A DNA stretch of 64,000 nt from NCBI GenBank assembly GCA_002862785.1, contig PKDZ01000018.1, positions 1-64,000 on the forward strand. Reading direction: 5' to 3'. Origin of the DNA: Flavobacteriales bacterium. GTDB lineage: Bacteria > Bacteroidota > Bacteroidia > Flavobacteriales_D > Sanyastnellaceae. The position numbers and the translations under genes were made by a program. Below the pieces are notes generated by a model. The model did no database searches. It was not told where the DNA came from and was given only the letters and a program-made list of their open reading frames with translations. Shown piece after piece: positions 1 through 64,000 of the stretch (position 1 is its first letter; the number at the start of each line of letters is the position of its first letter).

Positions 1-377
<377 letters not shown>

Positions 378-455
378 AAGCTGATTACTCTACCAATATG
401 TCAACACATTCGTTGATTGCACGGCAACGGCCCACTGCATTCAACAAGAACGATA

Positions 456-560
<105 letters not shown>

Positions 561-561
561 T

Positions 562-590
562 GGGGCCCCTTCGGGGGCCCCTTTTTTTTT
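562..590 (+). terminator. rRNA operon intrinsic terminator
   Basis: A perfect 8-bp stem GGGGCCCC/GGGGCCCC closes a TTCG tetraloop (570-573) and is followed by nine T residues (582-590). This is a textbook Rho-independent terminator directly after 5S. Confidence 0.95.
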
Positions 591-593
591 GCT

Positions 594-601
594 CAAATTT
601 G
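594..601 (+). promoter_or_regulatory. Possible -7 promoter element for der
   Basis: CAAATTTG matches the Bacteroidota -7 consensus TAnnTTTG at all but the first fixed position. It lies between the rRNA terminator and der, 34 bases before the chosen start codon. It is a motif match only. Confidence 0.4.
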
Positions 602-635
602 TGGTGCTCCCTGGCGCACCAATCATCAATACGAC

Positions 636-1943
636 ATGAACGATCTCGTGACCATCATCGGCCGGCCCAACGTGGGGAAGTCCACGTTGTTCAACCGGTT
701 GACCGAGACGCGCGATGCTATCACTGACCCGACGGCGGGAACGACGCGGGATCGGAAATATGGAAAGGCGTTGTGGGGTGGACGGGTGTTCACCGTCATT
801 GACACTGGGGGATATGCCACCGGGACCGATGATGTCTTCGAGGGCGTGATTCGGGAGCAGGTGCAAACCAGCATGGAGGAGGCCGCCCTGATTGTGTTCA
901 TGGTGGATGCCCAAACCGGCATCACCGACCTGGACCAAGACATTGCCCAGCTTGTGCGGAGGTCGGGAAAGCCTGTGATGCTCGTGGTCAACAAGATTGA
1001 CACGGGTGTGCAGGAATATGCTACAGCCGAATTCTATGGATTGGGAATCGGTGAAGAACTGTATGGCATCAGTGCCAACAACGGGTATGGCACGGGGGAT
1101 TTGCTTGATGCCCTCGTGCAGAAGCTGCCGACTCAGGAGGAAGGGGAGGACCTTGGATTGCCCAAGTTGGCTGTCGTTGGACGGCCCAATGTGGGCAAGA
1201 GTACGCTGATCAATACCCTGCTTGGTGAGGAGCGGAACATCGTGACGGACATCGCGGGGACGACCCGGGACAGTGTGCACACGCGGTTCAATGCGTTCGG
1301 TTTCGATTTCGAGATTGTGGACACGGCCGGGCTGCGGAAGCGGAAGAAGGTGGACGACAACCTGGAGTTCTACAGCGCGGTGCGAACCGTGAAGGCGATT
1401 GATCAGAGTGATGTCTGCCTGTTGCTTGTGGACGCCACCCAGGGATTCGAGAAGCAGGACCAGCACATCTTCTGGCACGTGCTGGACAGCTATCGTGGGG
1501 TTGTGGTCGTGGTCAACAAGTGGGACCTCGTCGAAAAGGACGAGCACACCATGAATGCATACCGGGCCAAGCTCGAGGAGAAGATGGCGCCGTTTTCGGA
1601 TGTGCCTGTGATTTTCACCTCAAACGTCACAAAGCAGCGTGTCTTCAAGGCGCTTGAAGCGGCATTGCACGTCCACCATCAGCGCGGATTGAAGATCTCA
1701 ACCTCCGAGCTCAATGACGAGTTCCTTCCCATTTGTCGGGACCAGCCGCCGCCCATCTACAAGGGCAAGAGCGTGAGCATCAAGTACATCACGCAGATTC
1801 CTTCGCAGGTGCCCACGTTTGCCTTCTACTGCAACTTGCCGCAGTACATCAAGGACCCGTACAAGCGGTTCCTCGAGAACCGCTTCCGAGAGCGCTACGA
1901 CTTCAGCGGCGTGCCCATCCGGTTGTTCTTCCGCAAGAAATAA
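636..1943 (+). CDS. der: GTPase Der (EngA), ribosome assembly
   Basis: Der is an essential double GTPase that acts in maturation of the 50S ribosomal subunit. The 435-residue product shows two consecutive G domains. The first has GRPNVGKST, DPTAGTTRD, DTGG and NKID. The second has GRPNVGKSTLIN, DIAGTTRD, DTAGLRKRKK and NKWD. A C-terminal KH-like RNA-binding domain ends in RLFFRKK. The reading frame is open upstream through the 5S gene, but the ATG at 636 puts the first G1 motif eight residues from the N-terminus, as is normal for the family. The gene stands alone after the rRNA terminator and converges with the kinase gene downstream. Confidence 0.97.
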   Translation: MNDLVTIIGRPNVGKSTLFNRLTETRDAITDPTAGTTRDRKYGKALWGGRVFTVIDTGGYATGTDDVFEGVIREQVQTSMEEAALIVFMVDAQTGITDLDQDIAQLVRRSGKPVMLVVNKIDTGVQEYATAEFYGLGIGEELYGISANNGYGTGDLLDALVQKLPTQEEGEDLGLPKLAVVGRPNVGKSTLINTLLGEERNIVTDIAGTTRDSVHTRFNAFGFDFEIVDTAGLRKRKKVDDNLEFYSAVRTVKAIDQSDVCLLLVDATQGFEKQDQHIFWHVLDSYRGVVVVVNKWDLVEKDEHTMNAYRAKLEEKMAPFSDVPVIFTSNVTKQRVFKALEAALHVHHQRGLKISTSELNDEFLPICRDQPPPIYKGKSVSIKYITQIPSQVPTFAFYCNLPQYIKDPYKRFLENRFRERYDFSGVPIRLFFRKK

Positions 1944-1968
1944 AAGCTGGGGAGCGACACTTCGCTGG

Positions 1969-4083
1969 TCAGGAGAGGGTGGTCTTGAACTGGGCCATGG
2001 CCCGCTCGATGATGCCCCTCAGTGCCGGGGGGTCAAACGGCTTCACGATGCGGTCGTCCATTCCACAGGCCAGGATGCGCTCCAGGGTCTTCTCTTCCGC
2101 ATCCGCCGTCAAGGCGATGATCGGAGATCTCAGGGCCCCCTCCTTCTCTTCGGAATAGCGGATGTGGCGAGTGGCTTCGATGCCGTCCATGTTGGGCATC
2201 TGGACATCCATCAGGATGATGCAAGGCCCCTGCCTCTTCCAGGCGTCAATGGCTTCCAAGCCATCCTTGGCCTCAATGACCTCGAATCCCCAACGGGACA
2301 GCAGTTTGGACGCCACGAACCGGTTGAGCTCGTTGTCGTCTGTCAACAGGATGGGGCACTTGGGTTCCATCTTCTTCTCGGGAGCATGGTCTTCCAATGA
2401 GCCGTTTCCACCCGACAAGTCACTCGGTTCCTCATTCTGCCCATCACCGATGTTCGGATTCCATGGCCCCCGTGTGCCAGAGTCCGCAGCGGCCACGGGG
2501 AGTTCCACGGTGAAGGTGGATCCTTCTCCCCTCGCGCTGAGGATGGACAGGGTGCCTTTCATCTGGTTCACGATGCTCTTGACGATGGCGAGACCCAACC
2601 CGGTGCCTTCGATGTTGGCGTCATTCTGGATCTGCTCGAAGGGTTTGAGGATGCGGTCCTGTTCCTTCTTGGCGATGCCGCGCCCCGTGTCGGCCACCTG
2701 CATCCTCAACATCCGGTGTTCCGGGTCGGTGGGGGTTGGACCTTCCCATTCAATCAGGAGCCTGACGTGTCCCTGTTCCGTGTATTTGATGGAGTTGCTG
2801 ATGAGATTGTTGAGAATCTGGGTGATCCATTTCGCATCGGTCACGAGCTTCTCCGGGACGGTGCTGCCCATGGAGAGGGTCAACTCCAGTCCGACCCGTT
2901 CCGCCCGGTTGCGGAAGGAGTCCATGATGTTGCTGATGAGGTCGTGGAAGTTGAATTCGCTGGTCAGGCTGGTCGCCTTGCCCGATGCCATTTTCTCGAG
3001 GTCAAGGATGTCGTTGACCAAGCTGAGCAGGTGGCGACCGCTGAACTCCATGTACGCCAGATGCCGGAGCTGTTCCTCCCGATTGGGGTCGTCATGAATC
3101 AGGAGGTCGGTGAGGCCGAGAATGGCGTTCAGCGGGGTCCGGATTTCGTGGCTCATCACCGAAAGGAACCGCGACTTCGCCTCATTGGCGGCTTCGGCTG
3201 CCTTTTGGAGATCGAGGAGGTGGGTGATGTCGTTGCCATACAGGTTGAATTGGCCCGAGGGCAGGTGGACCACCTGGAATTCTCTGGTTCTCGTTTCGCC
3301 CGTTTCCTGATAGGACTGTGTGCACCTCCATGTCGCATGCCCTTTTTCAGCGGCGATCTGAAGGGCCTCCTCCAGCCCTTGACGGTTCAAGGTGCTCCCG
3401 CATTGCGGGTGCTCTGGAAAGCACATTTGTGCGCTCTGGTTGATGAAGGAGATGGTCCTGCTGGCATCAATCTGGAGTACGGCGTTGGGATTGCGCTCGT
3501 AGAAGAGGGCCAAGGCCTGTTTCGACTGGGCGCTCGCTGCATTCTGGATTTTGGCGGCCGTGATGCCCGCAATGGTCTCCAGAATCAACTGGTCTTCGAT
3601 GGTGTAGAAGTCGGGGTCGGGGTGCTCACTGTCGATCACGCCCAGGATTTGGTCTCCCCAGCAGATGGGGACGGCCAGTTCGGAGAGCCGGCTCGCATCA
3701 TCGGCGATGTAGTCGATGAACCGGGAGGTGTCGGCGACGCGGATGGATTCCCCCGTGCTGGCGACCCGTCCCACGATGCCGCGTCCCATGGGGATTTCAA
3801 TCGGCTGGAAGATGGATTTGTAGTCAATGCTCTTCGGGCCGAAGGCGGCTTTCTGGACGAGGATGTCACGGTGCGGGTCTCGGAGGTAGATGACGCAGTC
3901 CAACCAGCCGAGTTTGCTAATGGTGCGCTCGGCGACCGCCCAGAGCAAGGCGTCCGGATCCTCGATGCCCACGAGGTCGCCCGCAAACTCGCTCAGCAGG
4001 CCCAATGCGTCCAGTCTCAGGACATCCTGTCTTGAGGGGCGATTCGGGCTGTTGGGCATGGCGTTCATGGCGGGCAGCATCAA
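1969..4083 (-). CDS. Soluble hybrid sensor histidine kinase (GAF-PAS-HisKA-HATPase-REC)
   Basis: A 704-residue two-component hybrid kinase. In order: a GAF-like domain (about 30-180), a PAS-like domain (about 190-290), a HisKA dimerisation domain with phospho-acceptor His312 in SHEIRTP, an ATPase domain with N-box (N425-N430), G1 (DTGRG) and G2 (GTGLGLAI) boxes ending near 530, and a receiver domain (about 576-700) with Asp626, Thr659 and Lys681. There is no signal peptide or membrane span, so it should sense a cytoplasmic signal through GAF/PAS. No separate response regulator or output gene is adjacent, so the partner is unknown. The first codons read MMLPAMNAM, so the start could be at any of several Mets; the outermost is used. 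Confidence 0.9.
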
Positions 4084-4273
4084 GTCTCTTGAAGATCGGC
4101 CAAGAGCCCCGTGCCCAGCTGTACGTAAAGAACGGCCGTTTTGTCAGAAGGTTCCGTAATTCCCCCGTCTGGTCATGCCGGGGTCGGATTTGGCACCCGC
4201 CCTCATTTCACGGGTTGCCAAGACATCATCGGGCCGTTCCCTCCGTCTTTCGCGATAAGCGAAGCAAAGTTAG

Positions 4274-4281
4274 CATCTTCG
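4274..4281 (+). promoter_or_regulatory. Possible -7 promoter element for metK
   Basis: CATCTTCG resembles the TATCTT(N)G boxes seen before many genes in this window. It sits 8 bases before an in-frame ATG at 4290 and 41 before the preferred start at 4323. A short inverted repeat TTCGC/GCGAA lies just upstream (about 4246-4262). Confidence 0.35.
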
Positions 4282-4322
4282 CGGCTCGGATGGTCACCAT
4301 GGGTGACCCCAACACAGTCAAC

Positions 4323-5579
4323 ATGTCCTATTTCTTCACCTCCGAGTCCGTCAGCGAAGGCCACCCCGATAAGGTCGCCGACCAGATTTCCGATGCCTTG
4401 ATTGACCATTTCCTCGCATTTGATCCCCAATCCAAGGTGGCGTGTGAGACGTTGGTGACTACGGGACAAGTCGTTTTGGCTGGTGAGGTGAAGAGCGAAG
4501 CTTACCTCGACGTTCAGGAGATTGCCCGGGAGACCATCCGGCGCATCGGCTACACCAAGAGCGAGTACATGTTCGACGCCGCGAGCTGTGGGGTGTTGAG
4601 CGCCATCCACGAGCAGAGTCCCGACATCAACCAAGGCGTTGAACGCGCGGCCCCCGAGGAGCAGGGGGCGGGTGACCAGGGAATGATGTTCGGCTACGCC
4701 TGCCGAGAGACGGACGATTACATGCCGCTTCCGCTCGATTTGAGTCACCGCCTGCTCAAGGTGCTCGCTGAGTTGCGTCGGGAGGGCGACCAGATGGGGT
4801 ACCTGCGACCGGACAGCAAGAGCCAGGTCACGATTGAGTATGCCGATGATCACACGCCCTTGCGGGTGGAGGCCATCGTGGTGTCGACGCAGCACGATGA
4901 TTTCGATGCCGACGAGGCGGCCATGCTCGCTCAGATCAAAAAAGATGTCGCCGAGATTCTCATCCCGCGGGTCCTCGCGGATTGCCCGGAGCGGGTCCGG
5001 TCCCTGTTTAAGGGGGACCACAAACTGCACGTCAATCCGACCGGCAAGTTTGTCATCGGTGGTCCCCACGGGGACACGGGGCTGACCGGCCGGAAGATCA
5101 TCGTGGACACCTATGGTGGCCGTGGCGCACACGGTGGAGGTGCCTTCAGCGGCAAGGACCCATCCAAGGTGGACCGAAGTGCGGCCTATGCGACGCGTCA
5201 TGCGGCCAAGAATCTCGTGGCGGCCGGCGTGTGTGATGAGGTTCTCGTCCAGGTGGCCTACGCCATTGGGGTCGCCGATCCCGTTGGCCTGTACGTCAAC
5301 ACCTACGGCACCGGCAAGGTGGGTGTCTCCGATGGGGAGATTGCCGAGCGCATCGCGTCCATTTTTCCGATGCGCCCCTATGCGATTGAGCAACGGTTTG
5401 CCCTGCGGACTCCGATTTACACGGAGTCGGCCGCTTACGGTCACATGGGCCGCCAGACGGAAACGGTCACCAAGACCTTTCAAGCGTCCAATGGCGGAAC
5501 GATCACCCGCGAGGTGCGCCTGTTCCCATGGGAAGCCTTGGATTGCGTGGAAGCCCTGAAGGCCGAATTCGGGCTCTGA
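4323..5579 (+). CDS. metK: S-adenosylmethionine synthase
   Basis: MetK makes S-adenosylmethionine from methionine and ATP, the main methyl donor. The 418-residue product begins with the family N-terminus ([21 protein letters not shown]) and contains the [12 protein letters not shown] loop, [21 protein letters not shown], and [19 protein letters not shown]. Length and motifs are normal and complete. In-frame ATGs at 4290 and 4302 would add a short non-conserved extension; 4323 gives the family N-terminus. It is divergent from the hybrid kinase, with about 240 bases between. I looked for a SAM riboswitch in that leader and did not recognise one. Confidence 0.97.
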
Positions 5580-5595
5580 GCCGTCCGAATCCCGA

Positions 5596-6312
5596 TTAGA
5601 AGAGGAAGTCGTAGCCTTCGCTCTTCATCCGCTGGTAGCGGTCTCGGTCAAAGGTGTACAGTCGGCTGCCCTTGTGCTGCCCCTTCTCTCCCCCCGTGGC
5701 CTTCTTGTCGAGGTTGCTGAGGAGCGGGCTCTTGAACAACTTCTTGCGGAAGTTCCGCTTGTCGAAGGTCTTGCCGAGTGCCTGTTCATAGAGGGACTGG
5801 AGCTGGCCCAGGGTGAACTCGGAAGGGAGCAGGTGGAAACCGACCGGACGCCGTTTGACCCTCCGCTTGAGGCGTTCACGGGCGTAGGCGACCACCTCAT
5901 TGTGGTCGAAGGCAAGATCCGGCACGCGGTCAATCGGCACCCACTGCATGCCGTGGGATTCCCACTTCTCGGCCAAGAAGTCCTCCTTGCGCACGAGGGC
6001 GTAGAAGGCCACGTTGACCACCCGTCCCATGGGATGGCGGAACACGCCTCCAAAGGCCTTCAGCTGCTCGATGATTTCCGGATCGTCATAACCAAAGAGG
6101 CCGTGGAACATGCTCCGCGCACTCAGGGCCAATTCGTCCTGGGCCTCGAGGTATCGGCTGGGCAGGAAGAGGGCGCCTTCGTAGGGTGCGCGTTGGCTTC
6201 TGGCGAGCAACAGTTGGAGCTGGTTTCCATCAAAGCCGAAGAGCACCAGGCTCATGCTGAGGGCCACGTTGAAATCAGGGTCGTCTTGGGGGAACTTGAG
6301 CATGTCCGACAT
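5596..6312 (-). CDS. Degenerate Nudix-domain regulator with C-terminal winged helix (NrtR-like)
   Basis: A 238-residue cytoplasmic protein. Residues from about 10 to 150 resemble a Nudix fold (VLFGFDGNQLQLLLARSQ ... GGVFRHPMGRVVNVAFYALV). The C-terminal part (about 160-235), with GFHLLPSEFTLGQLQSLYE and FDKRNFRKKL, is the winged-helix DNA-binding domain typical of NrtR-like regulators. The Nudix box is broken: where REUxEE is expected, the sequence reads ARSMFHGLFG, so pyrophosphatase activity is unlikely and a ligand-sensing role is inferred. The start MSDMLKF at 6312 is preferred to the longer MYISFST frame. The ligand and target genes are unknown; NAD or sugar metabolism is typical for the family. 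Confidence 0.8.
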   Translation of the reverse strand: MSDMLKFPQDDPDFNVALSMSLVLFGFDGNQLQLLLARSQRAPYEGALFLPSRYLEAQDELALSARSMFHGLFGYDDPEIIEQLKAFGGVFRHPMGRVVNVAFYALVRKEDFLAEKWESHGMQWVPIDRVPDLAFDHNEVVAYARERLKRRVKRRPVGFHLLPSEFTLGQLQSLYEQALGKTFDKRNFRKKLFKSPLLSNLDKKATGGEKGQHKGSRLYTFDRDRYQRMKSEGYDFLF

Positions 6313-6367
6313 GGGTTGCAAAGCAAGGATTGTCGAGAATGAAATGTACAAAGTGGTCCATTAGTTC

Positions 6368-7765
6368 TCAAGGAGGACCCGGTCGATTGTGTGCCACACT
6401 CGCCGGAACGGGGGTGGACGGCGGCGCTGGTGTCACGCTCGGAACGGACACCCCACTCCAGGCGTCCACCCGTTCCCAAGACAAGAGGCCCTGATCCTGG
6501 TCGGTGCGCAGAACCCAGAAGATCCCGTCCGCACGGTTTTCTTCGATTCGGAGGGCGGGGTCTCCGATGCTTAGGATTGGGTTCCGCAGAAGTCGGGTCT
6601 CTTCTCGGGCCACCCACGACGTGCCGTCGTCGAGGATGCCCGCGGCGATCACCTCGCCGGACCCCGCGGACTCGCTCGTGGACAATCCCGTGTTGCCGTC
6701 CGGCTCGATGAACCAGCGGCGCCAAGTTCCGTCTTGCTCCAGTCCAGCGGCTTCTCCATCCACGTTCAGCAGCCAAGCGTCCCCGGTGGGTCCCGTCGAC
6801 CCTGGAGCCTCCGGAGTCCAGGTGATCGAGGCGATGCGGGCCCCATTGTCGAGGTTGCAGCGAATGAGCCTCAGTTCGTTGGTCGCGGTCCGGGCCAACA
6901 GGATCATCCGGCCATCGATGACCCCGGCATCGATCAGAGTTTCTCCGGACTCCAATACCCAGGATTTTTGGATCTGGCCGTCGCCATCGACCCATTGGAC
7001 GCGGTCTGGCCATCCCGCCATCGCCCACGCCGATGTGGTCCATTCCGTTGGAGTGCGCCGGAGAAACCGGAGTCCTCCAGTCTGGGCGCTGAGCGGGGCC
7101 GGAATCGTCCAGACCGGCGCGGAGCCGTCGTCGGCCGGGTGGGTGTCCAGGGCCTCGAGGGAGGTGGCACAACCGAGGACGATTCGGTCACGCCCATCGA
7201 GGTGGACGAGGTCACGGACGGCAGAGCAGGGGGACGGCAGGGCCTGGTTGGTGGCAAGGGGAGCGGTTGGGAAAAAGCGAATGGGCAGGGCGGCGTCGGG
7301 GTCGACGTGCCAGAGTCCCGCAGATTCCAGAGGCGGGACGGCCACGGAGGCCGAGGTGAAATCGGCTCCGCGGCCTCCTTCTCCATCGGTGATGATGGCC
7401 GTGAGGAGGAGGTCAATCGGGCCGGTGGCGGAGGCTGGAGGAAAGGGCACGGTCCATTGAAGGTCAATGGTGTCGATGTGGGCGGGGCTTCCGGTTGAAG
7501 GGGCCGCGGAGGCGTCACCGGATGCCGTCCACCAGAGACCGCCCCCCGTCGGCCCGACCTCCACCCGCCAGCTGGCTGAAGCCGTGGTTCCGCGTTCGGG
7601 TGCGGGATCCATGAGCACGAAGCGCAAGGGAACGTTGACATCCGGGGCCCATTGGGGGCTCGAGGTGGGACTGAGCCATTCGACGGACGGGGGCGATTTC
7701 TCGGTCCGGCATCCTGCAGCAAAGAGGCCGAGGAGCATGGGGAGGAGGAGTCGCCGGGTGGACAC
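6368..7765 (-). CDS. Secreted lipoprotein of unknown function
   Basis: The GTG at 7765 gives MSTRRLLLPMLLGLFAAGC, a lipoprotein signal peptide with lipobox FAAGC and an acylated Cys at residue 19. The remaining roughly 445 residues are rich in Trp, Pro, Gly and Thr and probably form beta structure, perhaps a beta-propeller, with repeated blade-like stretches such as LVHLDGRDRIVLG and AWLLNVDGEAAGLE. I do not recognise a family. A longer reading frame starts at 7834, but the lipobox spacing and the promoter box at 7770-7777 favour the GTG. It is divergent from dnaB. Confidence 0.65.
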   Translation of the reverse strand: MSTRRLLLPMLLGLFAAGCRTEKSPPSVEWLSPTSSPQWAPDVNVPLRFVLMDPAPERGTTASASWRVEVGPTGGGLWWTASGDASAAPSTGSPAHIDTIDLQWTVPFPPASATGPIDLLLTAIITDGEGGRGADFTSASVAVPPLESAGLWHVDPDAALPIRFFPTAPLATNQALPSPCSAVRDLVHLDGRDRIVLGCATSLEALDTHPADDGSAPVWTIPAPLSAQTGGLRFLRRTPTEWTTSAWAMAGWPDRVQWVDGDGQIQKSWVLESGETLIDAGVIDGRMILLARTATNELRLIRCNLDNGARIASITWTPEAPGSTGPTGDAWLLNVDGEAAGLEQDGTWRRWFIEPDGNTGLSTSESAGSGEVIAAGILDDGTSWVAREETRLLRNPILSIGDPALRIEENRADGIFWVLRTDQDQGLLSWERVDAWSGVSVPSVTPAPPSTPVPASVAHNRPGPP

Positions 7766-7769
7766 AGAG

Positions 7770-7777
7770 GAAAGGTA
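7770..7777 (-). promoter_or_regulatory. Possible -7 promoter element for the lipoprotein gene
   Basis: On the minus strand this reads TACCTTTC (consensus TAnnTTTG). Only four bases separate it from the GTG start, so a transcript would start at or near the start codon. Confidence 0.4.
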
Positions 7778-7841
7778 GGTTGTGGACAGGCGTGTGGAAT
7801 CGCCGTGGATAGGGAGCGGTTCCATCGGGGCCACGAAACGC

Positions 7842-7849
7842 TACTTTGG
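7842..7849 (+). promoter_or_regulatory. Possible -7 promoter element for dnaB
   Basis: TACTTTGG resembles TAnnTTTG and lies 20 bases before the preferred GTG start of dnaB. A TTG start at 7846 would fall inside this box, which argues against that longer version. Confidence 0.4.
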
Positions 7850-7869
7850 TTCTTCATCCCCAGTTGACC

Positions 7870-9408
7870 GTGGCCGAAGACAAACCCCTGAATACCAAGC
7901 GCAAAACGGCGTCGAAGTCGCCCGCCATTGCGCCGGGTCTCGCCGGAATCGGCAAGAAACAGCCGCAGGCCGTCGAGTTGGAAGAAGCCGTACTCGGCGC
8001 TTGCATGCTGGAACTGTCGGCCGTCAACGCAGTGGTCGACATCCTGGAGCCGGAGGCGTTCTACAAGGAGTCCCACGGATCCATTTTCAAGGCCATCAAG
8101 GATTTGTTCGGGGAGTCCGAACCCATTGATCTCCTGACCGTGACCGAGCGGCTCCGCAAGGAGGGCGTGCTCGGCTTCTGTGGCGGCCCTGCTTACGTGG
8201 CGGGGTTGACCGACCGGGTGGCCAGTACGGCCAATGTCGAATCCCATGCCCGCATCGTGGCTCAGAAGTTCATTCAACGTGAGTTGATTCGGATTTCGAG
8301 CCAGACCATCGAGGCGGCCTTCGAGGACACAACCGACGTCTTCGACTTGCTGGACAAGTCAGAGCAGCAACTGTTCGAGGTGGCCGAGGGCAACATTCGG
8401 AAGGATTACCAGGAAATGAAGTCCGTCATCCAGGAGGTGATGGACGGCATCGACCAGGCCCGCCTCAATGAAGATGGGGTGAGCGGCACGCCGACGGGAT
8501 TCAAGGCGTTGGATGCGCTGACCGGCGGTTGGCAGAACTCGGACATGGTGGTCCTCGCGGCCCGTCCGGGTATGGGCAAGACGGCGTTCGTGTTGTCCAT
8601 GGCGCGCAACATGGCGGTCGACCACGGGGTGCCTGTGGCCATCTTCTCCCTTGAAATGAGTTCTGCCCAGCTGGTGCAGCGTCTCGTGGCGGCGGAGTCC
8701 GAGCTCAGCTCAGAGAAATTCCGGAAGGGTGACCTTCAGGATTACGAGTACCAGCAGCTTCAGACCCGGATCGCCAAGTTGACCAAGGCCCAGCTCTTCA
8801 TCGATGACACGCCGGCCTTGAGCGTCTTCGAGCTGCGTGCCAAGTGCCGTCGTCTCAAGCAGAAGCACGGCATCAACATGATCATCATCGATTACCTCCA
8901 GCTGATGACCGCCGGCAGCGACAACAGCAAGGGCAACCGCGAACAGGAGATTTCGACCATCAGCCGATCGATCAAGAGCATTGCCAAGGAGCTGGACGTG
9001 CCCGTCATCGCGCTCTCGCAGCTCTCCCGTTCAGTGGAAACCCGGGGTGGTGACAAGCGGCCGATTCTGTCCGACCTCCGAGAATCCGGGGCCATCGAGC
9101 AGGACGCTGACATCGTTTGCTTCATCTACCGTCCCGAGTACTACGGAATCACCGAGGATGCCGATGGGGTGGACACCGAGAACATGGGGGAACTCATCGT
9201 GGCCAAGCACCGGAACGGAGGATTGGACACCGTCAAGCTCCGATTCACCAAGCATCTCGCCAAATTCTCGGACTTCAATGCGTTCGATGAGAGCCCCTTT
9301 GATGGGGGTGGGGCCATGGCACCCAACACCGGTTTCTCGGATGGAGGGGCCAAGACGATGACCGTCGGGTCCAAGATGAACGGTCCCGGAGAGGACACGC
9401 CGTTCTGA
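7870..9408 (+). CDS. dnaB: Replicative DNA helicase DnaB
   Basis: DnaB is the hexameric helicase that unwinds DNA at the replication fork. The 512-residue product has the N-terminal primase-interaction domain (about 35-150; AVELEEAVLGACMLE), a linker, and a RecA-type ATPase with Walker A ARPGMGKTAF, Walker B MIIIDYLQLM and the DLRESGAIEQDAD motif. The GTG at 7870 is chosen because it yields the N-terminus MAEDKPLNTKRK, which looks like other Bacteroidota DnaB proteins, and because upstream TTG codons overlap a promoter-like box. The tail is Gly/Ser-rich and ends in DTPF. No intein is present. Confidence 0.95.
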   Translation: MAEDKPLNTKRKTASKSPAIAPGLAGIGKKQPQAVELEEAVLGACMLELSAVNAVVDILEPEAFYKESHGSIFKAIKDLFGESEPIDLLTVTERLRKEGVLGFCGGPAYVAGLTDRVASTANVESHARIVAQKFIQRELIRISSQTIEAAFEDTTDVFDLLDKSEQQLFEVAEGNIRKDYQEMKSVIQEVMDGIDQARLNEDGVSGTPTGFKALDALTGGWQNSDMVVLAARPGMGKTAFVLSMARNMAVDHGVPVAIFSLEMSSAQLVQRLVAAESELSSEKFRKGDLQDYEYQQLQTRIAKLTKAQLFIDDTPALSVFELRAKCRRLKQKHGINMIIIDYLQLMTAGSDNSKGNREQEISTISRSIKSIAKELDVPVIALSQLSRSVETRGGDKRPILSDLRESGAIEQDADIVCFIYRPEYYGITEDADGVDTENMGELIVAKHRNGGLDTVKLRFTKHLAKFSDFNAFDESPFDGGGAMAPNTGFSDGGAKTMTVGSKMNGPGEDTPF

Positions 9409-9450
9409 TTCGTTGCCGACCCGGGAGGGGCACCGGCCGGGAGCCTGCGG

Positions 9451-9458
9451 TATCTTTC
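9451..9458 (+). promoter_or_regulatory. Possible -7 promoter element
   Basis: TATCTTTC matches TAnnTTTG at all but the last fixed position and ends four bases before the ATG at 9463, which suggests an essentially leaderless message. Confidence 0.4.
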
Positions 9459-9462
9459 CGAC

Positions 9463-10737
9463 ATGATGCAGAAGCGAGGAGGAAGGGCTTTGGCCCTCGC
9501 CGTTCTGATGTTGGTGGCCACAGCCGCACACGCAAGTCGGTTGCTGATTCCAATGGATGAGGGACAATCCAATCACCTCAAGGCCTATGGCGTGGCTTTC
9601 TGGGTGCTGGAGCAGGGTCTGGAGGTGGAGTGGCTGCTGAACTATCGGGGAGGCAGCTTCCTGATCCCCGCGGCCCCGGCCATTTCCAGCGAATGCACCA
9701 TCCGTGGCGTCGATTTCGAGCCGATGGCCGATGTGCAGGCCCGGCAAATCCTGAACGGCATCGCGGATCCGGAGGTGAACCAGCAGCGCGTGAAGCTCGA
9801 AGTGGCACCCCGGGTGGCCGTGTACAGTCCGAAGAGCAAGCTTCCATGGGACGATGCTGTGACCCTCGTGTTGACGTACGCCGAGATTCCCTATGACGTC
9901 GTGTACGATGCCGAGGTGGTCGAGGGCAAGCTGGTCGAATACGACTGGCTCCACCTGCACCACGAGGACTTCACGGGGCAGTACGGCAAGTTTTATCGCT
10001 CCTACCGCAATGCCGCTTGGTATCAGGAGGAGCAGGCCAAGCAGGAGGCGAGTGCCGCTTCGCTTGGGTTTGGAAAAGTGAGCGAGATGAAGCGGGCGGT
10101 GGCACTGCAGATGCGCAACTTCGTGTTGGGCGGTGGCTTCCTGTTCACGATGTGTTCAGGCACCGACAGCTTCGACATTGCCTTGGCGGCTCAGGAAACG
10201 GACATCTGCGAGCCGATGTTCGACGGGGACCCGGCGGATCCCTTGGCGCAGCAGAAGTTGGACTTCGAGGAGGGCTTTGCGTTCTGGAATTACCGGTTGG
10301 TTCGAGACCCCCTCGTCTATGAGTTCAGTGACATCGACGCGACGGAGGACCACGGGAAAATCAAGGAGATCAAGGATTTCTTTACCCTGTTTGACTTCTC
10401 GGCCAAGTGGGATGTCATCCCGACGATGCTGACCCAATCCCACGAGCGGGTCATCCACGGGTTCATGGGACAGACCACGGCCTTCCGCAAGAAGTTCGTT
10501 CGGCCCGACGTGACCATTCTGGGTGAAAGCCGGGGGGTGGGATCGGCCAAGTACCTCCATGGCACCCTGGGAGAAGGTCAATGGAGCTATTACGGGGGGC
10601 ACGACCCGGAGGATTATCGGCACCTGGTCAACGACCCTCCCACAGATCTCAACCTGCATCCCAATTCACCTGGATACCGGTTGATCCTGAACAACATCCT
10701 GTTCCCGGCATCGCGGGAGAAGAAGCGGAAAACGTAG
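9463..10737 (+). CDS. Conserved Bacteroidota secreted protein, often labelled asparagine synthetase B
   Basis: A 424-residue protein with a signal peptide (residues 1-25, cleavage near AHASR) and the start SRLLIPMDEGQSNHLKAYG. I recognise this as a family common in Bacteroidota that databases often call asparagine synthetase B. I see no glutaminase Cys2 and no synthetase ATP-pyrophosphatase motif (SGGxDS), so that name is probably wrong. Other conserved-looking blocks are WLLNYRGGSFL, YDWLHLHHEDFTGQYG and GGGFLFTMCSGTDSFD. The last, with a Cys in a GGFLFxMCS turn, hints at a class I glutamine amidotransferase or ThuA-like fold in the periplasm. The substrate is unknown. It is the gene immediately after dnaB but has its own promoter-like box. 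Confidence 0.85.
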   Translation: MMQKRGGRALALAVLMLVATAAHASRLLIPMDEGQSNHLKAYGVAFWVLEQGLEVEWLLNYRGGSFLIPAAPAISSECTIRGVDFEPMADVQARQILNGIADPEVNQQRVKLEVAPRVAVYSPKSKLPWDDAVTLVLTYAEIPYDVVYDAEVVEGKLVEYDWLHLHHEDFTGQYGKFYRSYRNAAWYQEEQAKQEASAASLGFGKVSEMKRAVALQMRNFVLGGGFLFTMCSGTDSFDIALAAQETDICEPMFDGDPADPLAQQKLDFEEGFAFWNYRLVRDPLVYEFSDIDATEDHGKIKEIKDFFTLFDFSAKWDVIPTMLTQSHERVIHGFMGQTTAFRKKFVRPDVTILGESRGVGSAKYLHGTLGEGQWSYYGGHDPEDYRHLVNDPPTDLNLHPNSPGYRLILNNILFPASREKKRKT

Positions 10738-10742
10738 GGGAA

Positions 10743-11321
10743 TCAGTCCTGACGGACGGTGACGATGAGCGTGAAGAGTTCGCGCCCGTCCTCTTGGGAG
10801 TCAAATCGATAGTCGATTGGCCCGTTGGCCTTTTTGGCGAGGCTGAGGAGTCCGAGGCCCGCTCCGCCTTTGTCGGAGAGCTCTCCATTGCAGAGGGTCT
10901 CGATGTAGGTTTTCCGGAGGAGATCTTCCTCCATGCCGTTGATTTCGGCGAGGCGCTCCGAGAGGTGGTGGCGCATTTCGGTATCGACCATGTTGCCGCA
11001 CTGGACCTGAAATCCGATGGGGGTCGATTCGAGGGTCAGGTACAACTGGGTGAAGCCGTCTTCTTCAATGAGTCCATGCCGCATGACATTCTGCAGACAT
11101 TCGATGAGCACGTTTCCGATGCGCTTCATCATGGTGCGTCCGCCGGAAGCAGCCGAACTTTTCTCGGCGAGGGCGAGGAGGCCTTCCATTCCGGCAGAAT
11201 CCACCGGTCCGATGTAGCTGAGCAACGTGCCGAATTGGTCACCCCGACCATGGTCCTTCTGGAGGACAGACTGCAGTTCTCGCTGCAGAATCTCGAGGTT
11301 GGCTGACTCTTGGATCGACAT
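10743..11321 (-). CDS. SiaB-family protein kinase / HATPase-like regulator
   Basis: A 192-residue cytoplasmic protein resembling the SiaB family (anti-sigma-factor-like kinases that phosphorylate STAS partners). Visible features are IGNVLIECLQNVMRHG (N-box-like), EEDLLRKTYIETLCNG and DKGGAGLGLLSLAKKA (G-box-like). The ATG at 11321 is preferred over an in-frame GTG two codons upstream. No SiaC-like STAS partner or PP2C phosphatase gene is adjacent, so the rest of the switch lies elsewhere. On the minus strand TAAATTAG (11340-11347) is a plausible -7 element 18 bases upstream. Confidence 0.8.
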   Translation of the reverse strand: MSIQESANLEILQRELQSVLQKDHGRGDQFGTLLSYIGPVDSAGMEGLLALAEKSSAASGGRTMMKRIGNVLIECLQNVMRHGLIEEDGFTQLYLTLESTPIGFQVQCGNMVDTEMRHHLSERLAEINGMEEDLLRKTYIETLCNGELSDKGGAGLGLLSLAKKANGPIDYRFDSQEDGRELFTLIVTVRQD

Positions 11322-11468
11322 AGTCACGTTTTGGCCCTACTAATTTAATCAAATAATCGACGAATGCCATAAAAATGACGTTCAAATTGTAGAGTTTGTC
11401 GAAGGTATTTCCCAGATGCCCTGAGAACATGGGAATTCCGTGACTTTTTTCCACAGGTTGACGCCCTG

Positions 11469-11738
11469 TCAGGCGGCCTTGTATCCTCGGATTCCTCCGG
11501 TGGGAACGATGGCGCTTCCATCCGGTTGGACGAGCATCGCATAGAACTCAGGGCGGCAAAAGTTCAAGGCTCCGCGGTACGGCCGTCCTGACAAGTGGGC
11601 ATGCCAGACGGCGAGGGCCGTTTTCTGGAGCTGTTTCCAGGCGTAAGGGCTGAACCCGGCCGGGCAGTCGAAGCCCTGAATGAACACGCGGGCAGCGTCG
11701 AGGCTGTCGATTCGAGAGGCAATCCAGTGGTTCATCAT
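11469..11738 (-). CDS. Small protein of unknown function, second of a coupled pair
   Basis: An 89-residue protein starting MMNHWIASRIDSLDAARVF and ending GGIRGYKAA. Its ATG at 11738 overlaps the TGA of the upstream gene (ATGA, 11735-11738), which indicates translational coupling. It has no signal peptide or membrane span, is rich in aromatic residues and Ala, and has one internal FDCPAGFSPYAWKQLQ segment. I do not recognise it. It is the last gene of a probable operon that begins with the DUF554 protein and the WYL regulator. Confidence 0.6.
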   Translation of the reverse strand: MMNHWIASRIDSLDAARVFIQGFDCPAGFSPYAWKQLQKTALAVWHAHLSGRPYRGALNFCRPEFYAMLVQPDGSAIVPTGGIRGYKAA

Positions 11739-12067
11739 GCGGCACATTGAAGGGGGGAAGCGGACACGGTCTGGGGGTCGAGACGCAGGCCTTGACCGAG
11801 GATGCGGCGGACTTGGATGAGGCTCCAGCGGCGCAGGCCCGTGTTGGAATCCACAGGGCGGCATTGCCGGAAGGCCTCAAGCAACAGGATGGCCGATTGG
11901 CGGTCGGCCCGCTCGCGAAGGAGGCGGTTGAAGGTGGGGTAATCGAGTTCCCACGGGGTAAGGGCACCGGTGTCGGATTGGCAGACGATGTGGACCGGCA
12001 TGTCCGTGCCGGCATAGGCGAGGGAAACCAGCCGACCGAGAGGGGAGAGGGAGGATGATTGGGTCAT
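11735..12067 (-). CDS. Small protein of unknown function, first of a coupled pair
   Basis: A 110-residue protein starting MTQSSSLSPLGRLVSLAYAG. It contains PTFNRLLRERADRQSAILLLEAFRQ and RWSLIQVRRILGQGLRLD, which look like charged helices and could bind nucleic acid. I do not recognise a family. The start at 12067 removes an implausible upstream extension. The 82 bases between it and the WYL gene hold an inverted repeat (CCGTAA 12104-12109 / TTACGG 12115-12120), which could be an operator or a site within the operon message. Confidence 0.55.
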   Translation of the reverse strand: MTQSSSLSPLGRLVSLAYAGTDMPVHIVCQSDTGALTPWELDYPTFNRLLRERADRQSAILLLEAFRQCRPVDSNTGLRRWSLIQVRRILGQGLRLDPQTVSASPLQCAA

Positions 12068-12149
12068 GGGGAAGCGTTGACGGTACAACGTTCCCGGGTG
12101 GGTCCGTAACGGATTTACGGTGGTCCGAAAAAAGAATGAGATGGCCTCT

Positions 12150-13178
12150 TCAGCCCATTGAATCCAAGGCTTTGCGGTGGGTTTTTCGCAGGTCGTCGAT
12201 CCACTCTTCGGGTCCCAAGGGGAGGATGTCGGCTCCAAAGCCGAGGAACCATTGGTTCAGCTCATAGGTGGGGTGGACATCGATGGCGTAGCACGTCCAA
12301 CCTGGGGCGGGAGAAGGGTGGTCGATGTGCCGTTGCGTCGAGTGGATGGGCTGGCTGTCCAGATAGTGGGACAGCAGGGGAGCGGCTGCCCACCGAAATT
12401 CCCTGACGCCCCCGGAGCCGGAGGTAATGCCGATGGTGTCCTTGAAATAGCGGTCGGCATCAAACCCATCATCCCGCACGAAACGGGCGTCATCGAGGAT
12501 GACATCCGCCATGCGATCGAGGGCAAAGGTTTTCACGTCCGTTGCGCCTTCGGGCTTGCCAATCAGGTACCAGCGGTTGCGGTATTCCTTGAGGAGGTAG
12601 GGCTCGATGCAGCGCTCGCTCTCCTGGGGATTGCCTGCTCCGAACTTGCGATAGGTGAAGCGCACCACACGCCGCTCTCCAATGGCGGACATGAGGGTGG
12701 CAATGTGCTCGGTGCCCAGCGTCTGCGGCGCCTGTTCGAATTGAATGTGCTGGTCGATGCCCTGACCCTGAGCCGTGGCGTGGACCCGGTCGAAAATGCG
12801 GCCGATGGCACTCTGGTATTGCTGGAAGACCGGCATGTCCCTGAACTGCAGCAGGGTGAGGGTGGCGAACCGGAGGGCTTGCAGGTCTTGTTCCTGAAGG
12901 TTGAGCCCGCTGATGCTGTAATCGGGGTCCTCGTATTCGTAACCGCGGTGTTCCGCATTGTAGACGATGGGCGCGTGATAGCCCAGCTCGTTCTCATTGC
13001 GCATCGCCCACAAATCCTTCTCGATGGTGGAGATGCTGATGCGTTCGCCCTCGCTGCCGTAGAGTCCTTCCTCACACGCCCGACGCAGCTCTTCTTTGGT
13101 GGGGTACGGTCGCATCCGGTTGGTCAGACACCGGTCGATGATGCGGTAGCGGAGCAGGGCGTACTTGTTGGCGGGCAT
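12150..13178 (-). CDS. WYL-domain transcriptional regulator
   Basis: A 342-residue protein. The N-terminal part (about 5-85), with KEELRRACEEGLYG and ISISTIEKDLWAMR, is a helix-turn-helix. The WYL domain begins near 155, with the name-giving residues W203-Y204-L205 in RWYLIG, followed by FALDRM. WYL proteins usually bind nucleic-acid-derived or nucleotide ligands and often control DNA-damage or phage-defence genes. Its ATG is three bases after the DUF554 stop codon, so the two are co-transcribed. Downstream are two small unknown genes it might regulate. Confidence 0.9.
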   Translation of the reverse strand: MPANKYALLRYRIIDRCLTNRMRPYPTKEELRRACEEGLYGSEGERISISTIEKDLWAMRNENELGYHAPIVYNAEHRGYEYEDPDYSISGLNLQEQDLQALRFATLTLLQFRDMPVFQQYQSAIGRIFDRVHATAQGQGIDQHIQFEQAPQTLGTEHIATLMSAIGERRVVRFTYRKFGAGNPQESERCIEPYLLKEYRNRWYLIGKPEGATDVKTFALDRMADVILDDARFVRDDGFDADRYFKDTIGITSGSGGVREFRWAAAPLLSHYLDSQPIHSTQRHIDHPSPAPGWTCYAIDVHPTYELNQWFLGFGADILPLGPEEWIDDLRKTHRKALDSMG

Positions 13179-13181
13179 GGG

Positions 13182-13856
13182 TCAGACGGAGACGGACAGG
13201 GCGTCAAGGAGGGCAAGGATGACGGGCAACAGGGGAAGGGACCAGGTGAGGTCGAGGAGGGGGAATTTCCGGATGTCGAGCAGGTCGAGGCCGAGGGCCA
13301 AGAGGAGAACGCCTCCGACGCCCGAGAGTTCAGTGATGAGCGATTCTGGGATGCCGGCACCGGCCGCTGCGAAGGCGAGGGTGAGACCGCCCTGGATGAC
13401 CAAGACGGTGCCGGTCGACCACAGGACGCCCCGTCCGAGGGCGGCGGCGAGGAAAATCGACGAGAACAGGTCCATCGTGCCTTTGGCCAGCAGCACGGTC
13501 GGATCTCCGAGCAGGCCATCCTGCATGCAGCCGACCAGCGTCATGGCGCCCACGCAGAAGAGGAGGGTGGACTGCACGAGGGCGGCGCCTTCCCCTTCGC
13601 CGAGGCGGTCTGCCGCCCGCCTCACCCTGGCGTCGAGGCCGATGGACTGGCCGACGACTGCCCCGAGCACCAGGGCCATGAAGGCCGCCATGGGGCGGGT
13701 GATGCCGAGCATCATGTCGATGCCGATGAAGAGGGTGAAGAGGCCAAGGGCGGAGAATACGGCCTGGCGCAGGCCATCGGACACCCGCCGGCCGAGCAGG
13801 AGTCCAACGGAGGAGCCCACGGCGACCGTGACGACATTGTATAGGGTGCCCAACAT
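13182..13856 (-). CDS. DUF554 family membrane protein
   Basis: A 224-residue integral membrane protein starting MLGTLYNVVTVAVGSSVGLLLG, typical of the DUF554 (YqgA/YdfK) family, with about seven hydrophobic segments and a LLFCVGAMTLVGCMQDG motif. Members are putative transporters with no settled substrate. ATG 13856 is chosen over a longer frame because a TAACTTGG box (13862-13869, minus strand) lies directly upstream. It is the first gene of an operon with the WYL regulator. Confidence 0.88.
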   Translation of the reverse strand: MLGTLYNVVTVAVGSSVGLLLGRRVSDGLRQAVFSALGLFTLFIGIDMMLGITRPMAAFMALVLGAVVGQSIGLDARVRRAADRLGEGEGAALVQSTLLFCVGAMTLVGCMQDGLLGDPTVLLAKGTMDLFSSIFLAAALGRGVLWSTGTVLVIQGGLTLAFAAAGAGIPESLITELSGVGGVLLLALGLDLLDIRKFPLLDLTWSLPLLPVILALLDALSVSV

Positions 13857-13861
13857 GCGCC

Positions 13862-13869
13862 CCAAGTTA
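13862..13869 (-). promoter_or_regulatory. Possible -7 promoter element for the DUF554-WYL operon
   Basis: On the minus strand this reads TAACTTGG, close to TAnnTTTG, and ends five bases before the ATG at 13856. Confidence 0.4.
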
Positions 13870-13916
13870 CTTTTGACCCGGACTGTGCGTCCGCCCATTC
13901 ACCGAACGTCTCCACC

Positions 13917-15047
13917 ATGCCCTTCGTCGTCGAGTCCCAAGATCCCTATTCCAAAGCCCGTTCGGGCACCCTGAAGACGGCGCATGGGGACCTGCGGACC
14001 CCAACGTTCATGCCGGTCGGTACGCAAGGGTCGGTCAAGGCGGTCCCGCAGGATGTCCTGGCCGAGGCTGTCAATCCCGACATCATCCTCGGCAACACCT
14101 ACCATCTCTATCTCCGTCCCGGGTTGGATGTCTTGCAGAAGGCGGGAGGATTGCATGGGTTCATGGGCTGGGACCGTCCCATTCTGACGGATTCCGGAGG
14201 GTACCAGGTCTACAGCTTGGCGGAGAATCGCAAGATCAAGGAGGAAGGGGTGACGTTCCGGAGTCACATCGATGGGAGCCCCCATCTGTTCACTCCAGAG
14301 CGCGCCGTCGACATCCAGCGGGTCATCGGCGCGGACATCATCATGGCGTTTGACGAGTGCCCGCCTTACCCTTGCGATTACGCCTATGCCAGACAATCGA
14401 TGGAGCTCACCCACCGTTGGTTGGACCGCTGCATCACACAGATGAACGAAACGGAGCCCCTTTACGGTCACCATCAGATGCTCTTCCCCATCGTCCAGGG
14501 CTCGACCTACGACGACCTGCGGCAGGCCAGCGCCCATGCCATTGCCGAGCGCGGAGCGGCGGGGAACGCCATTGGGGGACTGTCCGTCGGGGAGCCACAC
14601 GAAGAGATGTACAAGAGCGTCGACCTGTGTACCGAGATTCTGCCTGAAGACAAGCCGCGCTACCTGATGGGGGTGGGGACTCCGGCCAATCTGCTCGAGA
14701 ACATCGCCTTGGGTGTCGACATGTTCGACTGTGTCATGCCGACCCGAAACGCCCGGAACGGCATGCTCTTCACCCGACAAGGCACCCTCAACATGCGCAA
14801 CCGGAAGTGGGAGGATGACTTCTCACCACTCGACCCCATGGGAACGGCCGATGTGGACAGCCGCTACAGCAAAGCGTATGTGCGGCATCTGTTCCGGGCC
14901 GGGGAACTCCTGGCGCTGCAGATTGGCACCGTGCACAACTTGGTGTTCTACCTCGATCTCATGCGGGAGGCGCGAGAGCGCATCGTCGACGGGACGTTCC
15001 GCGCCTGGAAGGACGCCCTCGTGCCTGTCCTTACCCAACGCCTCTGA
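13917..15047 (+). CDS. tgt: Queuine tRNA-ribosyltransferase
   Basis: Tgt exchanges guanine-34 for a 7-deazaguanine base in tRNAs for Asp, Asn, His and Tyr. The 376-residue protein has the TIM-barrel motifs LGNTYHLYLRPG, LTDSGGYQVYSL (Asp92) and GVDMFDCVMPTRNARNG (Asp268/Asp271). Length is normal. The usual zinc site CxCxxC is absent: the segment after SPLDP reads MGTADVDSRYSKAY, with Gly309, Ala311 and Asp314 at the three Cys positions, while the His in VHN (340) remains. It is followed eight bases later by an LptF/G permease gene. Confidence 0.95.
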   Translation: MPFVVESQDPYSKARSGTLKTAHGDLRTPTFMPVGTQGSVKAVPQDVLAEAVNPDIILGNTYHLYLRPGLDVLQKAGGLHGFMGWDRPILTDSGGYQVYSLAENRKIKEEGVTFRSHIDGSPHLFTPERAVDIQRVIGADIIMAFDECPPYPCDYAYARQSMELTHRWLDRCITQMNETEPLYGHHQMLFPIVQGSTYDDLRQASAHAIAERGAAGNAIGGLSVGEPHEEMYKSVDLCTEILPEDKPRYLMGVGTPANLLENIALGVDMFDCVMPTRNARNGMLFTRQGTLNMRNRKWEDDFSPLDPMGTADVDSRYSKAYVRHLFRAGELLALQIGTVHNLVFYLDLMREARERIVDGTFRAWKDALVPVLTQRL

Positions 15048-15055
15048 CCGGCCGA

Positions 15056-16132
15056 ATGCGCATCCTCGACCGCTACATCATCCGCCATTTCCTGTCGACC
15101 TTCTTTTTGATGGTCGCCCTGTTCTGCGTGGTGGCGGTCGTCTTCGACGTGGCAGAAAACCTCGAGCGGCTCATTGACAATGACGCCCCGTGGGGTCTCG
15201 TCTTCGGAGAGTACTATCTGAGCTTCTGTCTGGCTTTGGGCAACATGCTCAGCGCCTTCATCGTCTTCCTGACCATCCTGCTGTTCACGAGCCGCTTGGC
15301 CCAGCGGAGCGAAATCATTGCCGTGCTTGCCGGAGGCATCTCGTTCCAACGGTTGATGCGGCCCTATCTGCTGGCCTCGACGCTGCTTGTCATCGGCAGC
15401 CTGGTGCTGGCGCATTTCATTCTGCCCGCCTCCAACCAGCGGAAGCTGGATTTCGAGGTGGAGTACATCCACAAGGAGTTCCACATCGCCGAACAGCACC
15501 TGTACCGCGAGCTCGCGCCGGGCACGATCGTGTACATGCGGTCGATCAATGCAGGGCGGCAAGTCGGGTATCGCTTCGTTCTCGAGCAGTGGGAGGGGGA
15601 CCAGCTCCGGGAGAAATGGATGGCGAGCAAGGCCCGCTGGATTGAGGAGGACCAGACGTGGCGGGTCTCGAACCTGCGCAGGCGTTGGTGGGACGCGGAA
15701 GGCGAGCACTTTGAGAAGGTGGCCGTGCTCGATACGGCGCTCGCAATGAGCATTGACGATTTCGGCCAACGCAACGAGGCCATGTCGACATTGGGACGGC
15801 GGGAACTGAAGGAAGCCATTGCCCGTGAAAAGGCGAGGGGCTCCGGGGGGGAGCGGTTGCTCCAGCTCGAGCGGCACACCCGCACGTCCAATGCCTTTGC
15901 CATCTACGTCATGACCCTGATTGGGGTCAGTGTGGCCAGCCGGAGGCAACGTGGGGGTACGGGCATCCACCTCCTGATCGGGGTGGTCATCGGTTTCGTC
16001 TATGTCTTCAGCGCCAAGCTGACCTCCGTGTCGGCGATCCATGCCGGGGTCCCGCCCGTGGTCGCCGCCTGGACGCCGAACGCGCTGTTCGGTCTGCTCG
16101 GCATCTTCTTGTATCGCAAGGCCCCCAAGTGA
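15056..16132 (+). CDS. LptF/LptG-family permease (LPS export)
   Basis: A 358-residue membrane protein of the YjgP/YjgQ family, which forms the transmembrane part of the LptB2FG exporter that extracts lipopolysaccharide from the inner membrane. It starts MRILDRYIIRHFLSTFF, has three N-terminal membrane spans, a periplasmic region of about 150-250 residues (EFHIAEQHLYRELAPG to DFGQRNEAMS) and three C-terminal spans, the normal layout. Whether it is the F or G subunit cannot be decided here. It is probably in an operon with tgt and converges with ispE. Confidence 0.9.
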   Translation: MRILDRYIIRHFLSTFFLMVALFCVVAVVFDVAENLERLIDNDAPWGLVFGEYYLSFCLALGNMLSAFIVFLTILLFTSRLAQRSEIIAVLAGGISFQRLMRPYLLASTLLVIGSLVLAHFILPASNQRKLDFEVEYIHKEFHIAEQHLYRELAPGTIVYMRSINAGRQVGYRFVLEQWEGDQLREKWMASKARWIEEDQTWRVSNLRRRWWDAEGEHFEKVAVLDTALAMSIDDFGQRNEAMSTLGRRELKEAIAREKARGSGGERLLQLERHTRTSNAFAIYVMTLIGVSVASRRQRGGTGIHLLIGVVIGFVYVFSAKLTSVSAIHAGVPPVVAAWTPNALFGLLGIFLYRKAPK

Positions 16133-16159
16133 GCTGGTCGTCGTTGGGATTCGGGCGAA

Positions 16160-17014
16160 TCAATCGGGGAATCGCCCCGTCCAGCTCCGCCACTCCTGAG
16201 GCAGTCCGTCCGTGAGGGTCGGGGAGGGGGACTCCTGGAAGAATCCGAACACCGTCGAGCCACTGCCGCTCATGTCGGCGAAGGTGGCGTCGGCTTCCTT
16301 GAGGGTCTGCAGGGCCTCGCCGATGACCGGGTGCCGTTCCACGGCCGGTGCCGTGAAGTCATTGAGGAGGTGGCCACCCCAATCCTTCGGGCCGGAGCCG
16401 GCCATCGCATCGAGGCCGGGCCGGTCGTGGTTGGGTGTCACCCACCCGAAGGCGGCGGCGGTGGGGATGTGGACTCCGGGATTGAGGAGGACGATGTGCC
16501 ATCCAGCTAGACGCAGTTCGATGGGGGCGATGAGCTCGCCGCGTCCGGTGACGTGGGCTGGGGTGTTGCGGATGAAGAAAGGACAGTCCGAACCGAGCTC
16601 TGCGGCGAGCGATTCCAGTTCCGCAGTGGACAGCCCGAGTTCGAAATGGGAATCGAGGAGGGACAGGGCAAAGGCGCCATCGGCGCTGCCGCCGCCCAGC
16701 CCGGCCCCGGAGGGGATGGACTTGATGAGGTGGAAGTCGACGGCGGGAAGCCCGTGCTCATCGGCGAGCAGGGCCCAGGCCTTGTGAACCAGGTTGTCCT
16801 TGGTCTCCCCTTGGACTGGGTCGCCATGCAGGTGAAGGGTGCACCCGGTCCCGGATCCCGGGGTCACGATTTCGAGGGTGTCGCACCAGGGAATGGGCAC
16901 GAAGAGACTGTCCAGTCCATGAAAGCCATCGGCCCGACGCTCCCGGACTTGGAGGCCGAGGTTGACCTTGGCGTTGGGGAAGGCCACCCGCGCGGCACGG
17001 CCGGGATCAACCAT
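16160..17014 (-). CDS. ispE: 4-diphosphocytidyl-2-C-methyl-D-erythritol kinase
   Basis: IspE phosphorylates CDP-methylerythritol in the MEP isoprenoid pathway. The 284-residue product is a GHMP kinase with FPNAKVNLGL near the N-terminus, the ATP-binding loop PSGAGLGGGSADGAF and the C-terminal MSGSGSTVFGFF. The ATG at 17014 overlaps the end of era by eight bases, which suggests coupling. A longer start at 17047 would overlap era by 41 bases and add a Ser-rich stretch, so it is not used. Confidence 0.94.
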   Translation of the reverse strand: MVDPGRAARVAFPNAKVNLGLQVRERRADGFHGLDSLFVPIPWCDTLEIVTPGSGTGCTLHLHGDPVQGETKDNLVHKAWALLADEHGLPAVDFHLIKSIPSGAGLGGGSADGAFALSLLDSHFELGLSTAELESLAAELGSDCPFFIRNTPAHVTGRGELIAPIELRLAGWHIVLLNPGVHIPTAAAFGWVTPNHDRPGLDAMAGSGPKDWGGHLLNDFTAPAVERHPVIGEALQTLKEADATFADMSGSGSTVFGFFQESPSPTLTDGLPQEWRSWTGRFPD

Positions 17015-17927
17015 CGAAGTAGCCGTATTGCTTGAGCTTGCGCTCATCGTTTCTCCAATCCTTGTCGACCTTGATGCGGAGCTCGAGGAAGACCTTTTCC
17101 TTCAGGAAGTCTTCGAGGTCCTTGCGGGCGTCCGTGGCGAGACGCTTGATCATTTTTCCGCCGGTGCCGATGAGGATGGCCTTCTGCGATTCCCGGGCGA
17201 CGAGGATGGTGGCGTGGATGCGGCGCAACGGCTTGCCGTCTTTGGTCCGGTCCTCCTTGAAGCTCTCTACGGTGACCTCGCTGCTGTAGGGGACCTCCTG
17301 CTTGCAGTGCGTGAGAATCTTCTCCCGAACGATTTCCGAGACGAAGAAGCGCATCGGCTTGTCGGTCATTTCGTCCTTGGGGAAGAAGGCCGGGGATTCC
17401 GGCAGCAGGTCCACGATGCGGTCGAGCAAGTGGTCGACATTGAATCCGTGCAAGGCACTGATCGGGTGGATCTCGGCCCGGGGTACGAGGGACTGCCAAT
17501 GGGCAATCCGCTCGGCAACGGCCGCTTGGTCGCTCAGGTCAATCTTGTTGATGAGCAGCAGGACTGGGATGTCCATCTTTTGGACTTTCTCCAGCGTTTC
17601 CGGGTGAGCGAGCGTTTCCTCGTCCGGGGTGGTGACGATGAGCAGGACATCCGCATCGCGGAGGGCGGTCCGGACAAACTTCATCATGCCCTCCTGCAGC
17701 TTGTAGGCGGGGTCGAGTACGCCAGGGGTATCCGAATAGACGATTTGCCAATTCTCCCCGCTCACGATGCCCATGATGCGGTGGCGGGTCGTCTGGGCCT
17801 TGGCGTTGATGATGCTGAGGCGTTCGCCCACGAGGCGGTTCATGAGCGTGGACTTGCCCACGTTGGGGGAACCGATGATGTTCACGAAGCCGGCCTTGTG
17901 GTCGGCGTTTGCATTCGTTTGGGACAC
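17007..17927 (-). CDS. era: GTPase Era
   Basis: Era binds the 3' end of 16S rRNA and assists 30S assembly. The product (306 residues from GTG 17927) has the G-domain motifs GSPNVGKSTLMN, TTRHRI, DTPG and NKID and a KH domain near the C-terminus (ILVARESQKAILIGTGGKMIK). The frame is open to a TTG at 17948, but that codon overlaps a TTTCTTTG promoter-like box (17946-17953, minus strand), so GTG 17927 is preferred. It is co-transcribed with ispE and divergent from the initiator tRNA. Confidence 0.94.
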   Translation of the reverse strand: MSQTNANADHKAGFVNIIGSPNVGKSTLMNRLVGERLSIINAKAQTTRHRIMGIVSGENWQIVYSDTPGVLDPAYKLQEGMMKFVRTALRDADVLLIVTTPDEETLAHPETLEKVQKMDIPVLLLINKIDLSDQAAVAERIAHWQSLVPRAEIHPISALHGFNVDHLLDRIVDLLPESPAFFPKDEMTDKPMRFFVSEIVREKILTHCKQEVPYSSEVTVESFKEDRTKDGKPLRRIHATILVARESQKAILIGTGGKMIKRLATDARKDLEDFLKEKVFLELRIKVDKDWRNDERKLKQYGYFDG

Positions 17928-17964
17928 GGGGGGGAATTCGTGTTGCAAAGAAAGGAGTCACGCC

Positions 17965-17972
17965 TATCTTCG
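17965..17972 (+). promoter_or_regulatory. Promoter of the initiator tRNA gene
   Basis: TATCTTCG (-7-like) is preceded after a 19-base spacer by GTTG (17942-17945), which fits the Bacteroidota -33/-7 layout. The tRNA begins 24 bases after the box. The region also overlaps the presumed era promoter on the other strand. Confidence 0.5.
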
Positions 17973-17996
17973 CCGTCCCGATTTCGGGAAATTGAT

Positions 17997-18069
<73 letters not shown>

Positions 18070-18081
18070 CTCAGATGAAAA

Positions 18082-18109
18082 GGGTCGACCGCATGGTCGG
18101 CCCTTTTTT
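18082..18109 (+). terminator. tRNA terminator
   Basis: GGGTCGACC pairs with GGTCGGCCC (one G-T pair) around a GCAT loop, followed by six T residues. Confidence 0.9.
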
Positions 18110-18567
18110 GATGTTTTGGGCTAGGAGGGTGGTGGTTTATCCACTTCAGCCCGTTTTCTACGATGACGTTCCCCACGCCCATTCTGTGAAAATCAAGACT
18201 CCCTGAATCACAGTGAGTTAGGTTTTTCTCCTTTCGAGGAATCTCCCCTTTGATCCCCCGGAATCTGGTCCTTTCCGGCAGCCGGGATGAGGGCCCCATT
18301 CGGACAAAATGCGCCAGAATTTGTAGACGTAAGGCTTCCGCGTGAAGACGTTAATTACATATTTTCGTCGACAGAAAAACGAGTTTGATTTGTCGAAATC
18401 GGACATTGGTTGAAATGCGATTCCACGCATATGAAGGTCCTGACCCTCAATGGGATGTATAATTCGACGAACCCCCCTTAGGGGACATTGTGGGACCGTG
18501 AAGATTGTGGAACTTGGACGAACCTGTTTAACGACAGGAATAAACCAAAGGAACCAAATCTCTTGTG
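18110..18567 (+). other. 458-base leader/intergenic region, no gene seen
   Basis: This region is richer in A+T than its surroundings and carries no convincing open frame. It includes TATTTTCG (18360-18367), a possible -7 element more than 200 bases before the giant gene, a short hairpin CCTGT/ACAGG (18523-18538) and an A-rich stretch just before the start codon. If the promoter is at 18360, the message has a long leader that might be regulatory. I see no known riboswitch. Confidence 0.4.
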
Positions 18568-21500
18568 ATGCGTCTCACATCTCTCTGTACGGCCCTCTTC
18601 TTGCTTGTGGCCACCTCCTTTTCCCAAGTCCAGCAAATTGCTGTCAATTCCGCTCCGGCTCCGGAGGGGTACGACATCGAGCTGGAAGTCGTCAACGAGA
18701 ACATCGGCATTCTGGCCGGTGCCCTCGGTGTTGTCGACCTGACGGGATACAGCACCACTCATATTTATGTCACCATGAACGGTCCGGATGACTTTCTGTC
18801 TTCCGTGTCGGGTGATGCCGCGAACCCGACGTTCGTAAATACGACGACGAGCTTCTACCATGCAGCGCTTGGTGCCGGGGTTCCGAATGGCATCAACAGC
18901 CTGCTGTTCCCGGTGTACCCGGACCTCGCCTACGACTCGTGGGTGACCATTGGTCTGCAGGGCACGCCGAACGCTTTGGGGGGTGAAGCCAACGTGAGCA
19001 CGGTGCAATCCTCGGACAACCCTTGGTTTACCAACTTCGATCCGGGTGGTGGTCTTCCGGGCGGCAACATCTCCATCGATGACGGCATCGGTGGTGCTTG
19101 GTACGCCCTCAATGGAGACGCCAACGGTGTGGCTGGAGACGACTTGAAGGTGTTGGCTGGTCAGTTCACCACGACGGGTGAACTCGATGGTCAGCTTTAC
19201 GTCCAGGTCTTTATTGACGGTGATGGTGCCAACGAGTTCCGGGACACGTTCTACTTCGGTTCGAGCGCTCCGAGCCCGGGATGTACGGACGCCGAGGCCT
19301 GCAACTACGACGATGCCGCCACGTTGGACGATGGCAGCTGTACCTACCCCGAGGCCACGAACCTCGATTGTGATGGCAACTGCCTCAACGACGCCGACAC
19401 CGATGGCATCTGCGACGAGGACGAAGTGCTCGGCTGTACCGATGACACGGCCTGCAACTATGATGCAGACGCCACGGACGACGACAGCTCCTGCACCTAT
19501 CCGGCGGCAGACAACCTCGACTGTGATGGCAACTGCCTCGCCGACGCCGATGGCGACGGAATCTGTGATGAGGACGAGGTCCCCGGTTGTACCGACGAGG
19601 CAGCGTGCAACTACAGTGCTTCCGCCACGGATGACGATGACAGCTGTACCTATCCTGATGGATACCCCAACAACACGATTGACTGCGATGGAAACTGCCT
19701 GAATGACGCTGATGGCGACCTCGTGTGCGACGAAGATGAGATTGGGGGCTGCCAAGACAGCGGTGCTTGTAACTATGATGCTGCCGCCACGGACGATGAT
19801 GGCTCCTGTGAGTACCTGACTTGCGCTGGTTGCACTGCCGCTGACGCCTGTAACTACGACGCGGCGGCCACCATCGATGATGGTTCCTGCGTTTTCGCAG
19901 ACGATCCTTGTGAGACGTGCAATGCAGACGGTACGGTCAATCCGAACGACGATGACGGCGACGGCGTCTGCAATGCCGATGAGACGGAGGGATGTACTGA
20001 CCCAGAAGCTTGTAATGCCGGTGATTTCACGGATACGGACAACAGTCTTTGCGAGTACCCCGCCGATGTGAATGGTGGCATTACCAACCTCGACTGCGAC
20101 GGCAATTGCTACAACGATGCCGACGGAGACGGCGTGTGTGACGAGGACGAGATCGCCGGTTGTACCGACGAGAACGCCTGTGACTACGACGCGTCCGCCA
20201 CGGACGACGATGGCTCCTGCACGTACCCGATCGACATCTACGGCATCGATTACGTGGACTGTGACGGCGAGTGCCTGAACGACGCCGATGGCGACGGAGT
20301 CTGCAACGAAGACGAGACGGAGAGCTGCACGGACCCCGAGGCCTGCAACTACGACGACAACCCGCTTGCCGACACGGACAACACGCTCTGTGTTTACGCC
20401 AGCGACATCTATGGAGTGAACAACGTCGATTGTGACGGTGAGTGCCTGAACGATGCCGACGGTGACGGAGTCTGTGATGAAGACGAAATCGCCGGTTGTA
20501 CCGACGAGGGCGCCAACAACTATGACGCCTCCGCCACGGACGACGACGGATCTTGCACGGGTTGCACGAATCCGATTGCCGACAACTACTACGCTGGCGC
20601 CGACATCGACGATGGCACCTGTGTGATCAGTGGTTGTACCGAGTCCGAGGCCTGCAACTACTTCGCCGAGGCGAATAACGATGACGGTTCCTGCCAGTAC
20701 CCGATTGACCTCTATGGAGTTGACTTTGTGGACTGTGATGATGTCTGCCTAAACGACCTTGATGCTGACGGCTTGTGTAATGAAGAAGAGTTGTTGACAT
20801 CCGAAGGAGGGGCCATTGATGTGGCACTCGCATCCGGTGCTGCCATAGACAGCTCAGCTGCCTTACTTGGCTCTACTTTGGACGATCCTTCCGCAGCTTC
20901 ATGTGGGTCAGTCTTCCTCCCAGTTGACGCTGCGTGGGATGCTGCTGGATACAACCTGAATACGCTCCCCGCGGAAATTCTCGCTGAGCTCATGGAGGGT
21001 CACTTCTTCCCAGGGCTTTGCGGTCCGATGACCGATGGTGCGTCCTACACGAACAGTTTGGGAGAAGCCTTCACCTACTCTGAAGCCGCCAATAGTTTAA
21101 TCAATGGAGATGGTGATGCCTTTGTCATCATTGATGGTGGATTCCTTTTTGGAGGCGACAGTTACCTGTATTCCGTTGGTAGTGTGATTCCTCTCGACAG
21201 TGCTGACCCTTGTTTGGGCTGTGCAAGCTTGGACATGGATGGTGATCTTTCCAATTACACGGTGGAATGCGAAAGCGAGTTGCTCACAGCGACTGCAGCT
21301 TCTGCTACGGCATATGCTTGTTCTGAATTGGAATTGGATGCTGTTTACAGCGATAAGTTTCTTTTCGATGGGCAAAATCAGATGGAAATGGGGGGCGGAA
21401 CGAGCCAAACGTGGAATGTGCTGACGGCTGGTGATGACCCGAACTTCAACAACGGTACGGACGCCCTGCTGCAGTTCTATGACATCGACGGCAACATGGG

Positions 21501-24500
21501 TGAGGCCGTGTACTTCGTGGAGGACCTCTCCGCAGGTGGTGTCACCCTGACCCAGTACGAGAACGGCACGGCCATTCTCGAGGGTGCTGTGGTGGACATG
21601 GACAATCCGAACCGCGGTCTCGACCTCCACTTCTACTTCCAGAACCGCACCGCTGGCGACGCGTGGGGTGGTGGATTCAAGAACGACTACGGTTGTGCCG
21701 TCAACACCGACGAGTGGACCATGTACGTCCTCAACGACGACATGAGCTACGCCACCGGCCGCGGCGACTGGCAGTTTGGAACGCTCCTGCGTTTCAACCA
21801 CCAGCCGGCCAGCCAGTACTTCGGCTACCAGCTCGGTGACGGAGCCAACAACCACAACTGCGACGCCAACGGATTCTCCGGATGGTTCAACTGGAGTGGT
21901 GCCATCGCCGGCGAGGCCGCCTTCGGTCAGGCTGGTGACATCATCGCGACCCTCGACCCGACGGTCGACCACGCGACGGACTGCCAGGATGGTGAGTTCG
22001 TGGAGTTCCACTACGTGGCCTACGACGAGCTCTGCAACATTGCCCAGCTCAACATCCAGAACGTGACCCGCGACGACGTGACCGCCCCGACCTACGTGTC
22101 CGGTGGTGACGACATCACCCTCGACTGCGCGGTCAGCGAGCAGTGGCTGCTGGACAACCCGGCCGACGCCGAGGTGGTCCTCTTCAGCGACAACTGCGAC
22201 GACAGCGAATACGGCTGTGCCGCCGGCTTCGACCCGAACACCGCCGGCTTCGCCGACGGCGACGATGTCTTCGTGTGCGTTGAGCTCGTGGGGGAGACCA
22301 TGACCCAGTACACGGCAAGCAGCTGCCGCACGCTCCAGCGTACCTGGGTGGCCACGGACTGCTTCGGCAACCAAGCCTTCCACGTAAAGACCATCACAAT
22401 CGAGGACAACACCGCTCCGGAAGTGGACGTGACGGCTCCGGCCGACATCACACTCAACGTGAACGGTCTCTGCTATGTCGACCTCGACCCGAGCAACACG
22501 GGTGAGGGCATGCCGAGCTACAGCGACAATTGTGATCTCGCCGACACGGGCATGAGCTACAGCGACCTCATTGTCGACAGCGTCAGCACCGGTTGCTACA
22601 GCATCATCCGAACCTGGACCGTCATGGCGACGGACAGCTGCGGCAACGCCAACGCTGCTAGCGACAACCAGCGCATCGACATTCAGGACCTGATTGCTCC
22701 GAGCTTCAGCTACCTCCCGGTCGACACCATCGAGTGTGACCTCTGGGGTGACTGCTCCTACGAGTACCTGAACAGCATTGGATTGGCCACGGCCATGGAC
22801 AACTGCGAGCTGAGCCACGTCGACGTGGACTGCACGCCGCTCTCCAGTGCCTGTACTGACGACTACATCGTCGACTACACGGCCTACGACATGTGCGGCA
22901 ACAGCACGTCCATCCAGCAGATCGTGGTCACCTCTGACTTCACGGCCCCCGCGTTCACGTTCGCTCCGGCGGACCTCACGCTCGAGTGTAGCGACGCTTC
23001 CCTCACGGGCGACGTTGACGGATACGCCGTGCCGGTCTACACCCCGGGTGACGGCCTCCACGCTGAAGCCATGGACAACTGCGATCCCGAGATCTTCGTG
23101 ACCTACGAAGATGTGATCCTGTCCACTTCCTGTGCTCAGGAGTACACCATCCGCCGTACGTACAGCGTGTACGACTGCGATGAAAACCTCGCTCAGCACG
23201 TTCAGGACATCACCATCGACGACAGCACGGCTCCGGAGTTCACCTCCTTCCCAGCCGACGTGGCCGACGTGGAGTGCGACGCCGTTCCGGCTGTGGCCGA
23301 TCTTGGTAGCCTGGCTGCCAGCGACAATTGCGACGGCAACCCCAGCATCTCCTACGATGGAGAGGTTCGCACGGACGGTGACTGCGAGGACAGCTACACG
23401 CTGGAGCGCGCGTGGACGACGGTCGACTGTGCCGGCAACAGCCACACGCAGACCCAGACCATCACGGTGGTCGACACGCAGGCTCCGGCTCTGAGCATCG
23501 ACTGCCCGGCCGACATGTTGCATGAAAATGAGTGCTTCGGTCAGGGTTCAGGCCCGGCTGACGTGACCTTCACGTTCATCACGGATGCTTACGGCAGCGG
23601 TGAAGCTTCCGCCATCGTTTATGATGCCGACGGTGCTGAGGTGGCCAACTACCCGCTGGGTTACTTCATGGATAGCGACACCACCAGTGAAACCTTGACG
23701 CTCAATCCGGGTGCCTACACCATTGTCCTTGGAGACGATTGGGGTGACGGATGGTCTTGGGCGCCGGCCACGGGTGAGGACGCTGTGAGCCTCTCCGGAG
23801 GAGCCACCGGATCTCTTGATTTCCTCGGTGGAGCTTCGGCTTCCCTCGCATTCGATGTCAATGGTGATGCCAGCGCTCAACTCTCGACGGCCACCAACGG
23901 TGAGCCGGCTTGGAGCGCCAGCGACAACTGTGATGCCGACGTGCAAGTGAGCTACACCTACAGTGATGACATCGTGGCTGATTGCAGCAGCGGTGACAGT
24001 GCCGACGAGGGCGGGTACACCGTTACGCGGACGTTTACGGTGACGGCCACGGACAACTGTGGCAACGCCACGACGCTGACTTGTGACCAGATTATCACCT
24101 TCACGGACACTGAAGCTCCGGCCATGTCCGATGACGCGGGTGAGCTTTACCCGGCTTCGATTCCCTGCGCTGACATGGGCGATCCGTACGACACCAGCTT
24201 CATGCCGGTGGGTGCCACGGACAACTGTGACAGCGAGCCGATGATGGAGGTGGCGAATGCTTACTTGACCTCGGGTTCCTGCCCGGGAACGTGGGTGCGT
24301 CATTGGGTGGCCTATGATGACTGCGGCAACATGTCCGCCGAAGCCATCCAGTACATTCCGACCTACGACATCGTGGCGCCGGAGGTGAGCATTGCCTGCC
24401 CGGGCATTTCCTCCACCGGAGGTCCGGCTGACGTGCTCTTCACGTTCACCACGGACCAGTATGGCGGAGCGGAAGCGTTTGCGACCATTACGGACAGTGA

Positions 24501-27500
24501 GGGCGCCATCGTGGCCGACTACCCGCTGGGTTCCTTCCCGAGCAGCGCGGTGACTGAGGAGACGGTGAGTCTTGAACCCGGTACCTACACCATCACGCTT
24601 GGTGACGATTGGGGTGACGGATGGGCCTGGGCTCCGGCCACTGGAGAAGACGCCGTTGTCATCTCCGGAGGAGCTTCCGGCTCTCTCGACTTCCTCGGCG
24701 GAAGTGAGGCTTCGCTTGAGTTCGCTGTCACGGGTGGTGGCGGAGGTTCCACCACGACGACCGTCTACCTTGACGAGAACTGCGACGTGGACTTGAGCCC
24801 CGATGCTCTTGGATACGCCACGTCCGAGTACAGCGACGATTGTGACACGGATCCGGCCCTGAGCATCACCTACAGCGATGGTCCGCGTGACTACGCTTGC
24901 GGCGAGGAGACGGGAACCTTCACGTTCACCCGGACGTGGACGGCTACGGTCACCGACCTGTGCGGCAACAGCAGCTCTGCTTCCTGTGACCAGACCATCA
25001 CGGCCATCGACAATTCCGCTCCGACTCTGGAGCTGGATTGCCCGCCGAGCGCAAACCTCATCAACGTCTGCTGGGCAGATGTGGATACGAGCCTCGCCGC
25101 GCTGGGTGCGGTTCAGTGGACGGCCTTGGATAACTGCGATGAGAACCTCGACGTCAGCTACACCTACAGCGACGAGCTTGAGTTCGACTGCAGCCTGATT
25201 GGAGTGGACGCCAACCCTGAGGGTAGCTACAACTTCACCCGGACCTTCGTGGTGACGGCTGTGGACTGCAACGGCAACACGACCACTGAGACTTGCTCGC
25301 ACTTCATCAACACGTTCGACCTGACGGCTCCGACCATCGAACTGACCTGTCCGGATACGGCCACGGTTCAGCACGACGAGAGCTGCATGGCCGATCTCGA
25401 CCCGTCCAATACGGGCAGCGCCTTCGCCACGGCGACGGACGATTGCGACACGGACGTGACCATCACGTACAGCTACACGGACGGTGCTCCGACCTACACC
25501 TGTGGAAACGGTGGCTACGAATTCACCCGGACGTGGACGGCCACGGCCGAGGACGACTGTGGCAATGAGTCCAGCACGTCCTGTGACCAGCTCATCATCG
25601 TTGAGGACAACATCGCTCCGGAGGCCAGCATCACCTGCCCGGCTGACATCGCGGTGAGCCTTGACGAGAACTGTGAGGCTGATCTCAGCACGGATGCTCT
25701 CGGTATGGCCACGGGTTCCGGCACGGACAACTGCGACAGCGACGTCGACATGGAGATCACCTACGAGGATGCGGCTCCGACGTACACCTGCACGGGTGAT
25801 GACGACCAGCTCGATGGTTCCTACAGCTTCGTGCGGACATTCACGGCCACGGCCACGGACGACTGCGGCAACACGCACAGCGTGAGCTGTGACCAGACGA
25901 TCACCGTCAACGACGAGATGGCGCCGACGCAGATCTTCCCGAACCTCGCCACGGACACGCTCTACCTCGACCTGGACTGCTACGCCGACCTCACGCCGGC
26001 GTCCATCCCGGCTCCGGAGACGAGCGACAACTGCGACAGCGATGTGGCTGCCGTGGTGACGTATGAGGACAATGCCGCCACCTTCGGCTCCCTCTTCGGT
26101 GAAGTGACCGTCGAAGTGGAGACGGTGGCCGAGCACACGGACGGCGACCTCGCTGGAATGAGCACCTACCGCATCTACGCGGTTCTGCCCCAGGAAGGCG
26201 ACTTCCTCAGCTCGATCAGCGGTGAGGGTTCCTTCAGCACGCAGATCCGCACGTCGACGAGCTTCTACCAGCACCCGCTGGGAGCGTCCACGCCGACCTT
26301 CATCAATCCGGCCCTCTACAGTGGGTTCCCGGAGCTCGAGTACGACAGCTACATGACCATCGGTCTCGACCAGCAGCCGGACCTCGGCGCAGGTGAGGGC
26401 GCGATCAACGTCGCTGGCAACTGGGGCAACGACTTCGAGAACGGCGGTGACGTCATCCTCAACGGTCAGTTCGGTGGTGCCTGGTTCGCCCTGAATGGAG
26501 ATGCCAATGGCTTTGCCGGCGCCGACCGCCGCGTGCTCGTGGCGCAGGTCACGACCGACGGAACCGTCAACGGTCAGATCTTCGCCCAGGTGTTCCCGCA
26601 GGGTGACGGTGCCAGCGCCCAGCTCTTCACCGCCACCATCGGTGACGGTTGCGAGGGCGACGACGCCACCATCGAGGGAAGCTACGTGGTCTCCCGCCTC
26701 TGGACGTCCATGATCACGGACGACTGCGGCAACGAGGATACGGCCTATGCCTACCAGTACATCGTGGTGCTCGACACCATCGCCCCGCAGTTCACGAACA
26801 CCTGTGACATCGACAACGGTGAGACGGTGGAGTACACTTGCGGTGATGACAACGGAAACGGTGTGAACGACATCTTCGACTTCATCGAGATTCCGGATCC
26901 CTGTGCTCCGTCCTACATCGAGAACTGTGATAGCGAAGTGGCCCTGACCATGACGTCCACGGAGTCCGGCTACCTGCCGACGGATGACATCTCCAACTAC
27001 TGCATGCCGAGCAACGTCGAGGCCATCGCCAACGGCGAGACCTGTGACGACCGCGCTCCGGAGGCCATCCGCCTCTTCAACTTCAGCGGAGGGGAGTCCT
27101 ACACCCTCGTGGACGGTGGCAGCAGCATTGTCGAGATCATGGCCGACAGCTCCATGCACATCGTGATGGAGGTGGAGAATGCAGCAGGCGACGCCGGCTT
27201 CATCTTCGACGCCATGTACGCCGGTGGTCACGACTGGAACGAGTGGCTCGCCCTGCCGGGAATGCACAACTACAAGAAGGACTGTGCTGAGATCTTCCCG
27301 GGCATCGAGATTTGGACTGAGTGGATCTACTACATCATGGATGGTGGTACCATGAGCGGTACGGGTCGCTACGCTGGTTCCGAGTTCGCACTCAGCCACC
27401 AGCCGTTGAACGCCTACTACGGCCTGCAGGTCGGTGAGGGTGCCAACAACAAGAACGAGAACTACGGTGCCAGCGCCTGGTTCTTCTGGACGGGTGAGTA

Positions 27501-28005
27501 CGTGCTCGACGGCGCCAGCCAAGGCACGATGGCCTCCAGCGGAGACATCTTCATGGACCTCGACTGCTGCCTCGGATGGCAGATCGACTACGAGTACACC
27601 GTGGTGGACGACTGTGGCAACAGCAACGGATTCAGCTACACCGACCTCGGTACGGGTGACTTCGGCAACAGCGCCAACAGCACGGTCAGCGGTGGTCACA
27701 CGCCGGTGGACATCACGGCCGGTACGAGCAGCCTGAAGGATCCGATCCGCATCACGGGCCTCCAGCCGAACCCGACGAACGACATCTCCACGCTTGGATT
27801 CGTGGTGTCCAACAACATGCGCCTGCGCATCGACCTGTACACCATGAGCGGTGGCTACGTCGCTGAGTTGTTCGACGGCAACGCAAGCGAGGATGTCCAG
27901 TACATGCTCGACATCGATGCCACGTCGCTGTCCAGCGGCATGTACCAGATCCGCATGTCGAGCAACGATTACGTGCTCGTCAAGAAGCTCCTCGTGAGCG
28001 AGTGA
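18568..28005 (+). CDS. Giant modular secreted protein with T9SS type A sorting domain
   Basis: About 3145 residues. In order: signal peptide (1-20); a roughly 200-residue domain I call module A (about 35-232); Cys-rich GCTD...DDGSC repeats alternating with calcium-type DADGDGICDEDE stretches (about 239-745); a FAS1-like segment (about 750-880); a jelly-roll-like module B (about 930-1115); a long array of HYR-like repeats with DNCD and DxCGN motifs, interrupted by two copies of a module containing LGDDWGDGW; a second module A (about 2512-2692); a second module B (about 2830-3005); and a C-terminal T9SS domain (LQPNPTNDISTLGF ... MYQIRMSSNDYVLVKKLLVSE). It should be exported and attached to the cell surface, probably as an adhesin-like protein. 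The ATG at 18568 is preferred to the GTG one codon earlier. Large shadow frames on the opposite strand are not genes. Confidence 0.9.
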   Translation: MRLTSLCTALFLLVATSFSQVQQIAVNSAPAPEGYDIELEVVNENIGILAGALGVVDLTGYSTTHIYVTMNGPDDFLSSVSGDAANPTFVNTTTSFYHAALGAGVPNGINSLLFPVYPDLAYDSWVTIGLQGTPNALGGEANVSTVQSSDNPWFTNFDPGGGLPGGNISIDDGIGGAWYALNGDANGVAGDDLKVLAGQFTTTGELDGQLYVQVFIDGDGANEFRDTFYFGSSAPSPGCTDAEACNYDDAATLDDGSCTYPEATNLDCDGNCLNDADTDGICDEDEVLGCTDDTACNYDADATDDDSSCTYPAADNLDCDGNCLADADGDGICDEDEVPGCTDEAACNYSASATDDDDSCTYPDGYPNNTIDCDGNCLNDADGDLVCDEDEIGGCQDSGACNYDAAATDDDGSCEYLTCAGCTAADACNYDAAATIDDGSCVFADDPCETCNADGTVNPNDDDGDGVCNADETEGCTDPEACNAGDFTDTDNSLCEYPADVNGGITNLDCDGNCYNDADGDGVCDEDEIAGCTDENACDYDASATDDDGSCTYPIDIYGIDYVDCDGECLNDADGDGVCNEDETESCTDPEACNYDDNPLADTDNTLCVYASDIYGVNNVDCDGECLNDADGDGVCDEDEIAGCTDEGANNYDASATDDDGSCTGCTNPIADNYYAGADIDDGTCVISGCTESEACNYFAEANNDDGSCQYPIDLYGVDFVDCDDVCLNDLDADGLCNEEELLTSEGGAIDVALASGAAIDSSAALLGSTLDDPSAASCGSVFLPVDAAWDAAGYNLNTLPAEILAELMEGHFFPGLCGPMTDGASYTNSLGEAFTYSEAANSLINGDGDAFVIIDGGFLFGGDSYLYSVGSVIPLDSADPCLGCASLDMDGDLSNYTVECESELLTATAASATAYACSELELDAVYSDKFLFDGQNQMEMGGGTSQTWNVLTAGDDPNFNNGTDALLQFYDIDGNMGEAVYFVEDLSAGGVTLTQYENGTAILEGAVVDMDNPNRGLDLHFYFQNRTAGDAWGGGFKNDYGCAVNTDEWTMYVLNDDMSYATGRGDWQFGTLLRFNHQPASQYFGYQLGDGANNHNCDANGFSGWFNWSGAIAGEAAFGQAGDIIATLDPTVDHATDCQDGEFVEFHYVAYDELCNIAQLNIQNVTRDDVTAPTYVSGGDDITLDCAVSEQWLLDNPADAEVVLFSDNCDDSEYGCAAGFDPNTAGFADGDDVFVCVELVGETMTQYTASSCRTLQRTWVATDCFGNQAFHVKTITIEDNTAPEVDVTAPADITLNVNGLCYVDLDPSNTGEGMPSYSDNCDLADTGMSYSDLIVDSVSTGCYSIIRTWTVMATDSCGNANAASDNQRIDIQDLIAPSFSYLPVDTIECDLWGDCSYEYLNSIGLATAMDNCELSHVDVDCTPLSSACTDDYIVDYTAYDMCGNSTSIQQIVVTSDFTAPAFTFAPADLTLECSDASLTGDVDGYAVPVYTPGDGLHAEAMDNCDPEIFVTYEDVILSTSCAQEYTIRRTYSVYDCDENLAQHVQDITIDDSTAPEFTSFPADVADVECDAVPAVADLGSLAASDNCDGNPSISYDGEVRTDGDCEDSYTLERAWTTVDCAGNSHTQTQTITVVDTQAPALSIDCPADMLHENECFGQGSGPADVTFTFITDAYGSGEASAIVYDADGAEVANYPLGYFMDSDTTSETLTLNPGAYTIVLGDDWGDGWSWAPATGEDAVSLSGGATGSLDFLGGASASLAFDVNGDASAQLSTATNGEPAWSASDNCDADVQVSYTYSDDIVADCSSGDSADEGGYTVTRTFTVTATDNCGNATTLTCDQIITFTDTEAPAMSDDAGELYPASIPCADMGDPYDTSFMPVGATDNCDSEPMMEVANAYLTSGSCPGTWVRHWVAYDDCGNMSAEAIQYIPTYDIVAPEVSIACPGISSTGGPADVLFTFTTDQYGGAEAFATITDSEGAIVADYPLGSFPSSAVTEETVSLEPGTYTITLGDDWGDGWAWAPATGEDAVVISGGASGSLDFLGGSEASLEFAVTGGGGGSTTTTVYLDENCDVDLSPDALGYATSEYSDDCDTDPALSITYSDGPRDYACGEETGTFTFTRTWTATVTDLCGNSSSASCDQTITAIDNSAPTLELDCPPSANLINVCWADVDTSLAALGAVQWTALDNCDENLDVSYTYSDELEFDCSLIGVDANPEGSYNFTRTFVVTAVDCNGNTTTETCSHFINTFDLTAPTIELTCPDTATVQHDESCMADLDPSNTGSAFATATDDCDTDVTITYSYTDGAPTYTCGNGGYEFTRTWTATAEDDCGNESSTSCDQLIIVEDNIAPEASITCPADIAVSLDENCEADLSTDALGMATGSGTDNCDSDVDMEITYEDAAPTYTCTGDDDQLDGSYSFVRTFTATATDDCGNTHSVSCDQTITVNDEMAPTQIFPNLATDTLYLDLDCYADLTPASIPAPETSDNCDSDVAAVVTYEDNAATFGSLFGEVTVEVETVAEHTDGDLAGMSTYRIYAVLPQEGDFLSSISGEGSFSTQIRTSTSFYQHPLGASTPTFINPALYSGFPELEYDSYMTIGLDQQPDLGAGEGAINVAGNWGNDFENGGDVILNGQFGGAWFALNGDANGFAGADRRVLVAQVTTDGTVNGQIFAQVFPQGDGASAQLFTATIGDGCEGDDATIEGSYVVSRLWTSMITDDCGNEDTAYAYQYIVVLDTIAPQFTNTCDIDNGETVEYTCGDDNGNGVNDIFDFIEIPDPCAPSYIENCDSEVALTMTSTESGYLPTDDISNYCMPSNVEAIANGETCDDRAPEAIRLFNFSGGESYTLVDGGSSIVEIMADSSMHIVMEVENAAGDAGFIFDAMYAGGHDWNEWLALPGMHNYKKDCAEIFPGIEIWTEWIYYIMDGGTMSGTGRYAGSEFALSHQPLNAYYGLQVGEGANNKNENYGASAWFFWTGEYVLDGASQGTMASSGDIFMDLDCCLGWQIDYEYTVVDDCGNSNGFSYTDLGTGDFGNSANSTVSGGHTPVDITAGTSSLKDPIRITGLQPNPTNDISTLGFVVSNNMRLRIDLYTMSGGYVAELFDGNASEDVQYMLDIDATSLSSGMYQIRMSSNDYVLVKKLLVSE
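19279..20795 (+). repeat. GCTD...DDGSC / calcium-type repeat tract in the giant gene
   Basis: About ten degenerate units of 40-60 residues. Each has GCTD, then ACNYD or a variant, then DDGSC with paired cysteines, followed in most units by CDGNC...DADGDGICDEDE, which looks like a thrombospondin type 3 calcium loop. Units differ in synonymous positions, so the tract is not a fresh slippage product. Confidence 0.85.
22400..26760 (+). repeat. HYR-like repeat array in the giant gene
   Basis: Roughly ten to twelve units of 80-110 residues, with boundaries marked by DNTAP or DxxAP and interiors containing SDNCD, ITYSYTD, FTRTWTATA and DxCGN. Two copies of an extra module (about 23545-23880 and 24420-24740), each with LGDDWGDGW and APATGEDAV, are inserted between units. 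Confidence 0.8.
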
Positions 28006-28034
28006 TCTTCGGACCTCTGAGATTCTGATATCGG

Positions 28035-28070
28035 AAGGCCGTCCCGCAAGGGGCGGCCTTCTGCTTTTTC
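28035..28070 (+). terminator. Terminator of the giant gene
   Basis: AAGGCCGTCCC pairs with GGGGCGGCCTT (one G-T pair) around a GCAA loop and is followed by CTGCTTTTT. It lies 30 bases after the stop codon. Confidence 0.9.
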
Positions 28071-28154
28071 CGGGGGTGGTGAGGTGGTGTTGACGGATGT
28101 CATCCGATCGGGTGACGGAGGTCGCCGGATGGCGGAAAGGGGCACCCCACATTT

Positions 28155-28278
28155 ACAGTGTCTGACAGGGGCAAACGAAGCGGAAACGCTCAACACACGC
28201 CCCGGAACATCAGCAAGCATGGTTTTGGTTTCTTTCCAGGGGAGGTGATCGCAACGGCGTTCACCTCCCCGCTTTTTA
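28155..28278 (+). ncRNA. Candidate structured RNA ending in an intrinsic terminator
   Basis: Nested complementarity is visible: CTGA (28162-28165) with TCAG (28210-28213); GGGGC (28168-28172) with GCCCC (28199-28203); and inside it AGCG-GAAA-CGCT (28179-28190), a stem with a GNRA tetraloop. About 25 bases later GGGAGGTGA (28240-28248) pairs with TCACCTCCC (28262-28270), followed by GCTTTTT, which is a terminator. The terminator lies between the giant gene's own terminator and the xseA promoter box, so it must end a separate transcript or attenuate xseA. A weak -7-like TACAGTGT lies at 28154-28161. I could not match it to SRP RNA, 6S RNA, tmRNA or a known riboswitch. Confidence 0.35.
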
Positions 28279-28282
28279 TGGG

Positions 28283-28290
28283 TATGTTGG
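28283..28290 (+). promoter_or_regulatory. Possible -7 promoter element for xseA
   Basis: TATGTTGG resembles TAnnTTTG and ends six bases before the GTG start of xseA, just after the T-run of the upstream terminator. Confidence 0.35.
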
Positions 28291-28296
28291 TCCTCT

Positions 28297-29742
28297 GTGA
28301 CGACGCCCGCCCAAAATTCAGCAGACCACTCCTCAACGCCCGAGAGGAAAGTCTATCCGCTCAGCGGCATGACGGCCGCCGTCGAGCGCATGCTCGATGA
28401 GCGCACCGGCGGACGCCTCTTCTGGGTGCGGGCTGAAATCAGCCAGCGCAGCTTCTCCGGGAAGCATTGTTACCTCGACCTCGTCGAGGAGGAGGGGGGC
28501 AGGCGCCTGGCCCAACTGAGGGGCACCATCTGGGGCAGCCGCCTCGCCATCATCCGGAAGGAGCTCGGCGCTGAGTTTGATGAGGTGCTCAAGCCCGGGA
28601 GGGAAATCGTCTTCAGCGCCCACATGTCCTTTCATGCCGTCTACGGATTTTCCCTCAACATCCAGAGCATTGACCTGGATGTCCTGCTCGGAGAAATGGA
28701 GCGGAGGCGGAAGGAAACCTATGAGGCCCTGCAACGCGAGGGGGCGATTGGACGCAATGGACGCCTGTCACTCGAGGCGGTGCCCCAGCGCATCGTCCTG
28801 ATTGGTTCGCCCGGGACTGCAGGTCACACCGATTTCCTGGCCCACCTCCGCAACAACCCCTATGGATATGCACTGGATGTCGGGTGCATCGATGCTCCGG
28901 TCCAAGGGGTGCAGGCGGTCGGTCCGCTGGTTACGGCCTTGCACAAGGCAGGCCGAGCGGCCATGCGCACTCCGGTGGATGCTGTGATTCTGTTGCGTGG
29001 GGGCGGGGCCAAGCTGGACCTGGACGTGTTCAATGACCTCACCCTCTGTCGCACCATAGCCGCCATGGAGGTGCCGGTCATCACCGGCATCGGACACGAG
29101 ACGGATTCGACTCTGGTGGACTTTGTGGCGCACACGCACTGCAAGACCCCGACCGCGGTGGCGGATTGGCTCATCGAGCGCATCGCGGCCTTCGAATCCG
29201 ATTTGGGTCGGGAAGGACGGGCCGTGGCTGCGGAATGCCGCGCCCAACTTTCTGAGCAGTCTGGCTGGTTGCAGGGCATGGAAGCCACGCTGGCGGAGCG
29301 CCCCTTGTCCTTTTTGCGCTTGCAGCGGGGCGCCTTGTACAGTGGTGCCAACGGTGTCGTCCGAAGGACCCGGGAGGCAATGTCGGAGGCCCGTTCCGAA
29401 CTCGTCCGGGTCGGGGCCGAATGGAAAGCTGGTGTGGCCGGATTGTCTCCCACATGGTGGACGGCCCTGAAAGAGGTGGAAAGCGGCATCCAGAGGGAGG
29501 CCATGCGGCAATTGCGGCATCAGGAGGAACGGATGTCCGCCATGCGGTCCACGTTGGAACTGCTCGGTCCCGGGGCCACCCTGAAGCGGGGGTTTTCGAT
29601 CACGCGGGTGGAGGGCAAGGCGGTCCGCGATGTGACCGCATTGACGCCCGGCATGGAGGTCGAAACGGAGTTGGAAAGCGGTACCTTTCTGTCCGAAGTC
29701 AAGGAAGTGCGCAGCACGACTGCGCCACGCCAAGAGGATTGA
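28297..29742 (+). CDS. xseA: Exodeoxyribonuclease VII large subunit
   Basis: XseA is the catalytic subunit of exonuclease VII, which degrades single-stranded DNA from both ends. The 481-residue product has the N-terminal OB fold (FWVRAEISQRSFSGKHCYLDL), the catalytic domain (IVLIGSPGTAGHTDFL, ILLRGGGAKLDLDVFND, VITGIGHETDSTLVDFVAH, KTPTAVADWL) and a long helical C-terminal part ending in the LKRGFSITR segment. The start is GTG at 28297, since no upstream ATG is in frame. It is followed three bases later by xseB. Confidence 0.95.
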   Translation: MTTPAQNSADHSSTPERKVYPLSGMTAAVERMLDERTGGRLFWVRAEISQRSFSGKHCYLDLVEEEGGRRLAQLRGTIWGSRLAIIRKELGAEFDEVLKPGREIVFSAHMSFHAVYGFSLNIQSIDLDVLLGEMERRRKETYEALQREGAIGRNGRLSLEAVPQRIVLIGSPGTAGHTDFLAHLRNNPYGYALDVGCIDAPVQGVQAVGPLVTALHKAGRAAMRTPVDAVILLRGGGAKLDLDVFNDLTLCRTIAAMEVPVITGIGHETDSTLVDFVAHTHCKTPTAVADWLIERIAAFESDLGREGRAVAAECRAQLSEQSGWLQGMEATLAERPLSFLRLQRGALYSGANGVVRRTREAMSEARSELVRVGAEWKAGVAGLSPTWWTALKEVESGIQREAMRQLRHQEERMSAMRSTLELLGPGATLKRGFSITRVEGKAVRDVTALTPGMEVETELESGTFLSEVKEVRSTTAPRQED

Positions 29743-29745
29743 GTC

Positions 29746-29949
29746 ATGGAGGACCCGAAGGATTACACCGCGGCATTTGAGGAGCTGAAAGGCATTTTGG
29801 CCGCATTGCAACAGGATGAAATCGGGGTCGATGATCTCGCCGAGAAGGTCAAGCGGGCCGCCCACCTCATTTCATACTGTGGAGAGCGCCTCCGAAGCAC
29901 CGAGAACGAGGTGCAGAAGGTGCTGGATGAACTTGGAGAGGACGCCTGA
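29746..29949 (+). CDS. xseB: Exodeoxyribonuclease VII small subunit
   Basis: A 67-residue helical protein (YTAAFEELKGILAALQQDE, ISYCGERLRSTENEVQKVL) of normal XseB size and pattern. It binds the coiled-coil arm of XseA. The ATG is three bases after the xseA stop codon, so the two subunits are made from one message. Confidence 0.93.
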   Translation: MEDPKDYTAAFEELKGILAALQQDEIGVDDLAEKVKRAAHLISYCGERLRSTENEVQKVLDELGEDA

Positions 29950-30040
29950 GTTCTTTTGCTGTACATCTCATTCACAAACTTGCCTGTGCCTGCTTCCCTC
30001 CGGGAATTGGGAGGTACAAGGCTTCAGGTTAAATTGTTAT

Positions 30041-32221
30041 ATGGCCATTCGTGTGTTTGTCTTTGCGGCCCTCGCTTGTCTGATGTTGGCCCCGATTTCC
30101 GGATGGACTCAGTCGGGCCCAACGACTTATGGTTCTTCGGAGACGGCTCGGGCCATGGCGGTCGAGTCCACTGTGGCGCGGCAATGGAATGAAGATCTGC
30201 TGGAGGCGATTCGGGGGGACTTTGCCCGACCGACAGTTCACGCCCGGAACCTGTTCCATTTCTCCGTGGCCTGTTTCGATGCGTTTGCAGCGTACGATGA
30301 CCTCGACACCCTCATTTTTCTGGGTCAGGATTTCCAAGGGTATTCCGCTCCCTTCGATCCAGCACTGCTGACGGTCCCAACCGATGAGGCCGAGCGCAAG
30401 CTGGCCCAAGAAACGGCCATCAGCCATGCGGCGTTCCGTCTGCTGAACCATCGGTTCGTGGACAGCCCGGGCGCCGCAACATCCCTCGCCTTGTTCGAGT
30501 CCACCATGCTGGACCTCGGATGCGACCCGGCCAACACCAGCACGGATTATTCCCTCGGTCCCGCAGAATTAGGCAACCACATTGCGGCCGAGCTCATTGC
30601 GTTCGGCTTGCAGGATGGGGCCAATGAAGCGGCCGACTATGCCAATCAGGTCTATCAGGCGGTCAACCCGGACCTTGAATTGGCCGGTTCTGGAAACGAG
30701 GACATTGTGGACCCGAATGCCTATCAGCCACTTGCGATTCCCGTCTTCATCGATCAGGCCGGCAACGTGCTCAGCGAGACTCCTGATTTTCAAGGGGCCG
30801 AATGGGGCTGGGTGGCCCCCTTCGCCCTCGACGACTCCTTGAAGCAGACCTTCACCCGGGACAATGTGGATTGGCCCGTTTACCTCGATTGTGGCACGCC
30901 TCCATTGTTCGAAGACACGGATACGGTGGGGGACATTGCGGACCCCTACGCCTGGGGATTTGCCCTCGTGGCCCTGTGGAGTGGACACCTCCATCCGAAC
31001 GATGGGGTGATGATCGACATCAGTCCCGGTCAGCTGGGCAATTCCACCAGCATCGGACCTTCCTCATTTGCCGAGATGGACACCTTTTACGATTGGGTTG
31101 AAGGTGGGGATTACAGTGGCGGCCATGCCGTAAATCCGACAACTGGACTGCCCTACCATGCCAACGTCGTGCCCCGCGGAGACTACTCCCGCGTGCTGGC
31201 CGAATTCTGGGCGGACGGCCCGGACAGTGAGACGCCTCCGGGCCACTGGTTCGTCCTGTTGAACGGGGCCATGGACCATCCTGATTTCACCACCCATTGG
31301 ATGGGGGAGGGAGATGCATTGGAAGCCCTGCGGTACACCGTGAGAGCCTATTTGACCCTCGGAGGGACCCTACATGATGCGGCCATCGCTGCCTGGTCCC
31401 ACAAGGGCTACTACGATTACATCCGGCCGGTTTCTGCCATCCGGTACATGGCCGGTCTGGGGCAGAGAAGCGATTCGACCCTCACCAACTATCATCCCGG
31501 TGGCCTTCCCTTGGTGCCCGGTCACATCGAGGTGGTCGAGGCCGGAGACCCCCTCGCTTTCGGAGGCAATGAGGGCAAAATCAAGGTCTGGGCTTGGCAG
31601 GGGCCGGATGCCATCATCAACTCCATTTGGGATGAAGCGGAGGTCGGATGGATTTTGGCTGAGCAATGGTGGCCCTACCAGCGCCCCAGTTTTGTCACGC
31701 CGCCTTTTGCCGGGTACGTGAGCGGCCACAGCACCTTTTCCCGTGCGGCGGCAGAGGTTCTGACCGCCATCACCGGGGACCCGTTCTTCCCGGGGGGCAT
31801 GGGGGTCTTCCCCGTGGTCCAGAATCAGTTCCTCGTGTTTGAGGATGGCCCGAGTGAGTCCTTTGACATCCAATGGGCAACGTACCGCGACGCGTCCGAC
31901 CAGTGCAGTCTGTCCCGCATTTGGGGTGGCATCCACCCTCCGGCAGACGACTTTCCCGGTCGGGGACTTGGGGTGGAGGTGGCGGCCCTCGGCATCGAGC
32001 GGGCATCCCGCCAATTCGGAGCCTTCACAGCGCCGTCCCTCGCTTGTGGTTTCGACCTCGATGTCGATGGGGTGGTGGGTGCTTCGGACTTGCTGTCTGC
32101 CCTCGCCGATTTCGGTGAGGAGGGCGTGGCCCTTGCCGGAGATGTCGACGGAGATGGGATTGTCGGGGTGGGGGACATTTTGGACATCCTCGCCTTCTAT
32201 GGGGAACCCTGTGCGGACTGA
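30041..32221 (+). CDS. Secreted vanadium-haloperoxidase-like (PAP2 superfamily) protein with dockerin-like tail
   Basis: A 726-residue exported protein with a signal peptide (1-23, cleavage near GWTQS). The middle and C-terminal parts match vanadium-dependent haloperoxidase-type proteins (DUF6851-like): GYVSGHSTFSRAAAEVL with His563, and IWGGIHPPADDFPGRGLG with His632, the residue expected to hold vanadate. The final 50 residues hold two calcium-loop motifs (DLDVDGVVGASDLL and DVDGDGIVGVGDILDIL) and end FYGEPCAD. No T9SS sorting domain is seen, so the dockerin-like end may serve another sorting or binding role. Halide oxidation is inferred from the family; acid phosphatase activity is an alternative. 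It stands alone with an A+T-rich promoter region upstream. Confidence 0.82.
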   Translation: MAIRVFVFAALACLMLAPISGWTQSGPTTYGSSETARAMAVESTVARQWNEDLLEAIRGDFARPTVHARNLFHFSVACFDAFAAYDDLDTLIFLGQDFQGYSAPFDPALLTVPTDEAERKLAQETAISHAAFRLLNHRFVDSPGAATSLALFESTMLDLGCDPANTSTDYSLGPAELGNHIAAELIAFGLQDGANEAADYANQVYQAVNPDLELAGSGNEDIVDPNAYQPLAIPVFIDQAGNVLSETPDFQGAEWGWVAPFALDDSLKQTFTRDNVDWPVYLDCGTPPLFEDTDTVGDIADPYAWGFALVALWSGHLHPNDGVMIDISPGQLGNSTSIGPSSFAEMDTFYDWVEGGDYSGGHAVNPTTGLPYHANVVPRGDYSRVLAEFWADGPDSETPPGHWFVLLNGAMDHPDFTTHWMGEGDALEALRYTVRAYLTLGGTLHDAAIAAWSHKGYYDYIRPVSAIRYMAGLGQRSDSTLTNYHPGGLPLVPGHIEVVEAGDPLAFGGNEGKIKVWAWQGPDAIINSIWDEAEVGWILAEQWWPYQRPSFVTPPFAGYVSGHSTFSRAAAEVLTAITGDPFFPGGMGVFPVVQNQFLVFEDGPSESFDIQWATYRDASDQCSLSRIWGGIHPPADDFPGRGLGVEVAALGIERASRQFGAFTAPSLACGFDLDVDGVVGASDLLSALADFGEEGVALAGDVDGDGIVGVGDILDILAFYGEPCAD

Positions 32222-32256
32222 CCCGACGGGTTCGATTCCCTACCTTATTTTTCGGC

Positions 32257-35200
32257 ATGCGTTCCCAAAACCGTGAGGGCCTGACATTCAAGGCCCTGCT
32301 CTCCCTGTTTCTGGTCTTGTCCGCGTCCCTGTCCACTGTGCTCGGTCAGGCGGATTGCGGGTTCCTGACGGGGCCTGAGGGCCTTGCTGCAGGATGCCAG
32401 GACAGTTGCGTCTGGGTTGTGCCCGACTTCGAACGGGCCGCGGAAACCACTGGCTACGAGGTGGACTCCATTGCTTACGCGCCTCCGCTGGAGGTGGGAA
32501 CAGGAGCAGTGCAGAGCACAGCGACGAATGGGTACACCGATGGGATCGGGTTGCCGTTTGGCTTCAGCTTCTTCGACACGGACTTCTTTCAACTCAAGGT
32601 CAGCCGCAAGGGCTTCGTGACGTTCAATGTGGGCCTCGGTGGCGGGTTCAACTATCCGAACCAGCCTTTGGGCAACGGCGCCCTGCCGCCGAATTCCATC
32701 ATGGCACCCTACGCGTACATCAGCAACTCCGGCGGGGAAATCCGCACCGCTACCTTGGGGGAGGCGCCCTGTCGCCGCTTCGTGATCAGCTGGGAGAACC
32801 TGCCGCAGACCGGTTGCGGAGCCAACGAGCTCATCACTCAGGTGGTCTTGCACGAGACGTCGAATGTGGTCGAGATGCACATCGGCCAGTTCCAGACCTG
32901 CCTCGGCATCACCGCCTGCGTCGGCATTCAAGGCGGTGGCACGGAAGGGGCTTTCGGTCCCGGCGCCTACGATACGGGCGAGTTCGTCATCGACGATCTC
33001 GCGTTCCGCTACTCCCCGAACGGAGACACCCAAACCCAGCTCGTGTACTTGATTGACGATGAGATTGTGGGCCAGGGCGACAGCCTTTCCGTCTGCATCG
33101 ACGCCACCACCGAGTTGGTCATCGGAGCCAATTTCCCCGAGATTCTGCCTCCGCCCCCTGCGGCGGGAAGCTGTGATGCCATTCCGGACGATGCCTGCGA
33201 CACCAACATTGTCTACAACTACAACCTGGGAGCGGCCCAGACCGGGACGCTCAACTTCGATTTCGATGCCGAATTGCTCGGCTTCGGCATCACCAACAAC
33301 TGGACCAGTGCCGGCGGAAGCTGGCCGGGGGACATGGGCTTCCAGATCTGTGATCCGGGCGGCACCTGCGGCTACATCGAGGGCTACAACATCGACCTGA
33401 GTGGCACCTACCTCGGGGACTTTCCCAGCAACTGGAACACGACGTTCCCTGGGTTTTATGAGTCCTGCTTCACGGTGCCAGCCAACCTGCTCGAGGGCGA
33501 TGGCACGTGGTCCATCACCATCCAGAACGGGTGGACGGGCTCCAGTGGAGGCGTCAACTTTGACGGCACGGTGACCCTCTACTACCTGTGCAACCTCGAG
33601 CCCGAGGAGCCGGACACGTCCCAGTTCATGGCGGCGGACACCATCATGATCGAGTTCACCTTCGAATCCCAGACGGCGGACTTCGCCATCCTGGATCTGG
33701 ACGGCAATCCCTTGGACGTGCTGTGCAGTGGGGATGAGCCTGCCACCTTGTCGGCCGAGACGGCCGGAGGCACCTGGTCCGCGGACTGCGTGGGCTGTCT
33801 GAACACCCCGGGCGAGATTGACCCGACGCAGGTGGCCCCGGGCACCCTGGAGGTGACCTACACCCTCGTGGGCGACTGCGGAGAGGTGACCGAGGTGGAG
33901 GAAATCCAGGTGGGCCTGACGCCCAACATCAACACCGGAAACATCGGGGCCCTCTGTCCCTTCTCGGATCCCGTCCAGCTCATCGGCACGCCCGGTGGCG
34001 GATCGTGGGCCGCGGACTGTGGGGGGTGCGTTTCCCCGGATGGCCTGTTCGACCCGGCGGTCGGGTCCGGCACCTTCGCCGCTGAATACACCTTCGGCAC
34101 CCTCTGCACGGCCACCGGTACGGTGGAGGTCAATGTCGGTGAGGCCGTCGCCGCCAATCTTGAGGATTTGAACTATTGCGAGTCCATCGGGAGCGTTGAG
34201 CTGGATGACGACGGCATTGCCGGAACATGGTCCGCGGATTGTGGCGGGTGTGTGGCGTCATCGGGCATCTTCAATCCTCCCGGACCGGGCACCTACATGG
34301 TGAGTTTCATGCCGGGGGCAGGCTGTGGGGTGGAGAGTTCGGCCACCATCGTCGTGGACGAGAGCCTGCCGATCGGCTCGGCCAATGTGCCGGATGCCCT
34401 GTGCGTCGACGCATCTCCGCTCGAGCTCGAAGCCGATGTGCCCGGCGGCAGCTGGTCGGCGTCGGGCAGTGGCCTCAACGGGGCCACGTTCAACCCCGGC
34501 ACGGCGCCCTTGGGAACCTCTGTCCTGAGCTACACCGTGGAGAATGGAAGCTGCACCAACAGCGCCTCGTTCCCCACGACGGTCTTGCCCATTCTGACCG
34601 TGACCCTGCAGGAGGAGGATCCGTTCTGTGTCAACAACTCCGGCGGCTCCCTGAATGCGGATGTCGACCTCGACGCGGAGGCCATCTGGCCCAACGTGCC
34701 GAACCTGGAGTGGGACGCCGATTGTGGGGGATGCATCAACGGCAACGGTGTCTTCGATCCGGGCGAGGCCGGCGTGGGCACCCACACGGTCACCGTGTCC
34801 TACGATGACCCTCTGGGATGCAGTGTGTCCGGCAGCATCGAGGTCGTGGTGGCGCCTGCGGTGGACGCGACCATCGATCCGATACCAGAATTGTGCGAGT
34901 CGGGTTCGAACGAAGTCTTCACGGCAGCGGACAACGGAGGCACGTGGACAGCCGATTGCGGCGGATGCATTTCGCCGGCCGGTACCTTCGATCCGGGCAT
35001 CGGGGCCGGCAATTACACCATCACCTACACCATCAGCGACGTGTGCACGGACATTGATGCCGTGCAGATCACCGTCGTGCCGCAGCGCGACGCGACCATC
35101 CTCGTGGATGTGCCCAATGACGAACTGTGCATCGGCGTCGATGAGTGGCAGATGGGTTCCATCTGGGCCGGTGGGGTCTGGAGCGCGACGAGTCCGTCGG

Positions 35201-35583
35201 GAGAGAATTCAATTGACCCGGAGAGCGGAGTGCTCAACCTTCAGGCGGCCGGAGTGGGCACTGTGACGGTCAACCATGTGCTGGAGGGCCTGTGTGGCGA
35301 CGAGGACTCCCATGTCCTCACCATTCTGTCCTGTGCGGTGGAGTTGGTCAACATCTTCACCCCGAATGGCGACGGCAAGAACGACCGCCTCATCTTCAAG
35401 TACATCGAGCTCTATCCCGACAACCACCTGACGGTCTACAACCGGAACGGAGCGGTCGTTTACGAAGCTGAGGGCTACGAGAACGAATGGGATGGCGATG
35501 GTGCGGCCGATGGCACGCATTACTTCGTTCTCCGCCTCCCCGAGGGGGTCGAGCACGCCGGCCACCTCATGATTCAACGCTGA
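32257..35583 (+). CDS. Large secreted protein with T9SS type B (gliding-motility type) sorting domain
   Basis: A 1108-residue exported protein. It has a signal peptide (about 1-31), a nidogen-like N-terminal region (GIGLPFGFSFFDTDFFQLKV, about 90-250), a beta-rich middle, six repeats of about 75-80 residues (nucleotides about 33740-35090) each carrying a W-x-A-D-C-x-G-C core or a variant, and a C-terminal type B domain (VNIFTPNGDGKNDRLIFKYI ... GTHYFVLRLPEG) that directs export through the type IX system. The function is unknown; paired cysteines suggest disulfide-stabilised surface repeats. TACCTTAT at 32241-32248 is a possible -7 element. Confidence 0.88.
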   Translation: MRSQNREGLTFKALLSLFLVLSASLSTVLGQADCGFLTGPEGLAAGCQDSCVWVVPDFERAAETTGYEVDSIAYAPPLEVGTGAVQSTATNGYTDGIGLPFGFSFFDTDFFQLKVSRKGFVTFNVGLGGGFNYPNQPLGNGALPPNSIMAPYAYISNSGGEIRTATLGEAPCRRFVISWENLPQTGCGANELITQVVLHETSNVVEMHIGQFQTCLGITACVGIQGGGTEGAFGPGAYDTGEFVIDDLAFRYSPNGDTQTQLVYLIDDEIVGQGDSLSVCIDATTELVIGANFPEILPPPPAAGSCDAIPDDACDTNIVYNYNLGAAQTGTLNFDFDAELLGFGITNNWTSAGGSWPGDMGFQICDPGGTCGYIEGYNIDLSGTYLGDFPSNWNTTFPGFYESCFTVPANLLEGDGTWSITIQNGWTGSSGGVNFDGTVTLYYLCNLEPEEPDTSQFMAADTIMIEFTFESQTADFAILDLDGNPLDVLCSGDEPATLSAETAGGTWSADCVGCLNTPGEIDPTQVAPGTLEVTYTLVGDCGEVTEVEEIQVGLTPNINTGNIGALCPFSDPVQLIGTPGGGSWAADCGGCVSPDGLFDPAVGSGTFAAEYTFGTLCTATGTVEVNVGEAVAANLEDLNYCESIGSVELDDDGIAGTWSADCGGCVASSGIFNPPGPGTYMVSFMPGAGCGVESSATIVVDESLPIGSANVPDALCVDASPLELEADVPGGSWSASGSGLNGATFNPGTAPLGTSVLSYTVENGSCTNSASFPTTVLPILTVTLQEEDPFCVNNSGGSLNADVDLDAEAIWPNVPNLEWDADCGGCINGNGVFDPGEAGVGTHTVTVSYDDPLGCSVSGSIEVVVAPAVDATIDPIPELCESGSNEVFTAADNGGTWTADCGGCISPAGTFDPGIGAGNYTITYTISDVCTDIDAVQITVVPQRDATILVDVPNDELCIGVDEWQMGSIWAGGVWSATSPSGENSIDPESGVLNLQAAGVGTVTVNHVLEGLCGDEDSHVLTILSCAVELVNIFTPNGDGKNDRLIFKYIELYPDNHLTVYNRNGAVVYEAEGYENEWDGDGAADGTHYFVLRLPEGVEHAGHLMIQR

Positions 35584-35595
35584 TTTCGGGCGGCG

Positions 35596-36120
35596 TCAGG
35601 CCGATTCCTTGGAGAGGTACTGCTCTTCGAATGCGGTGCGCCGCAGGGAGGTGCGCAAGGTCCAGAGCGTCTCTTCTTGGAACTGCATGAAAGCGATCAG
35701 GCATTGGGCCGTGACCTCGTCTCCAGCGTGCTGGGCCGCGGTGACCAGCTGACGTTCTTCCTTCAGAATGTGCGAGAGGGATTCGCGCAACATGCGGGTG
35801 CACGCCCGATGGTGCATCACTCCATCCGTCGCCTTGAGGGTGGACTGCTCGAGACACTCGGCCATGGTGGAGATGGGACGGCCCTCCAGGCAACGGATGC
35901 GACGTCCGATGGCATTGGCCGCGTTGTCGGCATGGGCGATGAAATGGGGCAGCATCTCGGCCATGGCGGGATACTGCTCTCCCCATCCGTTCCACAACGC
36001 ACCCCGCGCATTGAATCGGAGCATTTCGAAGTCGGCCAAAAGCCGATTGAGGCTGGGAACAAGGCGATCGGCCCAGCTGCGGTCGAGTTGGTTGGAGAGG
36101 GTGGGGTTCATCGTGGTCAT
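35596..36120 (-). CDS. Divergent Dps/ferritin-like protein
   Basis: A 174-residue helical protein resembling Dps, the dodecameric protein that stores iron and shields DNA. Helix A reads LNRLLADFEMLRFNARGALWNGWGE, where the family normally has FHWN with an iron-binding His; here it is ALWN, so that ligand is missing. AHADNAANAIGRRIRCLEG corresponds to the ferroxidase helix and keeps the Asp but not the usual Glu. It may therefore be a structural or DNA-binding Dps, or a different ferritin-like family. ATG 36120 or 36111 are both possible starts. Confidence 0.7.
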   Translation of the reverse strand: MTTMNPTLSNQLDRSWADRLVPSLNRLLADFEMLRFNARGALWNGWGEQYPAMAEMLPHFIAHADNAANAIGRRIRCLEGRPISTMAECLEQSTLKATDGVMHHRACTRMLRESLSHILKEERQLVTAAQHAGDEVTAQCLIAFMQFQEETLWTLRTSLRRTAFEEQYLSKESA

Positions 36121-36280
36121 GGCGGAAGGCGAAAGAGAATTAGAGAAGCACAGGGCAAAATCCCTGAACGCATCGAGTTCGCCAATGACATTCGGCAGTG
36201 TGAAAGATGACGTTCGTCATTCCCGGTTCCAGGCAACCGGGATTCCGGTTTGGCGGTTTAAATTGCAATTGACCACCACC

Positions 36281-37093
36281 ATGAAGATTTCCATTCTCTC
36301 GACCCTTTCGACCTCTATCGTAATTGGCGCTTTCATTTTGATGTCCAACTCCAGCGGTGTGGCCCACCAACAGAACAAGGACCGCACCGGCGCGCCCGGA
36401 AGTGACAACACCTGTCAGCAGTGCCATGGGGGGGGCAATTACAACCCTCAGGTCGATGTTTACCTCGCACTGCCGCTCGGTGGTGGTGCTGGTGCTTCCC
36501 AGTATGTGCCAGGAGAGACCCACACTCTGGTCGTAGAGGTGAGCAGCAATGGCAGTCCAGCCGGTTACGGTGTTCACGGTACGGTCGTGTTTGCCGATGG
36601 AAGCAATGCGGGTGAATTGGTCGATCAGGACGCCAATGACTGCATTTGGCTCGATGAGGTGGATGGCCGCCACATCTTCGAGCAAAATGACCTCTGTGAT
36701 GCGGGATTCTTCGAGGTGCAGTGGGTGGCACCGCCCGCAGGAAGCGGATCGGTCAGTGTTTATGTGGCCGCCATTGCCGCCAATGGAAACAGCACCTCCT
36801 CCGGTGACGCGTTCGTTGGGGGACAATTTGATTTTGATGAGGGGGTCACTACAGTGGCCGAGCAGCACAAGGAGGCCTTCCAGGCTTTCTCCCTCGGCCA
36901 AGGGCAGGTGGATTTACAGTCGGATCAGCGGGTTCAGTGCGTCATTCTCAGCTTAGACGGCCGGGTCTTGTTTGACGGTGGATTGGAGGCGGGTCGGCAC
37001 ACCGTAAGCCTGGGCCATGCGGGGTGGGCTGCAGTCCGCTTCATGACACCCGCCGGTCACGTTTGGACTGAGCGCATCTGGATCAACGCATGA
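36281..37093 (+). CDS. Secreted choice-of-anchor V protein with CxxCH motif
   Basis: A 270-residue exported protein with a signal peptide (1-28) followed by TGAPGSDNTCQQCHGGGNY, a single CxxCH (Cys45, Cys48, His49) that could carry c-type heme. This is the layout of Bacteroidota choice-of-anchor V proteins. A reeler-like beta domain follows (YVPGETHTLVVEV ... GSVSVYVAAIAANGNSTSSGD), then a short T9SS-like tail ending WTERIWINA. Heme attachment is inferred, not certain. It is the first gene of a three-gene unit, and its TGA overlaps the next ATG. ATG 36281 is chosen for the signal peptide; the frame is open far upstream. Confidence 0.85.
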   Translation: MKISILSTLSTSIVIGAFILMSNSSGVAHQQNKDRTGAPGSDNTCQQCHGGGNYNPQVDVYLALPLGGGAGASQYVPGETHTLVVEVSSNGSPAGYGVHGTVVFADGSNAGELVDQDANDCIWLDEVDGRHIFEQNDLCDAGFFEVQWVAPPAGSGSVSVYVAAIAANGNSTSSGDAFVGGQFDFDEGVTTVAEQHKEAFQAFSLGQGQVDLQSDQRVQCVILSLDGRVLFDGGLEAGRHTVSLGHAGWAAVRFMTPAGHVWTERIWINA

Positions 37094-37560
37094 CCCGTTT
37101 CTCTCCTTTTCTTGTTCTGACCTGTTTCGGTCTGCTCCTGACATCATGCCAGGCTCCGCCTCCCACAGCCCAGGTGGACGCCACAGCCGAAGAGATTGTG
37201 GACGTGGTCAACGATTTGTTTCAGGCCATGGAGGCCCGTGATAGCGTGCGCATCAAAATGGCGCTGCACCCGGACGCTCTCTTCACCAGCGTCAATCTGA
37301 CGGGAGACGCGCCGACGACCCGTCGCACGGAAGGAAGCGCGTTTGCCTCTTCCGTTGGGCAACCCGGGATTCCCTACATCGAACGGATGTACGATCCCGT
37401 CGTCGAGCACCATGGTGACTTTGCCCACTTGTGGGCCTTCTATGACTTCTCGCTCGGGGACAGCCTGAGCCATTGCGGACACGATGCGATTCAGCTCGTC
37501 CGGGACGGTGGCCAGTGGCGCATCCTCGGCATCACCTACACCCGCACCGCATGCCCATGA
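37090..37560 (+). CDS. Lipoprotein with NTF2/SnoaL-like domain
   Basis: A 156-residue lipoprotein with signal peptide and lipobox LLTSC (Cys20). The mature part (IVDVVNDLFQAMEARDSVRIKMALHPDALF ... HLWAFYDFSL ... GGQWRILGITYTR) follows the cone-shaped NTF2-like/DUF4440 pattern, a fold used for small-ligand binding or catalysis. Both ends are translationally coupled: ATGA overlaps occur at 37090-37093 and 37557-37560. The role is unknown. Confidence 0.82.
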   Translation: MTRFSPFLVLTCFGLLLTSCQAPPPTAQVDATAEEIVDVVNDLFQAMEARDSVRIKMALHPDALFTSVNLTGDAPTTRRTEGSAFASSVGQPGIPYIERMYDPVVEHHGDFAHLWAFYDFSLGDSLSHCGHDAIQLVRDGGQWRILGITYTRTACP

Positions 37561-38285
37561 CTTTGTTCAAGACCGTTTCGAGCCTGTTGCTCCTCGTTGT
37601 CCTCTCCCTCGGGGCTGGGGCCCAGGAGGACGGAATCGACACCCGCAGCCTGCTCAAGCTCAACTTGAGTGACTGGTACTGGGCCCGCTATGAGCTCGGC
37701 TACGAGCATGTGCTGAATGAGTCCACCTCCTTCCAGCTGGCATTTGCCGGCATCGGCGCCGCTGAGGACAACAACAACTCCTTCTACAACAACCTCACCG
37801 GGGCGAACACCATGGCGGACATCGACATCGAACACGGTGGATGGCGGTTTGCTCCTGAGATCCGACGCTATGCCTGGGTGTATGGTGGCATGCCGGAGGG
37901 GGTGTTCGTGAGCATTGTGGGCCGGGTCGAGAACTGGGCCTTGACGATTGATGAGGACATCAATGACCTCAATGGAATCCCGCAGAATGATTATGCGGGC
38001 GAATTGGATGGCGTCTACCGCCAATTCCATTGGGGGGGCGGTGTTATGGTCGGTTACCAGTGGTACAGCGACAACGGCATCAGCATCGAAGTCTACACCG
38101 GCCCCATGTTCCGGAGCTACACACGGACTTGGACGGCGGATGTGGCCCTGACCGATGGAGAGCAGGAGCAGGCTGAGGACAGTCTTGAGGGGCGCATCTT
38201 CCGTCAGTCCGACTGGAGCACGTACCTCACGGCCAACAGCGGACCGGGATGGCGATTCGGCCTGACCGTCGGACTCGGCCTCTGA
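37557..38285 (+). CDS. Outer-membrane beta-barrel protein (DUF3575-like)
   Basis: A 242-residue protein with a signal peptide (1-23) and alternating hydrophobic beta strands (RYELGYEHVLNESTSFQLAF, FHWGGGVMVGYQWY, WRFGLTVGLGL), consistent with a small outer-membrane barrel like those in DUF3575. The start at 37557 forms an ATGA overlap with the upstream lipoprotein; ATG 37551 is an alternative two codons earlier. The CxxCH protein, lipoprotein and barrel together look like a small envelope operon of unknown purpose. A weak hairpin terminator follows. Confidence 0.75.
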   Translation: MTLFKTVSSLLLLVVLSLGAGAQEDGIDTRSLLKLNLSDWYWARYELGYEHVLNESTSFQLAFAGIGAAEDNNNSFYNNLTGANTMADIDIEHGGWRFAPEIRRYAWVYGGMPEGVFVSIVGRVENWALTIDEDINDLNGIPQNDYAGELDGVYRQFHWGGGVMVGYQWYSDNGISIEVYTGPMFRSYTRTWTADVALTDGEQEQAEDSLEGRIFRQSDWSTYLTANSGPGWRFGLTVGLGL

Positions 38286-38342
38286 GTCCCGCGAACACCA
38301 TCTTTCACCATCTACATCGGATCCTGGCCATTTCCGGGTCCG

Positions 38343-38362
38343 AAATGACAAAAGTCATTTTT
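38343..38362 (+). terminator. Hairpin terminator of the envelope operon
   Basis: AAATGAC pairs with GTCATTT around an AAAA loop, followed by TT. The stem is A+T-rich and short, so confidence is moderate. Confidence 0.5.
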
Positions 38363-38463
38363 CCGCGTGACCGACGTCATCGGGACGCCGGAAAAGCTTC
38401 TGCAGATTCAGTACTGAACATTGGCAATGCGCTGAGCGCATGACAAGACAGGTTTTGGTTTGG

Positions 38464-38498
38464 CGGCCCGGTACGAACGCGTACCGGGCCGTCTCTTT
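38464..38498 (+). terminator. Strong hairpin, probable terminator
   Basis: A perfect 12-bp stem CGGCCCGGTACG/CGTACCGGGCCG around an AACG loop, followed by TCTCTTT. It lies about 30 bases before the next gene, so it may insulate that gene from read-through. The 100 bases before it contain no gene I can support. Confidence 0.65.
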
Positions 38499-38527
38499 AC
38501 GTGCCGGTTTGTCGGTAGATTCGGGAC

Positions 38528-38929
38528 ATGGACAAGCGCAAACTGCTTCGTGTGGCGTTGCCGATTCTGGCGGCGGTGGCGGCTGGAATTGGTTGGTTGA
38601 TGATGGAGAAGCCGCACCGGGATGTCGGTGGGGAAGCGGCCCGTCACAAAATGGTCCCTGAGGAATTGCAGATGGTCCTCGCGGAGGGCGGAGAGGCCGC
38701 GGCGCCTTATCTCGACGCGGTGGTTGAACTGTATGGCGTGGTGCTGGAAGACGACGGGCGCCGTGTGATGCTCGAAGGAGGAGTGGTGGCCTCTTGGGAT
38801 ACGACCCGAGCCCACCGGACCTTGGAAGAGGGGGAGCTGCTGAAACTCAAAGGCCGGGTCACCGGTTATGACGACCTGTTCGAGGAAGTCCGGATGGATG
38901 GACTTGTTCTCGTTGAAGGAGCGCCATGA
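38528..38929 (+). CDS. Membrane-anchored OB-fold protein (tRNA_anti-like)
   Basis: A 133-residue protein with one N-terminal membrane anchor (LLRVALPILAAVAAGIGWLMM) and a mature part (VVELYGVVLEDDGRRVMLEGGVVASWD ... GELLKLKGRVTGYDDLFEEVRMDGLVLVE) that fits the OB-fold pattern of tRNA_anti-like proteins in Bacteroidota. These are of unknown function. Its stop codon overlaps the start of the next gene (38926-38929), so the two are coupled. Confidence 0.8.
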   Translation: MDKRKLLRVALPILAAVAAGIGWLMMEKPHRDVGGEAARHKMVPEELQMVLAEGGEAAAPYLDAVVELYGVVLEDDGRRVMLEGGVVASWDTTRAHRTLEEGELLKLKGRVTGYDDLFEEVRMDGLVLVEGAP

Positions 38930-39813
38930 AGACTATCCAGACCCTCTTTGTCACAACCAGCGTTTGGCTTTTTGGCCTGTCCGGCCTCATGGCCCAGCAA
39001 TCGACCGCACCCTACTCCTTCGAGTGGGAGGTGGTGGCGGTGGACAGCATTCCCGGGATGACGACCGTCCGGCTCTATGCCAAGCTCGTCAACGCAACCG
39101 ACTATTTGACTTCCGTGTCCGGTTGGGATGAGATGCCCGGTTTCATTGAGACGACCACTTCCTTCTATCAGGACCCCGATGGGTGGGCCACCCCGAACAA
39201 CAACAACCCCTTGCTCTTCGGCCTCCTTCCGACCTTGCGGTACGACACGTGGATCACCATCGGCATTGAGTCGGCTCCGGTCGGGGCTGACGGGGAGATT
39301 CCGATTGGGGTGTTCCCTCCCGAAACCGGTTTCTGGGTGGATGCGTTCGAAGCCGGAGGGGACCTGGTGATGGACATTGACGGTGCGTGGTTCGTGACCT
39401 TGGGCAGTTCGAATGGGACTGCGGGGGAGGACCTGCGTGTCTTGGTGGGCCAATTCACCACGGATGGCGTGATTTCCGGAATGCTCAACCTGCAAGTCTT
39501 CTCAGAAGGGGTGGCCTCGGATGACTTCATGGACGACGTGTATTCCATCATGATTCCTGAGTTCGATGCGGGAGCGTTGCTCGGTCTGGAGGAAGGAATG
39601 ACGGCCGCTGGTTGGGGAGTCCGGCCCGGGCCGGATGGACTTCATCATGATGTCGGTGTTGCCTGCCAATGGCAGTGTCTGGATGTCCTCGGCCGGATGG
39701 TCGAGTCCGGGCATGCTCCGGATGGACGGTTCGTCACCCGATTCGGGGGCGTGGTCCGAGTCTGGCGGGATGGAAAAAACGCCCCGGAATCCCGGTGGTT
39801 CCCCGTGAATTAG
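38926..39813 (+). CDS. Secreted single-module A protein
   Basis: A 295-residue exported protein with a signal peptide (1-24). Residues about 30-210 are one copy of module A, also found in the proteins encoded at 18568 and 44803. Shared blocks are TTTSFYQ, YDTWITIGI, GGDLVMDIDGAWF and LRVLVGQFTTDG. The remaining tail (CLDVLGRMVESG ... FVTRFGGVVRVWRDG) looks like a shortened T9SS sorting domain. It is the simplest carrier of this module here. The function is unknown. It is co-translated with the OB-fold gene upstream. Confidence 0.75.
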   Translation: MKTIQTLFVTTSVWLFGLSGLMAQQSTAPYSFEWEVVAVDSIPGMTTVRLYAKLVNATDYLTSVSGWDEMPGFIETTTSFYQDPDGWATPNNNNPLLFGLLPTLRYDTWITIGIESAPVGADGEIPIGVFPPETGFWVDAFEAGGDLVMDIDGAWFVTLGSSNGTAGEDLRVLVGQFTTDGVISGMLNLQVFSEGVASDDFMDDVYSIMIPEFDAGALLGLEEGMTAAGWGVRPGPDGLHHDVGVACQWQCLDVLGRMVESGHAPDGRFVTRFGGVVRVWRDGKNAPESRWFPVN

Positions 39814-39923
39814 TCCTCATGCATTACGAAGTAACTAGGATTGTTCCTACTTCTGTTCAGCGTGTTTGAAGTGTAATTTGTAGACGTTGCAACGCTTTGT
39901 TCCCTGACGGCGTAATCAAAGAC

Positions 39924-40268
39924 ATGACTCTCGATACGGCACGCAAAAGATGGTTTACCCATGGCACGACGGCCTTTCTCCTGTTCGGAGCTGGCATGTC
40001 TGTCGTTTTTGACGCGGCCTTTCGCCGCATGGCCGAAGCTCAATGGGAAATTTGGGTGGTGGAAGGCACTTTGGGTTTGTGCATGACCATGGCGGGATTG
40101 GCTTACTTCGGGAGCGCCGTGCGTTATCTCGTCCACATGGACCGCATTGCCGAATACTCTGACCGTCGCGCCCGCAGCCGCGCCCGAAAAGAAAGGGAGC
40201 AAACCGAGTTGCAGATGCAGCAAAACGAAGAAGTCCAGCTCAAACCGGTTCGCATGGTGGGTCAATGA
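39924..40268 (+). CDS. Small two-span membrane protein
   Basis: A 114-residue protein with two predicted membrane helices (TAFLLFGAGMSVVFDAAF and GTLGLCMTMAGLAYFGSAVRYL) and a charged, coiled-coil-like C-terminus rich in Arg, Glu and Gln. I do not recognise a named function. The ATG at 39924 is used rather than the upstream TTG frame. It stands alone and converges with lpdA. Confidence 0.7.
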   Translation: MTLDTARKRWFTHGTTAFLLFGAGMSVVFDAAFRRMAEAQWEIWVVEGTLGLCMTMAGLAYFGSAVRYLVHMDRIAEYSDRRARSRARKEREQTELQMQQNEEVQLKPVRMVGQ

Positions 40269-40287
40269 CCCAATGCGATTCACAATG

Positions 40288-40312
40288 AAAAAGGCGCCCT
40301 AGGCGCCTTTTT
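40288..40312. terminator. Bidirectional terminator between the membrane protein gene and lpdA
   Basis: AAAAAGGCGCC pairs with GGCGCCTTTTT around a CTA loop. The A-run and T-run make it usable from both strands, as expected between convergent genes. Confidence 0.92.
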
Positions 40313-40338
40313 CGTTTGTTGATTCTCTCGGGCGTGGT

Positions 40339-41727
40339 TTAGAGGTGGATGACCTCGTCGTACGCCGCGGCGGCGGCTTCCATCACCGCCTCGCTCAGCG
40401 TGGGGTGGGGGTGGACCGTCTTGATGATTTCGTGGCCGGTGGTCTCCAGCTTGCGGATGGCGACGATCTCGGCAATCATTTCGGTGACATTGGCACCAAT
40501 CATGTGCCCACCGAGGAGTTCGCCGTACTTGGCATCGAAGATGAGCTTGACGAAGCCGTCCTTGTGTCCGGCGGCGCTGGCCTTGCCTGAGGCACTGAAT
40601 GGGAACTTGCCCACCTTGATGTCGATGCCCTCCTTCTTGCAGGCGTCTTCGGTCTTGCCGACGCTGGCCACCTCCGGGAAGCAGTAAGTACACCCGGGAA
40701 TGTTGCCGTAGTCGAGTGGCTCTACATCATGGCCGGCAATCTTCTCGACGCAAAGGATGCCCTCTGCGCTGGCGACGTGGGCCAAGGCAGGCCCCGGGAC
40801 GCAGTCGCCGATGGCGTAGTACCCGGGAATGTTGGTCTTGTAGAAGTCGTCTACGATGACCTTTCCCCGGTCGGCGGCGATGCCGACTTCTTCGAGGCCG
40901 ATGCCCTCGATGTTGGATACGACGCCCACGGCACTCAGCACGACGTCGGCGTCCAAGGTCTCTTCGCCTTTCTTGGTCTTGACGTGGACCCTGCAGCCGG
41001 AGCCTGAGGTGTCGACCCCGGTGACTTCGCTGGAGGTCATGATGTTGATGCCGGTCTTCTTGAAGCTGCGGGCGAGTTGCTTGCTCACCTCCTCATCCTC
41101 GATCGGGACGATGTTGGGCATGTACTCGACAATGGTGACCTCGGTGCCGATCGCATTGTAGAAGTAGGCGAATTCCACGCCGATGGCGCCGGATCCAACG
41201 ACCACCATCTTTTTGGGCTGCTTGGCCATGGTCATGGCTTCGCGGTATCCCATGATCTTCTTGCCGTCCTGGGGCAGGTTGGGCAGTTGGCGGCTGCGTG
41301 CGCCCGTGGCGATGATGATGTGGTCGGCTTCCACGACCTGCTTGCCTCCGTCGGCATCGGTCACCTCCACCTTGCGACCGGCGAGGAGCTTGCCGTCACC
41401 CATGATCACGTCAATCTTGTTCTTTTTCATGAGGAACTGGACGCCCTTGGACATGCCGTCGGCCACCCCGCGGGAGCGGGAGACCATGCCACCGAAGTCC
41501 ACCTTGGGTTTGGACACCTTGATGCCGTAATCCTCGGCGTGCTCGATGTATTCGAAGACGTTGGCGCTCTTCAGGAGTGCCTTGGTGGGAATGCATCCCC
41601 AGTTGAGGCAGATGCCGCCGAGGGCTTCGCGTTCCACGACGGCGACCTTCATCCCGAGTTGGGATGCGCGGATGGCGGTCACGTATCCTCCGGGGCCACT
41701 GCCCAAAACCAGAATGTCGTACTTCAT
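40339..41727 (-). CDS. lpdA: Dihydrolipoyl dehydrogenase (E3)
   Basis: LpdA reoxidises the lipoyl groups of 2-oxoacid dehydrogenase complexes. The 462-residue flavoprotein has the FAD motif GSGPGGYVTAIRA, the redox disulfide GGICLNWGCIPTK (Cys40, Cys45), the NAD motif GSGAIGVEFAYFY, the second FAD motif GYYAIGDC, and the C-terminal active-site HPHPTLSE. All key residues are intact. The E1 protein encoded at 49492 is a likely partner complex, though not adjacent. Confidence 0.97.
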   Translation of the reverse strand: MKYDILVLGSGPGGYVTAIRASQLGMKVAVVEREALGGICLNWGCIPTKALLKSANVFEYIEHAEDYGIKVSKPKVDFGGMVSRSRGVADGMSKGVQFLMKKNKIDVIMGDGKLLAGRKVEVTDADGGKQVVEADHIIIATGARSRQLPNLPQDGKKIMGYREAMTMAKQPKKMVVVGSGAIGVEFAYFYNAIGTEVTIVEYMPNIVPIEDEEVSKQLARSFKKTGINIMTSSEVTGVDTSGSGCRVHVKTKKGEETLDADVVLSAVGVVSNIEGIGLEEVGIAADRGKVIVDDFYKTNIPGYYAIGDCVPGPALAHVASAEGILCVEKIAGHDVEPLDYGNIPGCTYCFPEVASVGKTEDACKKEGIDIKVGKFPFSASGKASAAGHKDGFVKLIFDAKYGELLGGHMIGANVTEMIAEIVAIRKLETTGHEIIKTVHPHPTLSEAVMEAAAAAYDEVIHL

Positions 41728-41746
41728 TTCAGTGCGTTTCGAAGGG

Positions 41747-41754
41747 CGAAAATA
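41747..41754 (-). promoter_or_regulatory. Possible -7 promoter element for lpdA
   Basis: Minus strand TATTTTCG, 19 bases before the ATG of lpdA. Confidence 0.4.
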
Positions 41755-41761
41755 GGTGCCG

Positions 41762-41769
41762 TATCTTAG
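41762..41769 (+). promoter_or_regulatory. Possible -7 promoter element for the amylase gene
   Basis: TATCTTAG ends five bases before the ATG at 41775. TTTC at 41737-41740 lies 21 bases upstream as a possible -33 element, so the two divergent promoters overlap. Confidence 0.4.
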
Positions 41770-41774
41770 GGTAC

Positions 41775-44729
41775 ATGCGCTCTGGCGAACCTTCTTTTCT
41801 GCTTTGCCCCCCGGTAGACCGTTTCCTGCGCGGTATTGTCCTCATGGGGGCATTCTGTGGACTCGAAATCGGGGTCCATGCTCAGGGACTTGTGGTGGAT
41901 CCTCCTGCTGGCCGGTCGGATGGCATCACGGTGTTGTCTCCTGACCGTGCCCATTTTCAACTGAGGGCGCCGGGCAAGGACCACGTCAACCTGCGTGGAG
42001 ACTTCAATGATTGGCAGATTGGCACGGATTTTTTGATGAACCAATCCACGGATGGCAACACGTGGTGGTTGGAAGTCGAGGGGCTGGATCCCGGGGCATG
42101 GACGCGGTTTCATTACCTGATCGACGACACTGTCGAAGTGGCGGACCCCTATGCTCCGCTCATTCTCGATCCGTGGAATGATGGCTACATCCCTGCAGCG
42201 AGTTTCCCCAACCGTCCCGCTCATCCTTCCGCGCATGCGTTTTGGCCGGTTGGGGCTTTCCGAACCGTGGAAACGGCGTTTGAATGGACAGATGATTCCT
42301 TCATCAAACCCGCCCAGGACCGGCTGGTCATTTATGAACTCCTCGTCCGCGATTGGGATGCGGCGCGGGATTTCGATGCGGTCGTGGAGCGGCTCGACCA
42401 CCTCGAATGGCTCGGCATCACGGCCATCGAGCTCATGCCCGTGAATGAATTCGATGGAAATACGAGCTGGGGGTACAATCCGGGACCCCGTCTCGCTGTG
42501 GACAAGGCGTATGGCACGGCGGCCTCGCTCAAGCGTCTCGTCAACGAGGCCCATGCCCGGGGCATCGCCGTTATCCTGGATGTGGTGCCCAACCACAGCT
42601 TCGGTCTGGATCCCATGCTGCGGATGTACCAGGATGCCGATGGGGGCGCCTCCCCCGGCAATCCTTGGTACAACGAGGACCAGGTCCACCCTTTCGGATT
42701 GGGCTTTGATTTCGATCATGGAGACCCGTGGACCCGGGAATTCTGGAAGCGCGTGCTGGATTTCTGGATTGAGGAATTCCATGTCGACGGATACCGCATC
42801 GATTTGTCCAAGGGATTGACCCAGACCTATACACTGGGGGACGTTGGCGCCTGGAACGGGTATGACCAGAGCCGGGTCGACATCCTGTTTGATTACGGCA
42901 ACCACGTCTGGTACAACCATCCCGGCACGTACATGATCCTCGAGCATCTCGGTGACAACCCCGAGGAGACGGTTCTGGCCAATGGCGGGTTCCTGTTGTG
43001 GGGCAAGTCCACGAGCACCTTTGGCGAGGCGACCCTCGGCTATGGCGGTGATTTCAGTGCGGCGTCCTGGCAGACCCGCGGCTGGAATTGGCCAAACCTT
43101 GTCGCCTACATCGAGAGCCATGACGAGCAGCGGCTCGCCCATGACTTGATGCTGTACGGCAATGCCAGCGGTTCTTACGACACCAAAGTGCTCGGTACGG
43201 CGATGGACCGGTTGGCGATGGTTTATGCCTTCCTGTTTGCCCTGCCCGGGCCGAAGATGATGTACCAGTGGGGAGAGTTCGGGTACGACGTCTCCATCTT
43301 CGATTGTCTCAACGGCAACTTTGCGGAGAGTTGCAAACTGGACGAGAAGCCAGAACCGTGGGACAACAAGGCCCTCGAACCGGAGCGTCAGGGCTTGGCG
43401 CGGAAGATGAAGAAGGTCTGTGAACTGAAGCAGTCCGAACCGGTGTTCGGGACCTACGATTACGGCATTGATTTCGGGGGCACGGGCAAGCGCCTCCACC
43501 TCTACAGCGCGGAGCAGAATGTGGTCCTTTGCGGCAATTTCGACGTGGTCGGCTTCGACATGGTGCCCGGCTTTCCGCATACGGGGGTCTGGACCGATGC
43601 CATCAGTGGAAGCACGGTGGATGTGACCGACTTCACGGCTCCGTTCTATTTCGCCCCAGGACAATGGCATTTGTGGCTCGACACCTCGGTGACTCCGGTG
43701 GACGAGGATGAGCCCTTGGCCTTGACTTCGGCTTGCGCGGATGCCGGTGCTCTCAACTTCGGGGCGGATGGCCCTTGCGAATACACGGTGACCGTGTCGC
43801 TCGACGCCACGGATTTCGCGGCCGCAGGTGGAGTGTCGCCGGCCGGCTTGCATGTCGCCGGCTCCTTCCAAGGCTGGTCGCCGTCGACCACGGATTTGGT
43901 GGAGTCTGGCGATGGCGTGTGGTCGGCCAGTTTTACGGCGGCCGCGGGCGACCTCGTGGAGTTCAAGTTCATCAATGGCACGACTTGGAGCGAGTCAGAG
44001 GAGGTTCCGGTGGGTTGCGGGGGCGCCGATGGATTCGGTGGGCAGAATCGCCAGTGGGTCGTCTCTGGAGCCGATGTGATGGGTCCGTACTGCTTTGGTG
44101 CGTGTGCGGCCTGTGCTTCCAACCTCGATTACCCGGGGTGCACGGACCCGGACGCACTGAATTTCGACGCGGGGGCGACACAGGAAGACGGTTCGTGCCA
44201 ATACTCAGTGGTGTTCCAGGTGGACGCCTCTGAACTATCGCCAGCCCCGAGCACCGTCTATGTGGCCGGTAGCCATCAGGGTTGGAACCCCGCCGGCTCG
44301 CCCATGAACGACACGGGCGACGGCCTCTGGGTGCTTCAGGTCACGGTGACCGGTTCGGATCCCATTCAATTCAGGTACTTGTCGTCGCCTGATTGGAATG
44401 ATGCGGAAGGTGTCCCGGCTGCATGTGGCGTGGCCAATGGCCTGGGCGGATTCAACCGCAGTCTGGCGTTGGAGGGGGCCTTGACCACGGCACCCGTGGT
44501 GTGCTTTTCATCTTGTTCGGCGTGTGATGGGTCCGGTGGAGGAGACCCTGGAGACCCGGTCGATCCGGTGGACGGAGCTGCATTTTGCGGACCGGGTACC
44601 GTGTGGGATGATCAGTTGCAGCTCTGCGTGGGTCTCGTAACCTGCGAAGAAGACATTGATGGGGATGGCCTGGTGGGGGTTTCTGATGTGCTTGCCCTCC
44701 TGTCTGAGTTCGGGACGGTCTGCCCCTGA
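41775..44729 (+). CDS. Secreted GH13 alpha-amylase-family enzyme with glycogen-binding-like modules and dockerin-like tail
   Basis: A 984-residue exported protein. After the signal peptide (about 1-36) comes an N-terminal glycogen-binding/CBM48-like domain (about 50-150; VNLRGDFNDW). The GH13 barrel follows: DVVPNH (269-274), nucleophile Asp343 in RIDLSKG, acid/base Glu390 in MILEHLGD, and ESHDEQ with Asp450. Then come two glycogen-binding-like modules ending in CxxC, separated by a single GCTD repeat (GCTDPDALNFD ... DGSC). The extreme C-terminus reads DIDGDGLVGVSDVLALL...FGTVCP, a dockerin-like motif. All catalytic residues are present, so it should hydrolyse or rearrange alpha-glucans outside the cell. 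No T9SS domain is seen. Confidence 0.9.
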   Translation: MRSGEPSFLLCPPVDRFLRGIVLMGAFCGLEIGVHAQGLVVDPPAGRSDGITVLSPDRAHFQLRAPGKDHVNLRGDFNDWQIGTDFLMNQSTDGNTWWLEVEGLDPGAWTRFHYLIDDTVEVADPYAPLILDPWNDGYIPAASFPNRPAHPSAHAFWPVGAFRTVETAFEWTDDSFIKPAQDRLVIYELLVRDWDAARDFDAVVERLDHLEWLGITAIELMPVNEFDGNTSWGYNPGPRLAVDKAYGTAASLKRLVNEAHARGIAVILDVVPNHSFGLDPMLRMYQDADGGASPGNPWYNEDQVHPFGLGFDFDHGDPWTREFWKRVLDFWIEEFHVDGYRIDLSKGLTQTYTLGDVGAWNGYDQSRVDILFDYGNHVWYNHPGTYMILEHLGDNPEETVLANGGFLLWGKSTSTFGEATLGYGGDFSAASWQTRGWNWPNLVAYIESHDEQRLAHDLMLYGNASGSYDTKVLGTAMDRLAMVYAFLFALPGPKMMYQWGEFGYDVSIFDCLNGNFAESCKLDEKPEPWDNKALEPERQGLARKMKKVCELKQSEPVFGTYDYGIDFGGTGKRLHLYSAEQNVVLCGNFDVVGFDMVPGFPHTGVWTDAISGSTVDVTDFTAPFYFAPGQWHLWLDTSVTPVDEDEPLALTSACADAGALNFGADGPCEYTVTVSLDATDFAAAGGVSPAGLHVAGSFQGWSPSTTDLVESGDGVWSASFTAAAGDLVEFKFINGTTWSESEEVPVGCGGADGFGGQNRQWVVSGADVMGPYCFGACAACASNLDYPGCTDPDALNFDAGATQEDGSCQYSVVFQVDASELSPAPSTVYVAGSHQGWNPAGSPMNDTGDGLWVLQVTVTGSDPIQFRYLSSPDWNDAEGVPAACGVANGLGGFNRSLALEGALTTAPVVCFSSCSACDGSGGGDPGDPVDPVDGAAFCGPGTVWDDQLQLCVGLVTCEEDIDGDGLVGVSDVLALLSEFGTVCP

Positions 44730-44751
44730 TTTCACAGCCACATGAAAAAGA

Positions 44752-44777
44752 AAAAGGCCCGCAAGCGCGGGCCTTTT
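44752..44777. terminator. Bidirectional terminator between convergent secreted-protein genes
   Basis: AAAAGGCCCGC pairs with GCGGGCCTTTT around an AAGC loop. It serves the amylase gene on the plus strand and the gene at 44803 on the minus strand. Confidence 0.92.
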
Positions 44778-44802
44778 CCATTGGGTTGGTTCGGGTTCGT
44801 CC

Positions 44803-47688
44803 TTAGTGGACGATGAGCGGGCTGCGGAACACGCCATTCGGGCTGTTGCCCTTGACGAAGTAAGTTCCGGCGGCCCAATGTCCGACCGCAATCGGCATGC
44901 GGTGCTGACCGGCTGCCAGTTGGCCCTCATGCAGGACGGCAATCTCTGCGCCTCGGGCGTCGAAGACCGAGATGCGCATCTGACCGTCGATGAGAACGTC
45001 GAGGTCCATCCAGGTCATGTCCCGGGCCGGCATCGGCGCGAGGGAGAAGGAGGCCAGCAGGTCGGATTCGACCACGGCGTTGGCGGTGGATCCGAACCGG
45101 AGAACCGGCAGGGTCTGTCCCGCCTGTCCCAGTTCTTCGCCTCCATTCAGATCGAGAAGGTCTTCCGAAGCATAGACGGTGCCCTCCACCCAAAGGCGGA
45201 AGGTGACCGCGGCAGGCTCTTCGAGCAGGATGGCCATCTGGGCGGCCGTGCTGCCGGCGTGCCCCACGACGGGACGGGCGGCCACACAGGTTTCGCCGAC
45301 GAAGGCACCGATGTAGGCCTCGCCCTCCACCGGCTGTTCGTCCAGCAGGATTTCAGCCGCCACGGCGGCGGCGAAGGGAGAGCGGACCACCGTCCATCCG
45401 GTCATCTGCTGTGCTGCTTCGTCAGAGCGAAGTCCAGCGATGGCCATTCCAGGGCCGTCCTCTGAGGCGGCCTCCGGGTAGGTGAGGGTGGCCGCTTCGA
45501 GCATCCGGACCCAGTAAGAACGTCCGGGCTCCATGTCGAGCAAGCTGCTGAATTCGTTTGGGTTGGCCGGGTTCCATACGGTGCCGTTCTGGCCGTCGAT
45601 GACCGTTCCCACCACGCCGTCGATGGTGGCGAGGGCGTCTTCGACGGACATGGCCACTTGCGGAACGTAGCCGATGAGGTTCCACCCTTCGTTGAGGTCG
45701 AGCGGCGTGGACGCGGCATTGAGCGGCTCACCGGAACTCGCCCAAAGGCCGTCGGCGCTCAGCTTGATCACATAGCCGGCTGCATCGGAGTGGGTCTGCA
45801 GGGAGTTGAACACACTGGGGATGCCGGGGGTGTAGCTGCCTCCGAGGGCGAATTCATCGTCTCCCAGCACCTTGAGCAGGTCACCACCGAGGGCGTCCTC
45901 GAAGAGACTGCTGATGGCGTAGTTCTCCGGCATGACATTGGTGGAGACGTAATTCCAGCCTTCCATGGCCGAAACCTCGAGGGTCGTGGCGCTGCAGTTG
46001 GCATCGAACATCAGCGGGTCATCGAAGGAACCATACTCCCCGAAGGACATGGCGGTGAGACCAGCATCCATCGTGCATGTGGCGCATTCGTCCTGGTTGA
46101 AGAAGAGGAAGTCCACCATCTCCTCACCGCCGGCGAGATAGACGGTCATGTTGATGTAGGTCGCTCCATCAAAGTCAATGATGTCTCCAGTGCCACGCAA
46201 CTCGTCTCCCACATAGGCGGCGACAGCGTCGTCCATGTCGGCGTTTTCGCCATCGACCGTGATCAGGGCGAGCACGGTGGCCACACTCGTATAGGTCGTG
46301 GGTTCTCCCCATTCGGGACCGCAGGTGTAGTCGCAGCTGCCGTCATCATCGGTTGCCGTAGGATCGAAGTTGTTGGCCGCCTCATCGGTGCAACCGGGCA
46401 CCTCGTCGCCGTCACAGATGCCGTCACCGTCGGCGTCGGCAAGGCAGTTTCCGTCGCAGTCGAGGCCGTCCTCAGCGTAGGTGCAGGAGCCATCGTCGTC
46501 GGTGGCCGCGCCGTTGTAGTTGCAGGCCATGTCGTCGGTGCAACCGGGCACCTCGTCGCCGTCACAGATGCCGTCACCATCGGCGTCGGCGAGGCAGTTT
46601 CCGTCGCAGTCGAGGCCGTCCTCAGCATAGGTGCAGGAGCCATCGTCATCGGTGGCCGCGCCGTCGTAGTTGCAGGCCATGTCGTCGGTGCAACCGGGCA
46701 CCTCGTCGCCGTCACAGATGCCGTCACCATCGGCGTCGGCGAGGCAGTTTCCGTCGCAGTCGAAGCCGTCCTCGGCATAGGTGCAGGAACCGTCGTCGTC
46801 GGTGGCCGCGCCGTCGTAGTTGCAGGCCATGTCGTCGGTGCAACCGGGCACCTCGTCGCCGTCACAGATGCCGTCACCATCGGCGTCGGCAAGGCAGTTT
46901 CCGTCGCAGTCGAGGCCGTCCTCGGCATAGGTGCAGGAGTCATCGTCGTTGTTGGCCTCAGGATCGTAGTTGCAGGCGGTCTCATCCGTACAGCCGTCGA
47001 TCGGGGGAGGACCGCCGAGGAAGAAGGTGTCGCGGAATTCATTCGAACCATCTCCATTGATGAAGTACTGGATGTAGAGTTGCCCATCGAGATCACCTGT
47101 GGTGGTGAACTGGCCCACCAGGACTTTGAGGTCGTCCCCGGCCACGCCGTTGGCGTCGCCGTTCAGGGCGTACCATGCACCTCCGATGGCATCGTCTATG
47201 GCGATGTTGCCTCCGGGAAGGCCCCCACCAGTGTCGAAATTGGTGAACCAAGGATTGTCACTCGATTGGACGGTGCTGACGTTGGCTTCTCCGGCCAGCG
47301 CATTGGGTGTTCCCGTCAGACCGATGGTGATCCACGAGTCATAAGCCAAGTCAGGGTAGACAGGGAAGAGAAGGCTGTTGATGCCGTTGGGGACTCCAGC
47401 GCCGAGGGCGGCGTGGTAGAAGTTTGTCGTGGTGTTGACGTAGGTCGGGTTGGTCGCATCGCCGGACACCGAGGAAACGAAGTCGTCGCTGTTTACCGTG
47501 GTGGCGTAGACGTGTGTCGTGCTGTAGCCGGTGAGGTCAGTAATGCCGAGGGCACCGACCAGCAGACCGATGTTTTCGTTGATCACTTCGACCTCGATGC
47601 CGTATTCCTGGGCATGGAGGGCGGGTTGGAATGGGGAGAGCAACAGCAGGGCGAGGAGGGCTGAGGTCAGGCGGAATCGTGTGGGCAT
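44803..47688 (-). CDS. Secreted modular protein (module A, GCTD repeats) with T9SS type A domain
   Basis: A 961-residue exported protein. In order: signal peptide (1-27); module A (29-227), about 84% identical by hand count to the N-terminal module of the giant protein; four 50-residue GCTD/calcium-type repeats; a beta domain (YTSVATVLALITVDGENADM); repeated WNYVSTN...WNLIGY-type segments resembling a surface domain; and a C-terminal T9SS sorting domain (FSLAPMPARDMTWMDLDVL ... YFVKGNSPNGVFRSPLIVH). The role is unknown; adhesion or calcium binding is inferred. It is divergent from adk, with about 160 bases between. Confidence 0.88.
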   Translation of the reverse strand: MPTRFRLTSALLALLLLSPFQPALHAQEYGIEVEVINENIGLLVGALGITDLTGYSTTHVYATTVNSDDFVSSVSGDATNPTYVNTTTNFYHAALGAGVPNGINSLLFPVYPDLAYDSWITIGLTGTPNALAGEANVSTVQSSDNPWFTNFDTGGGLPGGNIAIDDAIGGAWYALNGDANGVAGDDLKVLVGQFTTTGDLDGQLYIQYFINGDGSNEFRDTFFLGGPPPIDGCTDETACNYDPEANNDDDSCTYAEDGLDCDGNCLADADGDGICDGDEVPGCTDDMACNYDGAATDDDGSCTYAEDGFDCDGNCLADADGDGICDGDEVPGCTDDMACNYDGAATDDDGSCTYAEDGLDCDGNCLADADGDGICDGDEVPGCTDDMACNYNGAATDDDGSCTYAEDGLDCDGNCLADADGDGICDGDEVPGCTDEAANNFDPTATDDDGSCDYTCGPEWGEPTTYTSVATVLALITVDGENADMDDAVAAYVGDELRGTGDIIDFDGATYINMTVYLAGGEEMVDFLFFNQDECATCTMDAGLTAMSFGEYGSFDDPLMFDANCSATTLEVSAMEGWNYVSTNVMPENYAISSLFEDALGGDLLKVLGDDEFALGGSYTPGIPSVFNSLQTHSDAAGYVIKLSADGLWASSGEPLNAASTPLDLNEGWNLIGYVPQVAMSVEDALATIDGVVGTVIDGQNGTVWNPANPNEFSSLLDMEPGRSYWVRMLEAATLTYPEAASEDGPGMAIAGLRSDEAAQQMTGWTVVRSPFAAAVAAEILLDEQPVEGEAYIGAFVGETCVAARPVVGHAGSTAAQMAILLEEPAAVTFRLWVEGTVYASEDLLDLNGGEELGQAGQTLPVLRFGSTANAVVESDLLASFSLAPMPARDMTWMDLDVLIDGQMRISVFDARGAEIAVLHEGQLAAGQHRMPIAVGHWAAGTYFVKGNSPNGVFRSPLIVH
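46394..46993 (-). repeat. Four tandem 150-bp repeats
   Basis: Unit starts at 46394, 46544, 46694 and 46844 give an exact 150-base (50-residue) period. The first three units are nearly identical in DNA; the fourth is more diverged. Each encodes ADADGDGICDGDEVPGCTDD, then ACNYDG and DDDGSC. The DNA near-identity shows recent expansion or gene conversion and makes this a likely site of length variation. Confidence 0.93.
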
Positions 47689-47834
47689 GGAATTCAGTTC
47701 GTGAAGGGAAACTCCGGCACAATCCTCGGACCTTCATCGACGTTTACGAATTTCTTGTGGACCGAAATCGACAGGTTTTGAACGGGGCCTTCTCGCGCCG
47801 GTTTTGTCTGCCTGTGCGCTCATTGTGCGCACGT

Positions 47835-47842
47835 TATCTTCG
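47835..47842 (+). promoter_or_regulatory. Possible -7 promoter element for adk
   Basis: TATCTTCG ends six bases before the adk ATG. It follows a short direct repeat GTGCGC...GTGCGC (about 47815-47831). Confidence 0.4.
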
Positions 47843-47848
47843 CCGCCC

Positions 47849-48424
47849 ATGCGCAACATTGTCCTCTTCGGCCCTCCCGGGGCAGGCAAAGGCACCCAGA
47901 GTGCCCTGCTCGTCGACCACTTCGGCTTCGTCCACCTGTCCACGGGCGACATCTTCCGCGCCAACATCAAGGGGCAGACCGAGCTGGGCACGCTGGCCAA
48001 GTCTTACATGGGTCAAGGCCAACTCGTGCCGGACGACGTGACGATCCGGATGCTGGAGGATTCAGCCAATGGTCACCCCGACGCCAATGGGTTCATCTTC
48101 GACGGGTTCCCGAGAACGACGGCCCAGGCCGAGGCACTGGACCGTTTCCTGGAGGGAAAGGGGCAGTCCATTTCCGGAATGCTCGCGCTCGAGGTGGAGG
48201 AGGATGAACTCCGGGACCGGCTCGCCAAGCGGGCGGCAACCAGTGGACGGGCGGATGATGCTGACCCGGCCGTGATTCAGAAGCGCATCGATGTCTACAA
48301 CGCCGAGACGGCACCTGTCGCAGAGCATTATCGCGGCCAGGGCAAGTACCATGGCATCACCGGCATGGGGTCCATCGAGGATATCTTTGCCCGGCTTCGC
48401 GACGCCATCGACGGCCTCGCCTGA
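47849..48424 (+). CDS. adk: Adenylate kinase
   Basis: Adk interconverts ATP+AMP and 2 ADP. The 191-residue protein has the P-loop [10 protein letters not shown], the AMP-binding STGDIFRA and FDGFPRT motifs, and a short LID ([21 protein letters not shown]) without the zinc-binding insert, which is the short bacterial form. The ATG at 47849 is used; the upstream extension is not conserved-looking. It is probably co-transcribed with obg, which starts 28 bases downstream. Confidence 0.96.
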
Positions 48425-48452
48425 GCGGGCGGTCAGCCGGCCCCGACTCTCC

Positions 48453-49451
48453 ATGGCCAACGAGAACTTCGTCGACTACGTCAAACTGTGTTGCCGCTCT
48501 GGAAAGGGCGGCGCGGGCAGCACGCACATGCACCGTGACCGGACGACCGCCAAGGGCGGACCGGACGGCGGGGATGGAGGACGGGGCGGCCATGTGATCC
48601 TGAGGGGCAATGCCCAGCATTGGACCCTGCTGCACTTGAAGTACCGGAAGCACGTGCTGGCCGGTCATGGCGATCCAGGGAGCGGCAACCGCAAGCACGG
48701 AGCGGATGGACGGGATGAGTTCTTGGACGTGCCCATCGGAACCGTCGTGCGGGACGCCGAAACGCAGGAGGTGGTGGGGGAAATCACCGAGGACGGACAG
48801 GAGTGGGTCATGGTGCCTGGAGGCCGCGGAGGCCGCGGCAACGACCACTTCAAGTCGCCGACGAACCAGACGCCACGCTACGCGCAGCCCGGCGAGGACG
48901 GTCAGGAGTTCTGGCGCATCCTCGAATTGAAGCTGCTCGCCGATGTCGGCTTGGTGGGTTTCCCCAATGCGGGCAAGTCCACGCTGCTCAGTGTGGTGAG
49001 CGCAGCCAAGCCCGAGATCGCTGATTACCCGTTCACCACGCTGCGGCCCAATTTGGGCATGGTGGCCTACCGCGGCTCCCGCAGCTTCGTGATGGCGGAC
49101 ATCCCGGGCATCATCGAGGGGGCCCACGAGGGCAAGGGGTTGGGCCTGCGGTTCCTTCGTCACATCGAGCGCAATTCGGTGCTGCTCTTCATGGTGCCGG
49201 CGGATGCCGAGGACATTCCGGAGGCGTACCGCGTGTTGCTGGGGGAGTTGGAACAATACAACCCCGAGCTCCTCGAGAAGGACCGGGTGCTCGCCATTTC
49301 GAAGTGCGATTTGCTCGACGCCGAGTTGCGGCAGGAGGTGAGTGCGACCATGGGCGACCTGCGCCACCACTATTTCAGTGCGGTGACAGGGGAGGGGGTC
49401 GACGGCCTGAAGGACCTGCTCTGGAGGGCCATCCAGGGAGGTTCGGAGTGA
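48453..49451 (+). CDS. obg: GTPase Obg (CgtA)
   Basis: Obg is an essential GTPase in 50S assembly and stress control. The 332-residue product has the glycine-rich N-terminal Obg fold ([16 protein letters not shown]), then the G domain with GFPNAGKST, the [10 protein letters not shown] switch, DIPGIIEGA and ISKCDLLD (G4; SKxD replaces NKxD). No C-terminal OCT domain is present, as in many members of this phylum. Confidence 0.96.
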
Positions 49452-49466
49452 GTCCGGTCTCATCGG

Positions 49467-49474
49467 TACTTTTG
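49467..49474 (+). promoter_or_regulatory. -7 promoter element for the E1 dehydrogenase gene
   Basis: TACTTTTG is a perfect match to TAnnTTTG and lies 17 bases before the ATG at 49492. Confidence 0.55.
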
Positions 49475-49491
49475 CGCGGCACCATCAACCC

Positions 49492-51945
49492 ATGGGAACA
49501 CGACTCGCGCTCGAAACCGGGGATGACCTCCGCAAGGTGGCCCTCCATGATTACCGATTGGCCTGCATCAGCCGTGAAGCCTCGTTGCTCGGCCGGAAGG
49601 AGGTTCTGACCGGCAAGGCCAAGTTCGGCATCTTCGGAGACGGCAAGGAGGTGGCGCAGTTGGCCCTCGCCCGCCAGTTCCAGTCCGGCGACTTCCGCAG
49701 CGGATACTATCGGGATCAGACGTTGATGATGGCTGCTGGCCTGTTGTCCGTTGAGGAGTATTTCGCCCAGCTGTACGCCGACACCGACGCCACCCGCGAG
49801 CCCATGACGGCGGGCCGTCAGATGAACGGCCATTTCGGCTCGGCCTTGGTGGGACCGGATGGCCATTTCCTCAACCACACCAAGCAGCCGAACAGTTCGA
49901 TTGACCTGTCGCCCACTGCGAGCCAGATGCCACGTCTGTTGGGCCTGGCCCATGCGAGCAAACATTACCGCGCCCTCGGCAAGCTGATGAAGAAGGCCGG
50001 ATTCAAGACCAAGGGCTTCACGCAGGGAGGCAATGAGGTCGCCTTCGGCACCATCGGCGACGCGTCGACTTCCGAGGGCATGTTCTGGGAGACCATGAAT
50101 GCGGCGGCGGTCCTTGGTGTTCCGCTCTGCATGAGCGTATGGGACGATGGCTACGGCATTTCGGTCCCGAAGAAATTCCAGACGGCCCGGGAGAGCATTT
50201 CGCAGGCCTTGGCCGGCATGGCCTACGGTTCGGAGCCCGGCGGAGCAGGGGATGGTGGCGTTTCCCTCGCCGAAGCCGAAGCGGAGTTGCCTGGAGGGGG
50301 CATCGTCATCCTCAAGGTGCGCGCCTGGGACTACCCGGCGCTGTTGTTGACCTATGAGCGGGCGGTCCGCATCTGTCGGGAGCGCCACGTGCCCGTGCTC
50401 GTCCACGTGGAGGAATGCACCCAGCCGCAAGGGCACAGCACCAGCGGATCGCACGAGCGCTACAAGACGCCGGAGCGATTGGCCTGGGCGGAAGAATTCG
50501 ATTGCATCCGTCAGCTTGGTCGGTTCCTCGTGATGGAGGGGGCGGCCACAGAGGAGGAGTTGGACGCCATTCGCGCCGATTCCAAGAAGGCGGTGCGCGA
50601 CGAGCAGAAGGCGGCGTGGGCTGCGGTCCGCCAAGCCCTCGACGGGGAGCGGGACACGGCGGTGGAGTTGATGCGCGCCATTCCTGAATGTGCGGATGCG
50701 GCCGATGCACTCGCCAAGACCACGGATCCCATCCGCCGGGATGTGCACGCCGCCGTGCGCCGGGCTCTGCACGACACGGCCAGTCACCCGTCCGAGGGGC
50801 GGACGGCACTGAAGCGTTGGCTCGAGGTCCAGCGGGCACGCTGCGCCGAGATCTTCGGGGGCGGACTCCACGCTTCCGGGGATCACGATGCGCTGCAGGT
50901 GGAGCCTGTGGCCGCGCGCTATGACACCGAGGAAACCGTCGATGGACGGGTGGTGTTGCGGGACAACTTCAAGGCCCTGTTCGAGCGCCATCCGGAGCTC
51001 CTCACCTTCGGAGAGGACACGGGCAAGATTGGCGGAGTCAACCAAGCGATGGAGGGCATGCAGGAGGCCTTTGGGCCGGACCGCGTTTCGGACACCGGCA
51101 TCCGGGAGTGCACCATCATCGGGCAGGGCATCGGTCTCGCCATGCGGGGCCTTCGCCCTATCGCCGAGATCCAGTATCTCGATTACCTCTACTACGCCCT
51201 GCAGATCATGCGGGACGATCTGGCTACGATCTACTACCGCAGCGCCGGCACCCAGCGGGCTCCGCTCATCGTCCGGACCCGGGGCCACCGCCTCGAGGGC
51301 ATCTGGCACGCCGGCAGCCCGATGGGGGCCATCATCCACAGCATTCGCGGCATGCACGTTTGCGTGCCCCGCAACATGACCGAGGCCGCCGGGATGTACA
51401 ACACGCTGATGGCCGCTGGGGAACCGGCGCTGGTCGTCGAGTGCCTCAATGGCTACCGCTCCAAGGAGCGCATGCCATCCAACCTGGGAGAATTCCGCGT
51501 TCCGCTCGGCGAACCCGAGGTGATTCGGGAGGGAACGGACGTGACGGTGGTTTCGTACGGAAGCACGCTGAACCTGTGCAGTCAAGCGGCCGAGAGGTTG
51601 TCGGAGCTGGGGGTGGAAGCCGAGCTCATCGACGTCCGGACGCTCCTGCCGTTCGACCGGACCGACGCCATCGCCCGCAGTGTAGCCAAGACGCACCGCG
51701 TCCTCTTCATCGATGAGGATGTGCCCGGCGGGGCCACAGCCTACATGCTCGAGCGGACCCTCGCCGGCAGCGATCTGTGGATTCACCTCGACGCAGCGCC
51801 CCAGACGCTGTCCGCGGCCCCGCACCTGCCGGCTTATGGCACGGACGGGGATTACTTCTCGAAGCCGTCCGTGGACGACATCGTCGAGCGGGTCCACGCT
51901 ATGGTGGCGGAAGACGACCCATCTGGACATCCCGACCTGATCTGA
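49492..51945 (+). CDS. Fused alpha+beta E1 component of a 2-oxoacid (branched-chain type) dehydrogenase
   Basis: An 817-residue fusion of the E1 alpha and beta subunits, as is common in Bacteroidota. The alpha half (1 to about 400) has the thiamine diphosphate motif from GDASTSEGMFW (189-199) to the WDDGYGIS end. The beta half (about 485-800) has LLTFGEDTGKIGGV, IRECTIIGQGIGLAMRGLRPIAEIQYLDYL and VPGGATAYMLE. It decarboxylates branched-chain 2-oxoacids (by family) and transfers the acyl group to a lipoyl E2 not in this window. E3 is probably LpdA. It is followed after two bases by a small S4 gene. Confidence 0.93.
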   Translation: MGTRLALETGDDLRKVALHDYRLACISREASLLGRKEVLTGKAKFGIFGDGKEVAQLALARQFQSGDFRSGYYRDQTLMMAAGLLSVEEYFAQLYADTDATREPMTAGRQMNGHFGSALVGPDGHFLNHTKQPNSSIDLSPTASQMPRLLGLAHASKHYRALGKLMKKAGFKTKGFTQGGNEVAFGTIGDASTSEGMFWETMNAAAVLGVPLCMSVWDDGYGISVPKKFQTARESISQALAGMAYGSEPGGAGDGGVSLAEAEAELPGGGIVILKVRAWDYPALLLTYERAVRICRERHVPVLVHVEECTQPQGHSTSGSHERYKTPERLAWAEEFDCIRQLGRFLVMEGAATEEELDAIRADSKKAVRDEQKAAWAAVRQALDGERDTAVELMRAIPECADAADALAKTTDPIRRDVHAAVRRALHDTASHPSEGRTALKRWLEVQRARCAEIFGGGLHASGDHDALQVEPVAARYDTEETVDGRVVLRDNFKALFERHPELLTFGEDTGKIGGVNQAMEGMQEAFGPDRVSDTGIRECTIIGQGIGLAMRGLRPIAEIQYLDYLYYALQIMRDDLATIYYRSAGTQRAPLIVRTRGHRLEGIWHAGSPMGAIIHSIRGMHVCVPRNMTEAAGMYNTLMAAGEPALVVECLNGYRSKERMPSNLGEFRVPLGEPEVIREGTDVTVVSYGSTLNLCSQAAERLSELGVEAELIDVRTLLPFDRTDAIARSVAKTHRVLFIDEDVPGGATAYMLERTLAGSDLWIHLDAAPQTLSAAPHLPAYGTDGDYFSKPSVDDIVERVHAMVAEDDPSGHPDLI

Positions 51946-51947
51946 CC

Positions 51948-52169
51948 GTGGAGACCATCGCGTTCACCCTGCGCACCGACATCATTGACCTTTTGCAGTT
52001 GCTCAAGGCCACGGGCCTTTGTGCGACCGGGGGAGAAGCCAAATGGGCGGTGGCGGAGGAGCGTGTCCAGGTCAATGGGGAGGTTGAATTCCGTAAGCGG
52101 CGGAAACTTCGGGCTGGCGATGTGGTGGAGCTCGACGGTCAATTCCGCGTGGACATCGTTTCGGCCTGA
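51948..52169 (+). CDS. Small S4-domain RNA-binding protein
   Basis: A 73-residue protein that is essentially one S4 domain: DLLQLLKATGLCATGGEAKWAV, ERVQVNGEVEFRKRRKLRAGDVVELDG. It resembles the YbcJ/RlbA type of small RNA-binding protein linked to ribosome work. The start is a GTG two bases after the E1 stop codon, which indicates a shared message even though the functions differ. Confidence 0.9.
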   Translation: METIAFTLRTDIIDLLQLLKATGLCATGGEAKWAVAEERVQVNGEVEFRKRRKLRAGDVVELDGQFRVDIVSA

Positions 52170-52243
52170 GCGACGGGATTTCGTCGCATATTGCCGCTTG
52201 TCCTGGACGTGCGCCGGGAACACCACCTAAGATTCGCTCATCC

Positions 52244-55111
52244 ATGTGCCGCTCGATCGATCGCCTTCTGGCCTTGTTGTTCCTCGTGTTCTGTGCCCTC
52301 TCCACTGTGGATGCCCAATCGGTCATCCGCGGTCAGGTCATCGATGGAGAGACGGGAGACCCGGTGTTTGCGGCGGGCGTCCTGGTGGAAGGGAGCAATA
52401 CGGGAACCAGCACTGATTTCGATGGTCGATTCCGTTTGGAGGTGCCCTCCCTTCCGGTGCGGTTGAACGTGAGCTTCATTGGCTGCGCATCCCTCGCGAT
52501 TGACGTGCGCAATGCTACGGATGAGGTGCGTGCGGTGCTGCAGCCCGACGCTGTCCTCATGGGGGAGGCCGAAGTGGTGGGTTCCCGCATCGATGAACGC
52601 CAGAAGCAGGGGCCCCTGACCGTCGAGAGCATGGATGTGCTCGCCATCAAGGAAGCGCCGAGCGGCAACTTCTACGAGGGCCTGGGCAACCTCAAGGGGG
52701 TCGACCTGACGAGTGCCTCCCTGGGATTCAAGATCATCAACACCCGCGGTTTTAACAGCACGTCTCCCGTGCGTTCCCTGCAGCTCATCGATGGGGTGGA
52801 CAACCAGAGTCCCGGACTGAATTTCTCCCTTGGCAACTTTCTCGGCGCTCCGGAACTGGACGTCATGAAGGTGGACATTGTGGCCGGAGCGAGCAGTGCG
52901 TTCTACGGCCCTGGTGCCTTCAACGGGGTGGTGTCCATGGAGACCAAGTCGCCTTTCCGCTTTCCTGGGGTCAGCGTGAGCGCCAAGGCCGGTGAGCGCA
53001 ACCTGACCGAGACCGGTTTCCGGTACGCCGACTACGTGGAGGATGCGGACGGCAATCCCGTGCTCGGATTCAAGGTCAACGCTTTCCGCTTCAGTGCGGA
53101 CGACTGGGTGGCGGACAACGACAACCCCGTGGACTTTGCCAATGACGGGCTGGGCAATCCCGGCCGCTTCGACGCCGTGAACATCTACGGGGACGAGTAC
53201 CGTCCCGTCTTCGACTACAGTGGAGACAATAGCGCCAATGCCCGGGGACTCGGCAGCTTCTATCGGACAGGCTATCGGGAAATCGACCTCGTAGACTACG
53301 GCACGAAGAATCTGAAGGTCAGCACCGCCCTGCACCTGCGCCTCCAACCGGAGAAAACCTATGAGTCGGCCGAGCTGGTGTATGGATTCAACAGCGGATT
53401 CGGCACGACGGTCTACCAGGGGGACAATCGGTTCTCGCTGCGTGATATCGAATTCTACCAGCACAAGATCCAGCTCTCCAAGCCGGGCAAGTGGTTCATC
53501 CGGGCCTACCGCACTAGTGAGGATGCCGGCAACAGTTACGACCCGTACGCCACCGCCCTGCGGCTTCAGGAGGAGGCCCGCTCGGACTACAGCTACTCCA
53601 AGGTGTATTACCGGTATTGGGTCGACAGCATCGTGCCGGGCATCAACCTGAGTTACCCTGAACTCGAGCAGATCGGAGTGGACCCGAACTACGGCTTCCC
53701 CATTTTCGGCTATCCCGAGGGGGCCGTAGAGGGCTGGTACTCCGACTACTCGGATTCCTTGGCCTTCTGGCACTCGCAGGTGGAGAACTGGACCAACAAT
53801 GGTACCGCCGGTCTGCCCGATGTGTCGCAGGATCCACTGGGCTATCTGACCCCGGGAACACCGGAATTCGAGGCTGAATTCAATCGTCTGGTGACCGCCA
53901 AGAACAACGCAGACGAGGGAGGCACCCTGTTCTATGATCGGTCTTCACTTATCCACGCCCATGCTGAGCGCATCTTCGAGGTGGACGGTTTGGAGGAAAT
54001 TCGGGTCGGCGCCAATTTCCGGAGGTACACGCCCGACAGCGACGGCACCATCTTCAGCGACACCTCCGGGGTCGTCATCACCAACCAGGAACTCGGCTTG
54101 TATTCAGGTATCCGTAGGCGATTTGCGGAGGACAAGGTGATCACCACTGCTACCATCCGGGCCGACAAGAACCAGAACTTCGATTGGGTCTTTTCCCCGG
54201 CAGCCTCGCTCGTCTGGAAGCCCCGCGAGCAGGATTATTTGCGGGTCAGCTTTTCAAGCGCCTTGCGAAATCCTACGCTCGCTGACCAGTACCTCTACCT
54301 TGATGTTGGTCCTGCTACTTTGGTCGGCAATTTGCAAGGGCGCGAGAACTTGGTGAGTGTCTCCAGTTTTGTCGACTATCGAAATAGCATTTCATCATCC
54401 AATGGGTTGCCGTTTGGCAACCTTGATACGCTACAATATTTTAATATCGCACCGTTACGTCCTGAGCAGGTGCGATCCATAGAAGTGGGCTACCGAACCA
54501 CTCTTGGGGAGCGGCTGTATCTGGACGGCAGCTGGTATTTGAGCCAGTACAATCACTTCATTGGATACAATATCGGACTCGACGTTCTTTTCGAGAACCC
54601 TGACTTTCCAGAGGCAATCACAGCAGTTGACGTCTTCCGTTATGCTGCCAACTCCATTAATACCGTGCGCACAACAGGGGCGTCGATAGGCGCCAATTGG
54701 TATGTAGGAGACAACTGGATGATCTCCGGTAATTACAGCTGGAATCGTTTGGTGAAGACGAACGAGGATGACCCTATCATTCCGGCTTTCAATACACCAG
54801 AACACAAGTGCAATTTTGGAATCAGCACTCGAGATCTTCGACTGCGAGAAATGAGTACATGGGGTTTCGGCGTGAATTATAAGTGGGTGCAAGGCTTCGT
54901 CTTCGAAGGCTCTCCCCAATTCACCGGATTTGTTCCCACGTTCGATCTTCTCGACATCCAGGCCAATGCGCGCATCGATGCGCTCAACTTGACCATTAAA
55001 GCGGGGGCGTCAAATGTGCTGGAAAACCTGCACATTGAGACTTACGGTGGGCCAACGGTGGGCCGTCTGGCCTATCTCAGTTTGCTTTACGAGGTCAACC
55101 CTCGGAACTGA
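52244..55111 (+). CDS. TonB-dependent outer-membrane receptor
   Basis: A 955-residue receptor with a signal peptide (1-24), a carboxypeptidase-like regulatory domain (VIRGQVIDGETGDPVFAAGV, about 25-110), a plug domain (about 120-230; NTRGFNSTSPVRSLQLIDGVDN) and a 22-strand-type barrel. It should import an unknown ligand using TonB/ExbBD energy. There is no SusD partner next to it, so a glycan-uptake locus is not supported. The last third of the gene (from about 54270) has much lower G+C and different codon choice from the first two thirds. The next gene shares this property. Confidence 0.92.
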   Translation: MCRSIDRLLALLFLVFCALSTVDAQSVIRGQVIDGETGDPVFAAGVLVEGSNTGTSTDFDGRFRLEVPSLPVRLNVSFIGCASLAIDVRNATDEVRAVLQPDAVLMGEAEVVGSRIDERQKQGPLTVESMDVLAIKEAPSGNFYEGLGNLKGVDLTSASLGFKIINTRGFNSTSPVRSLQLIDGVDNQSPGLNFSLGNFLGAPELDVMKVDIVAGASSAFYGPGAFNGVVSMETKSPFRFPGVSVSAKAGERNLTETGFRYADYVEDADGNPVLGFKVNAFRFSADDWVADNDNPVDFANDGLGNPGRFDAVNIYGDEYRPVFDYSGDNSANARGLGSFYRTGYREIDLVDYGTKNLKVSTALHLRLQPEKTYESAELVYGFNSGFGTTVYQGDNRFSLRDIEFYQHKIQLSKPGKWFIRAYRTSEDAGNSYDPYATALRLQEEARSDYSYSKVYYRYWVDSIVPGINLSYPELEQIGVDPNYGFPIFGYPEGAVEGWYSDYSDSLAFWHSQVENWTNNGTAGLPDVSQDPLGYLTPGTPEFEAEFNRLVTAKNNADEGGTLFYDRSSLIHAHAERIFEVDGLEEIRVGANFRRYTPDSDGTIFSDTSGVVITNQELGLYSGIRRRFAEDKVITTATIRADKNQNFDWVFSPAASLVWKPREQDYLRVSFSSALRNPTLADQYLYLDVGPATLVGNLQGRENLVSVSSFVDYRNSISSSNGLPFGNLDTLQYFNIAPLRPEQVRSIEVGYRTTLGERLYLDGSWYLSQYNHFIGYNIGLDVLFENPDFPEAITAVDVFRYAANSINTVRTTGASIGANWYVGDNWMISGNYSWNRLVKTNEDDPIIPAFNTPEHKCNFGISTRDLRLREMSTWGFGVNYKWVQGFVFEGSPQFTGFVPTFDLLDIQANARIDALNLTIKAGASNVLENLHIETYGGPTVGRLAYLSLLYEVNPRN

Positions 55112-55161
55112 CGATATCAGGACGTTTCCAACAGCTACAAATTTTTTTCTCCATCGACGAA

Positions 55162-55186
55162 AAGCGTGTGTAATAAGGACACGCTT
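55162..55186 (+). terminator. Hairpin after the TonB receptor gene
   Basis: AAGCGTGT pairs with ACACGCTT around a nine-base loop. The T-run after it is weak (CCTTGTCC), so this is a possible terminator only. Confidence 0.4.
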
Positions 55187-55200
55187 CCTTGTCCATTCGC

Positions 55201-55208
55201 TATCTTGA
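55201..55208 (+). promoter_or_regulatory. Possible -7 promoter element
   Basis: TATCTTGA lies 24 bases before the ATG at 55233. Confidence 0.35.
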
Positions 55209-55232
55209 CCAATTAACTATGTGGACCAAATC

Positions 55233-58200
55233 ATGAAGCAAACCTGTCTTTTTTTGGCGTTTCTCGCCTTCTGTTTTGTTGCAGACGCTCAAACACGTTA
55301 CCTCGATGAGGTTTTTAGCGATGTGACTGTTACATCTGATATTCAATACGGCACCAACATTAGCGTTTTGCCAGCGCTTCAAGGGATGCCGCCTGCCCCG
55401 CAGCCGCTCGTATTGGATTTGTACGAACCTACCGGTGATGTGGAAACTGACCGGCCCTTGCTGTTGTACTTTCACACTGGTAATTTTTTGCCGACTTACA
55501 TCAATCAAAGCGGTCTTGGGACAAAAACCGACAGCTGTGCGGTTGAGATCTGCACGAGATATGCCAAGATGGGTTACGTAGTCGCTAGTGTTGATTACCG
55601 CCTCGGTTACAATCCAACTGCTCCCACTCAAACCGAGCGAACCTTGCAATTGATTCAGGCCGCTTACCGGGGGGTACAGGACAGCCGAACGGCGGTCCGA
55701 TTCTTTAGAAAAACCATTGCTGAAGATGGAAATCCGTACGGCATTGGGTCAGACAAAATCGCGATGTTTGGAGAAGGCACGGGCGGTTACATTACCTACG
55801 CTTCCGCTGGCATCTCGAGTTACAACGATATCATTTTCGAAGATGACGGAGTGACCCCTATCGCCAAGTTTTGGTATGATCCGGGCGATGGAAGTTTTGT
55901 TCCAATGGTGGTCGAGAGCATTCATGGGGACGTTAATGCCACAACGGACACTTATGCCCCTGCCTCCTTGGGAGGATTCCAAATGTGTATGGCAAACCAT
56001 GTGGGGTATAGTTCTGACTTTGACTTTCAGGTGAACCTGGGCGGCGCCATGGGTGATTTGAATTGGCTGGACGAAGGAGATATTCCCATGGTAAGTGTTC
56101 AATGCCCGCACGACCCGTATGCTCCGTACGAGTCTGCAGTGCTGATCGTACCAGGCGTCAATCTCCCTATTGTTGAAGTTGACGGTGCTTACAACGTTCA
56201 CGCAGAAATCAATGGATATGCAACGAACAACAATGCGGTGTTTGCAGAGGCCGGAATCGATGATCCGTATTCCGATTTGAACAATGGTTGGGATGGCTTA
56301 TTCCCAGTTTTGAACGACTACGTAGACGGCGTTCCCACTGAACCATTTGACAGCTCTCCTTGGCAGTGGTGGAGCGAGGCAGCAGTACAAGCATATGATG
56401 ACGCTGCAGGCACCAATATTTTGGCAACTCAGTTGACGCTCAACCCAACAATGGGAGAAGCTGAAGCGCTGTATTGGATTGACCAAATCATGGAATACAA
56501 CACGCCGAGGATGGGTCTTTCCCTTGGTTTGTTGACTCCGCAAGACATCGATAATCAAGGAGTTCGGTATCTTGATGAGGTTTTCTCAGATGTAACTGTG
56601 ACTGAAGGTGTGGTGTATGGAACAAACATTACAGTGCTTCCCGCTTTGCAGGGGATGCCTCCCGCTCCAGAAGACTTGTTGTGTGACATTTATGAGCCAA
56701 CTGGAGATTTGGAGACAGAGCGTCCGCTGATTCTCTACTTCCATACGGGCAACTTTCTGCCGAAATACATTAATCAAAGTGCGCTCGGTACTAGAACTGA
56801 CTCATGTACAGTGGCCATGTGTAAAGAATTTGCACGTAAGGGTTATGTTGTAGCCAGTGTTGATTACCGCCTCGGCTACAACCCCACGGCGCCCACTCAA
56901 ACAGAGAGAACGCTGCAATTGATTCAAGCCGCTTATCGCGGGGTGCAAGACAGCCGAACTGCAGTTCGATTTTTCAGAAAAACCATCGCTGAAGATGGAA
57001 ATCCGTACGGCATTGGGTCAGACAAAATCGCCATGTTTGGAGAAGGTACTGGAGGATATATCACTCTGGCCTCAGCGGGCATCTCTAGTTATAGTGACAT
57101 CATTTTTGAAGATGACGGAACGACCCCGATCTCCAAGTTTTGGTATGATCCGGGCGATGGAAGTTTCGTTCCAATGGTGGTCGAGAGCATTCATGGAGAC
57201 GTTGATGCCACTATTGACACGTATGCTCCAGCCTCTTCGGGAGGCTTCCAAATGTGTATGGCAAACCACGTGGGCTACAGTTCGGACTTCAACTTCCAAA
57301 TGAACCTTGGCGGTGCTTTGGGTGACTTGAATTGGCTTGACGAAGGGGATATCCCTATGGTCAGTTTTCAAGGACCGCACGATCAGTATGCCCCTTACAC
57401 TAATGCCGTTCTCATTGTTCCTGGTGTGAATCTGCCGATAGTAGAAGTAGACGGTGCGTACAACATTCATCAGGAAATCAATGGATACGCCACGAATAAC
57501 AATGCAGTTTTCGCAGAGATTGGATTGCCCGACCCTGCTGTTGCTTTCGGAAACCAAGGGTGGGATGGTTTGTACCCTGTGCTGAACAATTATGATGAGG
57601 ACGGAACCCCGCTAGAGCCATTTGATGGGTCTCCCTGGCAATGGTGGAGTGTCGACGACCTGCAAGCCTATGATGATCTTGCTGGGACCAATTTGACTTC
57701 GACACAATTGACCCTCAACCCAACAATGGGGCCTGCGGAAGCAGCGTATTGGATTGAGCAAATTGTCGATTACACTGCGCCGCGTCTGGCGGTTAGTCTC
57801 GAGGTTGCTGCACTCGGACCTGGGTGTAATGACGAAAGCGCTTGCAACTACAGCGCCCTTGCCACGACAGACGATGGTTCTTGTGAATATGCAGCCGAAG
57901 GGTTTGACTGTGACGGCAACTCCCTGACGGTCCTAGGTTGTACCGATGTGATTGCGTGCAATTACGACGGTTTCGCTACGGAAGATGATGGTTCCTGTGA
58001 CTACATGGACACCACGCTCCCGACCGGCGCCGAGAATGTCTGGTTGGTGGGGCTGACCGTCTCCGGCACGGAGAACGAGCCCCTCGCCGGTGGCTGTGAG
58101 CTCGACGGAGGGGTGAATCCCAATCTTGCCGTAAATGGTGTGTTCCTCGGCGACGGAACGGGCGGATCGCTTGTGATGTCTAACGTGACCGACCCGACCG

Positions 58201-59189
58201 GTGGATTGCTGGTTGATCTAGTGGCTATTGCAAGTGCCACTCCGGTGGCTATGTGTGGGGCCCAATTCACGGTCAATCTTTCGGGCAACATCCTCACGCT
58301 CGCCGAGCAAGATGGAGTGTGGCAGACGATTGTGCCGGTGCTCGGCCCGCAGTTCCTCTGGGCTGCACCGCTGTCCAGCTTCACGCCGGGTTGTGGTGAC
58401 CCATCCGCTTGTGGATTCACCAACCCCTGTGACATCAGCCTGCTCTGCGACTACACCGATACAGACGGTGACGGCCTGCTCGACTGCCAGGAGATTCCCG
58501 GCTGCGACGATCCGAACGCCGACAACTACAACGAGAACGCCACCGATCCTGGGCCGTGCAACTACAACGGTTGCATCAATCCGGACGCCATCAACTACGA
58601 CAGTGCCGCCAACACGGACGACGGTTCCTGCCAGTTCGAGGTCGTGTTCCGCGTGAACGCTTCCAACATCGAGGTGGCCGGCTTCATCGACATCGCCGGT
58701 TCCTTCAACGGGTGGGGTGACCCCGCCACGGTGATGACCGAGATGGGCTACGGAGTGTGGCAAGCCACGCTGATCCTCGGCGTCGGGGACTACGCCTTCA
58801 AGTACCGCAACGGTGGCGATTGGGAGACCATCACCGGCGATTGCACCGACGTTGGGTACAGCGACCGTCAGGTGAGCGTGGTGGACAGCCCGCTCATTCT
58901 GGATGCCGTGTGCTACGGCGAGTGCGGTCTCTGTGCCGGTTGTACGGATCCCTTCTCTGCCGAGTACAGCCCGTTTGCTGGCGAGGATGACGGAAGCTGC
59001 ATGAGCGCCATCGTGGCCGGCTGCACCTATCCCGATGCCGACAATTTTAACCCCGCTGCGACGGACGACGACGGTTCCTGCCAGATCTCCGGAACGAGCT
59101 CCTGCCCGACGGACCTCGATGGTGACGGCGCCACGGCTGTGGGTGACTTGCTCCTCATGCTCGGTGCCTTCGGCCAGACCTGCGAGTGA
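55233..59189 (+). CDS. Secreted protein with two tandem alpha/beta-hydrolase-like domains, GCTD repeats and dockerin-like tail
   Basis: A 1318-residue exported protein with a signal peptide (1-20). Two 423-residue copies follow (22-444 and 445 to about 860), each with the carboxylesterase-like order YFHTGNF, VDYRLGYNPTAP, GVQDSRTAVRFFRK and FGEGTGGYIT. In place of the nucleophile elbow GxSxG both copies read GEGTGG (180-185 and 603-608), so the usual Ser is Gly and the oxyanion HGG is HTG. The domains may be inactive or use another mechanism. GCTD-type repeats come next, then one glycogen-binding-like module (IAGSFNGWGDP ... CGLCAGC), two more repeats, and the final motif DLDGDGATAVGDLLLML...FGQTCE. 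No T9SS domain is seen. Confidence 0.85.
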   Translation: MKQTCLFLAFLAFCFVADAQTRYLDEVFSDVTVTSDIQYGTNISVLPALQGMPPAPQPLVLDLYEPTGDVETDRPLLLYFHTGNFLPTYINQSGLGTKTDSCAVEICTRYAKMGYVVASVDYRLGYNPTAPTQTERTLQLIQAAYRGVQDSRTAVRFFRKTIAEDGNPYGIGSDKIAMFGEGTGGYITYASAGISSYNDIIFEDDGVTPIAKFWYDPGDGSFVPMVVESIHGDVNATTDTYAPASLGGFQMCMANHVGYSSDFDFQVNLGGAMGDLNWLDEGDIPMVSVQCPHDPYAPYESAVLIVPGVNLPIVEVDGAYNVHAEINGYATNNNAVFAEAGIDDPYSDLNNGWDGLFPVLNDYVDGVPTEPFDSSPWQWWSEAAVQAYDDAAGTNILATQLTLNPTMGEAEALYWIDQIMEYNTPRMGLSLGLLTPQDIDNQGVRYLDEVFSDVTVTEGVVYGTNITVLPALQGMPPAPEDLLCDIYEPTGDLETERPLILYFHTGNFLPKYINQSALGTRTDSCTVAMCKEFARKGYVVASVDYRLGYNPTAPTQTERTLQLIQAAYRGVQDSRTAVRFFRKTIAEDGNPYGIGSDKIAMFGEGTGGYITLASAGISSYSDIIFEDDGTTPISKFWYDPGDGSFVPMVVESIHGDVDATIDTYAPASSGGFQMCMANHVGYSSDFNFQMNLGGALGDLNWLDEGDIPMVSFQGPHDQYAPYTNAVLIVPGVNLPIVEVDGAYNIHQEINGYATNNNAVFAEIGLPDPAVAFGNQGWDGLYPVLNNYDEDGTPLEPFDGSPWQWWSVDDLQAYDDLAGTNLTSTQLTLNPTMGPAEAAYWIEQIVDYTAPRLAVSLEVAALGPGCNDESACNYSALATTDDGSCEYAAEGFDCDGNSLTVLGCTDVIACNYDGFATEDDGSCDYMDTTLPTGAENVWLVGLTVSGTENEPLAGGCELDGGVNPNLAVNGVFLGDGTGGSLVMSNVTDPTGGLLVDLVAIASATPVAMCGAQFTVNLSGNILTLAEQDGVWQTIVPVLGPQFLWAAPLSSFTPGCGDPSACGFTNPCDISLLCDYTDTDGDGLLDCQEIPGCDDPNADNYNENATDPGPCNYNGCINPDAINYDSAANTDDGSCQFEVVFRVNASNIEVAGFIDIAGSFNGWGDPATVMTEMGYGVWQATLILGVGDYAFKYRNGGDWETITGDCTDVGYSDRQVSVVDSPLILDAVCYGECGLCAGCTDPFSAEYSPFAGEDDGSCMSAIVAGCTYPDADNFNPAATDDDGSCQISGTSSCPTDLDGDGATAVGDLLLMLGAFGQTCE
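55296..57815 (+). repeat. Tandem duplication of a 1269-bp hydrolase-domain unit
   Basis: Copy 1 starts at 55296 and copy 2 at 56565, exactly 1269 bases (423 codons) apart. Protein similarity is high throughout. DNA similarity is patchy, with a 44-base perfectly identical stretch (55719-55762 and 56988-57031) inside more diverged flanks, which suggests local gene conversion after duplication. Confidence 0.93.
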
Positions 59190-59212
59190 TTCGCCATCCA
59201 TCATGACATTAG

Positions 59213-59242
59213 GAAAGGCGCCCACTGGGCGCCTTTCTTTTT
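59213..59242 (+). terminator. Terminator after the tandem-hydrolase gene
   Basis: GAAAGGCGCCC pairs with GGGCGCCTTTC around an ACT loop, followed by a run of T. Confidence 0.9.
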
Positions 59243-59365
59243 GCACGGACAAAGGGGGGAGGGGCACTGGTGAGCCACACGTCAGAGATGTGATGTGGTT
59301 GGCCAGATTGCCCCTGTCGGGTCGGCATAGAGGTGTGGCCCGACGGCTTCTAGGTTTTGGTTACG

Positions 59366-59395
59366 GGAGGCCGTTCGAAACGTCGGACGGCCTCC
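59366..59395 (+). other. Unexplained hairpin upstream of doxX
   Basis: GGAGGCCGT pairs perfectly with ACGGCCTCC around a 12-base loop (TCGAAACGTCGG). There is no T-run on either side. It lies between a terminator and the next promoter box and may be a relic or a regulatory structure. Confidence 0.35.
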
Positions 59396-59418
59396 TCAAT
59401 TCCACGATGTTCCGGTCT

Positions 59419-59426
59419 CAACTTTG
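59419..59426 (+). promoter_or_regulatory. Possible -7 promoter element for the DoxX gene
   Basis: CAACTTTG matches TAnnTTTG at all but the first fixed base and ends four bases before the ATG at 59431. Confidence 0.4.
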
Positions 59427-59430
59427 CCGC

Positions 59431-59829
59431 ATGAGTTGGCAAAAGGATGTGTCCTTGCTGTTGCTGCGTGTGGGCGCAGGCGGCCTGATGGTGCCCCATG
59501 GCTGGGGCAAGTTGGAACGACTCCGGACCGGTCTCGCCGAAGGGGAGGTCCGGTTCTATGACTGGATGGGGCTCGGTGAAGAGCTGTCGCTCGGGCTGGC
59601 GGTGTTCGGTGAACTCGTGGCGCCGGCCTTCATCGTGCTGGGGCTGTTCACCCGGTGGATGTCCGTTCCAGCCGCCATCACCATGGCGGTGGCCGCGTTT
59701 GGTGCCCATGCGGGTGACCCCATCAGCGACAAGGAGCACGCGCTCCTCTTCCTTGTGCCGTTTGTGGTGCTGGCCCTGATGGGCGGCGGGCGTTACGGAT
59801 TGGACCACCGCATCGGCCGACCCCGCTGA
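59431..59829 (+). CDS. DoxX-family membrane protein
   Basis: A 132-residue protein with four membrane spans and the family pattern LLLLRVGAGGLMVPHGWGKL near the N-terminus and FGELVAPAFIVLGLFTRW in the middle. DoxX-type proteins are linked to quinone or thiol redox work at the membrane, but the role of this one is unknown. ATG 59431 is preferred; ATG 59407 lies upstream of the promoter-like box. It converges with valS, only three bases apart. Confidence 0.85.
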   Translation: MSWQKDVSLLLLRVGAGGLMVPHGWGKLERLRTGLAEGEVRFYDWMGLGEELSLGLAVFGELVAPAFIVLGLFTRWMSVPAAITMAVAAFGAHAGDPISDKEHALLFLVPFVVLALMGGGRYGLDHRIGRPR

Positions 59830-59832
59830 GGA

Positions 59833-62487
59833 TCAGCCCAAGGCATCGAGCTGGGCCTGAAGCACCTCGATCTTGGCGACGGCGTCGGCTTCCTTGGCGC
59901 GCTCGGAGGCCACGACCTGTTCCGGGGCGCCGTTGACGAACTTCTCGTTGCTGAGCTTCTTCCGCACAATGTTGAGGAAGCCCTGCTGATACTCGAGGTC
60001 CTTGCGGATTTTGTCTTTCTCGGCTTCCAGGTCGACCGCCTCGCCGGCGGGGATGAAGAATTCGTGGGTCTCTACGACGAAGCCAAAGGCCCCGGTCACC
60101 TTCTCTTTCACGCGTTCCACACCGGTGACGTTGCACAGGTGACAGACCACGCTTTCGAGATTGGCCGGGTACGGCTTTCCCTCCGCGTCGACGATGACCT
60201 TGAGGTCGAGGGCCTGCTTGTTGGGAATGTGGCCCTTTTGGCGGATGCCGCGGACTTCGGCCACGATGCGGGTGGTCTGGTCGAAGTCGGCGAGCAAGGT
60301 CTCATCCACGGGCTGGCCGCCGCGCGTCGGGAAGGGTGAGGTGCACAGTAGCGTTCCCTCAGGACGCCTCTGAAGCAGGCTGTAGACCTCTTCGGTGAGG
60401 AAGGGCATGAAGGGGTGCAGCAGCGAGAGCATGCGCTCAAAAAGGCGCACCGTGGCCTCATAGGTCTCACGGTCGCAAGGCTCACCATAGGTGGGCTTGG
60501 CCAGTTCCAAATACCAGGAGCAGAAGTCGTCCCAGATGTGCTTGTAGGTGGCCATCAGGGCCTCGCTCAGGCGGAATTCGGCAAAGCTCTGCTCGATGTC
60601 GGCGAGCACCTGCTCGGACCGGGCTTCGAACCAGCGGATGCCGGCGGCCGCATGATCGGGCTGGGCGGCGGTGTCGCTGACTTCCCACCCCTTCACCAGG
60701 CGGAAGGCGTTCCAAATCTTGTTGGAGAAGTTGCGTCCCTGTTCGCAGAGGCTCTCATCGAACGGCAGGTCGTTTCCGGCCGGTGAGGTCAGCAGCATGC
60801 CGACGCGAACCCCGTCTGCTCCGTACTGCTGCATGAGTTCGATGGGGTCGGGGCTGTTGCCGAGCGACTTGGACATCTTCCGGCCTTGCTTGTCCCGCAC
60901 GATGCCGGTGTAGTAGACGTTGCGGAAAGGCGGGGCCTGACGGTATTCGTAACCCGCGATGATCATCCGGGCGACCCAAAAGAACATGATCTCCGGGGCG
61001 GTGACCAAATCATTGGTGGGGTAGTAGTAATCGACTTCCTCCTTGGTGTAGAAGCCGTCAAACACGCTGATGGGCCAGAGCCAGGAGCTGAACCAGGTGT
61101 CGAGAACGTCCTCGTCCTGACGCAGGTCGGCCGGGGCAATGGTGCGGCCGGCGGCCTCCGTGGCCAATGCGGCGGCGGTGTCGGCATCGGCGGCGACCAC
61201 ATACTTCGCTTCGGCGGAGGTCGGCTCTCCATCGTAATACCACGCCGGGATCCGGTGGCCCCACCACAGTTGGCGGGAGATGCACCAGTCCTTGACGTTC
61301 TCCATCCAGTTGCGGTAGCTGTTCTTGAATTTGGCCGGGTGGAACTGGATGGTGTCGTCCATCACATGGTTGAGGGCCGGCTTGGCCAGCTCTTCCATGG
61401 CGACGAACCACTGCATGGACAGGCGCGGCTCGATGATGGCGCCCGTGCGCTCGGAGCGGCCCACCTTGTTGGGGTGGTCCTCCACCTTGACGAGGTGCCC
61501 GGCGGCGTCGAGGGCCGCGGTAAAGGTCTTGCGGGCTTCGAATCGGTCCTGTCCCTCGAATTCACCGCCGACCGCGTTGACCGTACCGTCGGGGTTGAGC
61601 ATGTCGATGACCTCGAGGCCGTGCTTCTGGCCGAGCTCGTGGTCGTTGGGATCGTGGGCAGGGGTGACTTTGAGGCAACCGGTGCCGAACTCCCGATCGA
61701 CGTACTCGTCGAGGATGATTGGAATGCTGCGGCCTGCGACCGGGACGATGGCGCGCTTGCCGTGGAGGTGGGTGTACCGCTCGTCTTCCGGGTGAATGCA
61801 GATGGCCGTATCGGCGAGGATGGTCTCCGGTCGAGTCGTGGCGATGGTGAGCCAGTCGTCCGTGCCCTCGACTTGGTAGCGCACATGGTGAAGCTTGGAC
61901 TGCTCTTCGGTGTGGAGGACCTCCTCGTCGGAGACGGCCGTCAGGGCCTGCGGGTCCCAGTTGACCATGCGCAGGCCGCGGTAGATGTGGCCCTTGGCGT
62001 GCAGGTCGAGGAAGGTGTCGATGACGCTGCGGGAGTAATGCTCGTCCAGCGTGAAGTTGGTCCGTTCCCAGTCACAACTGGCGCCGAGTTTGCGAAGCTG
62101 CTTGAGAATGATGCCTCCGTGTTCGCGGGTCCAGTCCCAGGCGTGTTCGAGAAAGGCGTCGCGGCTGAGGTCGGACTTCTTGATGCCCTGGTCGCGGAGT
62201 TTGCGGACCACCTTGGCTTCCGTGGCGATGGAGGCGTGGTCGGTTCCCGGCACCCAGCAGGCGTTCTTGCCTTGCATCCGCGCGCGGCGCACGAGCACGT
62301 CCTGGATGGTGTTGTTCAACATGTGGCCCATGTGCAGCACGCCTGTCACGTTGGGCGGGGGGATGACCACGGTATAGGGCTCACGGTCGTCAGGAATGCT
62401 GCGGAAGGCCTTGGCGTCTTCCCAGACTTGGTTCCAGCGGTCTTCGACGGTGGTCGGATTGTAATGGGAGGGGATCTCTTGGGCCAT
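59833..62487 (-). CDS. valS: Valyl-tRNA synthetase
   Basis: ValS charges tRNA-Val. The 884-residue class I synthetase has the HIGH-type motif (LHMGH, 51-55), a large editing domain, the KMSKSLGNSPDP signature near 535-545, an anticodon-binding helical domain and a C-terminal coiled-coil arm (about 815-884). Length and motifs are complete. Confidence 0.97.
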   Translation of the reverse strand: MAQEIPSHYNPTTVEDRWNQVWEDAKAFRSIPDDREPYTVVIPPPNVTGVLHMGHMLNNTIQDVLVRRARMQGKNACWVPGTDHASIATEAKVVRKLRDQGIKKSDLSRDAFLEHAWDWTREHGGIILKQLRKLGASCDWERTNFTLDEHYSRSVIDTFLDLHAKGHIYRGLRMVNWDPQALTAVSDEEVLHTEEQSKLHHVRYQVEGTDDWLTIATTRPETILADTAICIHPEDERYTHLHGKRAIVPVAGRSIPIILDEYVDREFGTGCLKVTPAHDPNDHELGQKHGLEVIDMLNPDGTVNAVGGEFEGQDRFEARKTFTAALDAAGHLVKVEDHPNKVGRSERTGAIIEPRLSMQWFVAMEELAKPALNHVMDDTIQFHPAKFKNSYRNWMENVKDWCISRQLWWGHRIPAWYYDGEPTSAEAKYVVAADADTAAALATEAAGRTIAPADLRQDEDVLDTWFSSWLWPISVFDGFYTKEEVDYYYPTNDLVTAPEIMFFWVARMIIAGYEYRQAPPFRNVYYTGIVRDKQGRKMSKSLGNSPDPIELMQQYGADGVRVGMLLTSPAGNDLPFDESLCEQGRNFSNKIWNAFRLVKGWEVSDTAAQPDHAAAGIRWFEARSEQVLADIEQSFAEFRLSEALMATYKHIWDDFCSWYLELAKPTYGEPCDRETYEATVRLFERMLSLLHPFMPFLTEEVYSLLQRRPEGTLLCTSPFPTRGGQPVDETLLADFDQTTRIVAEVRGIRQKGHIPNKQALDLKVIVDAEGKPYPANLESVVCHLCNVTGVERVKEKVTGAFGFVVETHEFFIPAGEAVDLEAEKDKIRKDLEYQQGFLNIVRKKLSNEKFVNGAPEQVVASERAKEADAVAKIEVLQAQLDALG

Positions 62488-62516
62488 GGCGCAGGCGAAT
62501 GGGGCGGATGCGGCGC

Positions 62517-62524
62517 CAAATTTA
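62517..62524 (-). promoter_or_regulatory. -7 promoter element for valS
   Basis: Minus strand TAAATTTG, a perfect match to TAnnTTTG, 29 bases before the valS ATG. Confidence 0.55.
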
Positions 62525-62573
62525 GCCTGTTAAAATCGCGTTAACCCCTTTCTGACCTGCGGATTGCCCCCCG

Positions 62574-62581
62574 TATCTTGG
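62574..62581 (+). promoter_or_regulatory. Possible -7 promoter element for the DUF1573 gene
   Basis: TATCTTGG lies 29 bases before the ATG at 62611. TTTC at about 62549-62552 is a possible -33 element 21 bases upstream. Confidence 0.45.
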
Positions 62582-62610
62582 CGGCAGAACACAATACACC
62601 CCTTTCCATC

Positions 62611-63054
62611 ATGAAAAAGGTTCTCCTTACCCTCGCCGTGGTCTTCGGCGGTTTTGCCCTCGCTTCCGCTCAGGAAGTGGTCAATGGTCCGGTCATCAGC
62701 CTCGACAAGGAGGTCCACGACTACGGCACCATGGATCAGGGTGGCGACGGCAACTGCGTCTTCACCGTCACCAACGACGGCACCGATCCCCTCATCATTT
62801 CCCGCTGCAAGGGTTCCTGCGGCTGCACGGTTCCCCAGTGCGACAAGGATCCCATCATGCCGGGTGCCACCAGCTCCATCAAGGTCAAGTACGACACCAA
62901 GCGTGTCGGCCCGATCAACAAGAGCGTGACCATCACCTCCAACGCCTCCAACGAGCCGACCAAGGTGATTCGCATCAAGGGCAAGATCGAAGCCGTCGCC
63001 CAGACGGTGGGTGCCCCGGTCAAGAACGCTGCCGGCCCGACCAACAAGCAGTAA
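62611..63054 (+). CDS. Secreted DUF1573 protein
   Basis: A 147-residue exported protein with a signal peptide (1-20) and one DUF1573 Ig-like domain (about 30-127): HDYGTMDQGGDGNCVFTVTN, SRCKGSCGCTVPQ and KSVTITSNASNEPTKVIRIKG. Three conserved cysteines sit in the SRCKGSCGC segment. The family is abundant in Bacteroidota and probably mediates protein contacts in the periplasm or on the surface. The function is unknown. Confidence 0.93.
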   Translation: MKKVLLTLAVVFGGFALASAQEVVNGPVISLDKEVHDYGTMDQGGDGNCVFTVTNDGTDPLIISRCKGSCGCTVPQCDKDPIMPGATSSIKVKYDTKRVGPINKSVTITSNASNEPTKVIRIKGKIEAVAQTVGAPVKNAAGPTNKQ

Positions 63055-63080
63055 TCCTCTGGCGCCCAGCGCCTTTTGGG

Positions 63081-63114
63081 AGCCGCTCCGGAATTCCGGG
63101 GCGGCTTTCTTTTT
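63081..63114 (+). terminator. Terminator of the DUF1573 gene
   Basis: AGCCGCTCCGG pairs with CCGGGGCGGCT (one G-T pair) around an AATT loop, followed by TTCTTTTTG. Confidence 0.93.
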
Positions 63115-63175
63115 GTTTGAATCCGGGCCTCATGGGCCTCCCGAACTTGCGGCCCGGCCCGGCTGTTGTTCCAGC

Positions 63176-63349
63176 ATGTTCGGAATGTTCAAGAAGGACC
63201 CCGCCGAGAAGCTCCGGAAGGAGCACGCCCGGCTGTTGTCCGAAGCGCACCGTCTCAGCACGGTGGACCGCGCCCGCAGCGATGAGATGACCGCCAAGGC
63301 CGCGGAGGTGGAGGCGAAGTTGATTGCCCTTCAAGACGGCACATCATGA
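63176..63349 (+). CDS. Small Lacal_2735-family protein
   Basis: A 57-residue helical protein, MFGMFKKDPAEKLRKEHARL ... LSTVDRARSDEMTAKAAEVE, which matches the Lacal_2735 (DUF6435-like) family of small Bacteroidota proteins of unknown function. Its stop codon overlaps the start codon of the following SDR gene (ATGA at 63346-63349), which indicates coupling. Confidence 0.85.
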   Translation: MFGMFKKDPAEKLRKEHARLLSEAHRLSTVDRARSDEMTAKAAEVEAKLIALQDGTS

Positions 63350-64000
63350 GGACCATCGCCATCATCGGGGACAGCAAGGGCATCGGCCTCTCTTTGCGTC
63401 AGCGTCTCCTGGACCGGGGCGACAAGGTAATCGGGGTGTCCCGCACCGGAGCTCAGGCCGAAGGAAACTACACGGGCCTCGTCTTCGATGCGGCGGCTCA
63501 TCCCTGCGACTTGTCCTCGTTTACGGATCGTTTGGACGGGTTGGTGTACTGTCCGGGGACCATCAACCTGAAGCCGGTCCGGGGCGTCAAGCCCGAGGTG
63601 GTCTTGGATGATTTCAAGGTGAATGCCATGGGGCTCTTGCAAACGGTGCAGGCCAACCTCAAGTTGCTCAAGGCCGCAGCGGCAGACCCCGTCGGGGGGC
63701 AGCCCTCCATCGTGGGATTCAGCACCGTGGCGGTCCAGACGGGCATGGGATTCCATGCCTCCATTGCCATGGCCAAGGGCGCACTGGAAGGGCTCGTCCG
63801 CACCATGGCGTGCGAGTTTGCGCCGGACATCCGAGCCAATGCCATTGCCCCCTCGTTGACGGATACGCCGCTGGCGGCGGCTCTGCTCTCTTCGGAAGCC
63901 AAGCGGGAAGCCAGTGCCGACCGCCATCCCCTGAAGCGGGTGGCCACCGCGGATGACGTCGCCGCGATGGCGGCCTTCTTGCTGTCGCCGGATGCCGCGG
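63346..64000 (+). CDS. SDR-family oxidoreductase without the catalytic Tyr (partial, runs off the window)
   Basis: The frame is open from ATG 63346 to the end of the window (218 codons visible). The N-terminal nucleotide-binding motif is IIGDSKGIG, followed by LVYCPGTINLKPV and the end motif NAIAPSLTDTPLAA. The usual YxxxK reads IxxxK (FHASIAMAKGALEGL), so the catalytic Tyr is absent. I recall a Flavobacteria SDR subfamily with the same FHAS...AKGA motif, so this is probably a real subgroup. The substrate is unknown. It is coupled to the upstream small gene. Confidence 0.85.
   Translation, partial: MRTIAIIGDSKGIGLSLRQRLLDRGDKVIGVSRTGAQAEGNYTGLVFDAAAHPCDLSSFTDRLDGLVYCPGTINLKPVRGVKPEVVLDDFKVNAMGLLQTVQANLKLLKAAAADPVGGQPSIVGFSTVAVQTGMGFHASIAMAKGALEGLVRTMACEFAPDIRANAIAPSLTDTPLAAALLSSEAKREASADRHPLKRVATADDVAAMAAFLLSPDAA

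Follow-up and report, generated by a model that had tools for sequence, protein, structure and literature searches.

Apparent import of a low-G+C segment across a TonB-dependent receptor gene and a hydrolase-like gene in an uncultured genus of Flavobacteriales

Background

Streptococcus pneumoniae has acquired fragments of penicillin-binding protein genes from S. mitis by interspecies allelic replacement (PMC8715442), and genes are also exchanged among the human Neisseria species (PMC2911385). In the SusC/SusD pairs of Bacteroidota, the gene for the secreted partner directly follows that for a TonB-dependent receptor, whose N terminus carries a CarboxypepD_reg-like domain. Enzymes of the alpha/beta-hydrolase fold, such as the BD-FAE and Thermogutta terrifontis Est2-type carboxylesterases (5ao9) and Lip_vut4 (6nkf), have the nucleophile serine of a GxSxG motif. 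Neuroligins are non-catalytic, cholinesterase-like adhesion proteins in which the same fold, without the nucleophile serine, is used for binding.

The window analysed here is a stretch of 64,000 nucleotides (contig PKDZ01000018.1, positions 1 to 64,000) from a Flavobacteriales bacterium of the family Sanyastnellaceae. The source genome (G000) is a 2.44-Mb draft in 92 contigs, probably metagenome-derived, that is 98.5% complete and 0.12% contaminated.

A segment of low G+C across two genes

Two adjacent genes of the forward strand are concerned: a TonB-dependent receptor (52244-55111; CarboxypepD_reg-like domain PF13715, plug PF07715 and barrel PF00593) and a secreted protein of 1322 amino acids (55221-59189, with its true start likely at the ATG at 55233), which comprises a signal peptide, two alpha/beta-hydrolase-like repeats (55281-56534 and 56541-57806), DDGSC-type repeats and a C-terminal DxDGD segment. 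Measured in 500-bp windows, G+C is 0.58-0.62 up to 54.0 kb, 0.48-0.51 over 54.25-57.5 kb and 0.61-0.62 from 58.0 kb onward; the drop from approximately 0.60 to 0.49 spans about 54.25-57.95 kb and is followed by recovery. Third-position G+C (GC3, 60-codon bins) is 73-85% before the segment, 43-58% within it and 73-92% after it, except for one short bin at the end of the receptor gene (66%) and an intermediate bin near 58.1 kb (57%). Both open reading frames are open throughout. The preliminary description of this DNA, which reported an abrupt segment of low G+C and A/T-ending codons at 54270-57990 with both frames intact, is thereby confirmed; G+C measured over that interval is 0.495, and the change in windowed G+C is abrupt.

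At the 3.6-kb scale, windows of the same genome have a mean G+C of 0.624 (SD 0.025, 1.26 Mb sampled), and only the segment at 54-58 kb and a gene island at the end of another contig fall below 0.53. The latter (contig C22, L164, positions 1-11400, G+C about 0.50) is a run of whole genes with its edge near 11.4 kb, between genes; it encodes two glycoside-hydrolase-like proteins, a sulfatase-like protein and DDGSC-repeat proteins, and looks like an added island for polysaccharide use.

The locus in related genomes

The order of the locus is adk, obgE, a dehydrogenase gene, the receptor gene, the tandem hydrolase-like gene and, on the opposite strand, valS (names other than those of the receptor and the hydrolase-like gene were assigned by inspection of open reading frames), and this order is collinear, as far as contigs reach, in all 11 other species of the genus with usable sequence. 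The same G+C dip was absent from all 11 of these genomes; the preliminary description had named a gradient shared by related genomes as what would refute it, and their alignment revealed none. The nearest relative, G008, is 84-97% identical to G000 in the flanks (300-bp bins) but 67-78% identical over most of the segment, the values being 78-85% for the receptor portion and 67-74% for the hydrolase portion. At conserved residues, the share of codons identical to those of G008 drops from 70-87% to 27-53% over nearly all of the segment, with the exception of one bin near 54.8 kb (70%), and then recovers. G008 itself has a G+C of 0.56-0.65 and a GC3 near 80% across the same region, where its identity to a third species, G009, is 79-84%, their usual similarity. 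Since G008 keeps both its high G+C and its usual relationship to G009, it is G000 that has changed, and G000, not its relatives, was the recipient. The hydrolase part of G000 is near 65-76% identical to all sampled species of the genus, and synonymous sites in the segment are near saturation in comparison with every one of them.

Breakpoints

Likelihood segmentation against G008 with two breakpoints placed the edges at 54312 and 57905 (delta lnL 279), with 73.3% identity between them and 90.7% outside. The best-fit interval for the apparently imported tract (54312-57905, forward strand) is about 3.59 kb long and has a G+C of 0.49. The edges first given for the segment, 54270 and 57990, were within 50-90 bp of these, but the right edge does not lie in the middle of the hydrolase part: in the secreted protein it maps to residue 895, beyond the end of hydrolase repeat 2.

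The left junction interval (54234-54318, the range within 3 log units) corresponds to receptor residues 664-692 and was placed in the barrel by residue mapping and by the barrel strands of a structural model of the receptor (pLDDT 75), which was used for this placement alone, its plug being too poorly modelled. Residues 690-955 of the receptor are therefore within the tract. The right junction (57905-57925, with support confined to 57905) follows the first DDGSC-type repeat after hydrolase repeat 2, so that the exchange covered the signal peptide and the full length of both hydrolase repeats. Beyond it lies a transition zone (57905-58270), recognizable by an identity to G008 of about 85%, by intermediate codon usage and in the segmentation, which is possibly a second, small mosaic step.

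Phylogeny

Trees of the left and right parts of each gene, which the preliminary description had proposed as a check, place the flanks with G008 and the hydrolase repeats with G013. In protein trees, G000 groups with G008 for the 5' part of the receptor (99/98) and for the 3' part of the hydrolase-like gene (98/93), whereas the hydrolase repeats group G000 with G013 (100/100). For the repeats, sisterhood of G000 and G008 is rejected by protein (p 9e-9) and by codon positions 1+2 (p 1e-7); by DNA, it is rejected by repeat 1 alone (p 0.005) and by repeat 2 (p 6e-13). For the 819 bp of receptor sequence inside the tract, neither G008 (p 0.46) nor G013 (p 0.23) is rejected as sister, so the case for import of this part rests on the drop in identity and in G+C. 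Ancestry changes at both edges, and between them are found the affinity of the hydrolase part to G013 and the lower G+C.

Origin of the segment

It is very probable that homologous recombination brought in the low-G+C segment from a congeneric species of lower G+C. Replacement of this kind had been proposed in the preliminary description, and identity, codons, segmentation and trees now support it strongly. Two marks of allelic replacement, a locus collinear in relatives and a conflict of phylogeny between segment and flanks, are present. The preservation of gene order and frame, without element genes and without long repeats at the edges, points to homologous recombination. A fragment of approximately 3.6 kb from a congener would have replaced the resident allele from about residue 690 of the receptor to about residue 895 of the secreted protein, with gene order and frames preserved through the exchange, presumably in a single event and probably by RecA-dependent strand exchange with free DNA taken up from outside. 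The genome encodes dprA and comEC (the same searches also match Escherichia coli), both widespread, which allow natural transformation without showing it. The DDGSC-type repeats at the right edge might have aided the exchange; sequences resembling them recur elsewhere in the genome. Counting against import is the expectation that recombination at 20-30% divergence is rare, as reported for two species that are 24% apart (PMC4453061).

Among 114 genomes of the family, none exceeds 74% identity across the tract in a DNA search, and a protein search of the named genome collection returned one match, Flavobacteriales bacterium UBA1959 (unclassified, 73% in the best segment). With a best identity of 74% and saturated synonymous sites, the donor species therefore lies outside the sampled set. 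The G+C of the donor genome must be below that of the recipient; by analogy with the G013 locus (G+C 0.537), it is perhaps 0.53-0.55.

A variant of the import, in which the receptor end, the hydrolase repeats and the zone at 57.9-58.25 kb were acquired in several recombination events, from different donors at different times, seems rather unlikely. It would be in keeping with the affinity to G013 of the hydrolase part and not of the receptor part, with the different identities of these two parts to G008, with the transition zone beyond the right edge, and with a wider mosaic, in that the right flank and the 3' end of the hydrolase-like gene (57900-63500) show greater similarity to G009 and G015 than the left flank does. 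However, G+C and codon usage are roughly uniform along the tract, and the receptor gene is more conserved throughout the genus, which could alone explain its higher identity. The locus as such has probably been exchanged more than once, judging by the intermediate zone at 57.9-58.27 kb and by the greater similarity of the right flank to G009 and G015.

Two further observations concern the relatives. The G009 assembly contains two versions of the C-terminal part of the receptor (L010/C155 and L071/C112, 80% identical in nucleotides), each followed by the start of a hydrolase-like gene, which may mean that the bin mixes two strains or two species or that it holds two loci. Elsewhere in the window, of the 144 matches in G009 and the 118 in G008, most fall in a short, dispersed repeat-like sequence (46328-47600).

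Much less probable than import is an assembly chimera, in which reads of a co-occurring species of lower G+C were joined to those of G000 at conserved k-mers, so that the tract exists in no single chromosome. With 92 contigs the assembly is a draft, contigs of several relatives end within the locus, and the joins are at homologous positions, as k-mer joins would be; but completeness is high and contamination low, a second, G008-like copy of the locus is absent from the assembly, exact matches to the aligned relatives at the junctions are at most 29 bp, which is short for assembly k-mers, and the sole other long stretch of low G+C in 1.26 Mb is a gene island. A recombination hot spot, considered on account of contig ends, was dropped, as the ends of the relatives' contigs here are near the expectation from fragmentation by a rough count.

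Vertical inheritance of a locally A+T-rich locus, through amino-acid or codon constraint or high expression and without any exchange, has next to no probability: although the hydrolase region is some 3-5 G+C points below its flanks in several relatives, it is refuted by the high G+C and GC3 of G008 over the region, by the collapse of identity to G008 at the very edges of the G+C change, and by the discordant tree. Insertion of a mobile element or genomic island, which the abrupt change of G+C might suggest, is equally negligible and refuted, since relatives have the same two genes in the same order with no added genes, both frames continue, and a search for extra genes, an integrase and long repeats at the tract edges found none of them. 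Import by homologous recombination remains the preferred explanation.

A hydrolase fold without the nucleophile serine

Both repeats of the secreted protein match PF20434 and PF07859 above the cut-offs and are assigned to the alpha/beta-hydrolase fold; the AlphaFold model of repeat 2 (mean pLDDT 92) has a Foldseek match to Est2 (E 1.4e-8). A PDB search with the single full-length sequence found no relative, whereas a profile search did, with the Est2-type carboxylesterases and Lip_vut4 as the best matches by sequence profile and structure. In the profile alignment, GEGTGG occupies the site of GGSAGG and GDSSGG in Est2 and Lip_vut4, and no nucleophile serine in a GxSxG context was found. The elbow of repeat 1 is at 55770-55787, with glycine at the nucleophile position (55776-55778), and that of repeat 2 is at 57039-57056 (glycine at 57045-57047), where the model has the glycine at the usual nucleophile elbow between strand 158-168 and helix 170-180.

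The same substitution extends across the order. Of 57 aligned homologous domains, drawn from families across the order, 56 have glycine at the nucleophile position of GxSxG and one has an X there; the motif of the receptor-linked domains is GxG[TSA]GG order-wide, and the position aligned as the catalytic histidine varies. Strong relatives in a profile search (E <1e-30, a set that includes ordinary esterases at its weak end) are present in 193 of 249 genomes of the order. Judged from these sequences, the hydrolase-like family is most likely non-catalytic, although a nucleophile shifted one residue onward, where threonine, serine or alanine occurs, is possible. The earlier description of the exchanged part of the secreted protein as catalytic is, by its sequence, wrong: with G-E-G-T-G at the elbow in place of the G-x-S-x-G of active relatives, catalysis is unlikely, and the repeats are probably binding domains.

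The two repeats are 80% identical in protein sequence. Their middle 120 codons encode residues that are 92-97% identical and share 57-75% of codons (37% expected over the whole repeat); such near-identity with differing codons suggests an old, partial gene conversion between the repeats.

The receptor and its neighbour

Of the 46 hydrolase-like open reading frames examined, 38 are immediately preceded on their own strand by a receptor gene, with 57-393 bp from the receptor stop to the start of the hydrolase domain; these 38 loci represent seven families of the order. Several of the other eight are at contig ends, or else are ordinary or unlinked paralogues. The preliminary description held that joint exchange implies that the two proteins work as a pair, but this does not follow: adjacent genes are transferred together by linkage alone, and a shared tract is therefore no sign of pairing. 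It is the conservation of gene order across seven families, not the recombination tract, that suggests that receptor and secreted protein act as a pair.

The receptor scores 100.1 bits with the SusC/RagA model, below its cut-off of 368.25 bits, and its partner has no SusD match, matching alpha/beta-hydrolase families only. A literature search found no described pair of a receptor and a dead hydrolase. We tentatively propose, as a possibility still on the doubtful side, that Flavobacteriales possess in this pair an outer-membrane uptake system not yet described, in which one or two dead alpha/beta-hydrolase domains capture the ligand in a role like that of SusD. If so, the imported tract would have altered the ligand-binding parts of the receptor and of its partner at once.

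Comparison with described systems

The import adds one more case of a process already known. As in the Streptococcus and Neisseria cases, the edges are inside genes, a resident homologue was replaced, frames and gene order were kept, and ancestry differs to the left, inside and to the right of the tract. Unlike those cases, this one concerns an uncultured genus of Flavobacteriales, two adjacent genes for a receptor and a secreted protein, and a donor of strongly differing G+C. It is a well-resolved example, from an uncultured group, of how fragments that differ by 20-30% in sequence can cross species boundaries within a genus, and of breakpoints that can fall so that whole domains are swapped.

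Of larger value is the pair of receptor and pseudo-hydrolase genes, conserved in seven or more families of the order and of more interest than the recombination event itself. The secreted protein has the fold of Est2-type enzymes and Lip_vut4 but glycine in place of their nucleophile serine, and the residue at the putative position of the catalytic histidine varies across the order. Neuroligins, which are among the profile matches of the hydrolase-like domain and have a putative likeness to it at the elbow, differ in being eukaryotic, distant and without a link to a transporter. The pair is like SusC and SusD in the domain organization of its TonB-dependent receptor and in the position of the receptor gene upstream of that for the secreted partner, but its receptor falls under the SusC/RagA cut-off and its partner has the alpha/beta-hydrolase fold instead of that of SusD.
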